Shown here: one piece after another, positions 1-64,000 of the stretch
How the letters are laid out: the number at the start of each line of letters is the position of its first letter
Numbering within the stretch: the first letter of the stretch is position 1
Source of the DNA: Sporosarcina sp. FSL K6-1522
GTDB lineage: Bacteria > Bacillota > Bacilli > Bacillales_A > Planococcaceae
Assembly (NCBI RefSeq): GCF_038622445.1
Contig: NZ_CP152019.1
Span: 2,330,501-2,394,500 of the forward strand
Length of the DNA: 64,000 nt
Reading direction: 5' to 3'
Notes under the pieces: generated by a model
What the model saw: the letters and a program-made list of their open reading frames with translations, nothing else
What the model was told of the DNA's origin: nothing
Databases searched by the model: none
Translations under genes and position numbers: made by a program

Positions 1-666
1 GGAGTTGTGGAGTCGGCAGAGATTTATGATGCGCTTCGTACAATCCAGCTTGAAAGGGAAATTCCACTATATGTATCGATGGGTGGGATGGCCGCATCGG
101 GTGGTTATTATGTAGCAGCGCCAGCCGAGAAGATTTTCGTTAATCATGAAACGATTACAGGTTCTATTGGTGTCATTATGGAAAGCATGAACTATGCGGG
201 ACTTGCTGAAAAGTACGGTATCGAATTTAACACGATTAAAACAGGGCCCTATAAAGATATTATGAGTGCGTCTCGTCCGATGAAAGAGGAAGAACGTGCA
301 ATGCTTGAGGACATGATTGGAGATTCGTATGAACGTTTTGTAGATATTATTGAAGAGGGCCGGAATATGACGGAAGCCGAAGTGAAACAAGTTGCAGACG
401 GCCGAATCATGAATGGTCGACAAGCAATTGAAGCAGGACTAGCGGATGACTATGGCAAGGCGGCTGACGTAATTGAAGCGATGAAACAAGATTTTGAACT
501 GCAAAATGCAACCGTCTTTGAGTATACGACAATGGATAGCTGGAGCTCATTGTTGGGTGTGAAGGTAGGCAACCTTGTCGGTAGAAATGTTGAATCCGAA
601 TTGATTGGTAAGTTGCTATCTGATTACAATGCGCCGCGAATGATGTATTTATATGGTGAAAGATAA
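1..666 (+). CDS. sppA: Signal peptide peptidase SppA, C-terminal part (5' end outside window)
   Basis: The reading frame is open from the first base, so the N-terminus (signal anchor and part of the S49 domain) lies upstream. This family of membrane-bound serine peptidases degrades signal peptides left after secretion. The visible part carries the serine nucleophile in MAASGGYYVA and the lysine general base in IKTGPYKDIMS, the Ser/Lys dyad of S49 peptidases. The GTG at position 7 is internal and is not the start. The RDD-family gene follows 13 bases later, the same neighbour as in B. subtilis (yteI-yteJ). Family assignment is firm; only the truncation limits it. Confidence 0.93.
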   Translation, partial: GVVESAEIYDALRTIQLEREIPLYVSMGGMAASGGYYVAAPAEKIFVNHETITGSIGVIMESMNYAGLAEKYGIEFNTIKTGPYKDIMSASRPMKEEERAMLEDMIGDSYERFVDIIEEGRNMTEAEVKQVADGRIMNGRQAIEAGLADDYGKAADVIEAMKQDFELQNATVFEYTTMDSWSSLLGVKVGNLVGRNVESELIGKLLSDYNAPRMMYLYGER

Positions 667-679
667 GGGGGAATTGTCT

Positions 680-1267
680 GTGTCGGAGCATATTGAACAA
701 CAGCTGAATTTAGCGAAAGATTCCGTTGCCATACAGTCAGCTCAACAGTATGAGTCTGTTCAAGTAGAGCGTTTTCGGACGAAGTATGCCGGTTTTTGGA
801 CGCGTTTTTGGGCGTTTACAATTGACCTTCTTGTCCTATCTGCAATTAGTGGGATTGTCATTAAACCATTATTTAGAGTAGTGGGTATTGAAATAACGAA
901 CCCTTCCTTTTTCTTTTTTAGTACCTATAAACTAACTGCGCTGTTCTTGTTCTTGCTATATTTTATGTTGATGACCAAGTTTTTGAAGCAGACGGTCGGC
1001 AAGATGATTATGGGTATTAGGGTAGAAGCGAAGGATGGCAAGCCGTTGACATGGGGAACTGTGCTTTTCCGTGAAGGCATCGGACGTTTTATATCGAAAA
1101 TGCTTGTGATTCCTTATTTACTTGTCATTTTTATGCCGAAAAAAGAGGCGTTGCATGATTTGTTTGCAGATACGGTCGTTGTGCATGAGCATACGTATGA
1201 AAAAGAGGTGCAGCTAGGTTATCGACAAGCTGAGGGTCAACAGTTGCAAGAAGGGACAATCGTTTAG
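680..1267 (+). CDS. yteJ: RDD-family membrane protein (YteJ-like)
   Basis: A 195-residue protein with the RDD signature early on ([10 protein letters not shown]) and three or four hydrophobic segments (about residues 40-62, 78-100 and a weaker one near 145-160), so it is an integral membrane protein. GTG at 680 is preferred because AGGGGG lies 8 bases upstream; the more upstream ATG at 653 overlaps the end of sppA and has no ribosome site. RDD proteins have no settled function (some are linked to ion or osmolyte transport). Its place directly after sppA is conserved in Bacillales. Likely co-transcribed with sppA. Confidence 0.8.
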
Positions 1268-1298
1268 TAAGATAAGTATAGAAAAGGGGGCGTCTTAC

Positions 1299-1805
1299 AT
1301 GGCTAACGTTACATTCAAGAATAATCCTGTTACATTGCTTGGTAAAGAAGTTGCAGTAGGTGATACGGCACCAGAATTTACAGTGCTTGCAAATGATTTG
1401 AGCCCAGTTACACTGGCTGATTCAAAAGGGAAAATCCGGTTAATCAGTGTCATTCCTTCAATTGATACGGGTGTTTGTTCTGTTCAAACACGTAAGTTCA
1501 ATGAAGAGGCTGCGTCACTTGGGGAAGATGTCCAAGTATTGACGATTTCTGCGGATTTGCCATTTGCACAAGCAAGATGGTGTGCTGCTGAGGGTATTGA
1601 AAATGTGCAAACATTGTCTGATCACCGTGATTTATCATTTGGGGAAGCATATGGTACAATTATTCAAGAACTTCGCCTATTGGCACGCTCAATCTTTGTT
1701 ATCGACAAAGATGATAAAGTGACATATGTTCAATATGTGAGTGAAAACACGGATCATCCAGATTACGAAAAAGCAATTGAAGCAGTTAAAGCACTTACAA
1801 ACTAA
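1299..1805 (+). CDS. tpx: Thiol peroxidase Tpx
   Basis: A 168-residue peroxiredoxin of the Tpx class that reduces hydroperoxides with thioredoxin as donor, in the cytoplasm. The peroxidatic cysteine sits in [13 protein letters not shown] and the resolving cysteine in ARWCAAEGI, the spacing expected for atypical 2-Cys Tpx. Length equals the family norm. ATG is preceded by AAAGGGGG. A strong hairpin terminator follows. Same neighbourhood as B. subtilis tpx (ytgI). Confidence 0.95.
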
Positions 1806-1810
1806 TTATG

Positions 1811-1838
1811 AAAACCCACTCGGAAACGGGTGGGTTTT
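1811..1838 (+). terminator. Rho-independent terminator of tpx
   Basis: A near-perfect inverted repeat AAAACCCAC...GTGGGTTTT directly after the tpx stop codon, ending in a T-run. It separates tpx from ytxK. Confidence 0.85.
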
Positions 1839-1857
1839 ATCGATAGAGGGATTATAA

Positions 1858-2775
1858 ATGACGACGAATACAGAAAAAATCTTTACATTCATTGATACAT
1901 ACGCGCAATCTAAGGAAGGATTATACCTTGAAGCAATTATTGAAGCATGTGAAAAGTGGCTACAAGGTGATATCCAGCCTGAGTTATCTGAAACGGTGAC
2001 GAAAGAAGAGATTCGAAGAGGGATTCAACTGGCAATATTAAAAGGGATGAAGCAACATGCGCAACCGCATCATCAAATGACACCCGATTCAATCGGTATG
2101 TTGATTGGTCATATCGCTGGGAAATTGGCTGCGGGTCAACAAGATTTAACATTGTTGGATCCTGCTGCGGGTACGGGTAACTTACTCTACACGGCAATGA
2201 ATGTGATCGGAAATAATGTGACAGCGACAGCAGTTGAAATTGATGATATTCTTGTTCGATTATCAGCAGTTACCGCGGAATTGTTGGAGCATCCTTTGAC
2301 ATTTTATGTACAAGATGCGCTTCGCCCGCTACTCGTGGATCCGGTTGATATTACAGTGAGTGATTTACCCGTTGGATTTTATCCAGATGATGACAATGCG
2401 GTGAATTTTGAATTAGTGCCTGCCGAAGGGCATGCCTATTCACATCATTTATTCATTGAACAATCGATGAATCACACAAAAGCAGGGGGCTATGGGGTAT
2501 TCGTTGTGCCAGCGAATTTATTCGATTCTGAGCAGGCGGCATCTTTGCATCCGTATTTGAAAACGCGCACAATTATTCGTGCGGTTATTCAGTTACCAGA
2601 TTCTTTATTCAAAAATACGGCACATGCCAAAAGTATTTTAGTGCTCCAAAAGCCTGTTGAAGGCGTAGTGAAAGCGACACCGGATGTACTACTTGCAAAA
2701 GTGCCATCTATGACGGATAGGCATGCTATGGCATTATTCCTACAGAAAATTGATATGTGGGTTGCGGAATCGTAA
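1858..2775 (+). CDS. ytxK: Class I SAM-dependent methyltransferase YtxK
   Basis: A 305-residue N6-adenine-type methyltransferase of the YtxK family. Motif I is LLDPAAGTGNLL (about residue 99) and the motif IV region reads SDLPVGFYPDD, a relaxed form of the NPPY/F motif, so whether DNA is the substrate is uncertain. The fold resembles the HsdM/N6_Mtase domain. Next to tpx as in B. subtilis. In B. subtilis acetate kinase (ackA) follows; here an intergenic repeat and uspA follow instead, so no ackA is seen in this window. Confidence 0.85.
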   Translation: MTTNTEKIFTFIDTYAQSKEGLYLEAIIEACEKWLQGDIQPELSETVTKEEIRRGIQLAILKGMKQHAQPHHQMTPDSIGMLIGHIAGKLAAGQQDLTLLDPAAGTGNLLYTAMNVIGNNVTATAVEIDDILVRLSAVTAELLEHPLTFYVQDALRPLLVDPVDITVSDLPVGFYPDDDNAVNFELVPAEGHAYSHHLFIEQSMNHTKAGGYGVFVVPANLFDSEQAASLHPYLKTRTIIRAVIQLPDSLFKNTAHAKSILVLQKPVEGVVKATPDVLLAKVPSMTDRHAMALFLQKIDMWVAES

Positions 2776-2786
2776 TGCCCTGAACT

Positions 2787-3038
2787 ATCAATTATGCCTT
2801 GGTGTAATTGCGTCCAGATTTTTTTCGAGCTCGGGGCCTACAGGAAGTAGGTCATGCAACCGTTGCCGCAGGACGCGGCGAACTTAGGTTGCCTTCCAAA
2901 GCTCCTCTAAAAAATCTGTGACATCCGCCGGAGGCTTTATCTTCGTTCAGCCGATGTTTGAACACCTACTGAACAGAAAAACAAAACCGTATTCATCTCG
3001 CCACTTATCGAGGTGGAAGTTTTCTGCTGAATGAAGAT
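2787..3038 (-). repeat. Long mosaic intergenic repeat, copy A
   Basis: About 250 non-coding bases between ytxK and uspA. Its reverse complement matches large parts of the element at 18830-19244: shared blocks include the ends (ATCAATTA...GTAATTGCGTCCAGA), the GAGCTCCTCT/AGAGGAGCT region with ATCTGTGACATCCGCCGG, and CGATAGGTGGCGAGATGAAT-like sequence. It contains an inner inverted repeat (CTTCGTTCAGC...GCTGAATGAAG). It has no credible ORF. Three related copies occur in the window (see 14472-14685 and 18830-19244). This accounts for most of the gene-free stretch 2776-3097. Confidence 0.75.
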
Positions 3039-3043
3039 TAAAT

Positions 3044-3090
3044 GAAAAAGGTCGCCCTCTCATCGAATGATGAGCGGGGCGACCTTTTTT
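3044..3090. terminator. Hairpin terminator, mainly for uspA
   Basis: AAAAAGGTCGCCC...GGGGCGACCTTTTTT forms a long GC-rich stem with A- and T-runs on the two sides, so it can terminate in either direction. It lies just after the uspA stop codon on the minus strand. Confidence 0.8.
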
Positions 3091-3097
3091 GTGTCCA

Positions 3098-3547
3098 TTA
3101 ATCTTCTTCTGGTGTACGTACAACGAGTACGTCGCATTTTGCAGAGCGTACGATGTTTTCAGAGACACTACCGATTAAGAAACGTTCAACTGTATTGAGC
3201 CCTGTTGCTCCACAGATAATTAGATCGGCATTGAGTTTTTTAGAAAGGTCACGTGAAATCATTGTTTTAGGTGAACCGTATTCCACAATGACATTGACAT
3301 GATGTAAGCCTGCTTTTTCAGCTTCTGTTTTGTAATCATTGAGTAGTTCTTCTGCAAATTTTTGTGCGCGTTCTGCAATTGAGCGGTCATAGGCTTCAAC
3401 AGCAGCATAAGAGCGTGTATCAATAATATTAATCAAGTTTAGTGTTGCGTCATTTCGTCCAGCGATTGCTACCGCTTTTTTGAAAGCCCATTCAGATTCT
3501 TTTGATCCATCCACAGCTACGAGAATTTGTTTATACACTAGTGTCAT
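3098..3547 (-). CDS. Universal stress protein (UspA family)
   Basis: A 149-residue single-domain Usp protein. The ATP-binding signature G-x2-G-x9-G-S is intact near the C-terminus (GATGLNTVERFLIGSVS), so it is expected to bind ATP. ATG at 3547 is chosen because GGAGTGGGG lies just upstream; the alternative ATG at 3562 lies upstream of that ribosome site. It is divergent from ald. A role in stress or stationary phase is inferred from the family only. Confidence 0.9.
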   Translation of the reverse strand: MTLVYKQILVAVDGSKESEWAFKKAVAIAGRNDATLNLINIIDTRSYAAVEAYDRSIAERAQKFAEELLNDYKTEAEKAGLHHVNVIVEYGSPKTMISRDLSKKLNADLIICGATGLNTVERFLIGSVSENIVRSAKCDVLVVRTPEED

Positions 3548-3841
3548 GTGTCCCCACTCCATTTCTTAATTTGGTATATTGATTACTTCTATTAAGAAGA
3601 GTAGAAATCCTTTTATTTGTTGGAAAATGTAACAGAGAAATTTGTAAATTCGACAAAATTGTTACACGTTATATGAAACCGTTTGCAGTTTTTTTTCTAA
3701 TTTGTCATCTGAATATTCGGCGAATAAAAAAAGTGCAGTCAAAATGATTTTTATCTGATAAGATTGAATCTAGCTTGACCTGTATGAATAATATTCGGAA
3801 AGGTCAACGAATTTAATATACTTTATTTAGGGGGATTTATA
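3548..3841. promoter_or_regulatory. Divergent AT-rich control region between uspA and ald
   Basis: About 290 bases holding the promoters of both divergent genes. It is strongly AT-rich. I cannot single out a convincing -35/-10 pair or operator by eye. No ORF or hairpin of note. Confidence 0.5.
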
Positions 3842-4960
3842 ATGCTTATTGGTGTTCCAAAAGAAGTTAAAAATAATGAAAATCGTGTGGCAATGACGCC
3901 GGCGGGAGTTTTTAACTTAAAATCATCTGGTCATGAAGTACTTATCGAAACGGGCGCAGGTCTTGGCTCAAGCTTTACGGATGAAGATTATATCCAAGCA
4001 GGTGCGAAAATTGTTGCTACGGCAGCGGAAGCTTGGAATGCTGATATGGTTATGAAAGTTAAAGAACCCATTGCTTCAGAATATGGCTATTTCAAAGAAG
4101 GGCAAATTCTATTCACATACTTGCACCTCGCACCTGAAGTAGAATTGACGAAAGCATTGCTTGATAAAAAAGTAGTTGGAATCGCTTACGAAACAGTACA
4201 GCTTCCAAACAATTCATTACCACTACTCGCACCAATGAGTGAAGTTGCAGGTCGTATGGCAACACAAATCGGTGCGCAATATTTACAACAAATCAATGGT
4301 GGTAAAGGAATTCTATTAAGCGGCGTACCAGGCGTTTCACGCGGTAATGTAGTCGTTATCGGTGGTGGACAAGCTGGAGCGAACGCAGCTCGTATCGCAG
4401 TTGGTATGGGTGCAAAAGTAACTGTGCTTGACTTGTCAGTAGATCGTCTTCGTTACCTAGACGAAATCTTTGGCAATGACATTCAAACACTTGTATCAAA
4501 TCCATTCAACATTGCTGAATCTGTGAAAAATGCAGATCTAGTTGTGGGTGCGGTATTGATTCCAGGAGCAAAAGCACCGAAACTTGTTTCAGAAGATATG
4601 GTTAAGTCGATGAAACCAGGATCTGTTCTTGTGGACATCGCAATTGACCAAGGTGGTATTTTTGCAACATCTGATCGTATCACTACACATGATGAGCCAA
4701 CGTATGTAAAACACGGCGTTGTACATTACGCAGTAGCGAACATGCCAGGTGCAGTTCCACAAACATCTACAACTGCTCTAACGAACGTTACAGTACCTTA
4801 CGCACTTCAAATTGCGAACAAAGGTTATAAACAAGCATGCCTAGACAACGTTCCACTTCAAAAAGGAATCAACACGTTGGACGGCCATGTCACATATAAA
4901 GCTGTAGCAGACGCTCAAGGTCTTGAGTATGTATCAGCTGAAACATTATTGAACCGATAA
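3842..4960 (+). CDS. ald: Alanine dehydrogenase
   Basis: A 372-residue NAD-dependent L-alanine dehydrogenase (L-alanine + NAD+ + H2O = pyruvate + NH4+ + NADH). The N-terminus [16 protein letters not shown] is diagnostic, the substrate lysine lies in MVMKVKEP, and the Rossmann glycine motif is VVIGGGQAG near residue 173. Length matches the B. subtilis enzyme. ATG has GGGGG 9-10 bases upstream. Monocistronic between uspA and the peptidase gene. Alanine is the by-product of PhnW transamination 10 kb away, so this enzyme could recycle pyruvate for AEP breakdown; that link is inferred. Confidence 0.96.
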
Positions 4961-4963
4961 TTA

Positions 4964-4995
4964 AGAAAAGCGTAAGCGCCTTGGTAGGCGCTAAA
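4964..4995. repeat. Short AAAGCG(T/C)AAGCGCC-type intergenic repeat
   Basis: AAAAGCGTAAGCGCC followed by GGTAGGCGCT forms a small hairpin. The same AAAGCG(T/C)AAG start recurs after pyk (39764-39800) and, in degenerate form, after ytoI (8418-8430), in each case just beyond a stop codon. I infer a dispersed intergenic repeat family of this genome. Confidence 0.6.
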
Positions 4996-5013
4996 ATTCT
5001 GTTCCTAAGTAAT

Positions 5014-5053
5014 AAAAAATGCTGTCCGCACTTAATCGCGGGCAGCATTTTTA
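5014..5053. terminator. Bidirectional terminator between ald and the prolidase-like gene
   Basis: AAAAATGCTGTCCGC...GCGGGCAGCATTTTT forms a 15-base stem flanked by A- and T-runs. It serves convergent ald (plus) and the peptidase gene (minus). Confidence 0.85.
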
Positions 5054-5056
5054 TCT

Positions 5057-6154
5057 TTATGGTTGAATAATTTGCAACTCTTTTGGGAATTTCGTTAATA
5101 CTTCTACGCCGTCAGCCGTTACGACAACGTCATCTTCAATGCGAACACCTGTGATTTCAGGATGGTAAATACCCGGTTCGATTGTAAAGACCATGCCTTC
5201 TTCGAGAGCAAGTTCGTTTGTTCCTGTGACAGAAGGGAACTCATGGACCGAAATGCCAAGACCGTGACCGACGCGATGTGTAAAGTATTGGCCATATCCT
5301 GCATCCTCAATGACATCTCTTGCGGCTTTATCGATAGCCATTGCTTGTACGCCGGGGCGAACGAAGTCAACTGCCGCTTGCTCTGCTTGTCTAACTGTCT
5401 CATAAATTTTGCGCATATCTTCTGAAGGTTCACCGAATGCAACTGTTCGTGTAATGTCAGAACAATAGCCGTTATAAACAACACCCAAATCGAACAAAAT
5501 GAAATCACCTTGTTGAATTTTACGATCACCAGGTGTGCCATGTGGTGAAGCTGTTTTAGGACCGGATAACACCATTGTATCGAACGCCATTTTCTCCGCG
5601 CCTTTTTTCTTCATTTCAAATTCAATCGCCATGAGGATTTCTAATTCGGTTTTTCCTTCGGCGATTTCCCTGCACCCTACTTCAATGGCATAATCAGCTA
5701 ATGCTGCTGCTTTGCGTAAGTTGTCGAGCTCGTCCTCACTTTTAATATTTCGCATAGTGTTTAATTGTTCGTCCAGTCGAGTGAATGTAGCACCTTCGAA
5801 TAATTGCTCCATACGTTCCAATCGCTCCACTGTTAAGTGTGATTTTTCAATGGTGATGGATGTAGGAAGTGCACCGCGACTTTGTACGGCTTTCAACACG
5901 ATGTCCCAAGCATCTTCTGTATCGGCATGTCCGACGACTTCATAAGCCCATCCTGTTGCTTTGACATCAGGTATTTCCATAAATGGGCAAATGATGAACG
6001 GTTCCGCGTCTTTGAATACCATGACACCAAGCAGACGTTCATGGGGATTGCTTTGGAACCCCGTTACGTAAAATACATTATCAGGTGTAGTAATGAATGC
6101 CGCATCTACATTTGTGTTGCGTAAATACTGTTGGATCTCTTTAACTTTACTCAA
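5057..6154 (-). CDS. M24-family Xaa-Pro peptidase (prolidase/aminopeptidase P-like)
   Basis: A 365-residue two-domain peptidase: a creatinase-like N-terminal domain (about 1-125) and a pita-bread M24 domain. The dinuclear-metal ligands are visible in order: Asp in [18 protein letters not shown] (two Asp), His in [14 protein letters not shown], Glu in FTIEPGIY and Glu in [10 protein letters not shown]. It should cleave Xaa-Pro peptides in the cytoplasm. The start is TTG at 6154 with a consensus AGGAGG 8 bases upstream. I do not assign PepQ, PapA or PapB specifically. Confidence 0.88.
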
Positions 6155-6259
6155 TTCAACAACCTCCTATTCGACTACTATCATCATAACAAAAAAGAGG
6201 GTTTTTGGGTTAGATATCGAAGTTTGTTTTATCAGATAAAAATGGAGGGATTATTTGCT

Positions 6260-6940
6260 ATGCAAATTTCATATCATGGACATTCTATCGTCAAAATACA
6301 AACAGGAAAGACAACGATTTTAATTGACCCATTTATAACGGGTAATAAGCTAACGGATTTAGTGGCGGTAGATGAAAAGCCGGACGTTATTTTATTGACA
6401 CATGGTCATAATGATCATGTAGGAGACACGGTAGCGATTGCAAAGGAATGTGACGCACTTGTCGTTGCACCTAATGAGCTTGCGATTTATTTAGGCTGGC
6501 AAGGAGTCAGAACGCATGGAATGAATATTGGGGGTTCATGTCAATTTGATTTTGGAACGGTGAAATATACACAAGCATTCCATAGTTCATCATATACGAC
6601 GGATGAGCAAGAGATTATTTATACGGGGATGCCAGCAGGGATTTTACTGACTGCTGAAGGGAAAACAATCTATCATGCAGGGGACACGTCGTTATTTGGT
6701 GATATGGAGCTGATTGGAAAGCGTCATGCGATTGATGTTGCCTTTGTTCCGATTGGCGATAATTTTACGATGGGACCAGAAGATGCCGCATATGCGGTTG
6801 AATTGCTTAAACCGAGCTTAACTGTACCAGTGCATTTTAATACATTTCCACCGATTGAACAGGATCCAGAAACGTTTAAAGCACTTGTCGAAAAATATGA
6901 AGTGAAGATTATGGCGGCAGGAGATACATTGGAATTATAA
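6260..6940 (+). CDS. ytkL: UPF0173 metal-dependent hydrolase YtkL
   Basis: A 226-residue metallo-beta-lactamase-fold protein. The H-x-H-x-D-H motif is [12 protein letters not shown]; further metal ligands are in [16 protein letters not shown] and [10 protein letters not shown]. Length fits YtkL/UPF0173 exactly. ATG at 6260 follows GGAGGG with good spacing; the upstream extension lies inside the promoter region of the divergent peptidase. The substrate is unknown. Confidence 0.9.
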
Positions 6941-7036
6941 GCAGTGACATTTGCACGGGCAAAAGAGTGCTGTGCGCTTTCCCATGCACTTTGTGGTAAA
7001 ATAGCCATAAGGTCATGAAAGAGAAAAGGTGAAGAG

Positions 7037-8344
7037 ATGTCGACTAAACATGAATTGATATTACGATATATCGAAGGACTTGCTGTCGGTGAGAAAATAT
7101 CGGTTCGCCAAGTTGCGAAGGCACTGTCTGTCAGCGATGGGACAGCTTATCGGGCTATTAAGGAAGCGGAAAATCAGAAACTTGTTAATACGATTGAACG
7201 TGTTGGTACAATTAGAATTGAAAAAAAGAAAAAAGAGAATATTGAACGATTGACGTATGCAGAAGTGATTAATATTGTCGATGGGCTTGTCCTTGGCGGT
7301 CGTGGCGGTTTGCATAAAACCTTGACGAAGTTTGTCATAGGGGCTATGCAGCTTGATGATATGATGCGTTACATTGACGCCGGCAGTCTACTGATTGTTG
7401 GAAATAGGCTAAAAGCGCATGAAACGGCGTTGTTGGCTGGAGCGGCTGTCCTCGTGACAGGTGGTTTTGATGCAACGGATGAGGTTAAAAAATTAGCAGA
7501 TGAACTGGAGTTGCCGGTCATTTCAACGAGCTATGATACATTTACAGTTGCGACGATGTTGAATCGGGCTATCTATGACCAGCTGATTGAAAAGGAAATT
7601 TTGCTTGTTGAAGATATTTTGACGCCTTTATCGGAAACAATCACTTTGTCTACGAAAGATCAAGTTGCTCATTTCAATGAGGTAAATGCCCAAACAGCGC
7701 ATTCTGGATATCCTGTTATTGAGAAAAGTGGGAAACTTGTAGGGATTATCACTTCGCGTGATGCGGTTGGCAAGTCCGATACAGAACTGATTTCAAAGGT
7801 TATGACCCAACGATTAATTACCGTCACAGGGAAAACGAGTGTTGCATCAGCGGGTCATAGCATGATTTGGGAAGGCATAGATCTATTACCGGTTGTGACA
7901 GATTCAGGGGCGTTAGAGGGCATTATTAGCCGGCAAGACGTATTAAAAGCGTTACAGTCGGCTCAACGTCAACCGCAACAAGGGGAAACGATTGATGACA
8001 TTGTTAAAAAGCAAATGAAAGTTGTTGAAGGCCCGCCACAATCCATTGAATTCACGGTTATCCCTCAAATGACGAATCAGTTTGGGTCCTTATCGTATGG
8101 TGCTCTGACAACATTGCTGACAGAGGCGGGTAATCGGGTTATTAAAACGCATAAACGCGGTGAAAGTGTCCCGGAAAATATGACATTATATTTTATCAAA
8201 CATGTTCAGCTAGGGAGTATTGTCACCGTAGAACCTCGTATTTTACATATGAGTCGTCGTTTTGTAAAAGTCGATTTCGATATTTTCACAGAAGGCGAAC
8301 TCGTCGCCAAAGCGATGTTCATGTATCAAATGTTTGAGAGGTAG
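7037..8344 (+). CDS. ytoI: YtoI-like protein: HTH, DRTGG, CBS pair and hotdog domain
   Basis: A 435-residue cytoplasmic protein with an N-terminal winged-helix-like segment (about 1-65, VRQVAKALSVSDGTAYRAI), a DRTGG domain (about 70-185), a tandem CBS pair (about 190-310, SGYPVIEKSGKLVGIITSRD and DLLPVVTDSGALEGIISRQD) and a C-terminal thioesterase-like hotdog domain (about 330-435). CBS pairs usually bind adenosyl nucleotides, so a nucleotide-responsive regulator is likely, but its target is unknown. ATG has GGTGAAGAG upstream. Followed by the divergent ytpI, as in B. subtilis. Confidence 0.85.
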   Translation: MSTKHELILRYIEGLAVGEKISVRQVAKALSVSDGTAYRAIKEAENQKLVNTIERVGTIRIEKKKKENIERLTYAEVINIVDGLVLGGRGGLHKTLTKFVIGAMQLDDMMRYIDAGSLLIVGNRLKAHETALLAGAAVLVTGGFDATDEVKKLADELELPVISTSYDTFTVATMLNRAIYDQLIEKEILLVEDILTPLSETITLSTKDQVAHFNEVNAQTAHSGYPVIEKSGKLVGIITSRDAVGKSDTELISKVMTQRLITVTGKTSVASAGHSMIWEGIDLLPVVTDSGALEGIISRQDVLKALQSAQRQPQQGETIDDIVKKQMKVVEGPPQSIEFTVIPQMTNQFGSLSYGALTTLLTEAGNRVIKTHKRGESVPENMTLYFIKHVQLGSIVTVEPRILHMSRRFVKVDFDIFTEGELVAKAMFMYQMFER

Positions 8345-8440
8345 TCAAGAAAAGGGGGAAGGCGCCCGAAACAGCTTATGACCCGAGCAGCTGGCACCTG
8401 AAGCCTAGACAATAACAAAAGCGCAAGGCATAAATGAAAA
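8345..8440. repeat. Intergenic repeat remnant after ytoI
   Basis: Contains AGGCGCCCG, CAGCTGGCACCTGAAGCCTAGAC and CAAAAGCGCAAGG, the word set of the AAAGCG-AAGCGCC repeat family also seen after ald and pyk, here partly rearranged. Non-coding. Confidence 0.45.
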
Positions 8441-8467
8441 AACTGATGCACGATAAGTGCATCAGTC
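8441..8467. terminator. Bidirectional terminator between ytoI and ytpI
   Basis: AACTGATGCAC-GATAA-GTGCATCAGTCTT, a 9-10 base perfect stem. It overlaps the last codons of ytpI on the minus strand. Confidence 0.75.
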
Positions 8468-8782
8468 TTCGTTCAGAGTCGTTTCTTCATCAACAAAACG
8501 TCTATAATGTTTATAAGCACGATAATTAAAAATCAGTACGAATGCGCCGAGTAAAATAAATACGGCCGCAATCACGTAGGTCGCGACATCTTTAAATAGG
8601 AGTAGCTGATTGAGTCCGAAAAACAACAGCAAACCACCAAGAGACGAGCCGGCCATGCTGGCGTACATTTTTTTACGAATCGGGAATACGTAGCGAGTAC
8701 GGAACTGGCGAGTTTTAAAATATAAATAAAAGACCCCAGAAGCGATGATGAAAAAGACGAAAATAAGGTTTAACACGTTCAC
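8462..8782 (-). CDS. ytpI: YtpI-like small membrane protein
   Basis: A 106-residue protein with three hydrophobic segments (about 3-21, 43-62 and 68-87) and a charged C-terminus. GTG at 8782 has GGAGGG 8 bases upstream. Size, topology and place between ytoI and nrnA match B. subtilis YtpI, whose function is unknown. Confidence 0.75.
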   Translation of the reverse strand: MNVLNLIFVFFIIASGVFYLYFKTRQFRTRYVFPIRKKMYASMAGSSLGGLLLFFGLNQLLLFKDVATYVIAAVFILLGAFVLIFNYRAYKHYRRFVDEETTLNED

Positions 8783-8878
8783 GATAAAAGCCCTCCATTG
8801 ACTACAGCACTACTTTCATTGTAGCGGCTTTTACATGAGATTGCGACCGGAATATACAGAAGCCTGGAGGAAAAGGAA

Positions 8879-9814
8879 ATGAGAAGACAAATCATCGACA
8901 CAATTGAAAAATACAATCGGATTATTATTCATCGACATGTAAGGCCTGATCCAGATGCATATGGCTCCCAAATGGGGCTAAAAGAATTGTTGCAAGCAAA
9001 TTATCCAGAGAAGGAAGTATATGCAGCGGGTACGCACGAAGAATCACTTACATATTTGGCTGTTCCAGATCAAGTTGACCGTTTACTTTACGAAGGGGCA
9101 CTGGTCATTATTACGGATACAGGAAATACGGAACGTATCGATGGTGAGCATTATATGGCAGGCGATTTACGCATTAAAATCGATCATCACCCTGATGCGG
9201 ACCCATACGGTGACGTGAAATGGGTAGATACGACCTCGAGTTCCACTTCAGAAATGATTTATTCTCTATTTGAAGAGGGGCAGGAGCATGATGGTTGGAA
9301 GATGACGACAGCTGCTGCAAGATTATTATTTGCAGGAATTGTCGGTGATACGGGGCGTTTCATGTTCCCAAGTACGACAGAGCAGACATTTGAAGTGGCG
9401 AGTAATTTGATTAAATTTGACTTTGATCGCTCGGAACTGTTTGCAGGTATGTATGAAGTGAAACGGGAATTGCTTCATCTTAAGGGATATATTTATCAGC
9501 ACTTTACGATGGATGAAAATGGAGCTGCCTTTGTTAAAATCGATAAAGCAATACTGGAACAATTTGGTGTAACGGCTTCTGATACATCTCAACTTGTTGG
9601 TGCATTGGGAGACGTCAATGGGATTTGTGCCTGGACGATTTTTATCGAAGAAGAGGATCAAATCCGTGTAAGACTGCGTTCGAAAGGACCGGTTATTAAC
9701 CAATTGGCCGCTGAATTTGGAGGCGGAGGGCATCCACTCGCCTCAGGGGCATCTGTGCATTCGTGGGAAGAGGCGGATGAGGTTATTGCGAAGTTAAAAC
9801 AATTATGTATGTAA
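8879..9814 (+). CDS. nrnA: Bifunctional oligoribonuclease / pAp phosphatase NrnA
   Basis: A 311-residue DHH/DHHA1 phosphoesterase that degrades nanoRNAs and dephosphorylates 3'-phosphoadenosine 5'-phosphate. The metal motifs are present in order: HRHVRPDPDAYGSQ, ITDTGNTERIDG, KIDHHPDAD (DHH) and the C-terminal substrate loop FGGGGHPLASGA. Size equals B. subtilis NrnA (YtqI). Followed after 22 bases by dnaE, the conserved order. Confidence 0.95.
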   Translation: MRRQIIDTIEKYNRIIIHRHVRPDPDAYGSQMGLKELLQANYPEKEVYAAGTHEESLTYLAVPDQVDRLLYEGALVIITDTGNTERIDGEHYMAGDLRIKIDHHPDADPYGDVKWVDTTSSSTSEMIYSLFEEGQEHDGWKMTTAAARLLFAGIVGDTGRFMFPSTTEQTFEVASNLIKFDFDRSELFAGMYEVKRELLHLKGYIYQHFTMDENGAAFVKIDKAILEQFGVTASDTSQLVGALGDVNGICAWTIFIEEEDQIRVRLRSKGPVINQLAAEFGGGGHPLASGASVHSWEEADEVIAKLKQLCM

Positions 9815-9836
9815 AAAGATGGGCGGAGGGATTGCA

Positions 9837-12800
9837 TTGACACTTGTCTATCCGCAAATAGTGACTGGCGCAGACTTGCTGCGTGGCATTATAAAATTGG
9901 ACCAATTAGCCCCACTTCTGCAAAGGAGAGGGGCTATGTCCGTTGCGATAGTAGATTCAAAGCTGTATGGCATTCGTTCGTTTTATAAGGTGATGACGAA
10001 ATACGGCATACATCCTGTAATGGGTTTGAGTATCCATTTGGAAACGGGCGATGGAGAGGGCGTCTTGCTCTATATTTATGCCAAAGATGACGAGGGATTC
10101 CGTAACTTACTGAAAATGAGTAGTGCGATTGCTGTGAGAGATTCTGAAACACTTCCCTTACAATGGCTTAAAGCGTATCAATCAGGCTGTGTCATTGTTT
10201 GTCCTATGACGGATAGAACATGGGACAACAAGCAGCACGAAGACTTGTGTAGACGTTTAGTTGAAGTTTGTAGTAGGTCGACCATCATGGTAGGCATTGA
10301 TCGGCCGAATGGACGCAAACATCAGGACGAAATGAAAATTGAAACAATCGCAAACGCTGTAAACCTCCCGATTGTTGCCTGCCATGAATCTCGTTATCTG
10401 GGGAAAGAGGATGCTTTTGCGTATGAGGTAGCAGAAGCCATTCGGAGTGGTTATAAGTTGACAGATCCAGCTCGCCCTAAATTCCAACACCAAGCTGCGT
10501 ATATTCCTGAGGAACAAGAGATACAAATGTGGTTTGCGGATCGACCAGAATGGTTAACAAATATGGCAGAGATGTTGTTAGCATGCAATGCAGCACCGCC
10601 ACCAAGTCAACTGCGCATGCCGATTTTCCCAGTACCTGCAGGCGAGACGGCGCAGTCCGTCTTGAAACGCAATAGTATAGCGGGACTCAAACAACGGCTG
10701 GGACATTTACCAGAAGCCTATATGGATCGACTTCAATATGAAATAACAGTCATCAGTGACATGGGCTTTGCCGATTATTTTCTCATTGTTGAAGATTTTA
10801 TGCGCTATGCAGCAGAGCAACAGATTTTAACGGGACCTGGTAGGGGGTCATCCGCGGGTTCGCTCGTTGCCTTTGCGCTGCATATTACAGATGTCGACCC
10901 TATTAAATACGGTCTTATTTTTGAACGATTTTTAAATCCCGGACGTGTCACTATGCCGGATATTGATATCGATTTTGCAGATGATCGCCGGGCTGAGGTT
11001 ATCGATTATGTGGCTGGAAAATACGGGAAGGCATATGTGGCGCAAATTATTACGTTTGGGACATTGTCTACGAAATCTGTTGCCCGAAATGTCGCCCGGG
11101 TTTTTGATTTTACAAATGAGGAAATGGCATTTCTCTCAAGAGAAATTGCAAATAGTTCAGGGCGGACACTCGAAGAAGCTGTAGCTCAATCGAAGGTACT
11201 GCGTGAATGGATGGCAATGGAGCCGGCACGGAAGAGGTGGTTCGATGCGGCATTAGCACTTGAAGGGTTACCGCGCAATGCGTCTACACATGCTGCGGGG
11301 GTGCTATTATCGCCAATACCACTTGTGGAAGTTGTGCCACTCCAAAATGGGGGAGACGATGTCTATTTAACGCAGTGGCCAATGGGAGATGTAGAAGAGC
11401 AAGGTTTGTTGAAGATGGATTTTCTTGGTTTGCGTAATTTAACCTTGCTAGATCGGATTCAAGCAATGATTGCCTACGATAAAGGGATTCGGTTAGATTT
11501 TGGAAAGATTCCATTGAATGATGAAAAGACCTATCAGCTTTTTCAAGTTGGAGATATGACAGGCATTTTCCAATTTGAATCGGCTGGAATGCGCGAGGCA
11601 CTTAGATTGATTCGACCGAGTCGATTTGAAGACATCTTTGCCATCAATGCGTTATATCGACCAGGACCTATGGAGAATATTCCGCTGTACAGTCGCCGAA
11701 AAAATGATCGGGAGCCTATCGTGTATAGTCACCCTTTACTTGAGCCGATTTTATCAGAAACGTACGGTGTAATTGTCTATCAGGAGCAAATTATGCAAAT
11801 TGCGGTGCAGGTGGCCGGATTTACGATGGCGGAAGCCGATTTGTTAAGGCGAGCGGTTGGCAAGAAGAAACGGGAAATTCTTCAGCAAGAACGCATTCAT
11901 TTTACACAAAGTGCGGTGGACAACGGTTTTCCTGAAACTGTGGCAGTTGAGATTTATGATCTGATTATCAAATTTGCGGATTACGGATTTCCGAAAAGCC
12001 ATGCCGTCGCGTATTCGCTTATTTCTTATCGACTGGCTTTTTTGAAAGCCAATGAACCCGCCTATTTTTACGCAGCATTGCTGTCATCTACGACAGGAAA
12101 TGCAGATAAGACAATGGAGTTATTGCGAGAGATTAAGACAAAGGGGATTCAATTGCTCCCGCCATCTGTTAGGCATAGCAAGTATATGTATACGGTCGAG
12201 AAGGGGGCGATTCGGATTGGGCTGGGCGCGATTAGAGGGATTACACCGACTTTTTACAATGCTGTAAAGGATGTAAGGAAAGAGACGGGAGCTTGGAAAA
12301 CACTATTTGATATGGCGGTGGCTCTTGGTGTGGATTTTTTTACAGAGAAATCGATTCGTCCGCTTATTAAAGCCGGTGCCCTTGATATGTATGGCCAATC
12401 TCGCGCTGTTCTTTTTGCCTCGATTGATGCTGCAATCGCACATGCACTCTTTCTCCGACCGGATGATGGAGATGACTTATTCAGTGACGTCTTGAGCTCC
12501 ATTGCAAGCCCTAAGTATTCACCGGGGGCAGTGTTGTCTAGGATGACCATCTTGGAGTACGAAAGGGAAGTGCTTGGTTTCTATCTGTCAGAACACCCTG
12601 CAATGGAAGCAAAAAAATCACTAGGCGGCGGATTCAGTGATATTTCCTTGATTGGGACAATGGCGGATCGGGGAAATGTGAAAATTGTCGGTTTGATTCG
12701 GGATATTAAGCGTATTCGTACGAAAAAAGGGGAAGAGATGGCGTTTGTGACGATTCAAGACGAGACCGGCGATATTTCTTGTACCTTTTTCCCGAAACAC

Positions 12801-12914
12801 TATACGACTTCGAGTAGTCATCTGGTTGAAATGGCGATGATTCAACTTGAGGGAGTTGTTGAACATCGTAGAGGAAAGCCACAAATACTCGTCCACCAAA
12901 CAAAACCTCTTTAA
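9837..12914 (+). CDS. dnaE: DNA polymerase III alpha subunit DnaE
   Basis: A 1025-residue replicative polymerase of the DnaE class, used with PolC in Gram-positive replication. The palm motif PDIDIDFADDRR (about residues 373-384) holds the catalytic aspartates; GPGRGSSAGSLVAFAL, YQEQIMQIAVQVAGF and the helix-hairpin-helix and OB regions (IVGLIRDIKRIRTKKG) follow in order. The start is TTG at 9837, 6 bases after GGAGGG. The N-terminal PHP domain is degenerate: the usual H-x-H motif near residue 10 is missing (VYPQIVTGAD), so metal binding there is unlikely. It is about 90 residues shorter than B. subtilis DnaE. Confidence 0.96.
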   Translation: MTLVYPQIVTGADLLRGIIKLDQLAPLLQRRGAMSVAIVDSKLYGIRSFYKVMTKYGIHPVMGLSIHLETGDGEGVLLYIYAKDDEGFRNLLKMSSAIAVRDSETLPLQWLKAYQSGCVIVCPMTDRTWDNKQHEDLCRRLVEVCSRSTIMVGIDRPNGRKHQDEMKIETIANAVNLPIVACHESRYLGKEDAFAYEVAEAIRSGYKLTDPARPKFQHQAAYIPEEQEIQMWFADRPEWLTNMAEMLLACNAAPPPSQLRMPIFPVPAGETAQSVLKRNSIAGLKQRLGHLPEAYMDRLQYEITVISDMGFADYFLIVEDFMRYAAEQQILTGPGRGSSAGSLVAFALHITDVDPIKYGLIFERFLNPGRVTMPDIDIDFADDRRAEVIDYVAGKYGKAYVAQIITFGTLSTKSVARNVARVFDFTNEEMAFLSREIANSSGRTLEEAVAQSKVLREWMAMEPARKRWFDAALALEGLPRNASTHAAGVLLSPIPLVEVVPLQNGGDDVYLTQWPMGDVEEQGLLKMDFLGLRNLTLLDRIQAMIAYDKGIRLDFGKIPLNDEKTYQLFQVGDMTGIFQFESAGMREALRLIRPSRFEDIFAINALYRPGPMENIPLYSRRKNDREPIVYSHPLLEPILSETYGVIVYQEQIMQIAVQVAGFTMAEADLLRRAVGKKKREILQQERIHFTQSAVDNGFPETVAVEIYDLIIKFADYGFPKSHAVAYSLISYRLAFLKANEPAYFYAALLSSTTGNADKTMELLREIKTKGIQLLPPSVRHSKYMYTVEKGAIRIGLGAIRGITPTFYNAVKDVRKETGAWKTLFDMAVALGVDFFTEKSIRPLIKAGALDMYGQSRAVLFASIDAAIAHALFLRPDDGDDLFSDVLSSIASPKYSPGAVLSRMTILEYEREVLGFYLSEHPAMEAKKSLGGGFSDISLIGTMADRGNVKIVGLIRDIKRIRTKKGEEMAFVTIQDETGDISCTFFPKHYTTSSSHLVEMAMIQLEGVVEHRRGKPQILVHQTKPL

Positions 12915-12924
12915 AAACCTATAA

Positions 12925-12970
12925 GAAACAGCCCTTTCTCGTATATACCTATACGAGAAAGGGCTGTTTG
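12925..12970. terminator. Bidirectional terminator between dnaE and mgtC
   Basis: A perfect 20-base stem (12926-12945 with 12950-12969) around a four-base loop, starting AAACAGCCCTTT and ending AAAGGGCTGTTT. It separates the convergent genes and marks the end of the conserved block. Confidence 0.92.
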
Positions 12971-12978
12971 AAGCGATT

Positions 12979-13557
12979 TTATGAATGAACGACTTCTTTG
13001 CGTTGTTGTGATTCATTATTTTTATCCGTGTTAGTAGTATTTTTGCTATTGTTATCTTGAGTATTTCCTTTTACTTTGGCTTTTTCTTTTGCTTCTTCTC
13101 TATTTTCAATTGCTTGACTAATTTTGGCTAGTATAAAGGTTACGAGTACGGCAAAAAGCACTAATCCATAATAACCAGCACCGATTCCAATGCCTACTCC
13201 ACCAGCAAAAAAAACCATCGCCGCTGTCGTTAATCCCGTAATGCGTAACCCATCTTTCATAATTAACCCTGCGCCCAAAAAGCCTAAGCCTGATACGATT
13301 TGTGCGGCAAGACGCATAGGATCCACACGATTATTAATATTCGTGCTACCGAATTGTTCTGCGCTATATATGGAGACAAGAGTAATGAGTGTACAGGATA
13401 CGCAAACAAATGTAAATGTTTTTAAACCAGCTGGTTTGTTCTTGGCAGATCGATCCCACCCTAAGAACATTCCTAGAAGCGCGCTAATCAAAATGCGTAA
13501 ATATATCTCCAAGTTTTGAACTATTTGTTCTTCATAAAAAACCCCTAGTTGATCCAT
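12979..13557 (-). CDS. MgtC/SapB family membrane protein
   Basis: A 192-residue MgtC/SapB protein with about five membrane segments; the hallmark is LISALLGMFLGWDRSAKNKPAGLKT, followed by GLGFLGAGLIMKDG. The C-terminal tail (about 150-192) is a low-complexity Lys/Asn/Thr-rich stretch not seen in classical MgtC. ATG at 13557 is preceded by AGGAGG 8 bases away; an upstream ATG at 13581 has no ribosome site. MgtC proteins are linked to magnesium limitation and phosphate balance. Its relation to the phosphonate genes next door is unknown. Confidence 0.88.
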   Translation of the reverse strand: MDQLGVFYEEQIVQNLEIYLRILISALLGMFLGWDRSAKNKPAGLKTFTFVCVSCTLITLVSIYSAEQFGSTNINNRVDPMRLAAQIVSGLGFLGAGLIMKDGLRITGLTTAAMVFFAGGVGIGIGAGYYGLVLFAVLVTFILAKISQAIENREEAKEKAKVKGNTQDNNSKNTTNTDKNNESQQRKEVVHS

Positions 13558-13621
13558 TCCCAATTCCTCCTTTGTAGACAAGTCGTTCGCTTATCTCTTG
13601 GAGAACTCATCCTTTTATCAT

Positions 13622-14425
13622 TTAACTTTCTGTATTTTCATCGTTTGCAACTAACCATTTAATAGTATGTTCTTCTAAAAAAGTCCCCCAATTCTCGGGG
13701 GGATTGCTATCAGAAACCACGATATCTATATCCTCAAATGGAGCCATCTTATAATGTGTGCGTTTGTTAATCTTTGTATGGTCTATAAGTAAAATGTTTT
13801 TATTCGAATGCTCGATAAGCTTTTTAGTGACCATTCCTTTGGAAATATCATAACTGGTTACGCCTGAGTGTGTAGAAAGACCGTCTGCTGCAATAAAAAA
13901 TTTATCGACATGAATATTATTTAACATTTCTAATGTGAGTTCTCCAGCTATTCTATGGTGGGTTGTGTTGACTTCGCCACCAAGCATAATAATTTTGCCT
14001 GAAAATAAGTTTTGAGCCATTAGATCAATTAATACAGTGAGAGAATTAAGTGATGAAGTAATGATTGTTAAATTTTTTTTATCTTTAAGCTTTCTAGCTA
14101 ATCGAAGGGGGGTACTTCCTTCATCGATTGCAATCACATCGTTATCGTTAATCAAAGTAACAGCCATTTTACCGATTTTTTCTTTGCCGTCTTGGTTAAT
14201 AATTTCTCTTTCTAAGGCAGGAGGTTCATTGTTAAAGAATGCGGGATTAATAGCTCCTCCATAAACCTTTTTCAATTTCTCTTCTTGTTCTAAGTCATTT
14301 AAATAATTACGAATGGTTTCGGTAGAGACCTTTAAAATAACGGCAAGGTCTTTTACTTTTACCTTGCCATCATTTTCAAGTAACTCAAGAATTTTTCTTT
14401 TTCGATCTATACTTGCTAATGACAA
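13622..14425 (-). CDS. DeoR-family transcriptional regulator (candidate AEP/BMC regulator)
   Basis: A 267-residue DeoR/GlpR repressor-type protein: a winged HTH at 1-60 (VKVKDLAVILKVSTETIRNYLNDLEQ) and a NagB-like DeoRC effector domain at about 75-240 (VIAIDEGSTPLRLARKL, ITSSLNSL, IAADGLS, LLIDHTKI). Such proteins usually sense phosphorylated metabolites. The start is TTG at 14425 with AGGTGG upstream. It is the first gene of the phosphonate/BMC block and the only regulator in it, so I infer that it controls these operons; phosphonoacetaldehyde or another phosphorylated intermediate would be a fitting ligand. Not co-transcribed with phnW (334-base gap with a repeat). Confidence 0.88.
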   Translation of the reverse strand: MSLASIDRKRKILELLENDGKVKVKDLAVILKVSTETIRNYLNDLEQEEKLKKVYGGAINPAFFNNEPPALEREIINQDGKEKIGKMAVTLINDNDVIAIDEGSTPLRLARKLKDKKNLTIITSSLNSLTVLIDLMAQNLFSGKIIMLGGEVNTTHHRIAGELTLEMLNNIHVDKFFIAADGLSTHSGVTSYDISKGMVTKKLIEHSNKNILLIDHTKINKRTHYKMAPFEDIDIVVSDSNPPENWGTFLEEHTIKWLVANDENTES

Positions 14426-14471
14426 TTAAATCCACCTCACGATTTGTGATATGCTATTGTTTATTCCTATA

Positions 14472-14685
14472 ATCAATTGACCTCTGGCGGAATTGTGTAG
14501 AGACTTTTTCGAGCTTTGGGCTTACACGACGCAGGTCATGTAACCGTACTTAGACCGCCTTCATTAGCTCCTTTTAAAAAATCTGTAGCACCCGCCAGAG
14601 GCTTAACTTGAATCAGCAAATGTCTTTGTACTGAAAGCGGAGCGGTAGTTCTAGAAAGTCCGGACTCTTGCTGAATCAAGTTAAA
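14472..14685. repeat. Long mosaic intergenic repeat, copy B
   Basis: The gene-free gap 14426-14759 is mostly this element. Its first half has the orientation of copy A (ATCAATTG, CTTTTTCGAGC, GCAGGTCATG, AAAAAATCTGTAG). Its second half has CAGCAAATGTCTTTGTACTGAAAGCG in the orientation of copy C. It carries inverted repeats CCTCTGGCGG/CCGCCAGAGG and CTTGAATCAGCAA/TTGCTGAATCAAG. No ORF is seen. Together with copy C it brackets the phnW-phnW-MFS operon. Confidence 0.7.
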
Positions 14686-14759
14686 TAAACTAGCAATCTT
14701 CATTTAATTATAAGGAATAGTAATAGGGGACACAAGTATCGTCTTTTCTAAAGGTTTTA

Positions 14760-15884
14760 TCAAACGAGACTTTTCCAATAACTACTCTCTTCAATTGCTG
14801 TTAAGAGGTCGTTCACTTTTTTAGGTGTAACCGCTCCGATGTTTCCAATTCGGAATGTGTCGAGGTTCGTGACTTTACCTGGATAAATCACAAAGCCTTT
14901 TGTTTTCAAACGACTATAGAATTCTGCAAACGTAAAGCTATCCGCATCCGGGAAGTTGAAAGATGTAATGATAGGTGATTGGTTTTCGTCTGATAATAGC
15001 GTTGTAAAGCCTAGTTTACGCATGCCTTCCACAAGTGTACGTTGGTTATCGCGGTAGCGAGCAGCACGTGCGGCAACACCGCCTTCTTCTTGCAATTCTT
15101 TCAGTGCTTGGGCAAAGGCGCGAACAACATGAGTAGGGGACGTGAAACGCCATTTGCCGTTATTTTCCTCCATCGTTTTCCACTGGTTATACAAATCGAG
15201 TGATAGTGAACGTGCATTGCCACCGCATTTTTCGAATTCTTCTTTGTTGACGATGATAAAGCCGAAGCCAGGGACCCCTTCAATACATTTGTTGGCACTA
15301 CTGATCAAATAATGAACCCCAAGTTGGTCAATATCCATTTCAATGCCACCAAAACTACTCATCGCATCCAAAATAAAAATGCGGTTATGCTTCTTCACAA
15401 CCTCACTGACTTTTTCAATCGGATTGAGGCGTCCAGTAGTTGTTTCACAATGGACGACAGCGACATGTGTAATGCCTTTATCTGCTGCTAATGTATGATC
15501 TAGTTCATCGATATCTGGATCAGACACTTCACCGCTATCGAGCATAACCGTTTCAATGTTTAACATTTCAGCAATTTCACCAATCCGATAACCGTACGCT
15601 CCGTTGCCAATGACAAGGAGCTTACCATCACGAGGAATCGCTGTGCCAATGACGGATTCTACGCTGAATGTTCCGCTTCCTTGCATGAGAACCGTTGAAT
15701 ACTTTTCTGTGTTTGTCGTAGCGAGTTGAATCAGATCTTTACGAATGCCTTGCACGATATTATTGTATTCATCATCCCATGTGCACCAGTCTTTCATCAT
15801 TGCGAGTCGGACAGTGTCACTTGTTGTAAGAGGGCCTGGTGTTAGCAATAGGTATGGATTATTAGTAGATTCAATGTTTGACAT
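14760..15884 (-). CDS. phnW: 2-aminoethylphosphonate:pyruvate transaminase PhnW, copy 1
   Basis: A 374-residue fold-type I PLP aminotransferase that converts AEP + pyruvate to phosphonoacetaldehyde + L-alanine. N-terminal signature [15 protein letters not shown]; cofactor aspartate in [13 protein letters not shown] lysine Lys199 in [15 protein letters not shown]. Length is typical. ATG is preceded by AAAGGATG. It is the distal gene of the MFS-phnW-phnW operon. It differs from the adjacent second copy at only five residues (130 His/Arg, 161 Glu/Gly, 215 Glu/Asp, 355 Lys/Glu, 373 Leu/Pro). Both copies look intact. Confidence 0.96.
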
Positions 15885-15955
15885 GAGAAATCATCCTTTC
15901 AATTGTAGGCAAATTTTTATTTTGTAAAGCTAGTAATCAATTGGTTTATCTACTA

Positions 15956-17080
15956 TCAAACTGGGCTCTTCCAATAACTGCTCTCTTCAATTGCTGTTAA
16001 GAGGTCGTTCACTTTTTCTGGTGTAACTGCTCCGATGTTTCCAATTCGGAATGTGTCGAGGTTCGTGACTTTACCTGGATAAATCACAAAGCCTTTTGTT
16101 TTCAAACGACTATAGAATTCTGCAAACGTAAAGCTATCCGCATCCGGGAAGTTGAAAGATGTAATGATAGGTGATTGGTTTTCGTCTGATAATAGCGTTG
16201 TAAAGCCTAGTTTGCGCATGCCTTCCACAAGTGTACGTTGGTTATCGCGGTAGCGAGCAGCACGTGCGGCAACACCGCCTTCTTCTTGCAATTCTTTCAG
16301 TGCTTGGGCAAAGGCACGAACAACATGAGTAGGGGACGTGAAACGCCATTTTCCGTTATTTTCCTCCATTGTTTTCCACTGGTTATACAAATCGAGTGAT
16401 AGTGAACGTGCATTGCCACCACATTTTTCGAATTCATCTTTGTTGACGATGATAAAGCCGAAGCCAGGGACCCCTTCAATACATTTGTTGGCACTACTGA
16501 TCAAATAATGAACCCCAAGTTGGTCAATATCCATTTCAATGCCACCAAAACTACTCATCGCATCCAAAATAAAAATGCGGTTATGCTTCTTCACAACCCC
16601 ACTGACTTTTTCAATCGGATTGAGGCGTCCAGTAGTTGTTTCGCAATGGACGACAGCGACATGTGTAATGCCTTTATCTGCTGCTAATGTACGATCTAGT
16701 TCATCGATATCTGGATCAGACACTTCACCGCTATCGAGCATAACCGTTTCAATGTTTAACATTTCAGCAATTTCACCAATCCGATAACCGTACGCTCCGT
16801 TGCCAATGACAAGTAGCTTACCATCACGAGGAATCGCTGTGCCAATGACGGATTCTACGCTGAATGTCCCGCTTCCTTGCATGAGAACCGTTGAATACTT
16901 TTCCGTGTTTGTCGTAGCGAGTTGAATCAGATCTTTACGAATGCCTTGCACGATATTATTGTATTCATCATCCCATGTGCACCAGTCTTTCATCATTGCG
17001 AGTCGGACAGTGTCACTTGTTGTAAGAGGGCCTGGTGTTAGCAATAGGTATGGATTGTTAGTAGATTCAATGTTTGACAT
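15956..17080 (-). CDS. phnW: 2-aminoethylphosphonate:pyruvate transaminase PhnW, copy 2
   Basis: Tandem duplicate of the downstream phnW: 374 residues, 369 identical by direct comparison, with the same Lys199 and glycine-rich phosphate-binding region. DNA identity extends through the ribosome site and about 18 bases upstream of the ATG, then stops abruptly, so the duplicated unit is essentially the gene plus its translation signal. It starts 33 bases after the MFS stop and is translated as the second gene of the operon. Either gene dosage or ongoing gene conversion may keep the copies alike. Confidence 0.96.
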
Positions 17081-17113
17081 GAGAAATCATCCTTTCAATA
17101 TAGAAGAATTTTT

Positions 17114-18490
17114 TTACTCGGTAAGCGTGTTGTGCGAAATTGCATGAACAAGTGGAGTTTTTGTGTCACTCATTACTTCTTCGTCTTTTTTATTATTGTT
17201 ATTCGTGTTTCCAGTGTCATTTGTTACAGGTTTGATTAACGCTACACAGATGATGGATATGACGCCTAATATCATCAGATAGACTGCAGCAGGAACCCAA
17301 GAGCCATTAAATTTAGTGATGAGACCCGTTGCAACCAATGGCATTGTTCCACCGAAAATAGCAGCTCCCATTTGGTAACCGACTGAAATCCCCGTGTAGC
17401 GAACTTCTGGACTAAACATTTCTGAGAACATTGTGCCAAGCACTGCAGTAATAATGGACCAGAGGGCATATCCAATCAAAACGGCTACCGTTAGCGATAG
17501 CATGGAGGTTTTTGAAAGCAATAGGAAATAAGGTATCGCAAAAGCGATTACACCAAGTGAACCAGCGAAAAATACTTTCTTACGACCAATCACATCAGAA
17601 ATGCGTCCGGCTAGCGGAATAAAGAGTAGTGAACTGAGTGTTCCAATGGTTACCGCATTTAGCACTGAGTTCTCGGGCATCGAAAGGTTGTTTGTTGCAT
17701 ATGAAATACCGAACGTCGCAAACATATAGAAGGGAGCCGTTTCAATCGCTTTAGCACCAGTTGTTAAAATAATCGCTCTCCAGTGGTATTTAAACGTAGT
17801 GACGATTGGTAATTTAGGAATAGAACCATCTTGTTTTGATTTTTGGAAGTCTGGTGTCTCATCCAAATTACCACGTAGCCAAATGCCAAGAAACACCAAA
17901 CCTAAACTTGCTATAAATGGTAATCTCCAACCCCATGCAAGGAACTGGGCATCGGGTAATAATCGCATGAGAGACATTGTACCTGTACCAAGTATCATCC
18001 CAACGGCTGCACCCATCATCGGGATACTTCCTGCAAAACCACGTTTTTTTTCATCAGCGTACTCAACAGCAAGTAATACTGCACCGCCCCACTCACCACC
18101 AACTGCAATTCCTTGAACTATCCTCAAGGCTACTAGCAAAATAGGTGCCCAGATTCCAATGGCATGGTATGTAGGCAATAAACCAATTAACGCTGTACTT
18201 ACACCCATAATCCCTAAAGTAAGAACTAATGATTTTTTTCTTCCCATTTTATCTCCAATATGACTGAAAATAACGCCACCCAGTGGGCGGAAGAAGTAGG
18301 GAATTCCAAAAGAGGCTAAGGCCAATAAAAGACCTATTTTTGGATCGAAGTTCGGAAAATAGACTTTGTTAAATACCAGGGCTGCGACAGCCCCATACAG
18401 CAGGTAGTCATAATACTCAATTGAACTACCAATTAAACTAGCCCACAATGCTTTTCTTTGAATCTTCTTTGAGTAAGTTGGTCTTCCCAC
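17114..18490 (-). CDS. MFS transporter, metabolite:H+ symporter (MHS) type, probable phosphonate importer
   Basis: A 458-residue 12-segment permease with the MHS signature at its start (RKALWASLIGSSIEYYDYLLYG) and the MFS loop motifs GDKMGRKKSL and GRISDVIGRKKVF. GTG at 18490 is preferred: AGGGAG lies 8 bases upstream, and the longer ATG-initiated reading frame (from 18583) would run across a cre-like operator. It heads an operon with two phnW genes, so I infer uptake of AEP or a related zwitterionic phosphonate by proton symport. The C-terminal tail is Asn/Lys-rich. The substrate is not proven by sequence. Confidence 0.88.
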   Translation of the reverse strand: MGRPTYSKKIQRKALWASLIGSSIEYYDYLLYGAVAALVFNKVYFPNFDPKIGLLLALASFGIPYFFRPLGGVIFSHIGDKMGRKKSLVLTLGIMGVSTALIGLLPTYHAIGIWAPILLVALRIVQGIAVGGEWGGAVLLAVEYADEKKRGFAGSIPMMGAAVGMILGTGTMSLMRLLPDAQFLAWGWRLPFIASLGLVFLGIWLRGNLDETPDFQKSKQDGSIPKLPIVTTFKYHWRAIILTTGAKAIETAPFYMFATFGISYATNNLSMPENSVLNAVTIGTLSSLLFIPLAGRISDVIGRKKVFFAGSLGVIAFAIPYFLLLSKTSMLSLTVAVLIGYALWSIITAVLGTMFSEMFSPEVRYTGISVGYQMGAAIFGGTMPLVATGLITKFNGSWVPAAVYLMILGVISIICVALIKPVTNDTGNTNNNNKKDEEVMSDTKTPLVHAISHNTLTE

Positions 18491-18520
18491 GGTATTCACT
18501 CCCTTCAAACTATTATTATT

Positions 18521-18534
18521 TGCAAGCGCTTTCA
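18521..18534. promoter_or_regulatory. CcpA cre-like site upstream of MFS-phnW-phnW
   Basis: TGCAAGCGCTTTCA matches the cre consensus TGNAANCGNTNNCA at every defined position and is a near-perfect palindrome. It lies 31-44 bases upstream of the preferred GTG start and downstream of the candidate -10, where CcpA would repress. This implies carbon catabolite control of AEP uptake and transamination. Confidence 0.75.
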
Positions 18535-18617
18535 TATTTCGCTTGAGGAATACTATAACACGGTTTTTTGGAAAAGTGAACAACTATTCCGATAATTGTT
18601 TTTATTTTCTTTGAACT

Positions 18618-18644
18618 AGTATACTTTTTCTTGTTTTTGTTTGG
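18618..18644 (-). promoter_or_regulatory. Candidate promoter and A-rich operator of MFS-phnW-phnW
   Basis: On the minus strand a TATACT -10 (18623-18618) is preceded by the motif CCAAACAAAAACAAG (18644-18630). No good -35 is visible. The A-rich motif resembles those upstream of the BMC and AEP-transporter operons (19312-19321, 19359-19368, 27215-27228) and DeoR-family operators in other Firmicutes. I infer a DeoR target; the promoter call itself is moderate. Confidence 0.45.
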
Positions 18645-18829
18645 TATAAATTAAACGAAATCGTTAAAATCCCTTTGATTTCAATTTTTTCTTTCATTAA
18701 ATAGATGAAAAAAAGAACAATATAAGTTGGGAGATTAGGATTTTTATCACTTTAAGAAATAAATATTAAAGTAGAATTGAATGTTAGGGATCATTTATGA
18801 GGAAATAGTTTGGATAAAATCCATTTATT

Positions 18830-19244
18830 TTCATTCAGCAAATCTTTTTGTACTGAAAGCGAAGCGTCAGCTACAGAAAACTACCACCTCGATAGGTGGC
18901 GAGATGAATGCGGTTTTGTTTCCTGTTCAGTGGATGTTCAAACACCTGCTGAACGATAGTGGAACGCAGGCCAAGGTCGCCACGTCCAAAGAAAGGTGCC
19001 TTAATTTCTGCAAAAAGCGCAGAAACACGGCCAATCGAACCCTTCGCAGTTCGATTGGCAATGCCTGCATGACCTGCATCGTGCAGGCCTAAGCCTCCGA
19101 CGTACAGGATGTACTAGTGCCGACAATGCCACAGGAAGTGGAAATGGCGTTTTTGTCGGCCGGCGGATGTCACAGATTTTTAGAGGAGCTTTTCGAGCGG
19201 GCTCGAAAAAAATCTGGACGCAATTACGTCGAGATGTAATTGAT
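18830..19244. repeat. Long mosaic intergenic repeat, copy C (most complete)
   Basis: 415 non-coding bases between the divergent MFS and saccharopine-dehydrogenase-like genes. It contains several consecutive hairpins: TTCATTCAGCA/TGCTGAACGA, GGCCAATCGAAC/GTTCGATTGGC, CTGCA...TGCAG, GTAC-AGGAT-GTAC, and GCCGACAATGCCAC/GTGG...TTGTCGGC. Its end blocks match copy A in inverted orientation and copy B partly. The open frame across 18781-19092 has no ribosome site and no protein-like composition, so I treat the region as a repeat element, not a gene. Confidence 0.75.
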
Positions 19245-19311
19245 ATACCAAATATAAAAACTCTTTAGGTGGCTCGATATCTTGATAGAACTTAGATAAA
19301 TCATTGAAAAC

Positions 19312-19383
19312 CAAAACAAAACATGGTATTTGATAATTATTTTTCGAAAAAGGCAAGACAAAACAAAAAATGTGTGATATGCT
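19312..19383 (+). promoter_or_regulatory. Promoter and putative DeoR operators of the BMC operon
   Basis: Two exact copies of CAAAACAAAA (19312-19321 and 19359-19368) lie 47 bases apart. A sigma-A-like promoter AAGACA (19355-19360), 17-base spacer, TG-extended TATGCT (19378-19383) overlaps the second copy. The word TGTGATATGCT around the -10 also occurs upstream of the deoR gene (14445-14455). The leader to the first gene is about 160 bases long. The operator role is inferred from recurrence of the motif upstream of three transcription units. Confidence 0.5.
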
Positions 19384-19551
19384 CCAGTTGTAATAAAAAA
19401 TATTTAGACAATTCGGAATTGGCGGTGGTCAAAAGAACATGGAGGTTTGGTTACTGAATTATGGTGACAAGTAACACGTGAACTAGTTTAAGAGTGGTAA
19501 ACAAAAGAATTAGGTTCAGTAAATCCAAGACTAATAACTGGAGATGACTAA

Positions 19552-20748
19552 ATGAGTATGAAAGTGTTTTGTTTAGGTGGGGCTGGAAGAATTGCCAGAG
19601 AAGCAGTGCTTGATCTTGTTGAACACTCTGAATTTGAAGTTATTACAATTGGCGATTTTAATGAAGAAATCGGGCAAGAACTAGTGAAAGAACTGAACGA
19701 TTCACGTGTAAACTTTGTAAAAGTAAATGTAATGAACCACAAGGAAACTGTGGAACAAATGAAAGGCTACGATGTAGTAATGGATGGAACGACAATTACA
19801 CTAAATGGCCTTTCCACCGCTTGCATCGCAGAAGCAGGCTGTCATGGTATTAATTTAAATGGATTTGGCGCGGAAGACGAGTACTCTGAGACGTTTAAGA
19901 AAAATAATAGAACAGCCGTACCTGGCTTTGGAATGACACCAGGGGTAACACAAATGATGGCGATGTATGCAGCCAATCAATTGGATACGGTGGAGAGTGT
20001 GAGAGTCAGTCATGGATCATTTAGACCGATTGCATTCTCGAAATCTATTACAGAAACAACAACTTATGAGTATGATCCAGATCTTCCTGGACGAATTATT
20101 TTTGAAAATGGTGAATTTGTACAAGTAGCACCATTTGCAAGGCCGCGAAAAATTCAGTTGCCTGAACCGTATGGAGAAACGATTCAATATATTATCCCTC
20201 ACTCTGAGACAAGGACTTTGGCGAAAGCGCTTTCACATAAAGGCGTCAAGCTAATTGAAGTGCGAGGCACTTGGCCGAAGCAAAATATGCAACTAGTTCG
20301 TGGACTTTACGACTATGGTATTATGCGCAATCCTAAAGTGACAGTTAACGGAGCTGAGGTTGGGCTGATGGACATTATTGGTGATTATCTATTGCAATCC
20401 AAAGAAGGCCAAGAAACAGAACTATATGGATACTCTCTTCATATAGAAGTGATTGGTACGAGAGATGGCGTACGAAAAAGCCATGTTCTCTATCATACGC
20501 ACCCTGCAAGTGATGGATCTGTAAAAGGTTGGGAGAAGCTAAGGGCTTATACACGAAATGTAGGTATCCCAATGGCAATCGCAACAGAACTGTTGGCAAA
20601 GGGTGCTGTTAAAGATACCGGTGTATTGATTCCGGAAGAAGCTTTCGAACCAGAAGTGATATTTAAACAATTGAAGAAACGTGGAATCCACATTCACGAA
20701 GAAATTAATGTGGTGCCTGAAGATGAAAAGGTAGAGGCAATTATCTAA
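19552..20748 (+). CDS. Saccharopine-dehydrogenase-like NAD(P)-dependent oxidoreductase
   Basis: A 398-residue protein of the saccharopine dehydrogenase/LYS9 superfamily: an N-terminal Rossmann domain with VFCLGGAGRIAREAVLDL and an acidic residue after strand 2 (ITIGDF), then a C-terminal Sacch_dh_C-like domain from about residue 125 (AVPGFGMTPGVTQMMAMYAA, HTHPASDG). These enzymes oxidise or form secondary amines and amino acids. It is the first gene of the phnX-BMC operon. No standard AEP route needs it, so its substrate (perhaps an N-substituted AEP or an alanine/opine-type adduct) is unknown. No encapsulation peptide is visible. RBS GGAG precedes ATG. Confidence 0.75.
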   Translation: MSMKVFCLGGAGRIAREAVLDLVEHSEFEVITIGDFNEEIGQELVKELNDSRVNFVKVNVMNHKETVEQMKGYDVVMDGTTITLNGLSTACIAEAGCHGINLNGFGAEDEYSETFKKNNRTAVPGFGMTPGVTQMMAMYAANQLDTVESVRVSHGSFRPIAFSKSITETTTYEYDPDLPGRIIFENGEFVQVAPFARPRKIQLPEPYGETIQYIIPHSETRTLAKALSHKGVKLIEVRGTWPKQNMQLVRGLYDYGIMRNPKVTVNGAEVGLMDIIGDYLLQSKEGQETELYGYSLHIEVIGTRDGVRKSHVLYHTHPASDGSVKGWEKLRAYTRNVGIPMAIATELLAKGAVKDTGVLIPEEAFEPEVIFKQLKKRGIHIHEEINVVPEDEKVEAII

Positions 20749-20832
20749 CACGATTAGCACCCTATTATAATAGAAGAAACATGAACAGAAATTTACTTAC
20801 AGGTACGTTTCGAAATGAAGGAGGTCAGTATT

Positions 20833-21642
20833 TTGGATAAAAAATCTCCCCAGATTGAAGCCATTGTATTCGACTGGGCTGGAACAACAGTTGACTATGG
20901 TTGCTTTGCACCATTGGATGTGTTTAAAGAAGTATTCAAAATTAGAGGTATTGAGGTAACGGATGAGGAAACTCGTGAACCTATGGGTACGTTGAAATGG
21001 GACCATATTCAGACCATGTGTAATATGGACCGGATTGCACAGCTTTGGAAAGATAAATTTGGCCGACTCCCTGAAAAGGAAGATGTGGACGCGCTATATG
21101 CAGATTATGAACCGATGTTATTGGAAAGACTCCCCAATTACTGTACTCCAGTACCGGGCATGTTAGAATTGTTAGCTCGTTTGAGAGGTCAAGGATTAAA
21201 GGTAGGTTCAACAACAGGTTATACATCGAAAATGATGGAAATTGTTGCGCCGGGTGCCAAACAGAAAGGATATGCCCCGGATTCAATGGTTACGCCAGAT
21301 GATGTGCCTGCCGGACGACCGTTTCCTTGGATGATTTATCAAAATGCAATGAATTTAGGCGTAGGGAATATGAAGCATATTATCAAAGCTGGCGACACAT
21401 TGAGTGATGTTAGAGAAGGCGTGAACGCAGGTGTATGGAGTGTTGGAATTATTTTAGGTAGTAGTGAAATGGGCTTGCATGAAGCGGAAGCAAATGCTAT
21501 GGATCCGGATGAACTGGCCGATCGAATGGAGGTTGTCGCCCAGAAGTTCAAAGAGGCGGGAGCGCACTATGTCATTAATAGTGTCGGTGATTTGGATAAA
21601 CTCATACCAAAGATTAATGCACGTCTTAGAAATGGAGATTGA
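20833..21642 (+). CDS. phnX: Phosphonoacetaldehyde hydrolase (phosphonatase) PhnX
   Basis: A 269-residue HAD-superfamily enzyme that splits the C-P bond of phosphonoacetaldehyde to acetaldehyde and phosphate. The nucleophile Asp14 lies in VFDWAGTTVDYG and the Schiff-base Lys55 in MGTLKWDHI; the offset of two from the known Asp12/Lys53 of the B. cereus enzyme supports the alignment. HAD motifs GSTTGYTSKMM and AGDTLSDVREGVNAG follow. The start is TTG at 20833, 8 bases after AAGGAGG. It lies 84 bases after the saccharopine-like gene and 94 before the first shell gene, so its product acetaldehyde is made next to a BMC-encoded aldehyde dehydrogenase. Confidence 0.96.
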   Translation: MDKKSPQIEAIVFDWAGTTVDYGCFAPLDVFKEVFKIRGIEVTDEETREPMGTLKWDHIQTMCNMDRIAQLWKDKFGRLPEKEDVDALYADYEPMLLERLPNYCTPVPGMLELLARLRGQGLKVGSTTGYTSKMMEIVAPGAKQKGYAPDSMVTPDDVPAGRPFPWMIYQNAMNLGVGNMKHIIKAGDTLSDVREGVNAGVWSVGIILGSSEMGLHEAEANAMDPDELADRMEVVAQKFKEAGAHYVINSVGDLDKLIPKINARLRNGD

Positions 21643-21736
21643 CGGTGCGATGTTAGGAAGGCACCATTCCATCTATTAATAGAAGCTAATAGTTTGTACT
21701 CGACAGAAAAGCCAAGAATTAAAGAGGTGAAATTAG

Positions 21737-22270
21737 GTGGAAAACCAAAACTATGCACTGGGCATGATTGAAACAATCGGTTATCCGGCCCTTGTAGCGG
21801 CGGCAGATGCAGCATCTAAAGCAGCTGATGTTAAGATTGTTACATATCAAGGTGCAGATGCTGGGCTTGTCACGATTTATTTAATCGGGGATGTTGCTTC
21901 GGTTCAATCTGCAGTCGCGATTGGAACAGAAGCAGCCAAAGGTGTTGGTCGAATACATCACTCTCATGTCATTGCAAGACCAGACGAAAATGTAAAAAAA
22001 CTGATTTTTCAAGCTCTATCAGATACAAAAGAGAACAAAGTAGAAAAAAAAACAGTCGTTAAAGATGAACAGCCTGCAGTAAAGGTGGTTAAAGAAGTTA
22101 GCGACAATAAATCAACAGATTTATCGAAAAAGACTCTTAAAGAATTAAGAGAACTGGCTACTTCTGATGTTAAATTCCCTTTGTCGGCTGATAAGATTGC
22201 ATCAGCTAATAAAGAGGAATTACTGAAATACTTATCAGCAACACAGGCTGGGAAAGGTGGCGATAAATAA
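21737..22270 (+). CDS. BMC-H shell protein with C-terminal Rho-N/SAP-like extension
   Basis: A 177-residue protein. Residues 4-93 are one BMC (Pfam BMC) domain with the typical start ALGMIETIGYPALVAAADA; the pore loop reads GADAGLVT rather than the GSG/GGG of PduA-type tiles. A charged linker (about 94-126) leads to a helical extension at about 127-168 (LSKKTLKELRELA...NKEELLKYLS) that resembles Rho N-terminal or SAP-like helix-extended-loop-helix modules. Extended BMC-H proteins such as EutK and PduK are a precedent, but with other tail domains. GTG at 21737 follows AAAGAGGTGA. The stop overlaps the ATG of the aldehyde dehydrogenase. Confidence 0.88.
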   Translation: MENQNYALGMIETIGYPALVAAADAASKAADVKIVTYQGADAGLVTIYLIGDVASVQSAVAIGTEAAKGVGRIHHSHVIARPDENVKKLIFQALSDTKENKVEKKTVVKDEQPAVKVVKEVSDNKSTDLSKKTLKELRELATSDVKFPLSADKIASANKEELLKYLSATQAGKGGDK

Positions 22271-23745
22271 TGAGAATGGATATTGATCTTGAATCAATCC
22301 AAGAAGCAAGAAATTTTCTTGAACAAGCTCAGCAAGCACAACAAATCATTGGAAAAATGTCGCAACATGACATTGACCAAATTGTGCACGGCATGGCACA
22401 AGCTGCTTTGAAGGAGTCAGGAAGACTTGCATCATTAGCAGTCGAAGAAACTGGCTACGGTAAAGTAGAGGATAAGTTAACGAAAAATCTATTTTCTGCT
22501 CGTGATATTTATGAGTCGGTTAAAGATAAAAAGACGGTTGGCATTATTTCGCGAGATGATACGAACAAAGTTTGGGAAGTGGCGGAACCCGTTGGAGTCG
22601 TTGCGGGAATTATCCCTTCAACAAACCCAACGTCCACGGCTATTTTTAAAGCGATCATTGCGGTGAAATCGAGAAATGCCATCGTTCTGAGTCCGCATCC
22701 AGCAGCCGCAAAATGTACAAAAGAGGCAGCAGATATTTTACAACAAGCTGCAGTACAAGCGGGGGCACCAGCAGGTCTAATTTCATGTATTTCAAAACCA
22801 ACTGTTGCTGCTGCCAATGAGCTCATGAAACACCAGGTGACAAAAGTCATTTTGGCAACTGGCGGATCAGATATGGTAAAAGCGGCTTATAGCTCTGGGA
22901 AACCTGCATATGGAGTAGGGCCAGGTAATGTTCCTGTCTTTATCCATTCAAGTGCGAATATCCAACAGGCTGTGAAACAAATTATTCGCAGTAAAACTTT
23001 CGACTACGGGACAATTTGTGCTTCAGAGCAGGCACTTGTTGTTGAAAAGTCTATTAAGCGCAAGGTTAAGCAAGAATTAGAAAACCAAGGTGCTTATTTC
23101 CTTGACGACTATGAGAAGAAGCGTATTGAAGGCATCATTCTCATTAATGGTCGGTTGAATCCCAAAATTGTTGGTCAATCGCCCCAAAAACTTGCTGAAT
23201 TAGCGGGAATTGCGATTACAGATGATTGTAAACTATTGGTTGCTGAAGAAAATAATATTGGCAAAGCCTATCCGTTATCACTTGAAAAACTGTCTCCAAT
23301 CTTGGCTTTTTATGTAGCCGACAATTGGCAAGAGGCGAGCGCTACTTGCGCACAGCTACTTGAGTTAGGTGGGCTAGGCCATACAGCGGGTATTCATTGT
23401 CAAGATGAAGCGATGATCGAAAGTTTTGCTTTGGAACAGCAGGCATCTCGTGTAGTTGTGAATTCAGGTACAACATTTGGAGGCATTGGTGCAACGACAG
23501 GTATTCAACCATCGATGACACTCGGTTGTGGTTCATATGGCAATAATATTTCTTCAGATAATATTAGTGTTGAGCATTTACTAAATATTAAGCGAGTGGC
23601 TTATGGAATTCGTGAAATGGAAGAGGCACCGGCTGTTCCAAGTTATCAACAAGTTGCTAATGTAGTGGCGAGCAATGGGCCTAATATTTCAAGAGATGAA
23701 ATCATGGACATTGTAAAAACGGTTTTGCAGGAATTGAAACTATAA
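22270..23745 (+). CDS. BMC-associated CoA-acylating acetaldehyde dehydrogenase
   Basis: A 491-residue aldehyde dehydrogenase of the EutE/PduP class (acetaldehyde + CoA + NAD+ = acetyl-CoA + NADH). The catalytic Cys250 sits in FDYGTICASEQALV and the nucleotide-binding region in IIPSTNPTSTAIFKAI. The C-terminus ends in a linker and an amphipathic helix, SRDEIMDIVKTVLQELKL (474-491), typical of encapsulation peptides that direct enzymes into a BMC; EutE/PduP more often carry theirs at the N-terminus. It overlaps the preceding shell gene (TAATG) and is followed after 29 bases by another shell gene. The substrate is inferred to be the acetaldehyde released by PhnX. Confidence 0.93.
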   Translation: MRMDIDLESIQEARNFLEQAQQAQQIIGKMSQHDIDQIVHGMAQAALKESGRLASLAVEETGYGKVEDKLTKNLFSARDIYESVKDKKTVGIISRDDTNKVWEVAEPVGVVAGIIPSTNPTSTAIFKAIIAVKSRNAIVLSPHPAAAKCTKEAADILQQAAVQAGAPAGLISCISKPTVAAANELMKHQVTKVILATGGSDMVKAAYSSGKPAYGVGPGNVPVFIHSSANIQQAVKQIIRSKTFDYGTICASEQALVVEKSIKRKVKQELENQGAYFLDDYEKKRIEGIILINGRLNPKIVGQSPQKLAELAGIAITDDCKLLVAEENNIGKAYPLSLEKLSPILAFYVADNWQEASATCAQLLELGGLGHTAGIHCQDEAMIESFALEQQASRVVVNSGTTFGGIGATTGIQPSMTLGCGSYGNNISSDNISVEHLLNIKRVAYGIREMEEAPAVPSYQQVANVVASNGPNISRDEIMDIVKTVLQELKL

Positions 23746-23774
23746 AATAACAATCATTTTGAGGAGGAAACGCA

Positions 23775-24062
23775 ATGAACGGAGAAATGGGAGCATTAGG
23801 TATGATCGAAACAAAAGGTTTAGTAGGAGCTGTAGAAGCTGCTGACGCGATGTCAAAGGCTGCAAACGTGAAATTGATTGGGAAGGTTCACGTAGGAGGC
23901 GGTTTGGTAACAGTCATGGTACGTGGTGATGTAGGTGCAGTGAAAGCATCGGTGGATGCAGGGGCTGCTGCTGTTGAAAATATTGGCGAATTGGTTTCTG
24001 TCCATGTAATTCCGCGCCCTCATTCAGATATTGAACTTATTCTTCCGAAGTTGGAAGGGTAA
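23775..24062 (+). CDS. BMC-H shell protein (PduA/EutM-like hexamer)
   Basis: A 95-residue single-BMC-domain protein, the main facet tile type. It begins [21 protein letters not shown] and ends [17 protein letters not shown], very close to PduA/EutM. The pore loop is HVGGGLVTV (Gly41-43), a GGG variant of the PduA GSG pore, suited to small polar solutes. ATG is preceded by GAGGAGG. Likely the most abundant shell component of this locus, since the only other BMC-domain protein carries a bulky tail. Confidence 0.97.
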
Positions 24063-24072
24063 TTCATAGCCT

Positions 24073-24858
24073 ATGGTGCTGATCACGGAATCCAAACTAA
24101 GAAAACTGTTAAGAAAGGGGATTCCAAATCCTTTCCCATTTAATGAGGGGGATAAAATTACTCCAGCGGCAATGGATTTTCTCAGGGACAGAAAAATTGG
24201 GTTAGATGATAAACGATTAGGTCACTCTACAAGAACGTCAACGAAAAGAGGAAATGAATTAATGATTCCTGTAGGAGTATCAAATAGACATTTACATTTA
24301 TCAAGCTATGATATCCAGCTATTATTTGGTGAAAACTATGAGTTAACTCCCCTGCGCCAGTTATCCCAAGAGGGCCAGTTTGCTGCGAAAGAACAAGTGA
24401 CGTTACTTGGACCAAAAGGGCTGATAAAAGATGTTAGGGTTCTTGGACCAACACGAGGAGAAACGCAAGTAGAGATATCAATAACGGATGGATTTCAATT
24501 AGGCATTCATCCTCAAGTTAGACTGTCAGGCTCAATCGAAGACACTCCAGGTTTGACCCTGATTGGACCAAAAGGTTGCGTTTCTCTTCAAAAAGGAGTG
24601 ATTGTAGCACAACGCCATGTTCATATGTCCCCTGAAAACGCCTCTGAATTCGGGGTGAATCAGGGGGAGACGTTATTGTTACAAACATCAGGTGAACGAT
24701 CTGTTATTTTTACAGATGTAGTTGTGCGTGTCGATCCAAACTTTCAACTCGATTTCCACTTGGATCTTGACGAAGGAAATGCGGCGGGTTTAAAAACGGG
24801 TGACCAAGTAAAGGTTATTGGAAAAAACGGTGAACTTCTGTCTTGGGAGGGGAGGTGA
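24073..24858 (+). CDS. pduL: Phosphate acyltransferase PduL (BMC-type phosphotransacylase)
   Basis: A 261-residue PduL enzyme (acetyl-CoA + Pi = acetyl-phosphate + CoA), which recycles CoA inside microcompartments. Two PduL beta-barrel repeats are visible: GVSNRHLHLS (His73, His75) and VAQRHVHMSP (His182, His184), with the last ligand in FHLDLDEGNAAGL (His229), so the expected five metal-binding histidines are present. The N-terminal 45 residues (LITESKLRKLLRKGIP...ITPAAMDFLRDRKI) form the BMC-associated leader often found in PduL. It begins 10 bases after the BMC-H gene and overlaps the next gene by a GTGA junction. Confidence 0.94.
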   Translation: MVLITESKLRKLLRKGIPNPFPFNEGDKITPAAMDFLRDRKIGLDDKRLGHSTRTSTKRGNELMIPVGVSNRHLHLSSYDIQLLFGENYELTPLRQLSQEGQFAAKEQVTLLGPKGLIKDVRVLGPTRGETQVEISITDGFQLGIHPQVRLSGSIEDTPGLTLIGPKGCVSLQKGVIVAQRHVHMSPENASEFGVNQGETLLLQTSGERSVIFTDVVVRVDPNFQLDFHLDLDEGNAAGLKTGDQVKVIGKNGELLSWEGR

Positions 24859-25682
24859 AGAGGATAGATATTCGTGGAATGGTTGAATCTGTTGTGCGGG
24901 AAGTCGTGAATTCAATCAAAGTAGAAAAAGAACAAGAGGAAAATGGCAAAGTGTTATTTGTTTTTTGTGATAGCTCGGCACATGAGTCGTTTGAAGATCA
25001 ATTTATCGAATTGAGAAATGCCCGTATTGGTTATGACATGCTGTTTTTAGATGGAGAAACATCTTCATGGCTTGGGCTCAATCAAATTGAATCGAACGGT
25101 TGTGGAAAGGTTATTGCAGCGGATGATAATGCGCCATCACCGATAGAGTTGCCAAAAGCATACGATGGTATCATTATCCCTGAAATTGATTTAGATAATG
25201 CTGCCCGTGTTGCAACAGGATTAAAAGGGACGATTAAAGTAGAAATTATTTTTTCTGCTCTGCTTCTACAAAAGTTTATCTTGATTGGTGACGATGTTAC
25301 AGGGATTAAACGGGCAGATCGACGTTGTTTAAAAACGACGGCATTGCCAGTCCCTTATCAAAAGTTATTTAAAGATTATTTGCGACAGCTAAGTGAGCTG
25401 GGTGTTGAATTTGCAGCTTTAAAAGATTTGTCGGAAATTGTAGTCAGAAAGCTTTGTGTGAAAGAAGCAGCGAATGTGGATAATGGACATCTTGAAGAGC
25501 GCAGTGAGCAATCACAAGGAAACATGCTAACGTTTAACAAGAAATTACTTACACCAGGCTGGATTCAATCGCAATCGAACATTGTAAACGATACAATTTA
25601 TCTTTCTAAAGGTGTCATTATCTCTCCTCTTGCAAGAGATTTAATTAAGGAGAGAAAACTGACGCTCAAAGTGATTGACTAA
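24855..25682 (+). CDS. PduM-like BMC-associated protein with N-terminal encapsulation-peptide-like helix
   Basis: About 275 residues. GTG at 24855 overlaps the pduL stop (GTGA); TTG at 24843 is an alternative. No catalytic motif is recognised. The first 22 residues form an amphipathic helix (RGMVESVVREVVNSI) like those that target proteins into BMCs. The C-terminus, GVIISPLARDLIKERKLTLKVID preceded by a variable linker, resembles the end of PduM and of the hypothetical eut-operon proteins of Firmicutes; a middle segment (ALLLQKFILIGDDV) fits the same pattern. I infer a structural or assembly role or an uncharacterised enzyme. Family assignment is tentative. Confidence 0.6.
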   Translation: MKRIDIRGMVESVVREVVNSIKVEKEQEENGKVLFVFCDSSAHESFEDQFIELRNARIGYDMLFLDGETSSWLGLNQIESNGCGKVIAADDNAPSPIELPKAYDGIIIPEIDLDNAARVATGLKGTIKVEIIFSALLLQKFILIGDDVTGIKRADRRCLKTTALPVPYQKLFKDYLRQLSELGVEFAALKDLSEIVVRKLCVKEAANVDNGHLEERSEQSQGNMLTFNKKLLTPGWIQSQSNIVNDTIYLSKGVIISPLARDLIKERKLTLKVID

Positions 25683-25694
25683 GGGTGAATAACT

Positions 25695-25964
25695 ATGCTT
25701 TTAGCAAGAGTAATGGGCAGTATTTGGACAACTCAAAAAGAAAAGGGAATGGAACATTTAAAGCTTCTAATTGTACAGCCCGAAAATTTTCTAGAAGAGT
25801 TGGAAGGCAATGCTTTTGTTGCCATTGACAGGATTGGCGCAGGAGTAGGGGAATTAGTGCTTGTTACGCAAGGTAGCCCTGCCCAGAGGCTAACTGGGGA
25901 CAAAGAATCACCTATCGATGCAGCTATAGTTGGTATTGTCGACTCTTTTGAATTAAATAATTGA
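25695..25964 (+). CDS. BMC-P vertex protein (EutN/CcmL family)
   Basis: An 89-residue pentameric vertex protein that closes the icosahedral shell. Signature features: MLLARVMGSIWTTQKEKGMEHLKLLIVQP at the start, then AIDRIGAGVGELVLVTQGSPAQ and DAAIVGIVD at the end. ATG lies 12 bases after the preceding stop. It is the last gene of the BMC operon and is followed by a strong terminator. It is the only BMC-P gene here; no BMC-T (trimer) gene is present in the window. Confidence 0.95.
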   Translation: MLLARVMGSIWTTQKEKGMEHLKLLIVQPENFLEELEGNAFVAIDRIGAGVGELVLVTQGSPAQRLTGDKESPIDAAIVGIVDSFELNN

Positions 25965-26006
25965 TTGGCTAGAAAATGGTTGCAACCCTTTTGCTTGTGC
26001 GATTAG

Positions 26007-26042
26007 AAAATGACTCCGTTCTTGTACCGGAGTCATTTTGTT
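26007..26042 (+). terminator. Terminator of the BMC operon
   Basis: AAAATGACTCCG...CGGAGTCATTTTGTTT forms a 12-base perfect stem with a 9-base loop and T-rich tail, 43 bases after the vertex protein gene. Confidence 0.9.
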
Positions 26043-26087
26043 TAACGATTATTAACGATTATTTTTAAAGGAAAAGGGTGACTAATG

Positions 26088-27023
26088 ATGACATTCAAAC
26101 GTCATAAAATAGCAGTTATTGGTGCGGGCCATACAGGAGCAACAACTGCTTTAATGCTAGCACAAAAAGATTTAGGTGATATCGTTCTCTTAGATATTCC
26201 GGAACAAAGCAATGCAACAAAGGGAAAAGCGCTTGATTTATTACAAACAGGGCCTGTGCAGGGTTTCAATGCTCGGATAAAAGGTACCTCGAACTTTGAG
26301 GATATTGCAAATGCCGACATGGTCATTATTACAGCTGGCATTGCGCGAAAACCAGGAATGAGTCGTGATGATCTTGTGGCAATAAACGCCAAGATTATGC
26401 GTGCGATCTCCCAACAAATCGTAAGATATGCGCCGGATAGCTATATTCTTGTTTTGAGTAACCCGGTAGATGCGATGACATACGTTTGCTATAAGACGAC
26501 AAATTTCCGCAAAAATAGAGTGATTGGACAATCAGGTGTATTAGACACGGCCAGATTTAACACGTTTGTTGCAGAAGAGCTTAATATTTCTGTCGAAGAT
26601 GTTTCTGGGTTTGTTTTGGGGGGGCATGGTGACGAAATGGTACCGCTCGTTCGATATTCCTATGCAGGAGGAATACCCTTAGAAAAAATGATACGACAAG
26701 ATCGTCTTGATGCAATTGTCGAACGGACGCGAAAGGGCGGAGGTGAAATAGTTAATCTTCTAGGAAATGGAAGTGCTTATTATGCGCCAGCGGCTTCTCT
26801 TGTTCAAATGGCGGAGGCTATAATCCACGATAAAAAAAGAATCCTCCCTTCCATCGCATACTTACAAGGTGAGTATGGCTATTATGATTTATATTTAGGG
26901 GTTCCCACAATTATCGGTGGAAACGGTATCGAAAGTATTATTGAGCTAGATCTGACGGCTGATGAAAAGTCTGGATTGCATCGATCGGTTCAAACTGTAA
27001 AAGAAGTAATGAACCTTTTATAA
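26088..27023 (+). CDS. Malate dehydrogenase, second paralogue
   Basis: A 311-residue NAD-dependent malate dehydrogenase of the LDH-like MDH class: [15 protein letters not shown]ossmann loop, acidic LLDIPE after strand 2 (NAD preference), catalytic region [18 protein letters not shown]. By eye about two thirds of residues equal the TCA enzyme at 44093-45031. The second ATG (26088) has the better spacing from AAGGGTG. Flanked by terminators on both sides, so it is monocistronic or expressed by read-through. In this setting it may balance NADH or support growth on acetyl units; neither is proven. Confidence 0.93.
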
Positions 27024-27052
27024 ATGAAAAAGTAAAATGATTAGAATAAAAG

Positions 27053-27109
27053 AGCTCATAAATTCATTGGTTTTACAGATGATTCCAATGGAAATAGGTG
27101 AGCTTTTTT
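27053..27109 (+). terminator. Terminator after the second malate dehydrogenase gene
   Basis: AGCTCA...CATTGG-loop-CCAATG...TGAGCT followed by TTTTTT. The stem has a bulged middle but a clear T-run. Confidence 0.75.
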
Positions 27110-27214
27110 AAAAGGGAAAAATAAGTTCTACGCTATGAAATAGAGTCAAACTCCAACATCTTAAGAAAAGTACCAATGAAAACAAAGATATAAAATTAAA
27201 GGGAATATTAAAAG

Positions 27215-27293
27215 CAAAACAAACAAATAAATGTATTCACAATTGATCGAATAAATGGTATATTGCTAATGCAACAGAAAGAAAGCGCTTCCA
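27215..27293 (+). promoter_or_regulatory. Promoter, A-rich operator and cre-like site of the AEP ABC operon
   Basis: This lies in the gene-free gap 27024-27412. A CAAAACAAACAAAT motif (27215-27228) is followed by a strong sigma-A promoter TTCACA (27236-27241), 17 bases, TATATT (27259-27264). At 27280-27293, just after the expected start of transcription, AGAAAGCGCTTCCA matches the cre consensus at all but the first base. The layout suggests DeoR-type control plus CcpA repression. The rest of the leader (27294-27412) is A-rich with no other feature I can name. Confidence 0.65.
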
Positions 27294-27412
27294 TTCAGGT
27301 GAGTTGCTTTATGTTTAGAAAGAACATCAGCAAGGGAGATAGGTGAAGGATACTTTTTGAAGGGGTTAAACGGAAAAGAAATTAAAAAAATTAAAAAGAG
27401 AGGGGTTTTGAG

Positions 27413-28465
27413 ATGAAAAATGTATTTTGGATGGCAATTATTGTGATTGTTCTCACCATGTTGGCTGCTTGTGGAGGAAACGAAGGGGAATCCGGTAAGG
27501 ATAAAAAAGAAAGTCTTGTCGTTTATACGGCTATAGAAACGGATTATTTACAAGATCACCTAGCGCTATTTGAAGAGGCACATCCAGATATTAAACTAGA
27601 CTTAGTCAGAGATTCCAGCGGTATTATCATTTCTAGAATACTCGCAGAAAAGGATAATCCAAAAGCAGATGTTATCTGGGGATTGAGTGTTGATAGTTTA
27701 ATTATGTTTGATGAGGACGGTATGTTAGAAGGTTACAATCCAAAAGGATCAGAAGATTTAATTCCCGAATTTGCAGATCAAAAAAATGATCCGATGAGAT
27801 GGACGGGGATTGCAGCTTATATGACAGCAATCGCTGTCAATACTGCAGAAATGGAAAAGTTAGGTCTGCCTATTCCGAAAACATACCAAGATCTTATTGA
27901 CCCTCAATATAAAGGACTCATTTCAATGCCCAATCCGGCCTCAAGTGGTACGGGATTTTTGACAGTAGCAGGATTGCTTCAGTTATTTGACACCGAAGAA
28001 GAGGGCTGGGCGTACATGGATAAACTCCATAATAATATTGGAATCTATACACACTCTGGTTCGAAACCAGCAGTCGAGGCTGCGACTGGAGAATTTCCTA
28101 TTGGTATCTCTTTCGATGGCCGCGCGATTAAACAAGAAGAAAGTGGCGCGCCACTCGTAACGGTTTTCCCGGAAGAGGGATCGGGCTGGACGTTAGAAGC
28201 AAATGCTTTAATTAAAAAAGATAATATTAAAGAGGATGCCAAAGTATTTCTTGACTGGGCGAACAGCAAATCTACTATGGAAAGTTATAATAAGCAGTTT
28301 GCGATTACAGCAATAGATTTAGGCAAGACGCCTCCAGCAAGTTATCCGGCGGATCCGATGGGGCAACTACTTGAAAATGACTTGTATTGGGCGGCAGATA
28401 ACAGAGTTGCAATTGTAGATAAGTGGATTGAAAAGTACGATGGGAAAAGTGAACCAAAAGAATAA
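27413..28465 (+). CDS. phnS: AEP ABC transporter substrate-binding lipoprotein
   Basis: A 350-residue extracellular binding protein. The lipoprotein signal has lipobox LAAC (Cys at about residue 20, LTMLAACGG). The mature domain (YTAIETDYLQDHLALFEEAHP, KADVIWGLSVDS, YDGKSEP at the end) matches the family annotated as 2-aminoethylphosphonate-binding, in the iron(III)/thiamine-like periplasmic-binding cluster. It is the first gene of a three-gene importer; a 229-base gap with a hairpin follows, consistent with higher expression of the binding protein. ATG follows GAGAGGGG. Confidence 0.88.
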   Translation: MKNVFWMAIIVIVLTMLAACGGNEGESGKDKKESLVVYTAIETDYLQDHLALFEEAHPDIKLDLVRDSSGIIISRILAEKDNPKADVIWGLSVDSLIMFDEDGMLEGYNPKGSEDLIPEFADQKNDPMRWTGIAAYMTAIAVNTAEMEKLGLPIPKTYQDLIDPQYKGLISMPNPASSGTGFLTVAGLLQLFDTEEEGWAYMDKLHNNIGIYTHSGSKPAVEAATGEFPIGISFDGRAIKQEESGAPLVTVFPEEGSGWTLEANALIKKDNIKEDAKVFLDWANSKSTMESYNKQFAITAIDLGKTPPASYPADPMGQLLENDLYWAADNRVAIVDKWIEKYDGKSEPKE

Positions 28466-28513
28466 CAGGTACAAATTAAATAGACTGAAATATCAGATAA
28501 TGTGGTTGGGGGG

Positions 28514-28550
28514 AAGGGCGATACTCCCCAATTATAGTTTTTTATATAGG
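28514..28550 (+). terminator. Intercistronic hairpin between binding protein and ATPase genes
   Basis: TTGGGG...CCCCAATTATAGTTTTTTAT forms a short GC stem with a T-rich tail about 50 bases after phnS. I infer a partial terminator or mRNA-stabilising hairpin that sets binding protein above ATPase and permease. The remainder of the gap 28466-28694 shows no gene. Confidence 0.5.
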
Positions 28551-28694
28551 TTGGACACATGGTTTTCATCTACTATTCAGCGAAGGCGCCTTACAAGTGG
28601 TGGCAGGAGGCCTCTGCAAGTGCCGAGTCTTGTTAGGAATGTTCTTTTGTTCCGTATATCTAATTCGAAAATATAAGGAAAAGGGGTTTACGCT

Positions 28695-29738
28695 ATGGAG
28701 TTTTTAGCAATTCGTAATGTCACAAAAACTTTCGGACAGGTTACCGCTCTAGACAACATTAATATCTCGATTAAAAAAGGTGAATTCGTTTGTCTATTAG
28801 GACCTAGTGGATGTGGAAAAACTACTTTACTAAGGGTGATTGCTGGTTTGGAAGAACCGAATGTAGGGTCTCAGATTATCATGGACGGAAAAGATATTAC
28901 GAAACTACCTCCGGCTAAAAGAGACTTTGGAATTGTATTTCAGTCCTATGCGCTTTTTCCGAATATGACAGCTTTTCAAAACGTTGCTTACGGATTGAAA
29001 AATAAAAAGTATACAAAAGATGAAATCAAGGTGAAAGTTCAAGAGTCTTTAGACGCAGTCAATTTGGGGCATCTGGCGAAACGTTATCCAGCACAATTAT
29101 CTGGAGGGCAACAGCAACGAATCGCGTTAGCTAGAGCATTGGCTATATCTCCTGGATTCCTCTTACTTGATGAGCCGCTCTCTGCTTTAGATGCCAAGGT
29201 TAGGGTGAAGCTCCGGATGGAAATTCGTAATCTTCAGGAGAAACTAGGGATCACTACAATTATGGTAACCCATGATCAGGAAGAAGCGCTAACGATGGGA
29301 GATAAAATTGTTGTTATGAACAATGCAACAATGGAGCAGATTGGTACACCACAAGAAATCTATGAGAAGCCAGCGACGCCGTTTGTAGCTGATTTTATAG
29401 GGACTGTCAATCAATTCCGCGGTACTGATTCTTACGTGGCGATTCGACCTGAGCATATAAAAATTAGAAGAGAAGCGACTAGAGACACAATCATTACTAC
29501 ATTGAAAGCCATGGAGTTTCGCGGTAGCTCGTACCGTCTGTATTTGGAAGTAGAGAATGGTGGGCCTTATAGTTTTGAAAACGAGCTTCTTATGTCAGAT
29601 ATTTCAACGGATGATTTAAGAAAATTAAATCTTAAAGTAGAGGAAAAGTTATTTGTAGAGTTTCCTCAAAATCAGTTAATTACTTATGACAATCGTATTG
29701 AAGAAGAGGTGGGCGAACTTTCGATGGTCACTAGTTAA
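28695..29738 (+). CDS. phnT: AEP ABC transporter ATP-binding protein
   Basis: A 347-residue ABC ATPase: Walker A GPSGCGKTTLLR, Q-loop FQSYALFPN, signature LSGGQQQR, Walker B LLLDEPLSALD, H-loop MVTHDQEEAL. A C-terminal TOBE-like domain (about 235-335, YVAIRPEHIKI) marks the spermidine/iron/AEP importer group. Expected to energise the permease encoded 24 bases downstream. AEP specificity comes from its neighbours and the family resemblance. Confidence 0.9.
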   Translation: MEFLAIRNVTKTFGQVTALDNINISIKKGEFVCLLGPSGCGKTTLLRVIAGLEEPNVGSQIIMDGKDITKLPPAKRDFGIVFQSYALFPNMTAFQNVAYGLKNKKYTKDEIKVKVQESLDAVNLGHLAKRYPAQLSGGQQQRIALARALAISPGFLLLDEPLSALDAKVRVKLRMEIRNLQEKLGITTIMVTHDQEEALTMGDKIVVMNNATMEQIGTPQEIYEKPATPFVADFIGTVNQFRGTDSYVAIRPEHIKIRREATRDTIITTLKAMEFRGSSYRLYLEVENGGPYSFENELLMSDISTDDLRKLNLKVEEKLFVEFPQNQLITYDNRIEEEVGELSMVTS

Positions 29739-29762
29739 TAGAACAGAAGGAGGGAACTCTAT

Positions 29763-31532
29763 ATGAAAAAAGATACCGCAATGGATCCGACACTGGTGAT
29801 GATAAAGAGTAGGAAAAAAATACGCCAAAAAACGAGCGCTGTAGATCTTTTGCAGAAAACATTGATTGTACTGGTGATTTTAGGGCTTGTAGTGACTCTT
29901 GTTTTTCCATTAATACAATTGGTGCTTGTTTCATTACAGGATAGAAGTGGGAATTATGTTGGGTTGGAAAACTTCGTTAAGTACTTTACAACGAGTTCTT
30001 TAATTCGACCGTTGTATAATACGTTATTTGTCGCGACAACAACTGGTTTTATCGCTGTTGCACTTGGTTTTTTTTATGCGTATGCGCTAACTCGGACCAA
30101 TATGAGATGGAAATCCTTTTTTAAGTATGTAGCTTTTGTTCCTTTATTCGCGCCAACGATGATGTATGGGATTGGTTTAGTGAATTTGTTTGGGAATAAC
30201 GGGGTAATTACGACTGGATTTTTCGGCATGTTCCAAGGGGTTGATATTGATTTATACGGGCCAGTGGGAATTATCATTTCGTTAATATTTTATACGTTTC
30301 CCCAAACGCTTATATTGTTAACGATTTCTCTAGCAAATACGGATTATAGGTTGTATGAGGCGGCGGATTCGCTAGGTTCTGGAGTAGTGAAGAAGTTCTT
30401 TACTGTAACATTACCGAGTATGAAATACGGCTTGTTCAGCGCATTCATCATTGGTTTTATTTTGAGCTTCACTGATTTCGGTGCCCCGATAGTTGTTGGG
30501 GGCGACTTCAAAGTTATGGCTGTAGACATCTATCAACAAGTGGTAGGACAATTTAACATGTCAATGGGTGCAACAGTTGGTGTTATTTTGATTATTCCAG
30601 CTGTCATTGCGTTTGTAGCTGATAGGGTTGTACAACGAAAAGAAAGTTCGGCAATTTCATCGAAATCGGTTTCTTACAAAATAAAACCAAATCGATTACG
30701 AGATCGTGTCTATTTTATATACTGCTTACTTATCACAGGAGCTATTTTTTCACTGATTATAGCAGTGCTTGCTCCAACGTTTGTTAAATACTGGCCGTAT
30801 AATTTCGCGTTCACAACTGAGCATTATACGTTTAAAAATGTAATCGGGGGATTCCAACCTTATTTTAACAGTTTGACTATGGCCCTCATTACTGCAATAT
30901 GTGGAACGTTTATCGTGTTCTTTGGAGCGTATTTAATTGAGAAATCACGTGTTATGAGAGCGACTAGACAAGTTGGTTATTTTCTCTCACTGATTCCTTT
31001 GGCACTCCCGGGATTGGTGATTGGTTTAGCGTATATCTTTTTCTTTAACCAATCAGAGTTCTCTATACCGTTTACTGGAAGGTCGTTTTCGAATCCATTG
31101 AGTGGTCTGTACGGTACAATTTGGATTCTTATATTGGCCAACCTGATTCACTTTTACTCAGTCAACTTCTTTACCGCAACTACGGCTTTGAAAAAACTCG
31201 ATAAAGAATTTGAACCTGTATCGGAATCGATGAATATTCCCTTTTATAAAACATTTACACGGGTCACGCTTCCGATGTCATTGCCTGCTATTTTGGAAAT
31301 GATGGTGTACTTCTTTGTGAACTCTATGACAACGATATCAGCAGTTATTTTCCTATATTCACCAAGTACTCGACCTGCTTCTGTAGCGATTGTTGATATG
31401 GTAGGGGCTGGCGATATGTCTGCAGCCGCTGCGCTGGCTGTCATTATTCTTTTAACAAATATTTTAGTACGTCTTGGCTATGAGCTTTTGACGAAGAAAA
31501 TCAGAAATCGTGCTGGGGCATGGCAGAAGTAA
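29763..31532 (+). CDS. AEP ABC transporter permease (two fused permease domains)
   Basis: A 589-residue membrane protein with two binding-protein-dependent permease domains in one chain (about 60-290 and 345-580), roughly 12 segments. EAA-loop-like sequences occur in each half (YRLYEAADSLGSGVVKKFFTVTLP and DKEFEPVSESMNIPFYKTFTRVTLP). This fused form is the one annotated for AEP importers. ATG follows GAAGGAGGG. A terminator follows the gene. It completes the importer with the two preceding genes. Confidence 0.9.
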   Translation: MKKDTAMDPTLVMIKSRKKIRQKTSAVDLLQKTLIVLVILGLVVTLVFPLIQLVLVSLQDRSGNYVGLENFVKYFTTSSLIRPLYNTLFVATTTGFIAVALGFFYAYALTRTNMRWKSFFKYVAFVPLFAPTMMYGIGLVNLFGNNGVITTGFFGMFQGVDIDLYGPVGIIISLIFYTFPQTLILLTISLANTDYRLYEAADSLGSGVVKKFFTVTLPSMKYGLFSAFIIGFILSFTDFGAPIVVGGDFKVMAVDIYQQVVGQFNMSMGATVGVILIIPAVIAFVADRVVQRKESSAISSKSVSYKIKPNRLRDRVYFIYCLLITGAIFSLIIAVLAPTFVKYWPYNFAFTTEHYTFKNVIGGFQPYFNSLTMALITAICGTFIVFFGAYLIEKSRVMRATRQVGYFLSLIPLALPGLVIGLAYIFFFNQSEFSIPFTGRSFSNPLSGLYGTIWILILANLIHFYSVNFFTATTALKKLDKEFEPVSESMNIPFYKTFTRVTLPMSLPAILEMMVYFFVNSMTTISAVIFLYSPSTRPASVAIVDMVGAGDMSAAAALAVIILLTNILVRLGYELLTKKIRNRAGAWQK

Positions 31533-31571
31533 GCATTTTAGCAAATGATTAATTATGTATTTCAAAAAGTG

Positions 31572-31608
31572 GACTCGCCAAATTGTATACATTTAGGCGA
31601 GTCTTTTT
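31572..31608 (+). terminator. Terminator of the AEP ABC operon
   Basis: GACTCGCC...GGCGAGTCTTTTT, an 8-base perfect GC-rich stem with T-run, 40 bases after the permease stop. Confidence 0.88.
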
Positions 31609-31648
31609 ATAAGACTTTCGTTATTCTAACCGCTAGGAGGTTAGTATA

Positions 31649-32494
31649 TTGGCTTTAGTGGCTTTTATGCTAGTTATTTTTTCTGGTTTAATCCATTCAC
31701 TATGGAATCTATTTGTGAAACAAAGCGTTAGTAAAATTACTTTTCTTTGGTCTATACATCTAGTTAGTTTTATTTTGCTGTTGCCCTATTTTTTGTTGGA
31801 ACTTCCCAATCTACAACTAGATGGTTTTGGGATACTACTATTAATGGGTTCCATGACATTTCAAGTATTTTATGTATTTACTTTAATAACAGGTTATACA
31901 ATTGGAGAGCTATCGCTTGTTTATCCGGTTTTACGGGGATCAGCTGCTTTGCTAGTTCCCATTACCAGCATTTTGTTCTTTGGGGATCAATTATCCATTT
32001 TAGGATGGGTGGGGCTGCTGTTAATTTTAATTGGTGTTTTTTCAATGGGGAATGTTAATTTACAAATGGGTAAAAAAGTGAAACTGTCAATATTAATCGC
32101 ATTGGCAGGCGGGGTTTCCATTGCAGGTTATACGTTAAGCGATAAAGTTCTTTTAGAGTATATGTCACCAATTATGATTATTCAATTTCAAAACTTTATT
32201 TACTCAATAGCCCTACTATGGGGTTCCTTTAATTCGAAACAGCTGAAAGAAGAATGGACTACGAATTGGAAAATTATCTTATTAGGCTCCTTATTTGTAC
32301 CGGGAGCCTACGTATTATTTTTATTTGCGTTGCAATTGGCTCAGGTTTCGCAACTTGCTCCAATGAGAGAAATTAGCATTGTTTTTGGAACGCTGTTAGG
32401 CTTATTGTTCCTCAAGGAACGGCAAGGGATAGGGAAGTTGGTAGCCTCTTGCATTATTGTAATTGGAATTATCGTTCTTGGTTTATTTGGATAA
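31649..32494 (+). CDS. EamA/DMT-family transporter
   Basis: A 281-residue protein with about ten membrane segments in two EamA repeats (about 5-135 and 148-280). TTG at 31649 follows AGGAGG. DMT proteins move diverse metabolites, often outward. It lies between the AEP importer and the PbfA-like gene, 142 bases from the latter, so a phosphonate or amino-phosphonate substrate is plausible but not shown by the sequence. Confidence 0.82.
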   Translation: MALVAFMLVIFSGLIHSLWNLFVKQSVSKITFLWSIHLVSFILLLPYFLLELPNLQLDGFGILLLMGSMTFQVFYVFTLITGYTIGELSLVYPVLRGSAALLVPITSILFFGDQLSILGWVGLLLILIGVFSMGNVNLQMGKKVKLSILIALAGGVSIAGYTLSDKVLLEYMSPIMIIQFQNFIYSIALLWGSFNSKQLKEEWTTNWKIILLGSLFVPGAYVLFLFALQLAQVSQLAPMREISIVFGTLLGLLFLKERQGIGKLVASCIIVIGIIVLGLFG

Positions 32495-32568
32495 AGTAAA
32501 ATATTGATTAGATGTGTACAATGTAGGTGTTTCCTAGTTTTGAAGTGTATTTGAAGGAGTTCATTAAT

Positions 32569-32604
32569 TTGAATAATATAGATTACAAAGAACCTATTGT
32601 TTAG
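32569..32604 (+). other. Possible 11-residue leader ORF ahead of the PbfA-like gene
   Basis: TTG at 32569 with AAGGAG 9 bases upstream opens an 11-codon frame (MNNIDYKEPIV) ending 32 bases before the pbfA ATG. The ribosome site is good, but nothing else supports translation. It could be a leader peptide, the remnant of a gene start, or chance. Confidence 0.25.
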
Positions 32605-32636
32605 ATAAGCATTATATTTAAAGGAGCTGAAAAAGT

Positions 32637-34004
32637 ATGAAAATAAGTATGGAAGCATTGAGGACTGAGGGAGACATTAATTTATCTGAAAATCGTCGGC
32701 TATGGCAAGAAAAGCATTTGAGTGCGGAAGCTTTTCAGTTATTAGAAGAGGATGCTACATATTATATGCATCAATCTCTTTCTACACCTTGTTTGAATGT
32801 CATTGAAAAAAGTTATGGGATTTATATTGAAGATATTGATGGAAGAAAATACATGGACTTTCATGGTAATAGTGTTCATCAGGTTGGTTATGGAAATGAG
32901 TATATTGTCAATGCAGTTAAGGAGCAATTGGATATACTACCGTTCTCCCCACGTCGCTATACGAACAAAACAGCTATTGAGCTGTCAAAAAAACTTACTA
33001 ATCTTGCACCAGGAAGTTTGAATAAAGTTCTTTTTGCTCCAGGGGGAACATCTGCTGTGAGTATGGCATTGAAGCTTGTACGTAAGGCTACGGGCAAGTT
33101 TAAAACGATTTCAATGTGGGATTCGTTTCATGGAGCGTCATTAGATGCAATTTCTATAGGCGGCGAAGCGGTATTCCGCGGTGGAATGGGACCTCTTATG
33201 CCTGGTAGCCTCCATGTGATGCCCTATAATTCATATCGCTGTTTATTCGGGGATGGAGGGATTTCCCAGTCTAACACGTTGGATTATCTTGAGTATGTAT
33301 TAGAGAGGGAAATGGATGTTGGGGCTATTATACTTGAACCTATACGCTGTACAGATGTACAAGTACCTCCCAAGGAATATCATCTACGTTTACGCCAAAT
33401 TTGCGATCAGCATAATATCTTGTTAATCTTTGATGAAATTCCAACAGCATTAGGAAGAACCGGGAAAATGTTCGCTTTTGAACATTATGGTATTGAGCCT
33501 GATATTGTAGTGTTGGGGAAAGGGTTAGGAGGAGGTGTGTTCCCAATGGCTGCGATGCTAGTCAGCGATAAATTGGATGTAGCTCAAGATATTGCATTGG
33601 GGCATTTTACACATGAAAAAAGTTCAATTGGCTGTGCAGCGGCATTGGCCACTTTGCAATACATCGAGGATTATCATTTACTTGAACAGGCCAATAAATT
33701 AGGTGAGTATATGAAAAGACGTTTGGAAAAGATGCAAAAAAAGTTCAATCTTATTGGAGACGTAAGAGGAATTGGTCTGCTATATGGGGTTGAATTAGTA
33801 CTGGATCGACAAACAAAGGAAAAAGCTATTTCCCAGGCTGAGCGAATCATGTATAAATGTATGGAAAAAGGATTGAGTTTTAAAGTTTCTCAGGGCTGTG
33901 TTTTAACTCTTGTGCCACCATTAACGATTACGGAACAGCAATTAGGTCGTGCAATGGATATTTTGGAACAATCGATTCAAGAGGTTGTGGATGACCAACA
34001 GTGA
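32637..34004 (+). CDS. pbfA: Class III aminotransferase-fold enzyme, probable (R)-1-hydroxy-2-aminoethylphosphonate ammonia-lyase
   Basis: A 455-residue PLP enzyme of the class III (ornithine/GABA aminotransferase) fold. FAPGGTSAVSMALKLVRKATGKFKT, LLIFDEIPTALGRTGKMFA and the PLP lysine in VVLGKGLGGGVFPMAA are visible; the family's usual DEVQ reads DEIP here. The head FHGNSVHQVGYGN and this DEIP variant resemble PbfA, a lyase that converts (R)-1-hydroxy-AEP to phosphonoacetaldehyde and ammonia, which would feed PhnX. A true transaminase acting on AEP is the alternative. ATG follows AAGGAGCTG. A strong terminator follows and ends the accessory block. Confidence 0.75.
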   Translation: MKISMEALRTEGDINLSENRRLWQEKHLSAEAFQLLEEDATYYMHQSLSTPCLNVIEKSYGIYIEDIDGRKYMDFHGNSVHQVGYGNEYIVNAVKEQLDILPFSPRRYTNKTAIELSKKLTNLAPGSLNKVLFAPGGTSAVSMALKLVRKATGKFKTISMWDSFHGASLDAISIGGEAVFRGGMGPLMPGSLHVMPYNSYRCLFGDGGISQSNTLDYLEYVLEREMDVGAIILEPIRCTDVQVPPKEYHLRLRQICDQHNILLIFDEIPTALGRTGKMFAFEHYGIEPDIVVLGKGLGGGVFPMAAMLVSDKLDVAQDIALGHFTHEKSSIGCAAALATLQYIEDYHLLEQANKLGEYMKRRLEKMQKKFNLIGDVRGIGLLYGVELVLDRQTKEKAISQAERIMYKCMEKGLSFKVSQGCVLTLVPPLTITEQQLGRAMDILEQSIQEVVDDQQ

Positions 34005-34075
34005 TTTTTATTTTATTATTCAATGGAATTATTTCCAGATTTAAAATCAAAATCACGCCGTCTTATTGTCGTGTT

Positions 34076-34130
34076 GAAAACTCCGCAACTCGGACATTCT
34101 GTCAAGAAACCCGAGTGCGGAGTTTTCATT
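34076..34130 (+). terminator. Terminator after the PbfA-like gene
   Basis: GAAAACTCCGCAACTCGG (34076-34093) pairs with CCGAGTGCGGAGTTTTC (34111-34127), a long stem with one bulge, followed by ATTTGTT. It closes the accessory block before the core gntR-accDA operon. Confidence 0.88.
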
Positions 34131-34221
34131 TGTTATATCTATTTAGCAGTTGGATATGGTGAAATTCGGATATAGTTGAATGGAAATCTGGACAGCTAAT
34201 TCTCATGTTTCCATATTTCAC

Positions 34222-34276
34222 TTTACGTTGCGACCTCTTTTATGTATGCTTAGAGATAAGAGTGGTCAGACCACTT
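34222..34276 (+). promoter_or_regulatory. Promoter and GntR-type palindromic operator of gntR-accD-accA
   Basis: TTTACG (34222-34227), 17 bases, TATGCT (34245-34250) forms a sigma-A promoter. Fifteen bases downstream lies AGTGGTCAGACCACTT (34261-34276), a perfect palindrome with the FadR/GntR core TGGTNNGACCA-like spacing. It sits over the start of the transcript, so autoregulation by the GntR protein is likely. The gene-free stretch 34005-34308 otherwise holds only the terminator above. Confidence 0.7.
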
Positions 34277-34308
34277 TTGTGGTGGATAATTTCAAAAGGG
34301 GTTTATGT

Positions 34309-34968
34309 ATGCAAAATCCAAAACCATCATCGAAAATGTTTCTTGATATCGTCGGTGAGCTCAGGTCACTGATTAAAGAAGAAGGCATTAAAACCGGTGA
34401 CAAACTGCCATCAGAGAGAGAGTTAGCTGAACGTCTACAAGTAGGAAGGTCTACAGTTCGGGAAGCATTACGAAGTTTGGAACTGCTCGGACTCATCGAG
34501 ACGAGACGCGGTGAGGGCACTTTTCTTGCGGATTTTGGTAAACACCAACTTGTCGAAGTATTGGCGGCTTTTATCATGCAACAACCTAACTCTGTACTGG
34601 ATGTACAAGAGACACGGATGATTCATGAGATGGCAGCGATTACGACGATTTGCCAATCGGAGGCATTAGGTGCGTTACCGGTTTGGGAAAGCCTATTCGT
34701 AAAAATGAACGAGGATGGAGCAATCCGACGCGAGGATCTGATCCGTGAAATGATTGTCGCAACCGGGAATCGATTGTCACTTAAAATTTGGTTTTTATTA
34801 AAACAATACAGCAAAGTCCCATTTGAAGAAATGACAGGGCTAGACGAAAAGGACAGCATTCAAACTCTGTTAAGGGGCTTGCTCGCTGGCGACGAAATGA
34901 GTGCGCTAGATGCGTACTCGAAATGGATTGAACTAGTTGAAGGCGAAAGAGGGGAAAGAAAGCTATGA
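34309..34968 (+). CDS. GntR/FadR-family transcriptional regulator ahead of accDA
   Basis: A 219-residue FadR-subfamily GntR regulator: wHTH at about 8-75 ([46 protein letters not shown] in consecutive segments) and an all-helical FCD-like C-terminal domain. ATG at 34309 follows AAGGGG; the longer frame from 34180 would run through the promoter and operator. The stop overlaps the accD ATG (ATGA), so the genes are translationally coupled. A role in controlling acetyl-CoA carboxylase, hence fatty-acid synthesis, is inferred from coupling. This gene is part of the core block, not of the phosphonate island. Confidence 0.88.
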
Positions 34969-35837
34969 TGATTCGAGATATGTTTACGAAAAATAAAAAG
35001 AAGCGTATGATGACGATACCTTCTGATGATGCAAAAAACGATGTTCCTGAGGGACTAATGACGAAATGCCCAGCGTGTAAAAATATTATTTTAACAAAAG
35101 ATTTAATGAAAATAGTAAAGGTTTGTCCGAAATGTGATTATCATTTTAAGATGACAGCAGCTGAACGAGTAGCTTGTTTATTTGATGAGGATACATTTGT
35201 CTCGATAGATGACCACTTAAAAACGGAAAATCCACTGCAATTTCCAGTGTATACGGAAAAGGTTGAAGCAGATGCAAAGAAAACAGGTTTAAATGAAGCT
35301 GTTTTAACAGGTACTGGTAAAATTGAAGGATATGAAGTAGCTGTTGCGATTATGGATTCCCATTTTAGAATGGGCTCAATGGGCTCTGTTGTCGGTGAAA
35401 AAATCACCCGTGCGATTGAAAAAGCAACAGAACTTGGCATTCCAATGATTATTTTTTCAGCGAGCGGTGGCGCTAGGATGCAAGAAGGTGTTTTATCGCT
35501 TATGCAAATGGCTAAAACAAGTGTTGCACTTAATCGACATGCTGCGAAAGGGTTATTGTATATCTCTGTAATGACGTATCCAACGACGGGCGGTGTGTCA
35601 GCAAGCTTTGCGTCGGTTGGTGACATTAATATTGCGGAGCCTAAAGCACTTATTGGGTTTGCGGGTCGACGGGTTATTGAGCAAACTGTACGGGAGAAGT
35701 TACCGGAAGATTTCCAGACGGCAGAATTTCTTTTGGACCATGGCCAATTAGATGCAGTCGTTCATCGCAGTGACATGAAGGGCACGTTAGCTAAGATTGC
35801 ACGACTTCATGCGAAGGGAGCGAATGGACATGAGTAA
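34965..35837 (+). CDS. accD: Acetyl-CoA carboxylase carboxyltransferase subunit beta
   Basis: A 290-residue beta subunit of acetyl-CoA carboxylase, which transfers the carboxyl group from biotin to acetyl-CoA together with AccA. The N-terminal zinc ribbon is [12 protein letters not shown]...VCPKCDYHF, followed by the crotonase-fold domain ([28 protein letters not shown]). It begins inside the stop of the GntR gene and overlaps accA by 8 bases. Confidence 0.96.
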
Positions 35838-36783
35838 AACATTGACGTTTGAAGAACCAATTGTCAAACTTCGTGAAAAAATTAAAGAACTTGAAGAGTT
35901 TACGAAGGCGAACACAGTGGATTTGTCTAGTGAAATCGAAACACTTAAAACACGTTTAGGAAGCCTGGAAGAAGAGATCTATGGTAATATGGAACCGTGG
36001 GACCGAGTTCAAGTGGCTAGGCACCCAGAACGTCCCACCACGTTGGATTATATAAGTGAACTATTCGAGGACTTCATGCAATTGTATGGGGATCGAACAT
36101 TTGGTGATGACGCAGCTATTGTTGGAGGAATCGCATCGTTTGAAACAATGCCGATTACCATTATCGGCCATCAGCGTGGAAAAGACACAAAAGAGAATGT
36201 CAAACGAAATTTTGGCATGCCACATCCTGAAGGGTACCGAAAAGCATTGCGCCTCATGAAACAGGCCGAGAAATTTGGGCGGCCGATTATTTGTTTCATT
36301 GATACAAAAGGGGCCTATCCTGGTAAGGCGGCTGAAGAACGTGGTCAAAGTGAAGCAATCGCGCGCAATCTAGTTGAGATGGCAGGACTGACAGTACCTG
36401 TTATTTCAATTGTTATTGGGGAAGGCGGTAGTGGCGGGGCATTGGCACTTGGCGTTGCTAACCATATTCATATGCTTGAGCATTCAACGTATTCGGTTAT
36501 CTCTCCTGAAGGCGCGGCTTCAATCCTTTGGAAAGATGCGAGTCTTGCAAAGCAGGCAGCAGAAGCGATGAAAATCACTGCACCTCATCTGAAGAAAATG
36601 GGTATCATTGATGCCATCGTGCCAGAAGTGCTTGGCGGTGCGCATCGAGATCTAAAAGTGCAGGCAAGCTATATTGGTGATATAATTCGCACGTCATTAG
36701 AAGAGTTAGGATCAATGGACGGAGACGAGTTAGTGAATAATCGCTATGAAAAATTCCGGCAGATGGGTGTATTTGCCGAGTGA
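35830..36783 (+). CDS. accA: Acetyl-CoA carboxylase carboxyltransferase subunit alpha
   Basis: A 317-residue alpha subunit. Start ATG at 35830 ([14 protein letters not shown]) is preceded by AAGGGAGCG and overlaps the accD end. Crotonase-fold hallmarks [27 protein letters not shown] and [16 protein letters not shown] are visible in sequence. It completes the GntR-accD-accA operon. The gap 36784-37002 to pfkA shows no gene and no clear terminator. Confidence 0.96.
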
Positions 36784-36963
36784 CTAGGGAGATGCGGGTA
36801 ACCGTGTCTTTTCCCCTTTTCCTGATTTAAATTGGAGCATAGTGTACAAAGAATTTCAGTATATACTGCTTCGAGCTATAAGGTTTTTTGCAACTCTGAA
36901 TATCTGTCGGGAAGTGCCTATATGACCTACTTTCTATCAGCCTTAGCCTCAGGCGTTATTTGA

Positions 36964-37962
<999 letters not shown>

Positions 37963-37992
37963 CATAAAAAGAGGAAAAAGAGGCGATAGTTG

Positions 37993-39753
37993 ATGAGAAA
38001 GACGAAAATAGTCTGTACGATTGGTCCGGCAAGTGAATCACCAGAAATATTGGCGCAACTAATTGATGCAGGAATGAACGTTGCACGGTTGAATTTTTCA
38101 CATGGTAATCATGAAGAACACAAGGTGCGCATCGACACCATCCGTAAAGTAGCACATGAAAAAGGAAAAGTGGTCGGTATTCTACTGGATACGAAAGGCC
38201 CTGAAATTCGGACACATTCGATGAGAAATGGTGAAGTAGAACTTGTGGCGGGACAAAACATTGATATTTCGATGCAGGAAGTAGAAGGAAACGAAGAGGT
38301 CTTTTCTGTTACATATGACAAACTGATTGAAGATGTTGAAGTCGGGGCGTCTATTCTATTGGATGATGGGCTTATTCAGTTGGAAGTGATAGGCAAAGAT
38401 GTAGAGAACGGAAGAATCCATACACTCGTTGTGAATTCAGGGACATTGAAAAACAAAAAAGGTGTCAACGTTCCGGGCGTATCCGTTCAATTGCCAGGGA
38501 TTACAGAAAAAGATACAGAAGATATTTTATTTGGGATACAAGAAAGCGTCGATTTCATCGCAGCATCATTTGTTAGACGTGCTTCGGATGTATTAGAAAT
38601 CCGAGAACTGTTGGAGAAAAATGACGGTGCACATTTGCAAATTATCCCTAAAATTGAAAACCAAGAAGGCGTCGATAACATCGATGAAATCATTAACTTA
38701 TCAGACGGTCTAATGGTTGCACGCGGGGATCTAGGGGTAGAAATACCAGCAGAAGAAGTACCACTTGTACAGAAAGAGCTTATTAAAAAATGTAACCAAG
38801 CTGGAAAGCCGGTCATTACAGCTACACAAATGCTCGATTCCATGCAGCGCAATCCACGCCCTACACGTGCTGAAGCAAGTGACGTAGCAAATGCGATTAT
38901 GGATGGATCTGATGCCATTATGCTATCTGGGGAAACAGCTGCTGGATTGTACCCAGTAGAGTCTGTTCAGACAATGGATCGAATTGCGATTACAACTGAG
39001 GATGCAATTGATTACCGTTCGGTCGTATCCACACGTCGTCGTGAAAAGCATGGCAACATGACCGATGCGATTGGACAAGCGGCTGCGTATACGGCCATTA
39101 ACTTGAAAGTAAAGGCTGTCCTTGCGCCTACTGAGAGTGGTCAAACAGCTAGAATGATTGCGAAATACCGTCCAGGTTGTGCAGTTATCGCCGTAACATC
39201 TTCCGAAAATTGTTCAAGGAAATTGACACTTGTTTGGGGGGTCTATCCAATTGTCGGGGAAAAAGTGACGTCGATTGATGAAATCCTACAAGAGTCTGTT
39301 GAGGAAAGTGTGAAGCATCAATACGTCAGCCACGGAGATGTCGTGATTATTACCGCAGGTGTTCCAGTCGGTGAGGCTGGGACAACGAATCTGATGAAAA
39401 TCCATGTCATCGGCGATTTACTGGCGCGTGGACAAGGAATCGGTAAAACGGTCGCATATGGACGTGTTGTTGTAGCGAAAAATGCAGAAGAGGCATTGGC
39501 CTACGATACAGAAGGGGCAATCCTTGTGACGACGGGGGCGGATCGTGAAATGATGCCTGCGATTGAAAAATGTGCAGGGCTGATTACAGAAGAAGGTGGA
39601 CTGACAAGCCATGGTGCAATTGTCGGCCTTAGTCTAGGAATCCCAGTCATTGTTGGAGTTGAAAATGCAACTAAATTGATCCGACATGATAATGAAGTGA
39701 CAATGGACGCAGAGTCTGGCGTTATTTATAATGGACATGCGAGTGTTTTGTGA
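37993..39753 (+). CDS. pyk: Pyruvate kinase with C-terminal PEP-utilising domain
   Basis: A 586-residue pyruvate kinase. Motifs [25 protein letters not shown] and [15 protein letters not shown] mark the catalytic barrel. The last 110 residues form the extra PEP-utiliser-like domain ([19 protein letters not shown]) typical of Bacillus-type enzymes. ATG 37993 is preferred over TTG 37990. Operon with pfkA. Confidence 0.97.
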
Positions 39754-39763
39754 GTATTAAGAA

Positions 39764-39890
39764 CAAAAGCGTAAGCGCCTGTTTAGGGGCGACAGGCGTT
39801 GGAGAGCTTGAAGATAAAGGCTTTTTTGCCTTTATCAGCATGATCGAAACGACCCGATCCCCTAGGCGCTGGAGACTAGACGGGGAATCT
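39764..39890. repeat. AAAGCGTAAGCGCC-type intergenic repeat after pyk
   Basis: AAAAGCGTAAGCGCCTGTTTAGGGGCGACAGGCG begins 11 bases after the pyk stop in segments of the same repeat family as after ald; an inner hairpin GATAAAGGC-TTTTTT-GCCTTTATC lies at about 39811-39834. Non-coding; most of the 242-base pyk-fxsA gap. Confidence 0.55.
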
Positions 39891-39946
39891 CCATGTACTT
39901 ACTTATCCACAGTACAAGGATTTTATAGTTTCCTAATACATTTAAG

Positions 39947-39984
39947 AAAAGGCTGCTTCCGAAATGCTCGGCAAGCAGCCTTTT
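39947..39984 (+). terminator. Terminator of pfkA-pyk
   Basis: AAAAGGCTGCTT...AAGCAGCCTTTT, a 12-base perfect stem. It lies immediately ahead of the fxsA ribosome site. Confidence 0.82.
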
Positions 39985-39995
39985 GAGGAGAGGAG

Positions 39996-40388
39996 ATGTT
40001 AAAAATGAAATGGCTAATACTTGCATTTGTTGCTGTTCCGACTGCGGAGCTGGCTTTGCTAATCTATTCAGGAAAAACGTTAGGCCTATTCCCGACGATT
40101 GCTCTAATCCTCATTACGGGATTTGGTGGTGCCTATCTCGCAAAGCGACAAGGGATGAAAGCGTGGCATGATTTACGCAACCGAATGGCGACGATGGAAA
40201 CACCAGGGAATGCGTTGATCGATAGTGTGTGTATTTTTTTCGGGGGGATTTTATTGCTCATGCCAGGTTTCATCACCGATGTTTGTGGTTTGCTTCTCCT
40301 TTTTAAAGGGCCAAGAAACGTAATTCGACCATTTATTCAAAAATGGATCTATAACAAAATGAAGAATGGACGAATTGTCATGATGTAA
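39996..40388 (+). CDS. fxsA: FxsA family membrane protein
   Basis: A 130-residue cytoplasmic-membrane protein with FxsA features: about three segments, GFGGAYLAKRQGMKAW and LLLMPGFITDVCGLLLL. FxsA in E. coli modulates phage T7 exclusion; the role in Bacillales (YtzA) is unknown. ATG follows GGAGAGGAG. Its 3' end overlaps that of the convergent ytvI by 11 bases. Confidence 0.88.
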   Translation: MLKMKWLILAFVAVPTAELALLIYSGKTLGLFPTIALILITGFGGAYLAKRQGMKAWHDLRNRMATMETPGNALIDSVCIFFGGILLLMPGFITDVCGLLLLFKGPRNVIRPFIQKWIYNKMKNGRIVMM

Positions 40389-41352
40389 AGAGCGGATGCT
40401 GTTTTACTTTTAAAGCAGCAAACAGGAGAAATGGTGTCAGTAAAATACCAGGCAACCCAAATAAGTAAACAGAACATGCGGTGACGACAAATGCATGAAC
40501 GGGCTTTAGATGAAAAGTCGATGCCCACATATAGGACTCTGCCATTTGCCTAGTCATCATAGTGAATAGATATAGTAAAATGAGCGACACGCCAACGAAT
40601 AATTTGCCTGTATAGAGAAAAAAAGCAGCCATCGGGAAGATGAAAAGACCTATTCCGAGAAATGGCAAACTATCAGCGAGTGAAATGAGAAAAGCATTGC
40701 CAACGGGTGACTCGAAACGAAGAAAAAAGAGTCCGCTGGTGATAATTAGAAAGGTTAGGGAAAATAAGCGAGCTTCTACAGAGACAAATGTCCCGATTAG
40801 TTGACCGGCCTTTTCAAACATCCTTTTTGCAGGTCTGCGTAAATGGGTAGGGAAATAGACGAGAAACCAAAAGCGATTTTTGCCAGATTCTCGCAATGCG
40901 AAAAAGTAAGCAATTAAGAATAAGAACAAGCTGAACAGTTGTTGAAACAAGGTGCTAACCAACGTAACTGCATATTCGAGTGCGGCCTGTCCGTACTCGA
41001 TGATTTTTTCTTCTAAAAATATGAGCAGCTTGCCTGCGATATCTGTGTTTTGGGTGTAAGGAGTAATATGGCGCTCGACAATTGGCAGTGTGTCAATGAG
41101 TCCGTGTAATGCAACGAAAGTAAATGTACCGATAAGAAATAAAATAAGTGCCATGACAAGAAGTGTGACGAGTGTCAAAGGGAGCTTGGTCATAGAGCGA
41201 ATAGATGTGACAAGCGGAGCTGTAAAATAGGCAATAATGATGGCGATACCGATAGGAGGAACTAAAATGAGGAAAATCCCTGCTAAAACAGTCGGTAGCC
41301 ATTTCGTTACAAAATTTTGAAAAGCCTGTTGTTTCAAGGGTTTTTCTGTCAT
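40378..41352 (-). CDS. ytvI: AI-2E/YtvI family transporter-like protein
   Basis: A 324-residue AI-2E exporter superfamily (UPF0118) protein with about eight membrane segments (IFLILVPPIGIAIIIAYFTAPL near the start, GLPGILLTPFLLFAAL at the end). ATG at 41352 is preceded by GGAGG. Place between fxsA and citZ is the same as for B. subtilis ytvI, of unknown substrate. Convergent overlap with fxsA. Confidence 0.85.
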   Translation of the reverse strand: MTEKPLKQQAFQNFVTKWLPTVLAGIFLILVPPIGIAIIIAYFTAPLVTSIRSMTKLPLTLVTLLVMALILFLIGTFTFVALHGLIDTLPIVERHITPYTQNTDIAGKLLIFLEEKIIEYGQAALEYAVTLVSTLFQQLFSLFLFLIAYFFALRESGKNRFWFLVYFPTHLRRPAKRMFEKAGQLIGTFVSVEARLFSLTFLIITSGLFFLRFESPVGNAFLISLADSLPFLGIGLFIFPMAAFFLYTGKLFVGVSLILLYLFTMMTRQMAESYMWASTFHLKPVHAFVVTACSVYLFGLPGILLTPFLLFAALKVKQHPLFTS

Positions 41353-41399
41353 TTTAGACCTCCAAATATATAATAATCTGAACAAAAAAAAGAGTTTCC

Positions 41400-41448
41400 T
41401 TCACAAATATGACAAGATTGATTATAATGGACGTTGTAAGCGTTTTTA
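41400..41448 (+). promoter_or_regulatory. citZ promoter and cre-like site
   Basis: TTCACA (41400-41405), 17 bases, TATAAT (41423-41428) is a near-consensus sigma-A promoter. TGTAAGCGTTTTTA (41435-41448) fits the cre consensus with one mismatch and lies just downstream of the start of transcription, as expected for CcpA repression of citrate synthase, known in B. subtilis. Confidence 0.7.
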
Positions 41449-41487
41449 GATAACTTATCAACTTAAAGCAGTATGACCGTTGAAGGT

Positions 41488-41511
41488 TCTTTTTTTATGG
41501 ATTTCAACGGC
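41488..41511 (+). other. Hairpin in the citZ leader
   Basis: CCGTTGAAGG (from 41478) and TTCAACGG (to 41511) can pair around a T-rich loop in the transcribed leader, 25 bases ahead of citZ. It could be an attenuator or mRNA-stability element. No T-run follows the stem, so it is not a normal terminator. Confidence 0.4.
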
Positions 41512-41536
41512 CTAACTGAAAGAAGGAGCGATTTAC

Positions 41537-42652
41537 ATGACAACAACCAAAGGGTTGGAGGGCGTTGTAGCGACACAGTCAGCAATCAGTTCAATCATTG
41601 ATGACACACTTACATATGTCGGCTATGATATTGACGATCTTGCAGAAAATGCCAGCTTTGAAGAAGTGATTTATCTTTTATGGCATCAACGTCTGCCGAA
41701 AGAGGACGAGCTTGCAGAGCTGAAAAAACAGCTTGCTGATAATATGGCTGTTCCTCAAGAAGTATTGAACCACTTTAAAACGTATCCAATTGGGGAAGTA
41801 CATCCGATGGCTGCACTTCGTACTGCAGTATCTCTTCTCGGATTATACGATGATAAAGCGGAAGATATGTCCAACGAAGCAAACTATGACAAAGCAATTC
41901 AGCTTCAAGCGAAAATTGCGACAATCGTAACTGCGTTCGCACGTATTCGTAAAGGACTTGAGCCGGTTGCACCAAAAGCTGGTCTTGGCTATGCTGAGAA
42001 CTTCCTTTACATGTTGTCAGGTAAAGAGCCGGAAGCGATTGCAATTGAAGCATTCGACAAAGCGCTTGTACTTCATGCTGACCACGAGCTAAATGCATCG
42101 ACGTTCACTGCGCGTGTTTGTGTAGCAACGCTTTCTGATATTTATTCAGGCGTTACAGCTGCTATTGGTGCCCTCAAAGGTCCATTACATGGTGGCGCAA
42201 ACGAGCAAGTAATGAAAATGCTGATGGAAATTGGTTCTGAAGACAACGTAGAATCATACATCAGAGAAAAATTAGCAAACAAAGAAAAAATCATGGGCTT
42301 TGGACACCGTGTCTACCGTAAAGGTGACCCACGTGCGAAGCATTTACGAGCAATGTCTAAGAAATTGACAGCACTTCGTGGTGAAGAGAAGTTCTACAAC
42401 ATGTCTAACCAAATCGAAGCAATCGTTACTGGCGAAAAGAACTTGCCACCAAACGTTGATTTCTATTCAGCATCTGTTTATCACTCATTAGATATTGATC
42501 ATGATTTGTTCACGCCAATCTTCGCGGTTTCACGTGTATCTGGTTGGATTGCACATATTCTTGAGCAATATGAAAATAACCGTCTGATTCGTCCACGTGC
42601 AGAGTATACTGGACCAGGCATGCAAAAATACGTACCAATTAACGAGCGCTAA
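41537..42652 (+). CDS. citZ: Citrate synthase
   Basis: A 371-residue type II-short citrate synthase (acetyl-CoA + oxaloacetate). Catalytic histidines in LHADHELNAST and GFGHRVYRKGDPR, and the Asp near the end in ISDIDH-like SLDIDHDLFTP. ATG follows AAGGAGCG. First of citZ-icd-mdh as in B. subtilis. Confidence 0.97.
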   Translation: MTTTKGLEGVVATQSAISSIIDDTLTYVGYDIDDLAENASFEEVIYLLWHQRLPKEDELAELKKQLADNMAVPQEVLNHFKTYPIGEVHPMAALRTAVSLLGLYDDKAEDMSNEANYDKAIQLQAKIATIVTAFARIRKGLEPVAPKAGLGYAENFLYMLSGKEPEAIAIEAFDKALVLHADHELNASTFTARVCVATLSDIYSGVTAAIGALKGPLHGGANEQVMKMLMEIGSEDNVESYIREKLANKEKIMGFGHRVYRKGDPRAKHLRAMSKKLTALRGEEKFYNMSNQIEAIVTGEKNLPPNVDFYSASVYHSLDIDHDLFTPIFAVSRVSGWIAHILEQYENNRLIRPRAEYTGPGMQKYVPINER

Positions 42653-42747
42653 CAAAAATACAGCAAGAAGCAATTCACAAATATTAGGTGGGGCGGCGTA
42701 AACTTATGCCTGCCCCTTGACCTATGACTTTTAGGAGGAAATTATTC

Positions 42748-44016
42748 ATGGCTAACGATGGAAAAATTACAGTAGTTGATGGTGTTTTAAACGTTCCAAA
42801 TCATGCAACAATCCCTTTTATTATTGGTGACGGTACAGGTCCAGATATTTGGCACGCAGCATCACGTGTCCTTGAAGCGGCTGTAGAAAAAGCATACGCT
42901 GGCGAGAAGAAACTTGTTTGGAAAGAAGTACTTGCTGGAGAGAAAGCATTCAACGAAACAGGCGAATGGCTACCACAAGAAACGCTTGACATCATTGAAG
43001 AATATTTAATCGCAATCAAAGGTCCACTTACAACTCCAATCGGTGGCGGTTTCCGTTCATTGAACGTTGCACTTCGCCAAGAGTTAGATCTTTACACTTG
43101 CCTACGTCCAGTCCGTTACTTTGAAGGGGTTCCATCTCCTGTAAAACGTCCTGAAGACTGTGACATGGTTATTTTCCGTGAAAATACAGAAGATATCTAC
43201 GCTGGTATTGAATACAAAGAAGGTACGCCAGAAGCGAAGAAAGTAATCGACTTCCTTCAAAACGAAATGGGCGTTAAAAACATCCGTTTCCCTGAAACTT
43301 CTGGAATTGGTATCAAACCAATTTCTGAAGAAGGTACAAAACGTCTAGTACGTGCTGCGCTTAACTACATCATTAAAGAAGGCCGCAAGTCATTGACACT
43401 TGTACACAAAGGAAACATCATGAAATTTACTGAAGGTGCATTCAAACAATGGGGCTATGAAGTGGCTGAACAAGAATTCGGCGATAAAGTCTTCACATGG
43501 AACCAATACGATGCAATTAAAGACGCTGAAGGAACAGAAGCTGCTAACAAAGCACAAGCTGACGCTGAAGCAGCTGGCAAAATCATCGTTAAAGATGCAA
43601 TTGCTGATATCTTCCTACAACAAATCTTGACACGTCCAAAAGAGTTCGACGTTGTTGCAACAATGAACTTGAACGGAGACTATATCTCTGATGCACTTGC
43701 TGCACAAGTTGGTGGAATCGGTATCGCACCAGGTGCGAACATCAACTACGTAACAGGACATGCAATCTTCGAAGCAACACACGGTACGGCTCCGAAATAT
43801 GCGGGTCTTGATAAAGTGAACCCATCTTCAGTTCTTCTTTCAGGCGTTCTTATGCTTGAACACCTTGGATGGAACGAAGCGGCTGACATGATCACTGCTT
43901 CAATCGAAAAAACAATCGCTTCTAAAGTTGTTACTTACGACTTCGCTCGTCTAATGGATGGCGCAACAGAAGTGAAATCATCTGAGTTTGCAGATGAATT
44001 GATTAAAAACTTGTAA
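42748..44016 (+). CDS. icd: Isocitrate dehydrogenase (NADP)
   Basis: A 422-residue isocitrate dehydrogenase. Signature [17 protein letters not shown], substrate loop [18 protein letters not shown] and [18 protein letters not shown]. Start ATG 42748 (MANDGKITV) lies 7 bases after GGAGGAAA. Second gene of the TCA operon. Confidence 0.97.
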
Positions 44017-44092
44017 TATATAGCACGACAATTAGGGGGGAGTATTCTCCCTCCTTTATACATATGAATAAAGATAAAAGGAGAGTTTCCTC

Positions 44093-45031
44093 ATGACAAT
44101 GAAACGTAAGAAAGTCTCAGTTATCGGTTCTGGTTTTACAGGTGCAACGACAGCATTTTTGTTAGCGCAAAAAGAACTTTGTGATGTAGTTCTTGTCGAC
44201 ATTCCACAAATGGAAAACCCGACAAAAGGGAAAGCGTTAGATATGCTAGAGGCTGCCCCTGTACAAGGTTTCGATGCGAACATTATTGGAACTTCAGATT
44301 ATACAGATACAACAGACTCAGATATCGTTATCATTACAGCTGGTATTGCACGTAAACCAGGCATGAGCCGCGATGACCTTGTTCAAACGAACCAAAAAGT
44401 CATGAAGATTGTAACAGGCGAAATCGTGAAACATTCTCCAAACGCAACGATTATTGTATTAACAAATCCTGTTGATGCAATGACATATACCGTGTACAAA
44501 GAATCAGGATTTCCGAAAGAACGTGTAATCGGGCAGTCAGGTGTTCTTGACACTGCGCGTTTCCGCACGTTCGTCGCACAAGAATTGAACCTATCTGTTA
44601 AAGATGTGACAGGTTTTGTGCTTGGTGGACACGGTGATGACATGGTTCCGCTTGTACGCTATTCATACGCAGGTGGTATTCCACTTGAAACATTAATTTC
44701 TACAGAACGTCTGGCGGAAATTGTTGAGCGTACGCGTAAAGGTGGCGCAGAAATCGTTAACCTACTTGGGAATGGTTCTGCATACTATGCACCTGCTGCA
44801 TCGCTCGTTGAGATGGCTGAAGCCATCTTGAAAGACCAAAAACGTGTATTACCATCAATCGCTTACCTTGAAGGTGAGTATGGTTTTGATGGCATTTATA
44901 TCGGCGTGCCGACAGTTCTTGGTGCAGACGGCATTGAAAAAATCATTGAGCTTGAATTGACAGAAGCTGAAAAAGCAGCATTCGCAAAATCTGCTGAATC
45001 TGTTAAAGCAGTGATGGATATTCTTGTATAA
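44093..45031 (+). CDS. mdh: Malate dehydrogenase (TCA cycle)
   Basis: A 312-residue LDH-like MDH, third gene of citZ-icd-mdh. [15 protein letters not shown] nucleotide loop, VDIPQ acidic turn, catalytic [18 protein letters not shown]. It is the housekeeping form; a second, diverged copy lies in the phosphonate/BMC block. A terminator follows. Confidence 0.97.
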
Positions 45032-45040
45032 AGTTTTTTG

Positions 45041-45074
45041 AATCGAGTAGCGGGGATGCTACTCGATTTTTTTT
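45041..45074 (+). terminator. Terminator of citZ-icd-mdh
   Basis: AATCGAGTAGC-GGGGAT-GCTACTCGATTTTTTTT: an 11-base perfect stem with an 8-T run. Confidence 0.93.
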
Positions 45075-45122
45075 GGAATTATTGATAAACTGAATCTATT
45101 ATACTCGGAGGTGGGGAAAAAG

Positions 45123-45599
45123 TTGATATTGGGGAAACAAAGACGTCTCGGCAGGAAAGTGGAAGACATGACTGTTGGAGAGAAACTAAAGTTGACGGAG
45201 AAAATTGAGGATAAAGATCTGTTATTATATCTAGGTTTGACGAATGATGGCAATCCATTGTATATCCAACATGATTACGCTTCTCAGACTGTATATGAAA
45301 ACCCGATTGTCCCAACGATTATGCTAACGGGAATTGTGACATCTGCCGTATCAAAATATTTACCTGGACCTGGTTCGCATATCGTAGAGCAGCATTTATC
45401 CTTTCCAAAACCGGTATACCACTATTCAACCATTGATTTTCTTTTTGAAATTACAGATGTTCATAAAGAAGAAAATCATATTGTTATTCGGGTAGAAGCG
45501 CGAAATGTTGAAGAAGAACTTGTGATTGTCGGAACTGTGACAGCGATCCCTCCGAAACTGGAAGAGCATCTTACGTCACAACCAACGAAAAATTCTTGA
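45123..45599 (+). CDS. MaoC-like hotdog-fold dehydratase
   Basis: About 158 residues with a MaoC-type hotdog domain (KLTEKIEDKDLLLYLGLTNDGNPLYIQHDYA; GIVTSAVSKYLPGPGSHIVEQHLSFPKPVY). The usual D-x4-H dyad of R-hydratases reads NDGNPLYI here, so the catalytic histidine is not evident and activity is uncertain. Start is unclear: TTG 45123 lies 11 bases after GGAGG; GTG 45111 overlaps that site. It lies between mdh and phoP and may be co-transcribed with phoPR. Confidence 0.75.
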   Translation: MILGKQRRLGRKVEDMTVGEKLKLTEKIEDKDLLLYLGLTNDGNPLYIQHDYASQTVYENPIVPTIMLTGIVTSAVSKYLPGPGSHIVEQHLSFPKPVYHYSTIDFLFEITDVHKEENHIVIRVEARNVEEELVIVGTVTAIPPKLEEHLTSQPTKNS

Positions 45600-45617
45600 C
45601 GAAAGAGCTGGTATAAG

Positions 45618-46328
45618 TTGAATTCAATTGCTAAGAAAATATTAATCGTCGATGATGAACAGCCGATTCGGATGTTACTAGACTATAATTTGAAACAGTC
45701 CGCTTATGAAACCATTTTAGCTGCCGATGGAGAAGAAGCGGTTTTGAAAACAGAAACAGATAAGCCTGATTTAATTTTACTTGACCTAATGCTACCAAAA
45801 ATGGATGGCATCGATGTGTGTAAGACGTTAAGGCAGCGAGGCATTAATATTCCTATCATTATGCTGACAGCGAAGGGGGACGAGCTGGACAAGGTGCTCG
45901 GTCTAGAAATTGGGGCCGATGATTATATGACAAAGCCATTCAGCCCCAGAGAAGTAGTTGCGCGTGTGAAGGCCGTGTTAAGGCGTAGTGGGGATAGAGC
46001 AGAGCAACCTGTTGAGGGAGATGTACTCCAATCAGGCCTGTTAACTGTGCATCCTGAACAATATGTAGCTTATCTTGATAAGACGCAGCTAGAGTGCACA
46101 CCGAAAGAATTTGAATTACTCGTGTATTTTATGCAAAATCGAAACCGTGTATTGTCGCGAGATCAACTATTAAGCGCTGTTTGGAATTATGATTTTGCGG
46201 GAGATACACGAATCGTGGATGTGCATGTAAGTCATTTGCGAGAGAAAATTGAAGAAAATACAAAGAAGCCTCTTTTTATTAAGACAGTGAGAGGTATCGG
46301 TTATAAATTTGAGGAGCAAAAAGCATGA
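45618..46328 (+). CDS. phoP: Phosphate-response regulator PhoP
   Basis: A 236-residue OmpR-type response regulator: receiver domain with Asp in LLDLMLPKMDGID, conserved Lys in MTKPFSPREV, and a C-terminal winged helix (TPKEFELLVYFMQNR, DTRIVDVHVSHLREKIE). The start is TTG at 45618. It overlaps phoR by 4 bases. The position after mdh is that of phoP in B. subtilis, which sets its identity. It controls phosphate-starvation genes; no obvious Pho boxes were seen at the AEP/BMC operons. Confidence 0.93.
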   Translation: MNSIAKKILIVDDEQPIRMLLDYNLKQSAYETILAADGEEAVLKTETDKPDLILLDLMLPKMDGIDVCKTLRQRGINIPIIMLTAKGDELDKVLGLEIGADDYMTKPFSPREVVARVKAVLRRSGDRAEQPVEGDVLQSGLLTVHPEQYVAYLDKTQLECTPKEFELLVYFMQNRNRVLSRDQLLSAVWNYDFAGDTRIVDVHVSHLREKIEENTKKPLFIKTVRGIGYKFEEQKA

Positions 46329-47755
46329 CGGGTGGCTTGTATTCAAGGCTCATTATTGCTTGTGCAATCCTTTTATCGGTTCTTTTGACTGGTCTTGGTA
46401 TCGTCCTAGGCCAGTTTTTCCCATTGTTTTCGAATGAGAGTGGCCTTGATTTGCAACGGAAATATTGGCTGTTCTTAATCGTTACATTAGTACTTGCATT
46501 TGTACTCGCATTTTTTATTGCGACAAGAATGATGTTGCAATATGCTCGACCGATTGATCAAGTAACAAAGACGGCTGTTCAAATTGCACGTGGAGATTAT
46601 TTAGCGAGAACACAGACTGATGAATTTGAGTTTGACAATGAGTTGGCTGTTGCTATTGATAAAATAGGGAATAATTTACAGGAAATGTCGATGCTACGAA
46701 CGATGGAAAAGGAAAGGCTGAAAACTTTAATTGAAAGTATGGGTAGCGGGTTGCTCATGTTTGGGCGTGAAGGATCTGTTAATTTATTAAATGGCGTATT
46801 TGAAAAAACATTTGGTTTTTCAAAGAGCGAGGTGATTGGCAAAACCTTTAAAAGTATTGGATTGCCTACAGATATTGAAAACCTAATCGAAGAAGTGTTT
46901 ATGACGGAACAAGTGCATGAAAAGCAAGTTCGAGTGGATGTAGGAGGGGTTAGTTCTTATATGAGTGTCTATGGTGCGCCTGTTATTGGCCATCATGGGA
47001 ATTGGCTTGGTATTATTGTTGTCCTACATGATATTACGAAACTGGTGCAGCTTGAAGAGGTTAGAAAAGATTTTGTCGCCAATGTATCCCATGAATTACG
47101 CACGCCTGTGACGTCTATTAAAGGTTTTACAGAGACATTATTGGATGGTGCGATGGAAGACCCTGTTATTTTAAAAGAATTTCTTGGCATTATTCAAAAG
47201 GAAAGTGATAGGCTGCATTACCTAATTGATGATTTGCTGGCATTGTCGGGGATGGAAAGAGACGGTTTTTCTTTACAGTTTACGGCTGTGAACTTGAATG
47301 CAGTTATTGAAGACGCGATTAGAGGGGTGTCGGGTAAATTAGAACGGAAGAGCATGGATGTTCTTGTCACGATACCAGATGATTTTATACTAGAGGCAGA
47401 TGCAGATCGACTGATTCAAGTGATGGTGAATTTATTATCGAATGCGATTAATTATTCAAAAGAGCAGACGAAAATCACGGTTACTGTGAAGAAGAGGCAG
47501 GACGATGCGGTGATTGAAGTGAGAGATGAGGGAATTGGTATTGCTCAATCAGAACTGCCGCGCCTATTTGAACGGTTTTACCGTGTGGATCGTGCGAGAA
47601 GTCGTGAGTCGGGTGGGACTGGCCTTGGTCTTGCGATTGTAAAGCATTTGGTTGAAGCGCATGGCGGTACAGTCGATGTGAAAAGTGTAATGGGGCAGGG
47701 GACGGCATTTCAAATTCGGATCCCAATGCAACAAGTAGAAAAACAATCCGTGTGA
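46325..47755 (+). CDS. phoR: Sensor histidine kinase PhoR
   Basis: A 476-residue membrane histidine kinase: TM1 at about 7-30, a loop of only about 15 residues, TM2 at about 47-68, HAMP, a PAS domain (about 125-225), HisKA with phospho-acceptor FVANVSHELRTPVTSIKGF, and HATPase (NLLSNAINYS, DEGIGI, GGTGLGLAIVKHLVEAHGG). It lacks the extracytoplasmic domain of roughly 100 residues of B. subtilis PhoR and is about 100 residues shorter. Overlaps phoP; identity rests on context. Confidence 0.92.
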   Translation: MTGGLYSRLIIACAILLSVLLTGLGIVLGQFFPLFSNESGLDLQRKYWLFLIVTLVLAFVLAFFIATRMMLQYARPIDQVTKTAVQIARGDYLARTQTDEFEFDNELAVAIDKIGNNLQEMSMLRTMEKERLKTLIESMGSGLLMFGREGSVNLLNGVFEKTFGFSKSEVIGKTFKSIGLPTDIENLIEEVFMTEQVHEKQVRVDVGGVSSYMSVYGAPVIGHHGNWLGIIVVLHDITKLVQLEEVRKDFVANVSHELRTPVTSIKGFTETLLDGAMEDPVILKEFLGIIQKESDRLHYLIDDLLALSGMERDGFSLQFTAVNLNAVIEDAIRGVSGKLERKSMDVLVTIPDDFILEADADRLIQVMVNLLSNAINYSKEQTKITVTVKKRQDDAVIEVRDEGIGIAQSELPRLFERFYRVDRARSRESGGTGLGLAIVKHLVEAHGGTVDVKSVMGQGTAFQIRIPMQQVEKQSV

Positions 47756-47770
47756 TGCGGATTGTTTTTC
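47741..47770 (+). terminator. Terminator of phoPR overlapping the phoR stop codon
   Basis: AAACAATCCG-TGTGATG-CGGATTGTTTTTC: the phoR TGA lies in the loop. A 10-base perfect stem with a T-run. Confidence 0.85.
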
Positions 47771-47858
47771 TTTTGCATGAAAATCACTCAATTATGAAAC
47801 TTTCAGCAATGGGTTACGTATAACGTATAGATACATAGAAAAAAGGAGGTCTTTTTAT

Positions 47859-48830
47859 ATGGGTACACGTCGGATTTTAATGACGGTTGGCATGTCGATA
47901 GCGGGACTCATACTACTTATTATTGCTTTTACAACTTGGTATACAGTAGATGAATCAGAACAGGCTGTTGTCATCACTTTCGGGAAAGCGGATACGACTG
48001 TAACGGATTCGGGGCTACATTTCAAACTTCCTTGGCCTGTTCAGCAAGTAGAACTACTGTCGAAAGAGACATTTAGTCTCCAATTTGGCTATAAGCAGGA
48101 TAAAAGCGGTGAGCTTGTTTCCTATGATAAAGAAACAAAAATGATTACGGGGGATGAATACATCGTCCTGACAGATTTAATTGTTCAATGGAAAATTACT
48201 GAACCTCAGAAGTATTTGTTTAATGCAGTTGATCCGCAAAAAATTCTGCATGACGCAACATCAGCATCGATACGTTCGGTTATCGGTAGTTCGACGATTG
48301 ATGCCGCATTAACGGATGGTAAAGCTGAAATTGAAGCGCAAACGCGTGAATTGCTAGCAACATTAGTAGAAAAATATGACATAGGACTCTCCATTCAAGG
48401 CGTTAAATTGCAAGACGTGGAGTTACCGAATGCAGAGGTTCGTGCCGCATTTACTGCCGTAACAGATGCGCGTGAGACGAAGAGTACGAAAGAAAACGAA
48501 GCATTGAAATATGTGAACCAAAAGAAACACGAAGCCGAGGGTGAGCGAGATGCCATTAAATCACGTGCACTTGGACAGAAAACCGAACGTATAGAACAAG
48601 CGCATGGGGACGTTGCACTTTTTAATAATCTATACACCGAATATGCGAAAAATAAGGCGATTACTCGACAACGACTGGTCCTCGAAACGCTGGAACAAGT
48701 ATTACCGAAAGCCAAAATTTATATTATGAACGACCAAGGCGAAACGGTGAAATACTTACCGTTACAGCAATTGGAAAATCAATTGCCGCCAGCAACAGAG
48801 GCGAAAAAAGAAGGGGGCGGAAACGAATGA
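47859..48830 (+). CDS. hflK: HflK-like SPFH membrane protein
   Basis: A 323-residue SPFH/band-7 protein with one N-terminal membrane anchor (about 7-28) and a long SPFH domain (VDESEQAVVITFGKADTTV; a coiled-coil-prone KENEALKYVNQKKHEAEGERDAI region in segments). It pairs with HflC to modulate the FtsH protease in bacteria that have both. It overlaps hflC by 4 bases. This pair is absent from the B. subtilis phoR-polA junction. Confidence 0.9.
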   Translation: MGTRRILMTVGMSIAGLILLIIAFTTWYTVDESEQAVVITFGKADTTVTDSGLHFKLPWPVQQVELLSKETFSLQFGYKQDKSGELVSYDKETKMITGDEYIVLTDLIVQWKITEPQKYLFNAVDPQKILHDATSASIRSVIGSSTIDAALTDGKAEIEAQTRELLATLVEKYDIGLSIQGVKLQDVELPNAEVRAAFTAVTDARETKSTKENEALKYVNQKKHEAEGERDAIKSRALGQKTERIEQAHGDVALFNNLYTEYAKNKAITRQRLVLETLEQVLPKAKIYIMNDQGETVKYLPLQQLENQLPPATEAKKEGGGNE

Positions 48831-49828
48831 CGAACGATAACAATCCTTTCAAAAGTATTGAAGAGAAATTTCTAGAGCGTCAACGAGCAAAACAGAAAAC
48901 GTCGGGTGAGGCGAAGGGTTCAAAATTGCCGAAAGCGCCAATGGATGTGAAAAAGTATGTGAAGCTGACCGTCATTTTAACAGCAATCTTTGCATTCGCG
49001 GTAATCCTTGTCGCAAATGTCTTTATCGTGAAGGAAAATGAATACCGTGTCGTTCGCCAATTCGGTGAAATCAAGCGCATTGTTGAGAAGCCGGGCTTCA
49101 ACATGAAAGTTCCATTCATTCAGAGTGTGACGACGTTACCGAAGAACCAAATGATTTATAATGTTACTGAATCAGAAATTAATACAAAAGATAAGAAGCG
49201 TATTATCATCGACAACTATGCTGTGTGGAAAATTACAGATCCCGGCAAAATGATTTCGAATGCACGTAATATTGTCAACGCCGAGGCGCGCATGCAAGAG
49301 TTCATCTACTCTGTTGTGCTTTCTGAGCTTGGACAGTTGGATTATGTGGATGTCGTCAATGATGAGAACTCATCTCGCGGAAGTTTGAATGATCGTGTAA
49401 CAGAGCGGGTCAATGCGTTTTTAGAGGACGGAAATTTTGGCATTGAAGTCGTGGACGTTCGTATGAAGCGGATTGATCTGCCAGAAGAAAACGAACAATC
49501 TATCTACACACGAATGATTTCGGAGCGTCAATCGAAAGCGCAATCTTACTTATCTGAAGGGGATGCAGCTAAAAGTCGTATTGAAGCGAATATCGATCGT
49601 GAAGTACAGGAAATGCTAGCAAAAGCAAAAAAAGAGGCTGCGATTATTCAAGCGGAAGGCGAATCGGAAGCGGCAAAAATTTATAATGATGCATTTTCGA
49701 AAGACCCGGAGTTTTATAATTTATACCGCACATTAGAGTCGTATTCTAAAACGATTGGGGAAGATACGATGATTATCATTCCGGCAAATTCACCTTATGC
49801 CAAAGTACTGACAGGTTATTTAGAATAA
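48827..49828 (+). CDS. hflC: HflC-like SPFH membrane protein
   Basis: A 333-residue SPFH protein with a cytoplasmic N-terminus (about 45 residues), a single membrane segment (about 47-66) and an SPFH domain (VKENEYRVVRQFGEIKRIVEKPGF; DVRMKRIDLPEENEQSIYTRM). Partner of the preceding HflK. Translationally coupled to it (ATGA). Confidence 0.92.
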   Translation: MTNDNNPFKSIEEKFLERQRAKQKTSGEAKGSKLPKAPMDVKKYVKLTVILTAIFAFAVILVANVFIVKENEYRVVRQFGEIKRIVEKPGFNMKVPFIQSVTTLPKNQMIYNVTESEINTKDKKRIIIDNYAVWKITDPGKMISNARNIVNAEARMQEFIYSVVLSELGQLDYVDVVNDENSSRGSLNDRVTERVNAFLEDGNFGIEVVDVRMKRIDLPEENEQSIYTRMISERQSKAQSYLSEGDAAKSRIEANIDREVQEMLAKAKKEAAIIQAEGESEAAKIYNDAFSKDPEFYNLYRTLESYSKTIGEDTMIIIPANSPYAKVLTGYLE

Positions 49829-49847
49829 GCATAGCCATCTACTGATG

Positions 49848-49904
49848 ACGTCATTTTCATGTATCCTTACCGCACAGCATGGTAAGATAAATGAAGATGA
49901 CGTT
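49848..49904 (+). terminator. Terminator of hflKC
   Basis: GATGACGTCATTTTCAT...ATGAAGATGACGTTTTT with an inner stem CTTACC/GGTAAG; long composite hairpin and T-run. Confidence 0.7.
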
Positions 49905-49988
49905 TTTAGATACGAAACGTAGTGAACGTAGGTCATTGTCTAGCATTTAGATGCCCTACGCTTTTCTAATGAATAGGAGTGAATGTAC

Positions 49989-52613
49989 GTGACGACGAAG
50001 AAAATCGTATTATTGGACGGCAATAGTCTTGCTTATCGAGCTTTTTTTGCCTTGCCTTTATTGACGAATGATAACGGAATCCATACGAACGCCGTGTATG
50101 GTTTTACGATGATGCTGCAAAACATTTTAGAGGATGAAAAACCGACACATATGCTTGTTGCATGGGATGCTGGTAAAACGACATTTAGACATACAACATA
50201 TGGTGAATACAAAGGTGGCCGTCAAAAAACGCCGCCGGAATTATCCGAGCAATTCCCATATTTGCGCAAGCTGCTGGAAGCTTATAATATTCCGCAATAT
50301 GAATTGGATCAATACGAGGCGGATGACATCATTGGAACGCTCAGTAAAGTAGGAGACGCAGATGGAGCGGAAGTAGTCGTTATTTCAGGCGACAAGGACT
50401 TAACGCAACTAGCAAGTGATCGTACAACGGTGTTCATTACCCGAAAAGGGATGACGGATATTGAGAAATATACGCCTGAGCATGTTATGGAGAAGTACGG
50501 TATTGAGCCACATCAAATTATTGACATGAAAGGCTTAATGGGCGACGCATCGGACAATATTCCAGGTGTACCAGGTGTCGGCGAGAAAACGGCGCTAAAA
50601 CTGTTAAAGGAATACGGCTCCGTTGAAAATGTCTACAAATCGCTGGATGCGATTACGGCGAAAAAACTGAACCAAAACTTAACGGAAAACGAAGCACAAG
50701 CGTTCATGAGTAAAGAGCTGGCGACGATTGAAGTGAATGCTCCGATTACGATTGCGGTTAATGATCTGACGTATGCAGGTCCAGATATGGACAAGGTGGT
50801 TGGGATTTATCAAGAATTGAAGTTCAAAACACTTCTTGAAAAAATAGCACCACAAGCTGCTGAAGAACCGCAAGAGGCCATTGATATTGTCGTTGCTTCT
50901 GAGCTGACGGATGCCGATTTAGCGGAGGAAATGGCCGTTCATATTGAAATGATGGATGAGACGTATTTGACTGCGGATATTTTAGGCATCAGTTTAGCAA
51001 CGGACAAACAGGTAATCTTTGTGCCACATACGGTGGCGAAGGAATCGCCGGCGTTCAAAAAGTGGCTGGAAGATGCTTCGAATAAGAAATATACATCTGA
51101 TTCTAAGGCGGCTATTGCTTCGCTTGCGCGAATGGGTATCACAGCAGACGGTTTTGCCTTCGATTTCCTATTAGCGACGTATATTGTCAATCCATCTGCT
51201 ACCTTTACAGATGTTGCTTCAATTACGCGTGCATTTGACTATACAGACGTTCAATCAGATGAAGTGATCTATGGCAAAGGTGCAAAGAAGGCTGTGCCAG
51301 CTGATGAGGTGATCGCTGAGCATGCGGGTCGCAAAGCGCTTGCAGTTTGGAAGTTGCGTTCGGTTATTGAACAGAAATTGCAAGATAATGATCTGTACGA
51401 CCTCTATCATGAAATCGAGCTACCGTTAGCTAAAATTTTAAGCAAAATGGAAACGACAGGCGTTAAAACCGATTTACGGGTATTGCAAGAAATAGGCGTT
51501 CATCTGTCTGCCAAATTAGCAGAGTTAGAAGCAGCTATTTACGAGGCGGCGGGTGAGACATTTAATATTAATTCGCCGAAACAGCTAGGAGTTATTTTGT
51601 TTGAAAAAATTGGACTGACGCCGATTAAAAAAACGAAAACCGGTTACTCAACTGCTGCGGATGTACTAGAGAAGTTGGAAAAAGAACATGAAGTGATTGG
51701 TTTGATTTTAACGTATCGACAGCTTGGTAAATTGAACTCAACCTATATTGAAGGGTTATCGAAAGAAATTCATGAAGACGGGAAAATTCATACAACGTAT
51801 CAGCAGGCATTGACGACAACAGGAAGACTTAGTTCCATTCATCCAAACTTGCAAAACATTCCTGTTCGCTTAGAAGAAGGCCGCAAAATTCGAGCGGCGT
51901 TTGTCCCATCTGAACCAGGTTGGTATTTGTTTGCTGCGGACTATTCGCAAATCGAATTGCGTGTACTTGCACATATGTCGCAGGATGAAAAGCTTATGGA
52001 AGCATTCCGAGAAGGTGCAGACATTCATACGAAGACGGCAATGGATGTCTTTGGTGTAGAACAAGATGCGGTAACATCGGACATGCGGAGAGCAGCGAAA
52101 GCCGTAAACTTTGGGATTGTCTATGGTATTAGTGATTATGGTCTGTCACAAAACTTGGATATCACGAGGAAAGAGGCTGCGAAATTCATTGACACGTATT
52201 TGAATAGCTTTCCGGGTGTTAAACAATATATGGATGACATTGTGGCAGATGCCAAGCTAAAAGGGTATGTGACGACATTGTTGAATAGACGCCGCTATTT
52301 GCCGGAAATCACAAGTTCGAATTTCAACTTGAGAAGTTTTGCGGAGCGCACAGCGATGAATACACCGATTCAAGGAAGCGCTGCGGATATTATTAAAAAA
52401 GCAATGATTGATATGGCGGCAAGGCTTGAAGCGGAAGGGATGCAGACACGTATGCTCCTCCAAGTACATGATGAGCTGATCTTTGAAGCACCCGAAGAGG
52501 AAATTGAAAAACTGAAAGAAATTGTACCCGAAGTGATGGAATCTGCATTAACGCTCGACGTCCCGTTAAAAGTGGATTGGGCGTTCGGATTGTCTTGGTA
52601 TGACACGAAGTGA
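49989..52613 (+). CDS. polA: DNA polymerase I
   Basis: An 874-residue family A polymerase. N-terminal 5' nuclease (about 1-290; DGNSLAYRAFFALP, EADDIIGTLS, GDKDLTQL, GLMGDASDNIPGVPGVGEKTA). The 3'-5' exonuclease domain (about 300-465) lacks the catalytic DEDD residues, as in other Bacillus-type Pol I. Polymerase motifs A (AADYSQIELRVLAH), B/O-helix (RRAAKAVNFGIVYGIS) and C (LLQVHDELIFEAP) are intact. GTG at 49989 is chosen: AGGAG is 9 bases upstream, while ATG 49983 is too close. Operon polA-mutM-coaE. Confidence 0.96.
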   Translation: MTTKKIVLLDGNSLAYRAFFALPLLTNDNGIHTNAVYGFTMMLQNILEDEKPTHMLVAWDAGKTTFRHTTYGEYKGGRQKTPPELSEQFPYLRKLLEAYNIPQYELDQYEADDIIGTLSKVGDADGAEVVVISGDKDLTQLASDRTTVFITRKGMTDIEKYTPEHVMEKYGIEPHQIIDMKGLMGDASDNIPGVPGVGEKTALKLLKEYGSVENVYKSLDAITAKKLNQNLTENEAQAFMSKELATIEVNAPITIAVNDLTYAGPDMDKVVGIYQELKFKTLLEKIAPQAAEEPQEAIDIVVASELTDADLAEEMAVHIEMMDETYLTADILGISLATDKQVIFVPHTVAKESPAFKKWLEDASNKKYTSDSKAAIASLARMGITADGFAFDFLLATYIVNPSATFTDVASITRAFDYTDVQSDEVIYGKGAKKAVPADEVIAEHAGRKALAVWKLRSVIEQKLQDNDLYDLYHEIELPLAKILSKMETTGVKTDLRVLQEIGVHLSAKLAELEAAIYEAAGETFNINSPKQLGVILFEKIGLTPIKKTKTGYSTAADVLEKLEKEHEVIGLILTYRQLGKLNSTYIEGLSKEIHEDGKIHTTYQQALTTTGRLSSIHPNLQNIPVRLEEGRKIRAAFVPSEPGWYLFAADYSQIELRVLAHMSQDEKLMEAFREGADIHTKTAMDVFGVEQDAVTSDMRRAAKAVNFGIVYGISDYGLSQNLDITRKEAAKFIDTYLNSFPGVKQYMDDIVADAKLKGYVTTLLNRRRYLPEITSSNFNLRSFAERTAMNTPIQGSAADIIKKAMIDMAARLEAEGMQTRMLLQVHDELIFEAPEEEIEKLKEIVPEVMESALTLDVPLKVDWAFGLSWYDTK

Positions 52614-52622
52614 GGGAAAAGT

Positions 52623-53495
52623 ATGCCTGAGTTACCAGAGGTAGAAGGAGTTGTCCGTGCGTTAGCACCTGCAGCAACAGGTAGGACGATTCGGGAAGTC
52701 ACGATTTCGGATATTGTAATTCAATCGAAGCAGCTTGGGAAAGAAGCGGTGTTAAAGGGAATTACAACCGAAGACTTTATTGTTGAGATGGCAGGTATGA
52801 TGATTAAAGACATCACACGCCGTAGTAAGTATATTTATTTTCATTTGCTGAAAGATGGTAACGAGTGTTTGCTCGTTAGCCATCTTGGCATGACAGGCGC
52901 ATGGTTTACAGTTGCGTCGCTGGAAGAGATTACAGAGCTGAAATTCCGCAAGCACGCACATGTTATTTTTACGATGGAAGACGGAGGATTGCTTGTTTAT
53001 TCGGATATCCGACGCTTTGGGGAAGTGCGGCTCGTTGGTTGCGAAGCGGATCATCCGCCGTTATTGAAAATGGCGCCAGAACCGTTTGATGCGGAAGCGT
53101 GCCAGCATTTTCTGGATATGGCGGCGACGCCGAAGTATGCACGAAAGCCTATTAAAGAAGTTATTATGGATGGACAAGTGATCTCGGGCTGCGGCAATAT
53201 TTACGCAACAGAAGCGCTTTTTAAAATGGCGATGCATCCAGCGCGGGTGACTGAACAGGTAAGTTTAAAGTGGAAAAAAGAGCTATTCGCAGTGATTGTC
53301 GCGATTTTACAGGAAAGCATTGATGCAGGAGGAAGCTCGATTTCCGATTATCGCAATATCAATGGAGAGGCGGGCACGATGCAAGACCGGCTCAAAATGT
53401 ATGGCCGAAAAATCTGTTTTGCGTGTGGAGTTTCTACGGAAAGCATGAAAATTGCGGGCAGGACTTCGGTTTATTGCCCAGACTGTCAGAAATAA
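52623..53495 (+). CDS. mutM: Formamidopyrimidine-DNA glycosylase
   Basis: A 290-residue Fpg/MutM that removes 8-oxoguanine. Catalytic N-terminus MPELPEVEGVV (Pro2, Glu3), the lysine region and a C-terminal zinc finger CFACGVSTESMKIAGRTS...YCPDCQ are present. It starts 9 bases after polA and precedes coaE by 12 bases. Confidence 0.97.
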   Translation: MPELPEVEGVVRALAPAATGRTIREVTISDIVIQSKQLGKEAVLKGITTEDFIVEMAGMMIKDITRRSKYIYFHLLKDGNECLLVSHLGMTGAWFTVASLEEITELKFRKHAHVIFTMEDGGLLVYSDIRRFGEVRLVGCEADHPPLLKMAPEPFDAEACQHFLDMAATPKYARKPIKEVIMDGQVISGCGNIYATEALFKMAMHPARVTEQVSLKWKKELFAVIVAILQESIDAGGSSISDYRNINGEAGTMQDRLKMYGRKICFACGVSTESMKIAGRTSVYCPDCQK

Positions 53496-53507
53496 GGGGG
53501 ATGGCAT

Positions 53508-54104
53508 ATGATCATTGGATTGACGGGGAGTATTGCGAGTGGCAAGAGTACAGTTGCCGAGATGTTGAAGGATAGAGGATTTCCGATTGTTGATGCGGAT
53601 GCCGTCGCTCGGCTTGTTGTTGAGCCAGGTAGCCCGGTGTTAGCCGAAATTCGCAAGCAATTTGGTGAGGAAGTCATCCAGGTGGATGGGAGGTTAAATC
53701 GGGAAAAGCTTGGTGAACGAATTTTTAATGATGCAGAAGAACGTAGCAAACTGAACGGCATCATTCATCCAGCGATACGCCAAGAAATGATAAGGCAAAA
53801 GGAAGAGTGGCTACAAAATGGAGCACAGACGGTCATTATGGATATCCCTCTGCTGTTTGAAAGCAAGCTTCAATCATTTGTAGAGAAGATCATTGTCGTA
53901 TCGGTAACACCGGAAATTCAAAAAGAACGGCTTATTCAGCGAAATGTGTTATCGGAAGAAGAAGCCGATGCCCGAATTCGTTCACAATTGTCTGTTGCAG
54001 AGAAAGAGCGTGGCGCAGATGCGGTGCTATATAACAATGGTACTATAGAAGATACGGAAAGGCAGCTTGTAGAAACCTTGTTAGAATGGGATTTGCAACC
54101 TTGA
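53508..54104 (+). CDS. coaE: Dephospho-CoA kinase
   Basis: A 198-residue kinase for the last step of CoA synthesis. P-loop GLTGSIASGKST, then DADAVARLVVEPG and IPLLFESKLQ. Third gene of polA-mutM-coaE; ATG follows AAGGGGG. Confidence 0.96.
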   Translation: MIIGLTGSIASGKSTVAEMLKDRGFPIVDADAVARLVVEPGSPVLAEIRKQFGEEVIQVDGRLNREKLGERIFNDAEERSKLNGIIHPAIRQEMIRQKEEWLQNGAQTVIMDIPLLFESKLQSFVEKIIVVSVTPEIQKERLIQRNVLSEEEADARIRSQLSVAEKERGADAVLYNNGTIEDTERQLVETLLEWDLQP

Positions 54105-54149
54105 AGCGTATTCTGAAAAATTGAACTTCGTGAATGTACTCACAAACGC

Positions 54150-54177
54150 TTGGTTCTTGCATAAAATGTGTTATACT
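54150..54177 (+). promoter_or_regulatory. gapB promoter
   Basis: TTGGTT, 16 bases, TG-extended TATACT. Lies in the 126-base gap after coaE, so gapB has its own transcript. Confidence 0.6.
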
Positions 54178-54230
54178 AATTAACGAATAGCATATAAAAA
54201 GTATAACATACATGCGAGAGGACGGATTTT

Positions 54231-55253
54231 ATGACTACTTCTATAGCGATTAATGGGTTCGGACGAATTGGGCGGATGGTGTTCCGTCAAATGATTACTG
54301 AGGAAGAGGTTACGGTTGTCGCAATTAATGCGTCATATCCACCTGAAACACTTGCTCATCTTATAAAGTATGACACAAATCACGGACCATTTGCTGGGGA
54401 AGTTCTTGTAGAAAAAAATGCGCTCGTTGTTAATGGAAAACGTGTAATGATCGTTGCAGACCGTGATCCACTGAACTTACCTTGGAAAGAGCTTGGTGTC
54501 GATATCGTCATTGAAGCGACAGGTAAATTTAATTCGCGAGATAAAGCAGCACTACACCTTGAAGCAGGTGCGAAAAAAGTAATTATCTCTGCGCCTGGTA
54601 CGAATGAGGATGTTACGATTGTACTTGGTGTCAACGACGATAAGCTCGATATTGACAAGCATGATGTAATCTCAAACGCAAGCTGTACAACAAACTGTTT
54701 AGCGCCGGTTGCAAAAGTGTTGAATGATACATTTGGTATCGTTAACGGTCTCATGACAACCGTACATGCCTTCACAAATGATCAAAAAAACTTGGATAAT
54801 CCACATAAGGATCTTCGCCGTGCACGTGCATGTGCGCAGTCTATTATTCCGACTTCTACAGGAGCAGCAAAAGCATTGTCGCTTGTGCTACCTGAACTTG
54901 AAGGGAAAATTCATGGAATGGCTTTGCGTGTTCCAACACCGAATGTCTCACTTGTTGACCTTGTCGTTGACTTGGAAGAAGATGTGACAGTTGAAGCAGT
55001 AAACCAAGCATTCCAAAAGGCTTCTGAAGGAGCAATGGCGGGTATTCTTCGTTTCACAACAGAGCCGCTTGTGTCTATTGACTTTAATACAACGACGGAA
55101 TCTGCAACGATTGATGGCCTTTCAACTATCGTTATGGGAGACCGCAAAGTGAAAGTACTTGCATGGTATGATAATGAGTGGGGTTATTCTGCACGCGTTG
55201 TCGATTTAGCGAAAAAAGTTGCGCTTGGATTACAAGCGAAAGTGCACGCTTAA
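54231..55253 (+). CDS. gapB: Glyceraldehyde-3-phosphate dehydrogenase, GapB type
   Basis: A 340-residue GAPDH with catalytic Cys in SNASCTTNCLAPVAKVL and the GFGRIGRMVFRQ Rossmann loop. Its place between coaE and nrdR and its sequence (VVAINASYPPETLAHLIKYDTNHG) fit GapB, the NADP-preferring gluconeogenic isoenzyme. This would be needed for growth on C2 units such as AEP-derived acetyl-CoA. No glycolytic gapA is in the window. Confidence 0.93.
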   Translation: MTTSIAINGFGRIGRMVFRQMITEEEVTVVAINASYPPETLAHLIKYDTNHGPFAGEVLVEKNALVVNGKRVMIVADRDPLNLPWKELGVDIVIEATGKFNSRDKAALHLEAGAKKVIISAPGTNEDVTIVLGVNDDKLDIDKHDVISNASCTTNCLAPVAKVLNDTFGIVNGLMTTVHAFTNDQKNLDNPHKDLRRARACAQSIIPTSTGAAKALSLVLPELEGKIHGMALRVPTPNVSLVDLVVDLEEDVTVEAVNQAFQKASEGAMAGILRFTTEPLVSIDFNTTTESATIDGLSTIVMGDRKVKVLAWYDNEWGYSARVVDLAKKVALGLQAKVHA

Positions 55254-55264
55254 TAACTACTAGA

Positions 55265-55308
55265 GAACGTCCAGAGGTCGAACTGTCGACTTCCTGGGCG
55301 TTTTTATT
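55265..55308 (+). terminator. Terminator of gapB
   Basis: AACGTCCAGAGGTCGA...TCGACTTCCTGGGCGTTTTTATTT, a long hairpin with a small bulge and T-run. Confidence 0.8.
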
Positions 55309-55424
55309 TCGACCTCAAGGATCAAATTACTCAAAATCGCATTCTTTACGCTCGATAGCGATTTTTTGATCAGTATTCTGTTATAATCAATAGTATATAT
55401 ACGGAAAAGCGGAGGATACAAAAA

Positions 55425-55886
55425 ATGAAATGTCCAGCTTGCCAATACAATGGCACCCGGGTGATTGATTCTAGACCGGCGGAAGAAAATCGATCGATAC
55501 GTCGTCGCAGGGAATGTGAACAATGTGCATTCCGTTTTACAACATTTGAAAAAGTAGAGGATACGCCCTTAATTGTTGTGAAAAAGGAAGGGTCTCGGGA
55601 AGAATTTAGTGGAGAGAAAGTACTCAGAGGGCTTATTCGTGCATGTGAAAAACGCCCGGTATCTCTTGAGGATTTAAAAAATATTGTTTATACGATTGAA
55701 AAAGATTTAAGAAGTGCTAGTGTTACGGAAATCAAATCGGATGAAGTTGGAGAATTAGTAATGGAATTATTAGCGGATGTCGATGAAGTCGCATACGTTC
55801 GCTTTGCGTCGGTTTATCGTGAATATAAGGACATCACTGTTTTTATCGATGAGCTTCAGAAGTTGCAGAAACGAACAAAGAACTAA
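55425..55886 (+). CDS. nrdR: Transcriptional repressor NrdR
   Basis: A 153-residue NrdR, which represses ribonucleotide reductase genes in response to ATP/dATP. Zinc ribbon [15 protein letters not shown]...[15 protein letters not shown] and an ATP-cone domain ([20 protein letters not shown]). A TG-extended TATAAT lies about 30 bases upstream of the gene. Followed by dnaB as in B. subtilis. Confidence 0.96.
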
Positions 55887-55919
55887 TGTGTACTATTCAT
55901 AAAGAAAGGAAGCGTATGA

Positions 55920-57287
55920 ATGACAACCCTCTACAAAGAATTACAGCCAGTTGATGCCTACACAGTATGGTTGTCACATCCGTTTTCGGACTATGACAGG
56001 CAACTCCTTACATTGTTTTACCAGCCGCTCATTGGTTCACAGGCCATGAGCTTGTTCATGACGCTTTGGGCAGATGCGGAGCAAAGAGATAGGGGCATGT
56101 ACAATCATTACCATCTCATGAATATCTTAACGATGCCACTTGGCCCTATTTTCGAAGCACGTATTTCACTTGAAGCAATTGGCTTATTGCGTACATCGAG
56201 AAGAAGGGATGGCGAAGCAAGAGTATTTCGATACGAACTCCAACCGCCATTAGACGCCAAAGCATTTTTTGCGGATCCGTTATTGTCGACGTTCTTATTT
56301 AGTAAAATTGGGGAACAGGCCTATCGAAATTTGCGTGCGCGTTTTGCAGTGGAGGAGCCACGTGAAGAAGGCTATGAAGATGTTTCAAGGACGTTTCTTG
56401 ATGTATATACGCCTGTTCAGCATGGCTATTTAGCTAACGTGGATGACAATAGGTCAGTAATCGGACGAACTGAATCTGCAGGTGTTCCATTTTTAGACAC
56501 AGATTTTGATTTTGATCTTTTGCGTTCGGGTTTATCTGAACAAATGGTACCGAAATCATCCCTTGCCTCGGTTTCAAAGGAACTGATTGCAAAATTGGCC
56601 TTCCTCTATTCATTAACACCGCTCGATATGCAGAAGGTGATTATGATGGCGTTAGACGAGGACTTGAAGTTGCCGGAAGAGCGCTTGCGCAAAGCTGCAA
56701 CTGACTACTATAAGATGAATATTTCACAGGATGCGCCTATATTGCATAAAGTGTACACGCAGGAACCTCCGCAGCAAGAAGTGGAGCTATTGACACGTGA
56801 TGATGAATTGGTGTTTTATTTGGAAAATACGCCACCGGTTGCCATGCTGCGAGATATTAACGGCAAAGAGCCTTTGTCGGTAGATGTTCAGCTTGCTGAA
56901 AAGCTTGTGAATGCGCATGGACTGTCAACCGGTGTTGTTAATGTTCTGTTGCAATATGTGCATTTGCGCAATGACGGAAAAATTACGAATAATTATGTAG
57001 AGCGTATTGCCTCTCATTGGATGAATAAAAAAATTGAAACAGTGCGGGCGGCAATGGAAATTTCACGCAACGAACATGATCAGTATGTGAAGTGGAAAAA
57101 CGAGGGACAAAAACCAACGCCAAAACGCAAGCCTACGCGCGAAGAAAAAGTACCGGAATGGTTTTATAAGAAGGAAGACAAGCAAGAAGGAAAACAAGTA
57201 AAATCGACGAGGGCCACATCGGATATCGATGAAGAACGTCGCCAATTGATGAAGGAACTAGGCGTTACAGGAGACGGGGTGGAGTGA
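55920..57287 (+). CDS. dnaB: Replication initiation/membrane attachment protein DnaB
   Basis: A 455-residue Gram-positive DnaB (helicase-loading protein, not the E. coli helicase). N-terminal DnaB/DnaD-like winged-helix region and a C-terminal DnaD-like domain (about 300-400, VNAHGLSTGVVNVLLQYVHL) ending in a Lys/Glu-rich tail. It works with DnaD and DnaI at oriC. ATG follows AAAGGAAG; dnaI begins 2 bases after the stop codon. Confidence 0.93.
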   Translation: MTTLYKELQPVDAYTVWLSHPFSDYDRQLLTLFYQPLIGSQAMSLFMTLWADAEQRDRGMYNHYHLMNILTMPLGPIFEARISLEAIGLLRTSRRRDGEARVFRYELQPPLDAKAFFADPLLSTFLFSKIGEQAYRNLRARFAVEEPREEGYEDVSRTFLDVYTPVQHGYLANVDDNRSVIGRTESAGVPFLDTDFDFDLLRSGLSEQMVPKSSLASVSKELIAKLAFLYSLTPLDMQKVIMMALDEDLKLPEERLRKAATDYYKMNISQDAPILHKVYTQEPPQQEVELLTRDDELVFYLENTPPVAMLRDINGKEPLSVDVQLAEKLVNAHGLSTGVVNVLLQYVHLRNDGKITNNYVERIASHWMNKKIETVRAAMEISRNEHDQYVKWKNEGQKPTPKRKPTREEKVPEWFYKKEDKQEGKQVKSTRATSDIDEERRQLMKELGVTGDGVE

Positions 57288-57288
57288 T

Positions 57289-58233
57289 ATGGAGCACATA
57301 GGAAGTGCGATGAAGCGAGTTGTAAAAGCGCCAGCATTTGCAGAGCGCTATGAAGCACTGCGCAAAGAAGTGATGGACAGCCCAGGTGTGCAACAATTTT
57401 TAACGGATCATGCCGAAGAAGTTGACAAATCGGTTGTGGATCGGAGTCTTGGGAAATTATACGAATATGCCACGGCTTCCCATGATTGTGGTAAATGTCC
57501 GGATCTTGCAGGTTGTGTAAATGTGTTAAAAGGCCTTGAGCCTAAATTGGTTCTTGTGCGTGGATTAATTGATGTAGAATATACGAAATGCCGAAGTAAA
57601 TTGGTGGATGAAGAATTGCGTAGTGTTTCTAAAATGATTGATAGTATGTATATGCCAAAAGATGTGATGGCGGCGAAATTACAAAATATCGATATGTTTT
57701 TTGATGATAGTAGGGTAAAGGCGGTCCGTGCAGCAAAAGATTTCTTAAACGTTCTTGACGAAACAGGCGAACTGCCGGAGCGTGGGGTTTATATTTACGG
57801 ACCATTCGGTATTGGGAAATCCTTCATTCTTGGAGCGATGGCGAATGAGCTTGCCACTCGCCGAATTCGCACTGTTGCTGTCTACGTCCCAGAGTTTCTA
57901 CGAGAAATGAAACAATCGATTCAAGATCAGACATTGAATGATAAAATCGACTTTGTGAAAAACGCCCAAGTGCTTATGTTAGATGACATTGGGGCGGAGA
58001 CGATGTCTGCCTGGACACGCGACGAAGTGCTAGGTACGATTTTACAATACCGGATGGCAGAGAAGCTCCCAACCTTTTTCACATCTAACTTCAGCTATGA
58101 CGAACTAGAGCACCATTTAACCTACTCCCAACGCGGGGAAAAGGAAGCTGTAAAAGCGGCTCGAGTGATGGAAAGAATCCGAATGATAAGTACCCCATTG
58201 CGTCTTGATGGGGAAAATCGCCGAGGAAAATAA
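57289..58233 (+). CDS. dnaI: Primosomal protein DnaI (helicase loader)
   Basis: A 314-residue AAA+ helicase loader. N-terminal zinc-binding region (HDCGKCPDLAGCVN), Walker A YIYGPFGIGKSFIL, Walker B LMLDDIGAETMS and sensor TSNFSYDELE. Pairs with DnaB encoded immediately upstream. A terminator follows. Confidence 0.95.
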   Translation: MEHIGSAMKRVVKAPAFAERYEALRKEVMDSPGVQQFLTDHAEEVDKSVVDRSLGKLYEYATASHDCGKCPDLAGCVNVLKGLEPKLVLVRGLIDVEYTKCRSKLVDEELRSVSKMIDSMYMPKDVMAAKLQNIDMFFDDSRVKAVRAAKDFLNVLDETGELPERGVYIYGPFGIGKSFILGAMANELATRRIRTVAVYVPEFLREMKQSIQDQTLNDKIDFVKNAQVLMLDDIGAETMSAWTRDEVLGTILQYRMAEKLPTFFTSNFSYDELEHHLTYSQRGEKEAVKAARVMERIRMISTPLRLDGENRRGK

Positions 58234-58282
58234 AAGCTGATGCATGAACAGAGAAATCACTCGGTCATGCATCAGCTTTTTT
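58234..58282 (+). terminator. Terminator of nrdR-dnaB-dnaI
   Basis: AGCTGATGCATGA...TCATGCATCAGCTTTTTT, a 13-base perfect stem and T-run. Confidence 0.9.
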
Positions 58283-58316
58283 ATTATGGGACAGTTTTGT
58301 AGAAAGATGCTATGCG

Positions 58317-59120
58317 TCAAACCTCAATCATCTTAATTGTTGAGAAAATCTCTTCCTCAGGAGATTGACTAGTCCATTCGCTTGGGAAATAACCAAGCGG
58401 ATTGCAGATGATGTCAATTCCTTGATACGTTTCATCATAGCGGATATGAATATGGCCAAATATGTATTTCTTCACCCCATATTTGATAGCCAATGCACCG
58501 AGTTGTTGGCTGCCCATCATGGCATTGAAAAAATCCCAGCTCGGGTCATTTTTACTGTGGATAAAGTGAGCGAAAGGAACGGTATGCGTCACCATGATAA
58601 TATTTTTATCACGATGTTCCTGCAACCAATACTCAAGCTTTTGGACGTAGCGAGTCGTTTCTTCTGGATCTGTACCTGGCCAATGGGCAAACTGTTTGTC
58701 GGGCCAAGTGAAATCCTGAAAGGTGCCGATTGTAAATTGCTTCGTCGTAAAATCCGTCATTCCGAAGCTGTAATCATACCAACCGCCGTCGCCAATGATG
58801 ACCCAATCATCTGTCAACTGGACAGGCCCGTTGCCTAAATTTCCAGGGAACTGTAGCAACGTATCATAGGCGGCCATAGAATCCTCGGCATAAATATCAT
58901 GATTGCCATGAACAAATAAAATCTTGGTTTGCGGACAATCCGATTGTAAACGGTTTAATAGAGCTAATGCTTTTTCGGGACGAGCTGTCATATCACCACT
59001 AATGACAAAAATGTCTGGAGAATGACTATTAATCCAGCTGGTGATTAAACCTAAAATATCTGCTCCTGTATATTTACGATTCAAGCCTTCATGAATATCT
59101 GACAACATAGCGATTTTCAC
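58317..59120 (-). CDS. Metallophosphoesterase
   Basis: A 267-residue calcineurin-like phosphoesterase with all motifs in order: MLSDIHEG, VISGDMTARPE, VHGNHDIYAED, VTHTVPFAHF and FGHIHIRYDE. Start GTG at 59120 follows GGAGGG 5 bases away; the upstream frame has no ribosome site. Single gene on the minus strand between dnaI and the DUF2935 gene. The substrate is unknown. Confidence 0.87.
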   Translation of the reverse strand: MKIAMLSDIHEGLNRKYTGADILGLITSWINSHSPDIFVISGDMTARPEKALALLNRLQSDCPQTKILFVHGNHDIYAEDSMAAYDTLLQFPGNLGNGPVQLTDDWVIIGDGGWYDYSFGMTDFTTKQFTIGTFQDFTWPDKQFAHWPGTDPEETTRYVQKLEYWLQEHRDKNIIMVTHTVPFAHFIHSKNDPSWDFFNAMMGSQQLGALAIKYGVKKYIFGHIHIRYDETYQGIDIICNPLGYFPSEWTSQSPEEEIFSTIKMIEV

Positions 59121-59258
59121 AATATCCCTCCAATTTGATAGGAAATTTCGCAATCGTTGCACTTATCTGATTTTATCATTATCTCATCAACTTGACACGA
59201 ATCATATGACCGGAGCGCCTAGCATACATTGCTACTACTAATGGGGAAGAGGTGGGTT

Positions 59259-60032
59259 ATGCCTTACACGGATAACTATGAAAGGGATACCTATGGCATC
59301 ATCGATTTTTGGGTGCGTAACAATTTTGAGCACGGGGAGTTTTTCGATCGGGAAATTAGTCACCATGAGTTGGAGTTAGCACGTGCCAATCAGCGTATGA
59401 CGCAGCGGATGGGACTGATCTTTAAACAAGCAGAAGCGAAAACGGTAGATGTCGGAACTTTGTTGGATGAAGCGAAAAGTTCCACACATGAGTTCCGGGA
59501 TTTGCTTCTCCATACGATGGATAAGGCATTGCACTGCGAAGTCATTATTTCGACACCAACATCCCTCCTCGATCATATGATTCGCGAAGCGGAAGAGGCG
59601 CAAAAGGTTTTTAAATTAATTGAAACAGGTGCCTATGTGTCTCCTGCGAATGCAACGATACATGAAAATAATTTTTGGCTTAGGCAAATGGTGGATCACT
59701 TGATTTTCATCAGTCACTACGTAGATGCTTCTAACTACGAGCTTCATGACAGAGTGAGGGCGATGACTAGAAAATTTGAGAACTTATTCCTCCAAGCAAA
59801 TGCACTTAAAACGATCATTCGCCAACCACGTAATGAGATATCCCCTGTGCTCAACACTTTTAACCAAATGGTCATTAAAGAAGCGAAAGAACTTGAAGCC
59901 TTTAAGTTGGAATTAAGTGAGCTGATTAAAAATTGCGCAGCGATTACAACGGCACCGCCTGATTTGCTGGAGCATATTGCCAGAGAAGCGCATCATTTAT
60001 GGAGAAACTTGGAGGATCAGACCGTGTTGTAA
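59259..60032 (+). CDS. DUF2935 protein
   Basis: A 257-residue all-helical cytoplasmic protein with two similar halves, each with E/H-rich helices (FWVRNNFEHGEFFDREISHHE; FWLRQMVDHLIFISHYVDASNYEL). The pattern of paired helices with E and H is typical of DUF2935, a hemerythrin-like four-helix fold that may bind metal. ATG 59259 follows AGAGGTGG. Function unknown. Confidence 0.82.
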   Translation: MPYTDNYERDTYGIIDFWVRNNFEHGEFFDREISHHELELARANQRMTQRMGLIFKQAEAKTVDVGTLLDEAKSSTHEFRDLLLHTMDKALHCEVIISTPTSLLDHMIREAEEAQKVFKLIETGAYVSPANATIHENNFWLRQMVDHLIFISHYVDASNYELHDRVRAMTRKFENLFLQANALKTIIRQPRNEISPVLNTFNQMVIKEAKELEAFKLELSELIKNCAAITTAPPDLLEHIAREAHHLWRNLEDQTVL

Positions 60033-60079
60033 TTTGTGTAAATGAATGATGAAAGTCATGATAACTAAATGGATTTGGA

Positions 60080-60150
60080 CCATAGATAACCCCAGTATCG
60101 ATTGTTTTTTCATCGATACAAGTCTTATGGGGGAATCTATGGTTTTTTAT
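60080..60150 (+). terminator. Terminator of the DUF2935 gene
   Basis: CCATAGAT..CCCC and GGGG..ATCTATGG enclose an inner stem GTATCGAT/ATCGATAC, followed by a long T-rich tract. This is a composite hairpin, not an ORF. Confidence 0.75.
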
Positions 60151-60208
60151 TTTTATTACAATAGCATTTTATTTTTGGAAATGGCTGAATCCGCATATAA
60201 TTTTTTTG

Positions 60209-60263
60209 TTGACATCCATCGTTTGCTATTATATATTGGTACTGAGATTGAGAATCGTTTTCA
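60209..60263 (+). promoter_or_regulatory. Promoter and Fur-box-like site of the iron ABC operon
   Basis: TTGACA (60209-60214), 17 bases, TATATT (60232-60237) is a near-consensus promoter. TGAGAATCGTTTTCA (60249-60263) matches the 7-1-7 Fur box TGATAATNATTATCA at 11 of 14 defined positions and covers the early transcribed region. Iron repression is inferred. Confidence 0.72.
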
Positions 60264-60295
60264 GTCGATAATAATTGTTTGGGGATGAATATACT

Positions 60296-61366
60296 ATGAA
60301 GAAGAGTTTAATCGTATTTATCGCAGCTTTAATGCTATTACTTACGGCATGTGGAAGCACAACTACTAAAGAAAGTGGTGCTGATAAAGATACAAGTGCG
60401 AAGAAGCCTGAGAAATCGGAAGTCAATTTGTATACAAGTAGACATTATGATGTGGATAATGAATTATATAAGAAGTTTGAAGAAGAAACAGGCATTAAAG
60501 TGAACGTTATTAAAGACGAAGCAGATGTACTCATTGAGCGCATCAAACGTGAAGGGGCTGCAACGCCAGCAGATTTACTACTAACGGCTGACGTTGGCAG
60601 ATTGTACCGTGCGAAAGAAGAAGGGATTCTTCAAGCAGTGTCAAGTGACATCTTATCGAAACAAATCCCGGAGAACTTGCGTGATGTTGATGATATGTGG
60701 GTCGGCTTGACAAAACGTGCGCGTATTCTCGTGTATAATAAAGACAAAGTCAAACCAGAAGAGATTTCTACATACGAAGCGCTGACAGAAGACCAGTGGA
60801 AAAACCGTGTTCTCGTTCGATCATCTGAAAGTGTTTATAATCAGTCGCTACTTGCTTCATTTATCGAGATTGACGGGGAAGAGACAGCGAAAGAATGGGC
60901 GCAAGGTATCGTCAATAATTTTGCACAAAATCCTGAAGGCGGAGATCGCGACCAAGCGAAAGCAATCGCTGCAGGTATTGGTGATATCGCAATTATGAAT
61001 TCATACTATTTTGGTCAAATGCTTAACTCGGAAGAACCTGAAGAAGTGAAAGTGGCAGAAAGCCTCGGCGTCTTCTTCCCGAACCAAGAAACGACAGGTA
61101 CACATGTAAATATTAGTGGAGCTGGTGTTATCAAAGGTTCGAAAAATGCGGATAACGCACGTAAATTACTTGAATTCCTTACAGGGGAAGAGGCACAAGG
61201 TGAATTTGCTTCTGCGAATTATGAATTCCCTGTGAATGAAAACGTAGAACCTTCCGAACTCCTTCAATCATGGGGAGATTTTAAAGAACAAGAGATACCA
61301 TTATCGACGCTCGGAGAAAATAACGCGAAAGCGATTATGATTTTCAACGAAGTCGGCTGGAAATAA
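60296..61366 (+). CDS. Iron(III) ABC transporter substrate-binding lipoprotein
   Basis: A 356-residue binding protein with lipobox LTAC (Cys about residue 20, LMLLLTACGS). The mature part (NLYTSRHYDVDNELYKKFEEE; ADLLLTADVGRLYRA; IMNSYYFGQML) matches FbpA/FutA ferric-binding proteins, including the adjacent tyrosines (YY) that bind Fe(III). ATG 60296 follows GGGGATGA. First gene of a three-gene operon under a Fur-like site. Confidence 0.9.
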   Translation: MKKSLIVFIAALMLLLTACGSTTTKESGADKDTSAKKPEKSEVNLYTSRHYDVDNELYKKFEEETGIKVNVIKDEADVLIERIKREGAATPADLLLTADVGRLYRAKEEGILQAVSSDILSKQIPENLRDVDDMWVGLTKRARILVYNKDKVKPEEISTYEALTEDQWKNRVLVRSSESVYNQSLLASFIEIDGEETAKEWAQGIVNNFAQNPEGGDRDQAKAIAAGIGDIAIMNSYYFGQMLNSEEPEEVKVAESLGVFFPNQETTGTHVNISGAGVIKGSKNADNARKLLEFLTGEEAQGEFASANYEFPVNENVEPSELLQSWGDFKEQEIPLSTLGENNAKAIMIFNEVGWK

Positions 61367-61373
61367 AAGTTGA

Positions 61374-61403
61374 GCCCCCTTCCGAATTTTCGGCTAGGGG
61401 GTT
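61374..61403 (+). other. Intercistronic hairpin after the iron-binding protein gene
   Basis: AGCCCCCTTCCGAA-TTTT-CGGCTAGGGGGTT forms a strong stem between the first two genes. Likely reduces read-through or protects the upstream mRNA so that binding protein is made in excess. Confidence 0.65.
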
Positions 61404-61435
61404 ATTGTTGAAAAGGTAGAGGGTGGGATTTTATC

Positions 61436-63067
61436 ATGAACAAGCATCTAGCAAATGTGAATGGGTGGACGATTGGCGCTATACTCATTATCATTTTGCT
61501 TTTTTTACCGAATGTGTCGATTGTAGTAGGCATCTTTGCGCCAGCAAGTGACAATTGGGCGCATATTAAGGAATTCATGCTTCTGAACTATATAAAGTCG
61601 TCGCTTACACTTGTTTTCTTTACAGCACTGTTTACGATTGCGATCGGACTCAGCCTTGCTTGGCTCATTGCTCAATATCATTTTCCATTGAGGAATTTTA
61701 TGAAGTGGGCACTGATTCTGCCTTTATCCATTCCGCCTTTCATCGGTGCTTACACGTATCATGGCATTATCAATTACACGGGCGTCATTCAAAAGACACT
61801 TCGTAATCATTTCGATATTACGCCAAATCCCGCTTATTTCGATATCATGAATGTCCCAGGTGCGATTTTTATTTATACACTGTTTTTGTATCCATATGTC
61901 TATATGATTACTAGGATTTTTCTGTCTCACCAAGCGGCGTCTCTAATTGAAAGTGCGCGAACGCTTGGAAAAGGACCATGGGAAATTTTCTTCCGAATTG
62001 TACTCCCGATTTCCCGTGTATCTATCATTGGAGGAGCAAGTTTAGTTGTATTAGAAGTATTGAACGATTATGGTGTCGTAAAGTATTTTGGAATCCAGAC
62101 GTTTAGCACGGCCATTTTTCAAACTTGGTTCGGGCTCGGTGATTTGGAATCATCCATTAAACTTGCGGGCTCCCTTATGGGAATCGTTATTCTCATTTTG
62201 ATGATTGAACGTTTACTGCGTGGCGGTAAACAATTTAGTTATTCTACGACAAAAGTAAGACCGCTTCCTCTCGTAAAACTAAAAGGGAAGAATGCTGTAT
62301 TTGCGACATTATATACGTTACTGATTTTTAGCATTGCGTTCCTCATTCCAATCATTCAACTGATTGACTGGGTGATCCTTACATTTGGTAATGTGCCGAT
62401 GGGGGATGTACTATTCTATACGAAGAATTCGGTTATCGTTGCAGGATTGGGCGCTTCGCTTATTATTGTCTTTTCGCTTATCGTTGGAAATTATAGTCGC
62501 ATCGTACATCATAAAGTCGCGAAATTATTGCCGAAGTTGACAGTCCTCGGTTATTCGATACCTGGTGCAGTAATAGCGGTGGCGGTGATTACGACATTCA
62601 TCGCACTTGATAAGCTTCTTGGGCCTGTCTATCAATATCTAGGTATTGATTCGGAACTCGTTTTGAGTGTCAGCTTGTTCATGTTAATCAGCGCCTATGT
62701 CATTCGTTTTTTTGCTATTGGTTATAATTCAATTGAATCCGGTTTCGATAAAATCGGAACAGATTTCCGTGACGCATCGCGTATGCTAGGCGCAAATAGA
62801 CTGCGAACATTTTTTAGAATTGACGTACCGATGATGAAAGGTGCGATTATTAGTGGGTTTATCCTTGTGTTTGTGGATATATTAAAAGAGATTCCGTTAA
62901 CGCTAATTTTACGGCCATTTAATTACGATACACTTGCTACAAAGGCGTTCCAGTATGCAAGTGATGAAAAGATTATGGAAGCATCCCAGGCTTCATTATT
63001 AATTGTCGGCGTGAGCGCGATTGCCATCTTCGTTTTCCATAAGTTACTCAGAGAGGAGCCGAAATAA
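61436..63067 (+). CDS. Iron(III) ABC transporter permease
   Basis: A 543-residue FbpB-type permease with two homologous halves (about 12 membrane segments). EAA-loop-like motifs: ESARTLGKGPWEIFFRIVLP and DASRMLGANRLRTFFRIDVP. It lies between the ferric binding protein and ATPase genes; the ATPase start follows its stop directly. Confidence 0.9.
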   Translation: MNKHLANVNGWTIGAILIIILLFLPNVSIVVGIFAPASDNWAHIKEFMLLNYIKSSLTLVFFTALFTIAIGLSLAWLIAQYHFPLRNFMKWALILPLSIPPFIGAYTYHGIINYTGVIQKTLRNHFDITPNPAYFDIMNVPGAIFIYTLFLYPYVYMITRIFLSHQAASLIESARTLGKGPWEIFFRIVLPISRVSIIGGASLVVLEVLNDYGVVKYFGIQTFSTAIFQTWFGLGDLESSIKLAGSLMGIVILILMIERLLRGGKQFSYSTTKVRPLPLVKLKGKNAVFATLYTLLIFSIAFLIPIIQLIDWVILTFGNVPMGDVLFYTKNSVIVAGLGASLIIVFSLIVGNYSRIVHHKVAKLLPKLTVLGYSIPGAVIAVAVITTFIALDKLLGPVYQYLGIDSELVLSVSLFMLISAYVIRFFAIGYNSIESGFDKIGTDFRDASRMLGANRLRTFFRIDVPMMKGAIISGFILVFVDILKEIPLTLILRPFNYDTLATKAFQYASDEKIMEASQASLLIVGVSAIAIFVFHKLLREEPK

Positions 63068-63068
63068 T

Positions 63069-63809
63069 ATGTTTATGACGATTGAAAATTTGCAGTTCTC
63101 CTATCCGAAATCGCCCTCGAAAACAGTGGATAATTTTTCTTTTACAGTGGAAAAAGGGGAAGTCATTTCAATACTTGGCCGCAGTGGTAGTGGAAAAAGC
63201 ACGTTATTACGTTTAATTGCGGGGCTAGAAATGCCATCGGGAGGTTCATTTACCTTGAATGGTAAGAAAATGTTTTGCGACCGGACTTTTCTGCAACCGG
63301 AAAAGCGGGGAATTGGGATGGTTTTTCAGGACTATGCACTTTTCCCGCATATGAGTGTTGAAGAAAATATCATATTCGGTCTTTCGAAAATGAGTCGGAA
63401 GGACAAGAAGAAACGAGCCCAAGAAGTGCTTGAACTTGTTGAGTTACTTGGATTTGAAAAACGCTATCCGCACCAATTAAGCGGTGGGCAGCAGCAACGG
63501 GTTGCACTTGCGCGGGCGATAGCGCCAGAGCCAGAACTTATTCTTCTGGATGAGCCATTCAGTAACCTGGATACAGATTTACAAGTGAAAATTCGTGGAG
63601 ATCTTCGACAGATTTTAAAGAAAGCTAAAACGACGGCTATATTTGTGACACATAATCAAAACGATGCGCATGCGCTGGCGGATCGTATCGTCAAAGTGAA
63701 AGACGGCAAGATTGATAAAATCGGACGTCCTTGCGATTTGTTGGGCGTTTCCCCGACAGAAATTCCCGATATGGTTGAAATTACTTTTGATGAACTTTTG
63801 AATGTATGA
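63069..63809 (+). CDS. Iron(III) ABC transporter ATP-binding protein
   Basis: A 246-residue ABC ATPase: Walker [14 protein letters not shown]-loop FQDYALFPH, signature LSGGQQQR, Walker [14 protein letters not shown]-loop FVTHNQNDA. It is short and has no full TOBE domain. ATG 63069 follows AGAGGAG and touches the permease stop; the longer frame would overlap the permease. Confidence 0.9.
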
Positions 63810-63819
63810 CAAAATGGAC

Positions 63820-63848
63820 TTGCATTTAGAACATAACCGGCGTATACT
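63820..63848 (+). promoter_or_regulatory. Promoter of the T-box leader (probably thrS)
   Basis: TTGCAT, 17 bases, TATACT: a good sigma-A promoter about 20 bases before the T-box stem I begins. Confidence 0.75.
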
Positions 63849-63867
63849 CGGACTTATTCATTAATCT

Positions 63868-64000
63868 AAAATGCAACGAAGAGGACAACAATCGATTTGT
63901 CGACTGACAGAGAACAGGGTCATTGGCTGGAAGCCCTGAAGAACAGACATCCGATTTACCGCCTTGGAGCAGCGATGGTGAAAGAATTCAGTAATCATCG
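63868..64000 (+). ncRNA. T-box leader RNA, 5' part (probable threonyl-tRNA synthetase leader)
   Basis: The sequence from TGCAACGAAGAGGACAA through CAGAGAACAGGG, GGCTGGAAGCCCTG and GAACAGAC to TTGGAGCAGCG has the order of T-box stem I elements (AGAGA, the GNUG/GGAA-like terminal region, the GAGC end). The specifier is probably ACC at 63958-63960 (Thr). In B. subtilis thrS lies downstream of dnaI, which supports thrS. The T-box sequence and antiterminator lie beyond the window. Confidence 0.72.

Follow-up and report, generated by a model that had tools for sequence, protein, structure and literature searches.

A phosphonatase gene within an ethanolamine-type microcompartment operon points to a candidate phosphonate metabolosome in Bacilli

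A single run of genes on the + strand of Sporosarcina sp. FSL K6-1522, at 19552-25964 of the window (the whole stretch of 64,000 nucleotides that was analysed), unites phosphonoacetaldehyde hydrolase (PhnX) with the shell proteins and core enzymes of a bacterial microcompartment (BMC). We consider it likely that this run encodes a microcompartment of the ethanolamine type that has been turned over to phosphonate use, where a protein shell would enclose the oxidation of the acetaldehyde that PhnX is predicted to release. This reading draws on features of the sequence: the gene families and their order, the recurrence of the arrangement in relatives, the tail of the aldehyde dehydrogenase (AldDH), the absence of EutB and a module order resembling that of ethanolamine (EUT) loci. 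All the genes that the initial annotation had assigned to the run (phnX, two BMC-H, BMC-P, AldDH, PduL and PduM-like) are present according to family scores, the PduM-like one below its cut-off. The genes for the use of 2-aminoethylphosphonate (AEP) that it had placed on the flanks were likewise recovered, phnW twice upstream and the importer downstream, with scores over cut-off for the importer and for the phnW copy that was scored. The features are as follows.

13622..14425, - strand: DeoR-family regulator, also found beside phnW/phnX in related clusters
14760..15884, - strand: phnW copy 1, 2-aminoethylphosphonate-pyruvate transaminase (TIGR02326 580 bits, cut-off 400.8, one phnW copy being scored)
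15956..17080, - strand: phnW copy 2, tandem near-copy of copy 1 (5 of 374 residues differ)
17114..18583, - strand: MFS metabolite/H+ symporter (below model cut-off)
19552..20748, + strand: opening gene of the run, for a putative oxidoreductase of saccharopine-dehydrogenase-like type (PF03435, PF16653)
20815..21642, + strand: phnX, phosphonoacetaldehyde hydrolase (phosphonatase model 360.5 bits, cut-off 220)
21737..22270, + strand: BMC-H shell protein with a C-terminal extension of about 90 residues (BMC domain)
22270..23745, + strand: CoA-acylating acetaldehyde dehydrogenase (AldDH) with an encapsulation-type C-terminal tail (TIGR02518 and PF00171, both above cut-off)
23775..24062, + strand: BMC-H shell protein, EutM-like (EutM-like model 125.8 bits, cut-off 133)
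24073..24858, + strand: PduL-type phosphotransacylase with an N-terminal extension of about 60 residues (NF011652 266.1 bits, cut-off 209)
24843..25682, + strand: PduM-like protein (distant TIGR02536, 39.5 vs cut-off 152.6)
25695..25964, + strand: BMC-P pentamer shell protein, EutN/CcmL (PF03319 104.2 bits, cut-off 25)
26085..27023, + strand: malate dehydrogenase, one of two such genes in the genome, downstream of the shell genes
27413..28465, + strand: putative AEP ABC importer, binding protein (TIGR03261 402.8, cut-off 392.75)
28695..29738, + strand: putative AEP ABC importer, ATPase (TIGR03265 466.2, cut-off 457.7)
29763..31532, + strand: putative AEP ABC importer, permease (TIGR03262 691.8, cut-off 593.25)
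31649..32494, + strand: EamA-type membrane protein (phn_DUF6, below cut-off)
32637..34004, + strand: pbfA, a second feed of phosphonoacetaldehyde (NF049939 728.6, cut-off 525)

The genes pbfA and second-copy malate dehydrogenase were absent from the list of the initial annotation, as was the saccharopine-dehydrogenase-like gene at 19552-20748. The importer models are those of the putative AEP transporter PhnS2/PhnT2/PhnU2, and both enzymes of the phnWX AEP pathway, PhnW and PhnX, are present. From phnX to the BMC-P gene the intergenic gaps range from -16 to 94 bases. D20 and K61 of PhnX correspond to D12 and K53 in the enzyme of known structure, and the BMC domains (PF00936) of the two BMC-H proteins score 77.6 and 97 bits against a cut-off of 24.5. 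AldDH reaches 637.4 bits with the acetylating acetaldehyde dehydrogenase model (cut-off 620.1), a score that, together with its kinship to EUT AldDHs, supports the predicted action on acetaldehyde. The locus thus holds BMC-H, BMC-P, a pfam00171 AldDH with a predicted encapsulation tail and PduL, and the place of the aldehyde-making signature enzyme would be taken by PhnX, judging from its family and recurrence. The scanned proteins of the run include no alcohol dehydrogenase for cofactor recycling, so the standard metabolosome core is incomplete; loci devoid of PTAC and/or AlcDH are still classed as metabolosome loci in the consulted part of PMC4207490. Promoter-like sites (57 vs 50.1 expected, sd 7.1), terminator-like sites (18 vs 14.6 expected, sd 4.5) and inverted repeats all fell within noise.

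In the pathway that we propose, AEP would be taken up by the importer and converted by PhnW into phosphonoacetaldehyde, which PbfA could also supply from hydroxy-AEP. PhnX would then yield phosphate and acetaldehyde, the toxic product that the shell would confine, and the tagged AldDH within the shell would turn the latter into acetyl-CoA and NADH. PduL would form acetyl-phosphate and give back CoA, and the neighbouring malate dehydrogenase, whose gene lies 3' of the shell genes in all eight BMC loci read in the window's family, is the best candidate there for NADH recycling. A related locus (G473) also encodes alanine dehydrogenase (608.3 bits, cut-off 391.85), which may regenerate pyruvate for PhnW; the MFS symporter gene adjoins phnW in G473, in G035 and in Peribacillus as well. 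Substrate would presumably flow along this predicted route, and the shell proteins encoded here would be expected to assemble into a shell. The cluster would allow the cell to draw carbon and nitrogen from AEP; another phnWX cluster (L032), shell-less, lies elsewhere in the genome.

The co-occurrence of phnX and BMC genes in relatives, which the initial annotation had proposed as a check, is borne out by 11 intact loci (the window's and ten others) and one decayed locus across three groups of Bacilli. The association follows the class of PhnX, as measured by identity to the window's enzyme and with the PduM-like gene as marker of the shell module. Among 39 surveyed genomes of the Brevibacillaceae (the family of G388), PhnX of 68-70% identity had a PduM-like gene within 8 kb in 8/8 cases, and PhnX of 54-59% identity in 0/17. 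Among 261 surveyed genomes of the window's order the corresponding figures were 3/3 for PhnX of at least 73% identity and 0/45 for PhnX of at most 51%, the latter checked with a marker that EUT loci of the window's family lack, so that other BMC types could go unseen. Of the ten searched genomes with an intact locus, eight (G000, G473, G388, G397, G406, G429, G430 and G431) also encode a further PhnX that belongs to the distant class and is unlinked; none was found in G035 and G319. In a class sample of 39 phnX genomes, BMC-domain genes occurred anywhere in 25 and within 5 kb of phnX in only five. The saccharopine-dehydrogenase-like gene is linked to phnX in Bacilli both with and without BMC genes. 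Chance adjacency of phnX and shell genes was ruled out by the recurrence in relatives and the split by PhnX class.

The shell module itself probably derives from the EUT loci of Bacilli, as suggested by its gene order, BMC-H (extended)-AldDH-BMC-H-PduL-PduM-like-BMC-P, which is that of EUT loci, the AldDHs of both being 58-64% identical. In a PhnX tree of 41 rows, with L078-L081 left out, the linked PhnX fall into one 9-row group (support 94/99) that includes one unlinked enzyme, from Fictibacillus. One origin for the entire module was also considered and not retained: it is favoured by the AldDH tree (22 rows), where the seven compared AldDHs out of 11 phn loci form one group (95/97), weakly by a concatenated module tree (43/91; 20 rows, loci with AldDH below 400 residues or an incomplete module left out), and is not recovered in the PduM-like tree. 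L005, taken to be the same contig as L025 from their equal length, was excluded from the trees, and L038 entered the PduM-like and PhnX trees only.

A different aldehyde source encoded elsewhere (ethanolamine, diol or deoxyribose phosphate), with phnX a mere neighbour of the shell genes, appears unlikely to us. The EUT-like order and sequence of the module would suit this explanation, as would Brevibacillus massiliensis (G319), where the module retains EutL and seems separated from the EUT locus, the half-locus with the EUT enzymes lying on a different contig, where these shell genes are missing; this shell may serve ethanolamine as well. On the other hand, the window's genome (one contig) gave no match to EutB, whereas all 20 further genomes searched alongside it, chosen as carriers of BMC loci, have EutB, and ethanolamine is thereby ruled out as acetaldehyde source in the window's genome. 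Ethanolamine ammonia-lyase was the one rival source covered genome-wide. Elsewhere, G388 and G406 have, apart from the phn locus, an EUT locus equipped with a shell module of its own (L054, L055), G397 carries another PduM-like gene at a distance of about 5 kb from an EutB, and linkage tracks one PhnX class in both surveys. The only two BMC-domain matches in the window's genome are the BMC-H genes of this run, with neither EutL nor EutS. It is less probable still that we are looking at a remnant on its way to being lost, whose shell genes hitchhike on a transferred AEP cluster. Decay does occur: G167 has kept phnWX and lost most of the module, leaving a PduL fragment, the PduM-like gene and BMC-P, and Fictibacillus gelatini, with a close PhnX (65%), has no shell genes within the 10 kb read. 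Against this stand the 11 intact loci and dN/dS values of 0.018-0.155 for the shell and core genes (computable, non-zero cases). A metabolosome supplied with acetaldehyde by C-P cleavage, as originally suggested, is thus favoured by the co-occurrence in relatives, by the absence of EutB and by the lack of any other BMC-domain gene in the genome.

In most metabolosomes the signature enzyme is found within the lumen, and PhnX could itself reside there, through binding to another cargo protein or through a short N-terminal extension of about ten residues common to four linked PhnX (the window's, L029, L003 and L081); we rate this as a serious possibility, a little below even. The extension is however shorter than the helix of 15-20 residues plus linker described for encapsulation peptides in the consulted part of PMC8217296, and the PhnX of Brevibacillaceae have no extension in common. 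A comparison of termini by eye, based on predicted start codons, revealed no typical encapsulation helix on PhnX and no convincing tag on PhnX, PhnW, malate dehydrogenase or the saccharopine-dehydrogenase-like protein. In each of the 11 loci AldDH carries a conserved C-terminal tail of amphipathic type, resembling the one found on EUT AldDHs, as judged from the primary sequences. Our proposal commits to AldDH and PduL inside the shell; PhnX, with no clear tag, is more likely outside or docked at it. The earlier suggestion that PhnX replaces the signature enzyme therefore holds for the pathway and not yet for the lumen.

Going further, we lean towards a new functional class of organelle, a phosphonate metabolosome whose shell is fed by C-P cleavage and which would let these bacteria obtain carbon, nitrogen and phosphorus from AEP at a flux high enough for unconfined acetaldehyde to do damage. 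It would have arisen by the capture of an EUT shell module by a phnWX cluster, Brevibacillus massiliensis showing the capture half done. If true, phosphonates would join the substrates handled in bacterial organelles, the phosphorus redox cycle would be linked to compartment biology, and the locus would exemplify a shell moving between pathways that share one aldehyde product. Genomes with two PhnX genes, one shell-adjacent and one not, offer material for testing the purpose of the shell.

A phosphonate-linked BMC was not found among the matches listed in the literature searched, a search that did not extend to the supplement of the BMC catalogue (PMC8217296). Poribacteria have BMC genes and also an AEP route of the phnY/phnZ type, the two being treated separately in the consulted part of PMC3909097; this paper, PMC10892978, PMC12263773 and PMC5820359 do not join BMCs and phosphonate use in the parts consulted. 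The MUF/MIC loci of the catalogue resemble the phn locus in having AldDH and no obvious signature enzyme (PMC8217296, in part), and the phn locus type could already be filed there. The SPU (sugar phosphate utilisation) metabolosome likewise feeds its shell AldDH from a non-EUT acetaldehyde source, which is a DeoC-type aldolase rather than the C-P hydrolase of the phn locus (same source, in part). With the phnWX hydrolytic AEP pathway the locus shares PhnW, PhnX, the importer, the DeoR-type regulator and PbfA; the unlinked clusters, L032 included, lack shell, AldDH and PduL relatives in the stretches read, whereas the window's locus has all of them. The EUT metabolosome of Bacilli is alike in module order, in acetaldehyde as predicted intermediate and in its AldDH. 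In the stretches read, the phn loci other than the window's, whose genome lacks EutB, have no EutA, EutB, EutL, EutS or EutP relatives, except for EutL in G319; in place of the EUT enzymes, phn loci have PhnX, PhnW, the AEP importer and, in some, PbfA.

The phosphonate locus joins, in a single run at 19552-25964, the gene phnX to a bacterial microcompartment (BMC) shell module. The initial annotation had placed phnX, two BMC-H genes, BMC-P, an aldehyde dehydrogenase (AldDH), PduL and a PduM-like protein together, and all of them were found there, spaced by -16 to 94 bases from phnX to BMC-P. The flanking genes that it named were recovered as well, phnW (as two copies) upstream and an AEP-type (2-aminoethylphosphonate) ABC importer downstream. 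The host genome is a single contig of 4,393,196 bases, of which the window covers bases 2330501-2394500, and the locus is organized as follows.

Upstream, on the strand opposite to the run: an MFS symporter, phnW as a tandem duplication of near-identical copies (14760-17080; 5 of 374 residues differ) and a DeoR-type regulator
19552-25964, in order: a saccharopine-dehydrogenase-like oxidoreductase (19552-20748), phnX, BMC-H with a C-terminal extension (21737-22270), AldDH (of the acetylating acetaldehyde dehydrogenase type), BMC-H, PduL, PduM-like, BMC-P
After BMC-P: malate dehydrogenase (26085-27023), the AEP-type ABC importer, an EamA-type membrane protein and pbfA

Residues equivalent to D12 and K53 of the solved phosphonoacetaldehyde hydrolase, presumably catalytic, are both present in the window PhnX, and the AldDH cysteine lies in a stretch common to this protein and a solved acetylating acetaldehyde dehydrogenase. 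The extension of the first BMC-H ends in GKGGDK in the window and in loci L029, L003 and L081; in Brevibacillus it differs or is shorter. The window's extension gave no Pfam match.

The co-occurrence of phnX and BMC genes in related genomes, suggested as a check on the initial annotation, was borne out by 11 intact loci: the window, L029 (genome G035), L003 (Peribacillus), L081 (G473), L025 (G319), L026, L027, L028, L078, L079 and L080. In Brevibacillus, phnX lies upstream, separated from the shell genes by phnW and the regulator. A scan of genome contigs gave 10 PhnX loci, two with the whole shell module (Peribacillus simplex and Brevibacillus massiliensis) and eight without detectable shell-gene relatives in flanking stretches of at most 10 kb per side. 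PhnX exceeded the cut-off in 39 of 398 evenly sampled genomes of the class; a search for BMC domains in these 39, extended to G035 and G057, found them in 25 of the 39, and within 5 kb of phnX in five (the window's genome G000, G319, G388, G397 and G406). A sixth phnX-adjoining case, G167, holds a decayed locus (L038) in which only a C-terminal fragment of PduL, the PduM-like gene and BMC-P are left beside phnWX. In the remaining genomes with both, the nearest BMC domain among the matches listed was at least 119 kb away or on a different contig. Among the best 120 of 168 and best 120 of 706 matches, nine contig sizes below 60 kb (4540, 7951, 8558, 15560, 18375, 23240, 33739, 44314 and 55506 bases) occur for both a PhnX and a PduM-like protein, Bacillus sp. 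MUM 116 being the name given for one of them; from equal size alone, we infer that the two proteins of each pair share one contig. Among close Brevibacillus loci, the computable, non-zero dN/dS values of shell and core genes were 0.018-0.155, and one pair had identical BMC-H proteins; between the window and L029, synonymous sites were saturated for nearly all genes.

The PhnX enzymes themselves fall into two classes. Of the 39 genomes searched in the family of G388, probably the Brevibacillaceae, 18 carry PhnX, 25 genes in all (E up to 1e-60), eight at 68-70% identity to the window's PhnX and 17 at 54-59%. A PduM-like gene lies within 8 kb of all eight of the former, including one from the decayed G167, but of none of the 17 latter (Fisher p 9e-7, kinship ignored). 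Among 261 genomes searched from the window's order, 46 carry a total of 48 PhnX genes: the three at 73% or more are all linked to the PduM-like gene (G000, G035, G473), against 0 of 45 at 51% or less, these being judged by that marker alone, which the family's other BMC types lack (p 6e-5). Among these genomes of the order, matches to the PduM-like gene (E up to 1e-40) are confined to the same three. Outside the two groups the class boundary blurs, with a Fictibacillus gelatini PhnX of 65% identity and no shell genes in reach, and two of the nine size-matched pairs with a PhnX of only 60%. A second, distant PhnX was present in 8 of 10 searched genomes having an intact locus; in the window's own genome the second phnWX cluster lies at 650 kb (PhnX 48% identical), and no BMC, AldDH or PduL relatives were found in 20 kb around it.

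The initial reading, in which acetaldehyde released from phosphonate by PhnX would feed the shell enzymes, fits these data, and on grounds of comparative genomics we consider phnX the likely aldehyde source of a recurrent, conserved BMC locus type. EutB, the ethanolamine ammonia-lyase, was not found in the window's genome and was present in 20 of 20 other genomes of the same search, these being chosen as BMC-locus carriers; no further BMC-domain genes were found in the own genome. In the window and G035, PbfA would supply phosphonoacetaldehyde, the predicted substrate of PhnX, starting from hydroxy-AEP (PMC12366243).

CoA would be recycled by PduL. The scanned proteins of the run included no alcohol dehydrogenase, and malate dehydrogenase is a candidate for NADH recycling. 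Its gene follows the shell genes in all eight BMC loci read of the window's family (the window, L029, L081, L044, L045, L050, L046 and L057). In L081 it comes after an alanine dehydrogenase gene, inserted behind BMC-P, which would agree with pyruvate regeneration for PhnW. Because the malate dehydrogenase gene also trails the last shell genes in ethanolamine utilisation (EUT) and other BMC loci of the family (L044, L045, L046, L050, L057), its position suggests a general role in the family's microcompartments. It was not found in the stretches read of Peribacillus and the Brevibacillus phosphonate loci; the own genome has two malate dehydrogenase genes, the second also inside the window, near 44.1 kb.

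On other aspects, the saccharopine-dehydrogenase-like gene (the window, L058-L065) regularly accompanies phnX clusters in Bacilli, whether or not shell genes are there. Of 41 genomes searched, 19 have an almost full-length copy at 69% or above, 17 of these within 8 kb of phnX and two (G397, G406) at 24-26 kb. Relatives are called lysine 6-dehydrogenase by some sources; our guess would be an NAD(P)-linked reaction of AEP or N-substituted AEP. A literature search for saccharopine dehydrogenase with phosphonate and phnW found no paper.

At the borders of the G035 phosphonate cluster (L084, L085) stand genes related to two from the window, the MgtC gene and the one at 3842-4960; accD and accA were not found in these stretches, so the cluster borders differ between the two species. 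About 45 kb from that cluster lies a further BMC locus, L057, whose genes, assigned by eye (aminotransferase, phosphotransferase-like, HAD hydrolase, permease, short-chain dehydrogenase), resemble the RMM type as described in PMC4207490.

The AldDH of all 11 phosphonate loci ends in a tail of the type ISRDEI--I-K-VL-EL, preceded by a variable linker, and PduL keeps an N-terminal extension among the rows compared. No AldDH-type tail was found at the PhnX termini compared. In Brevibacillus loci a methionine immediately precedes the PhnX catalytic domain, and the longest frames sometimes begin up to about 17 residues earlier, with no common sequence there; PhnX of the window, L029, L003 and L081 has an extension of about 10 residues with a common pattern. 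From this distribution of tails and extensions we propose, with moderate confidence, that AldDH and PduL are inside the shell and PhnX outside or docked.

No phosphonate locus type is named in the portions consulted of the main texts of two BMC catalogues (PMC8217296, PMC4207490). The catalogue supplements draw unnamed types, and the locus may already be there under a neutral label. A literature search pairing microcompartments or metabolosomes with phosphonates or phosphonatase found no relevant paper.

A single capture of the shell module seems likely, given that seven phosphonate-locus AldDHs form one group (95/97) among EUT-type AldDHs and that all 11 loci lie on one side of a weakly supported branch (43/91) of the concatenated tree, the PduM-like tree not uniting them. 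In G319, a module with eutL adjoins phnWX (L025), and eutS, eutP, eutA and eutB lie on another contig, without the remaining shell genes (L083); either the capture was left half done here or the shell is shared. In one EUT locus on a short contig (L034), AldDH is partial and PduL is missing between BMC-H and PduM-like. Nine other EUT loci (L030, L031, L035, L036, L037, L039, L040, L054, L055) carry the same block as the phosphonate loci, namely extended BMC-H, AldDH, BMC-H, PduL, PduM-like and BMC-P, in one stretch with eutA, eutB, eutL, eutS and eutP. EUT AldDHs also bear much the same C-terminal tail, and the phosphonate locus type may be regarded as a variant of the metabolosome.
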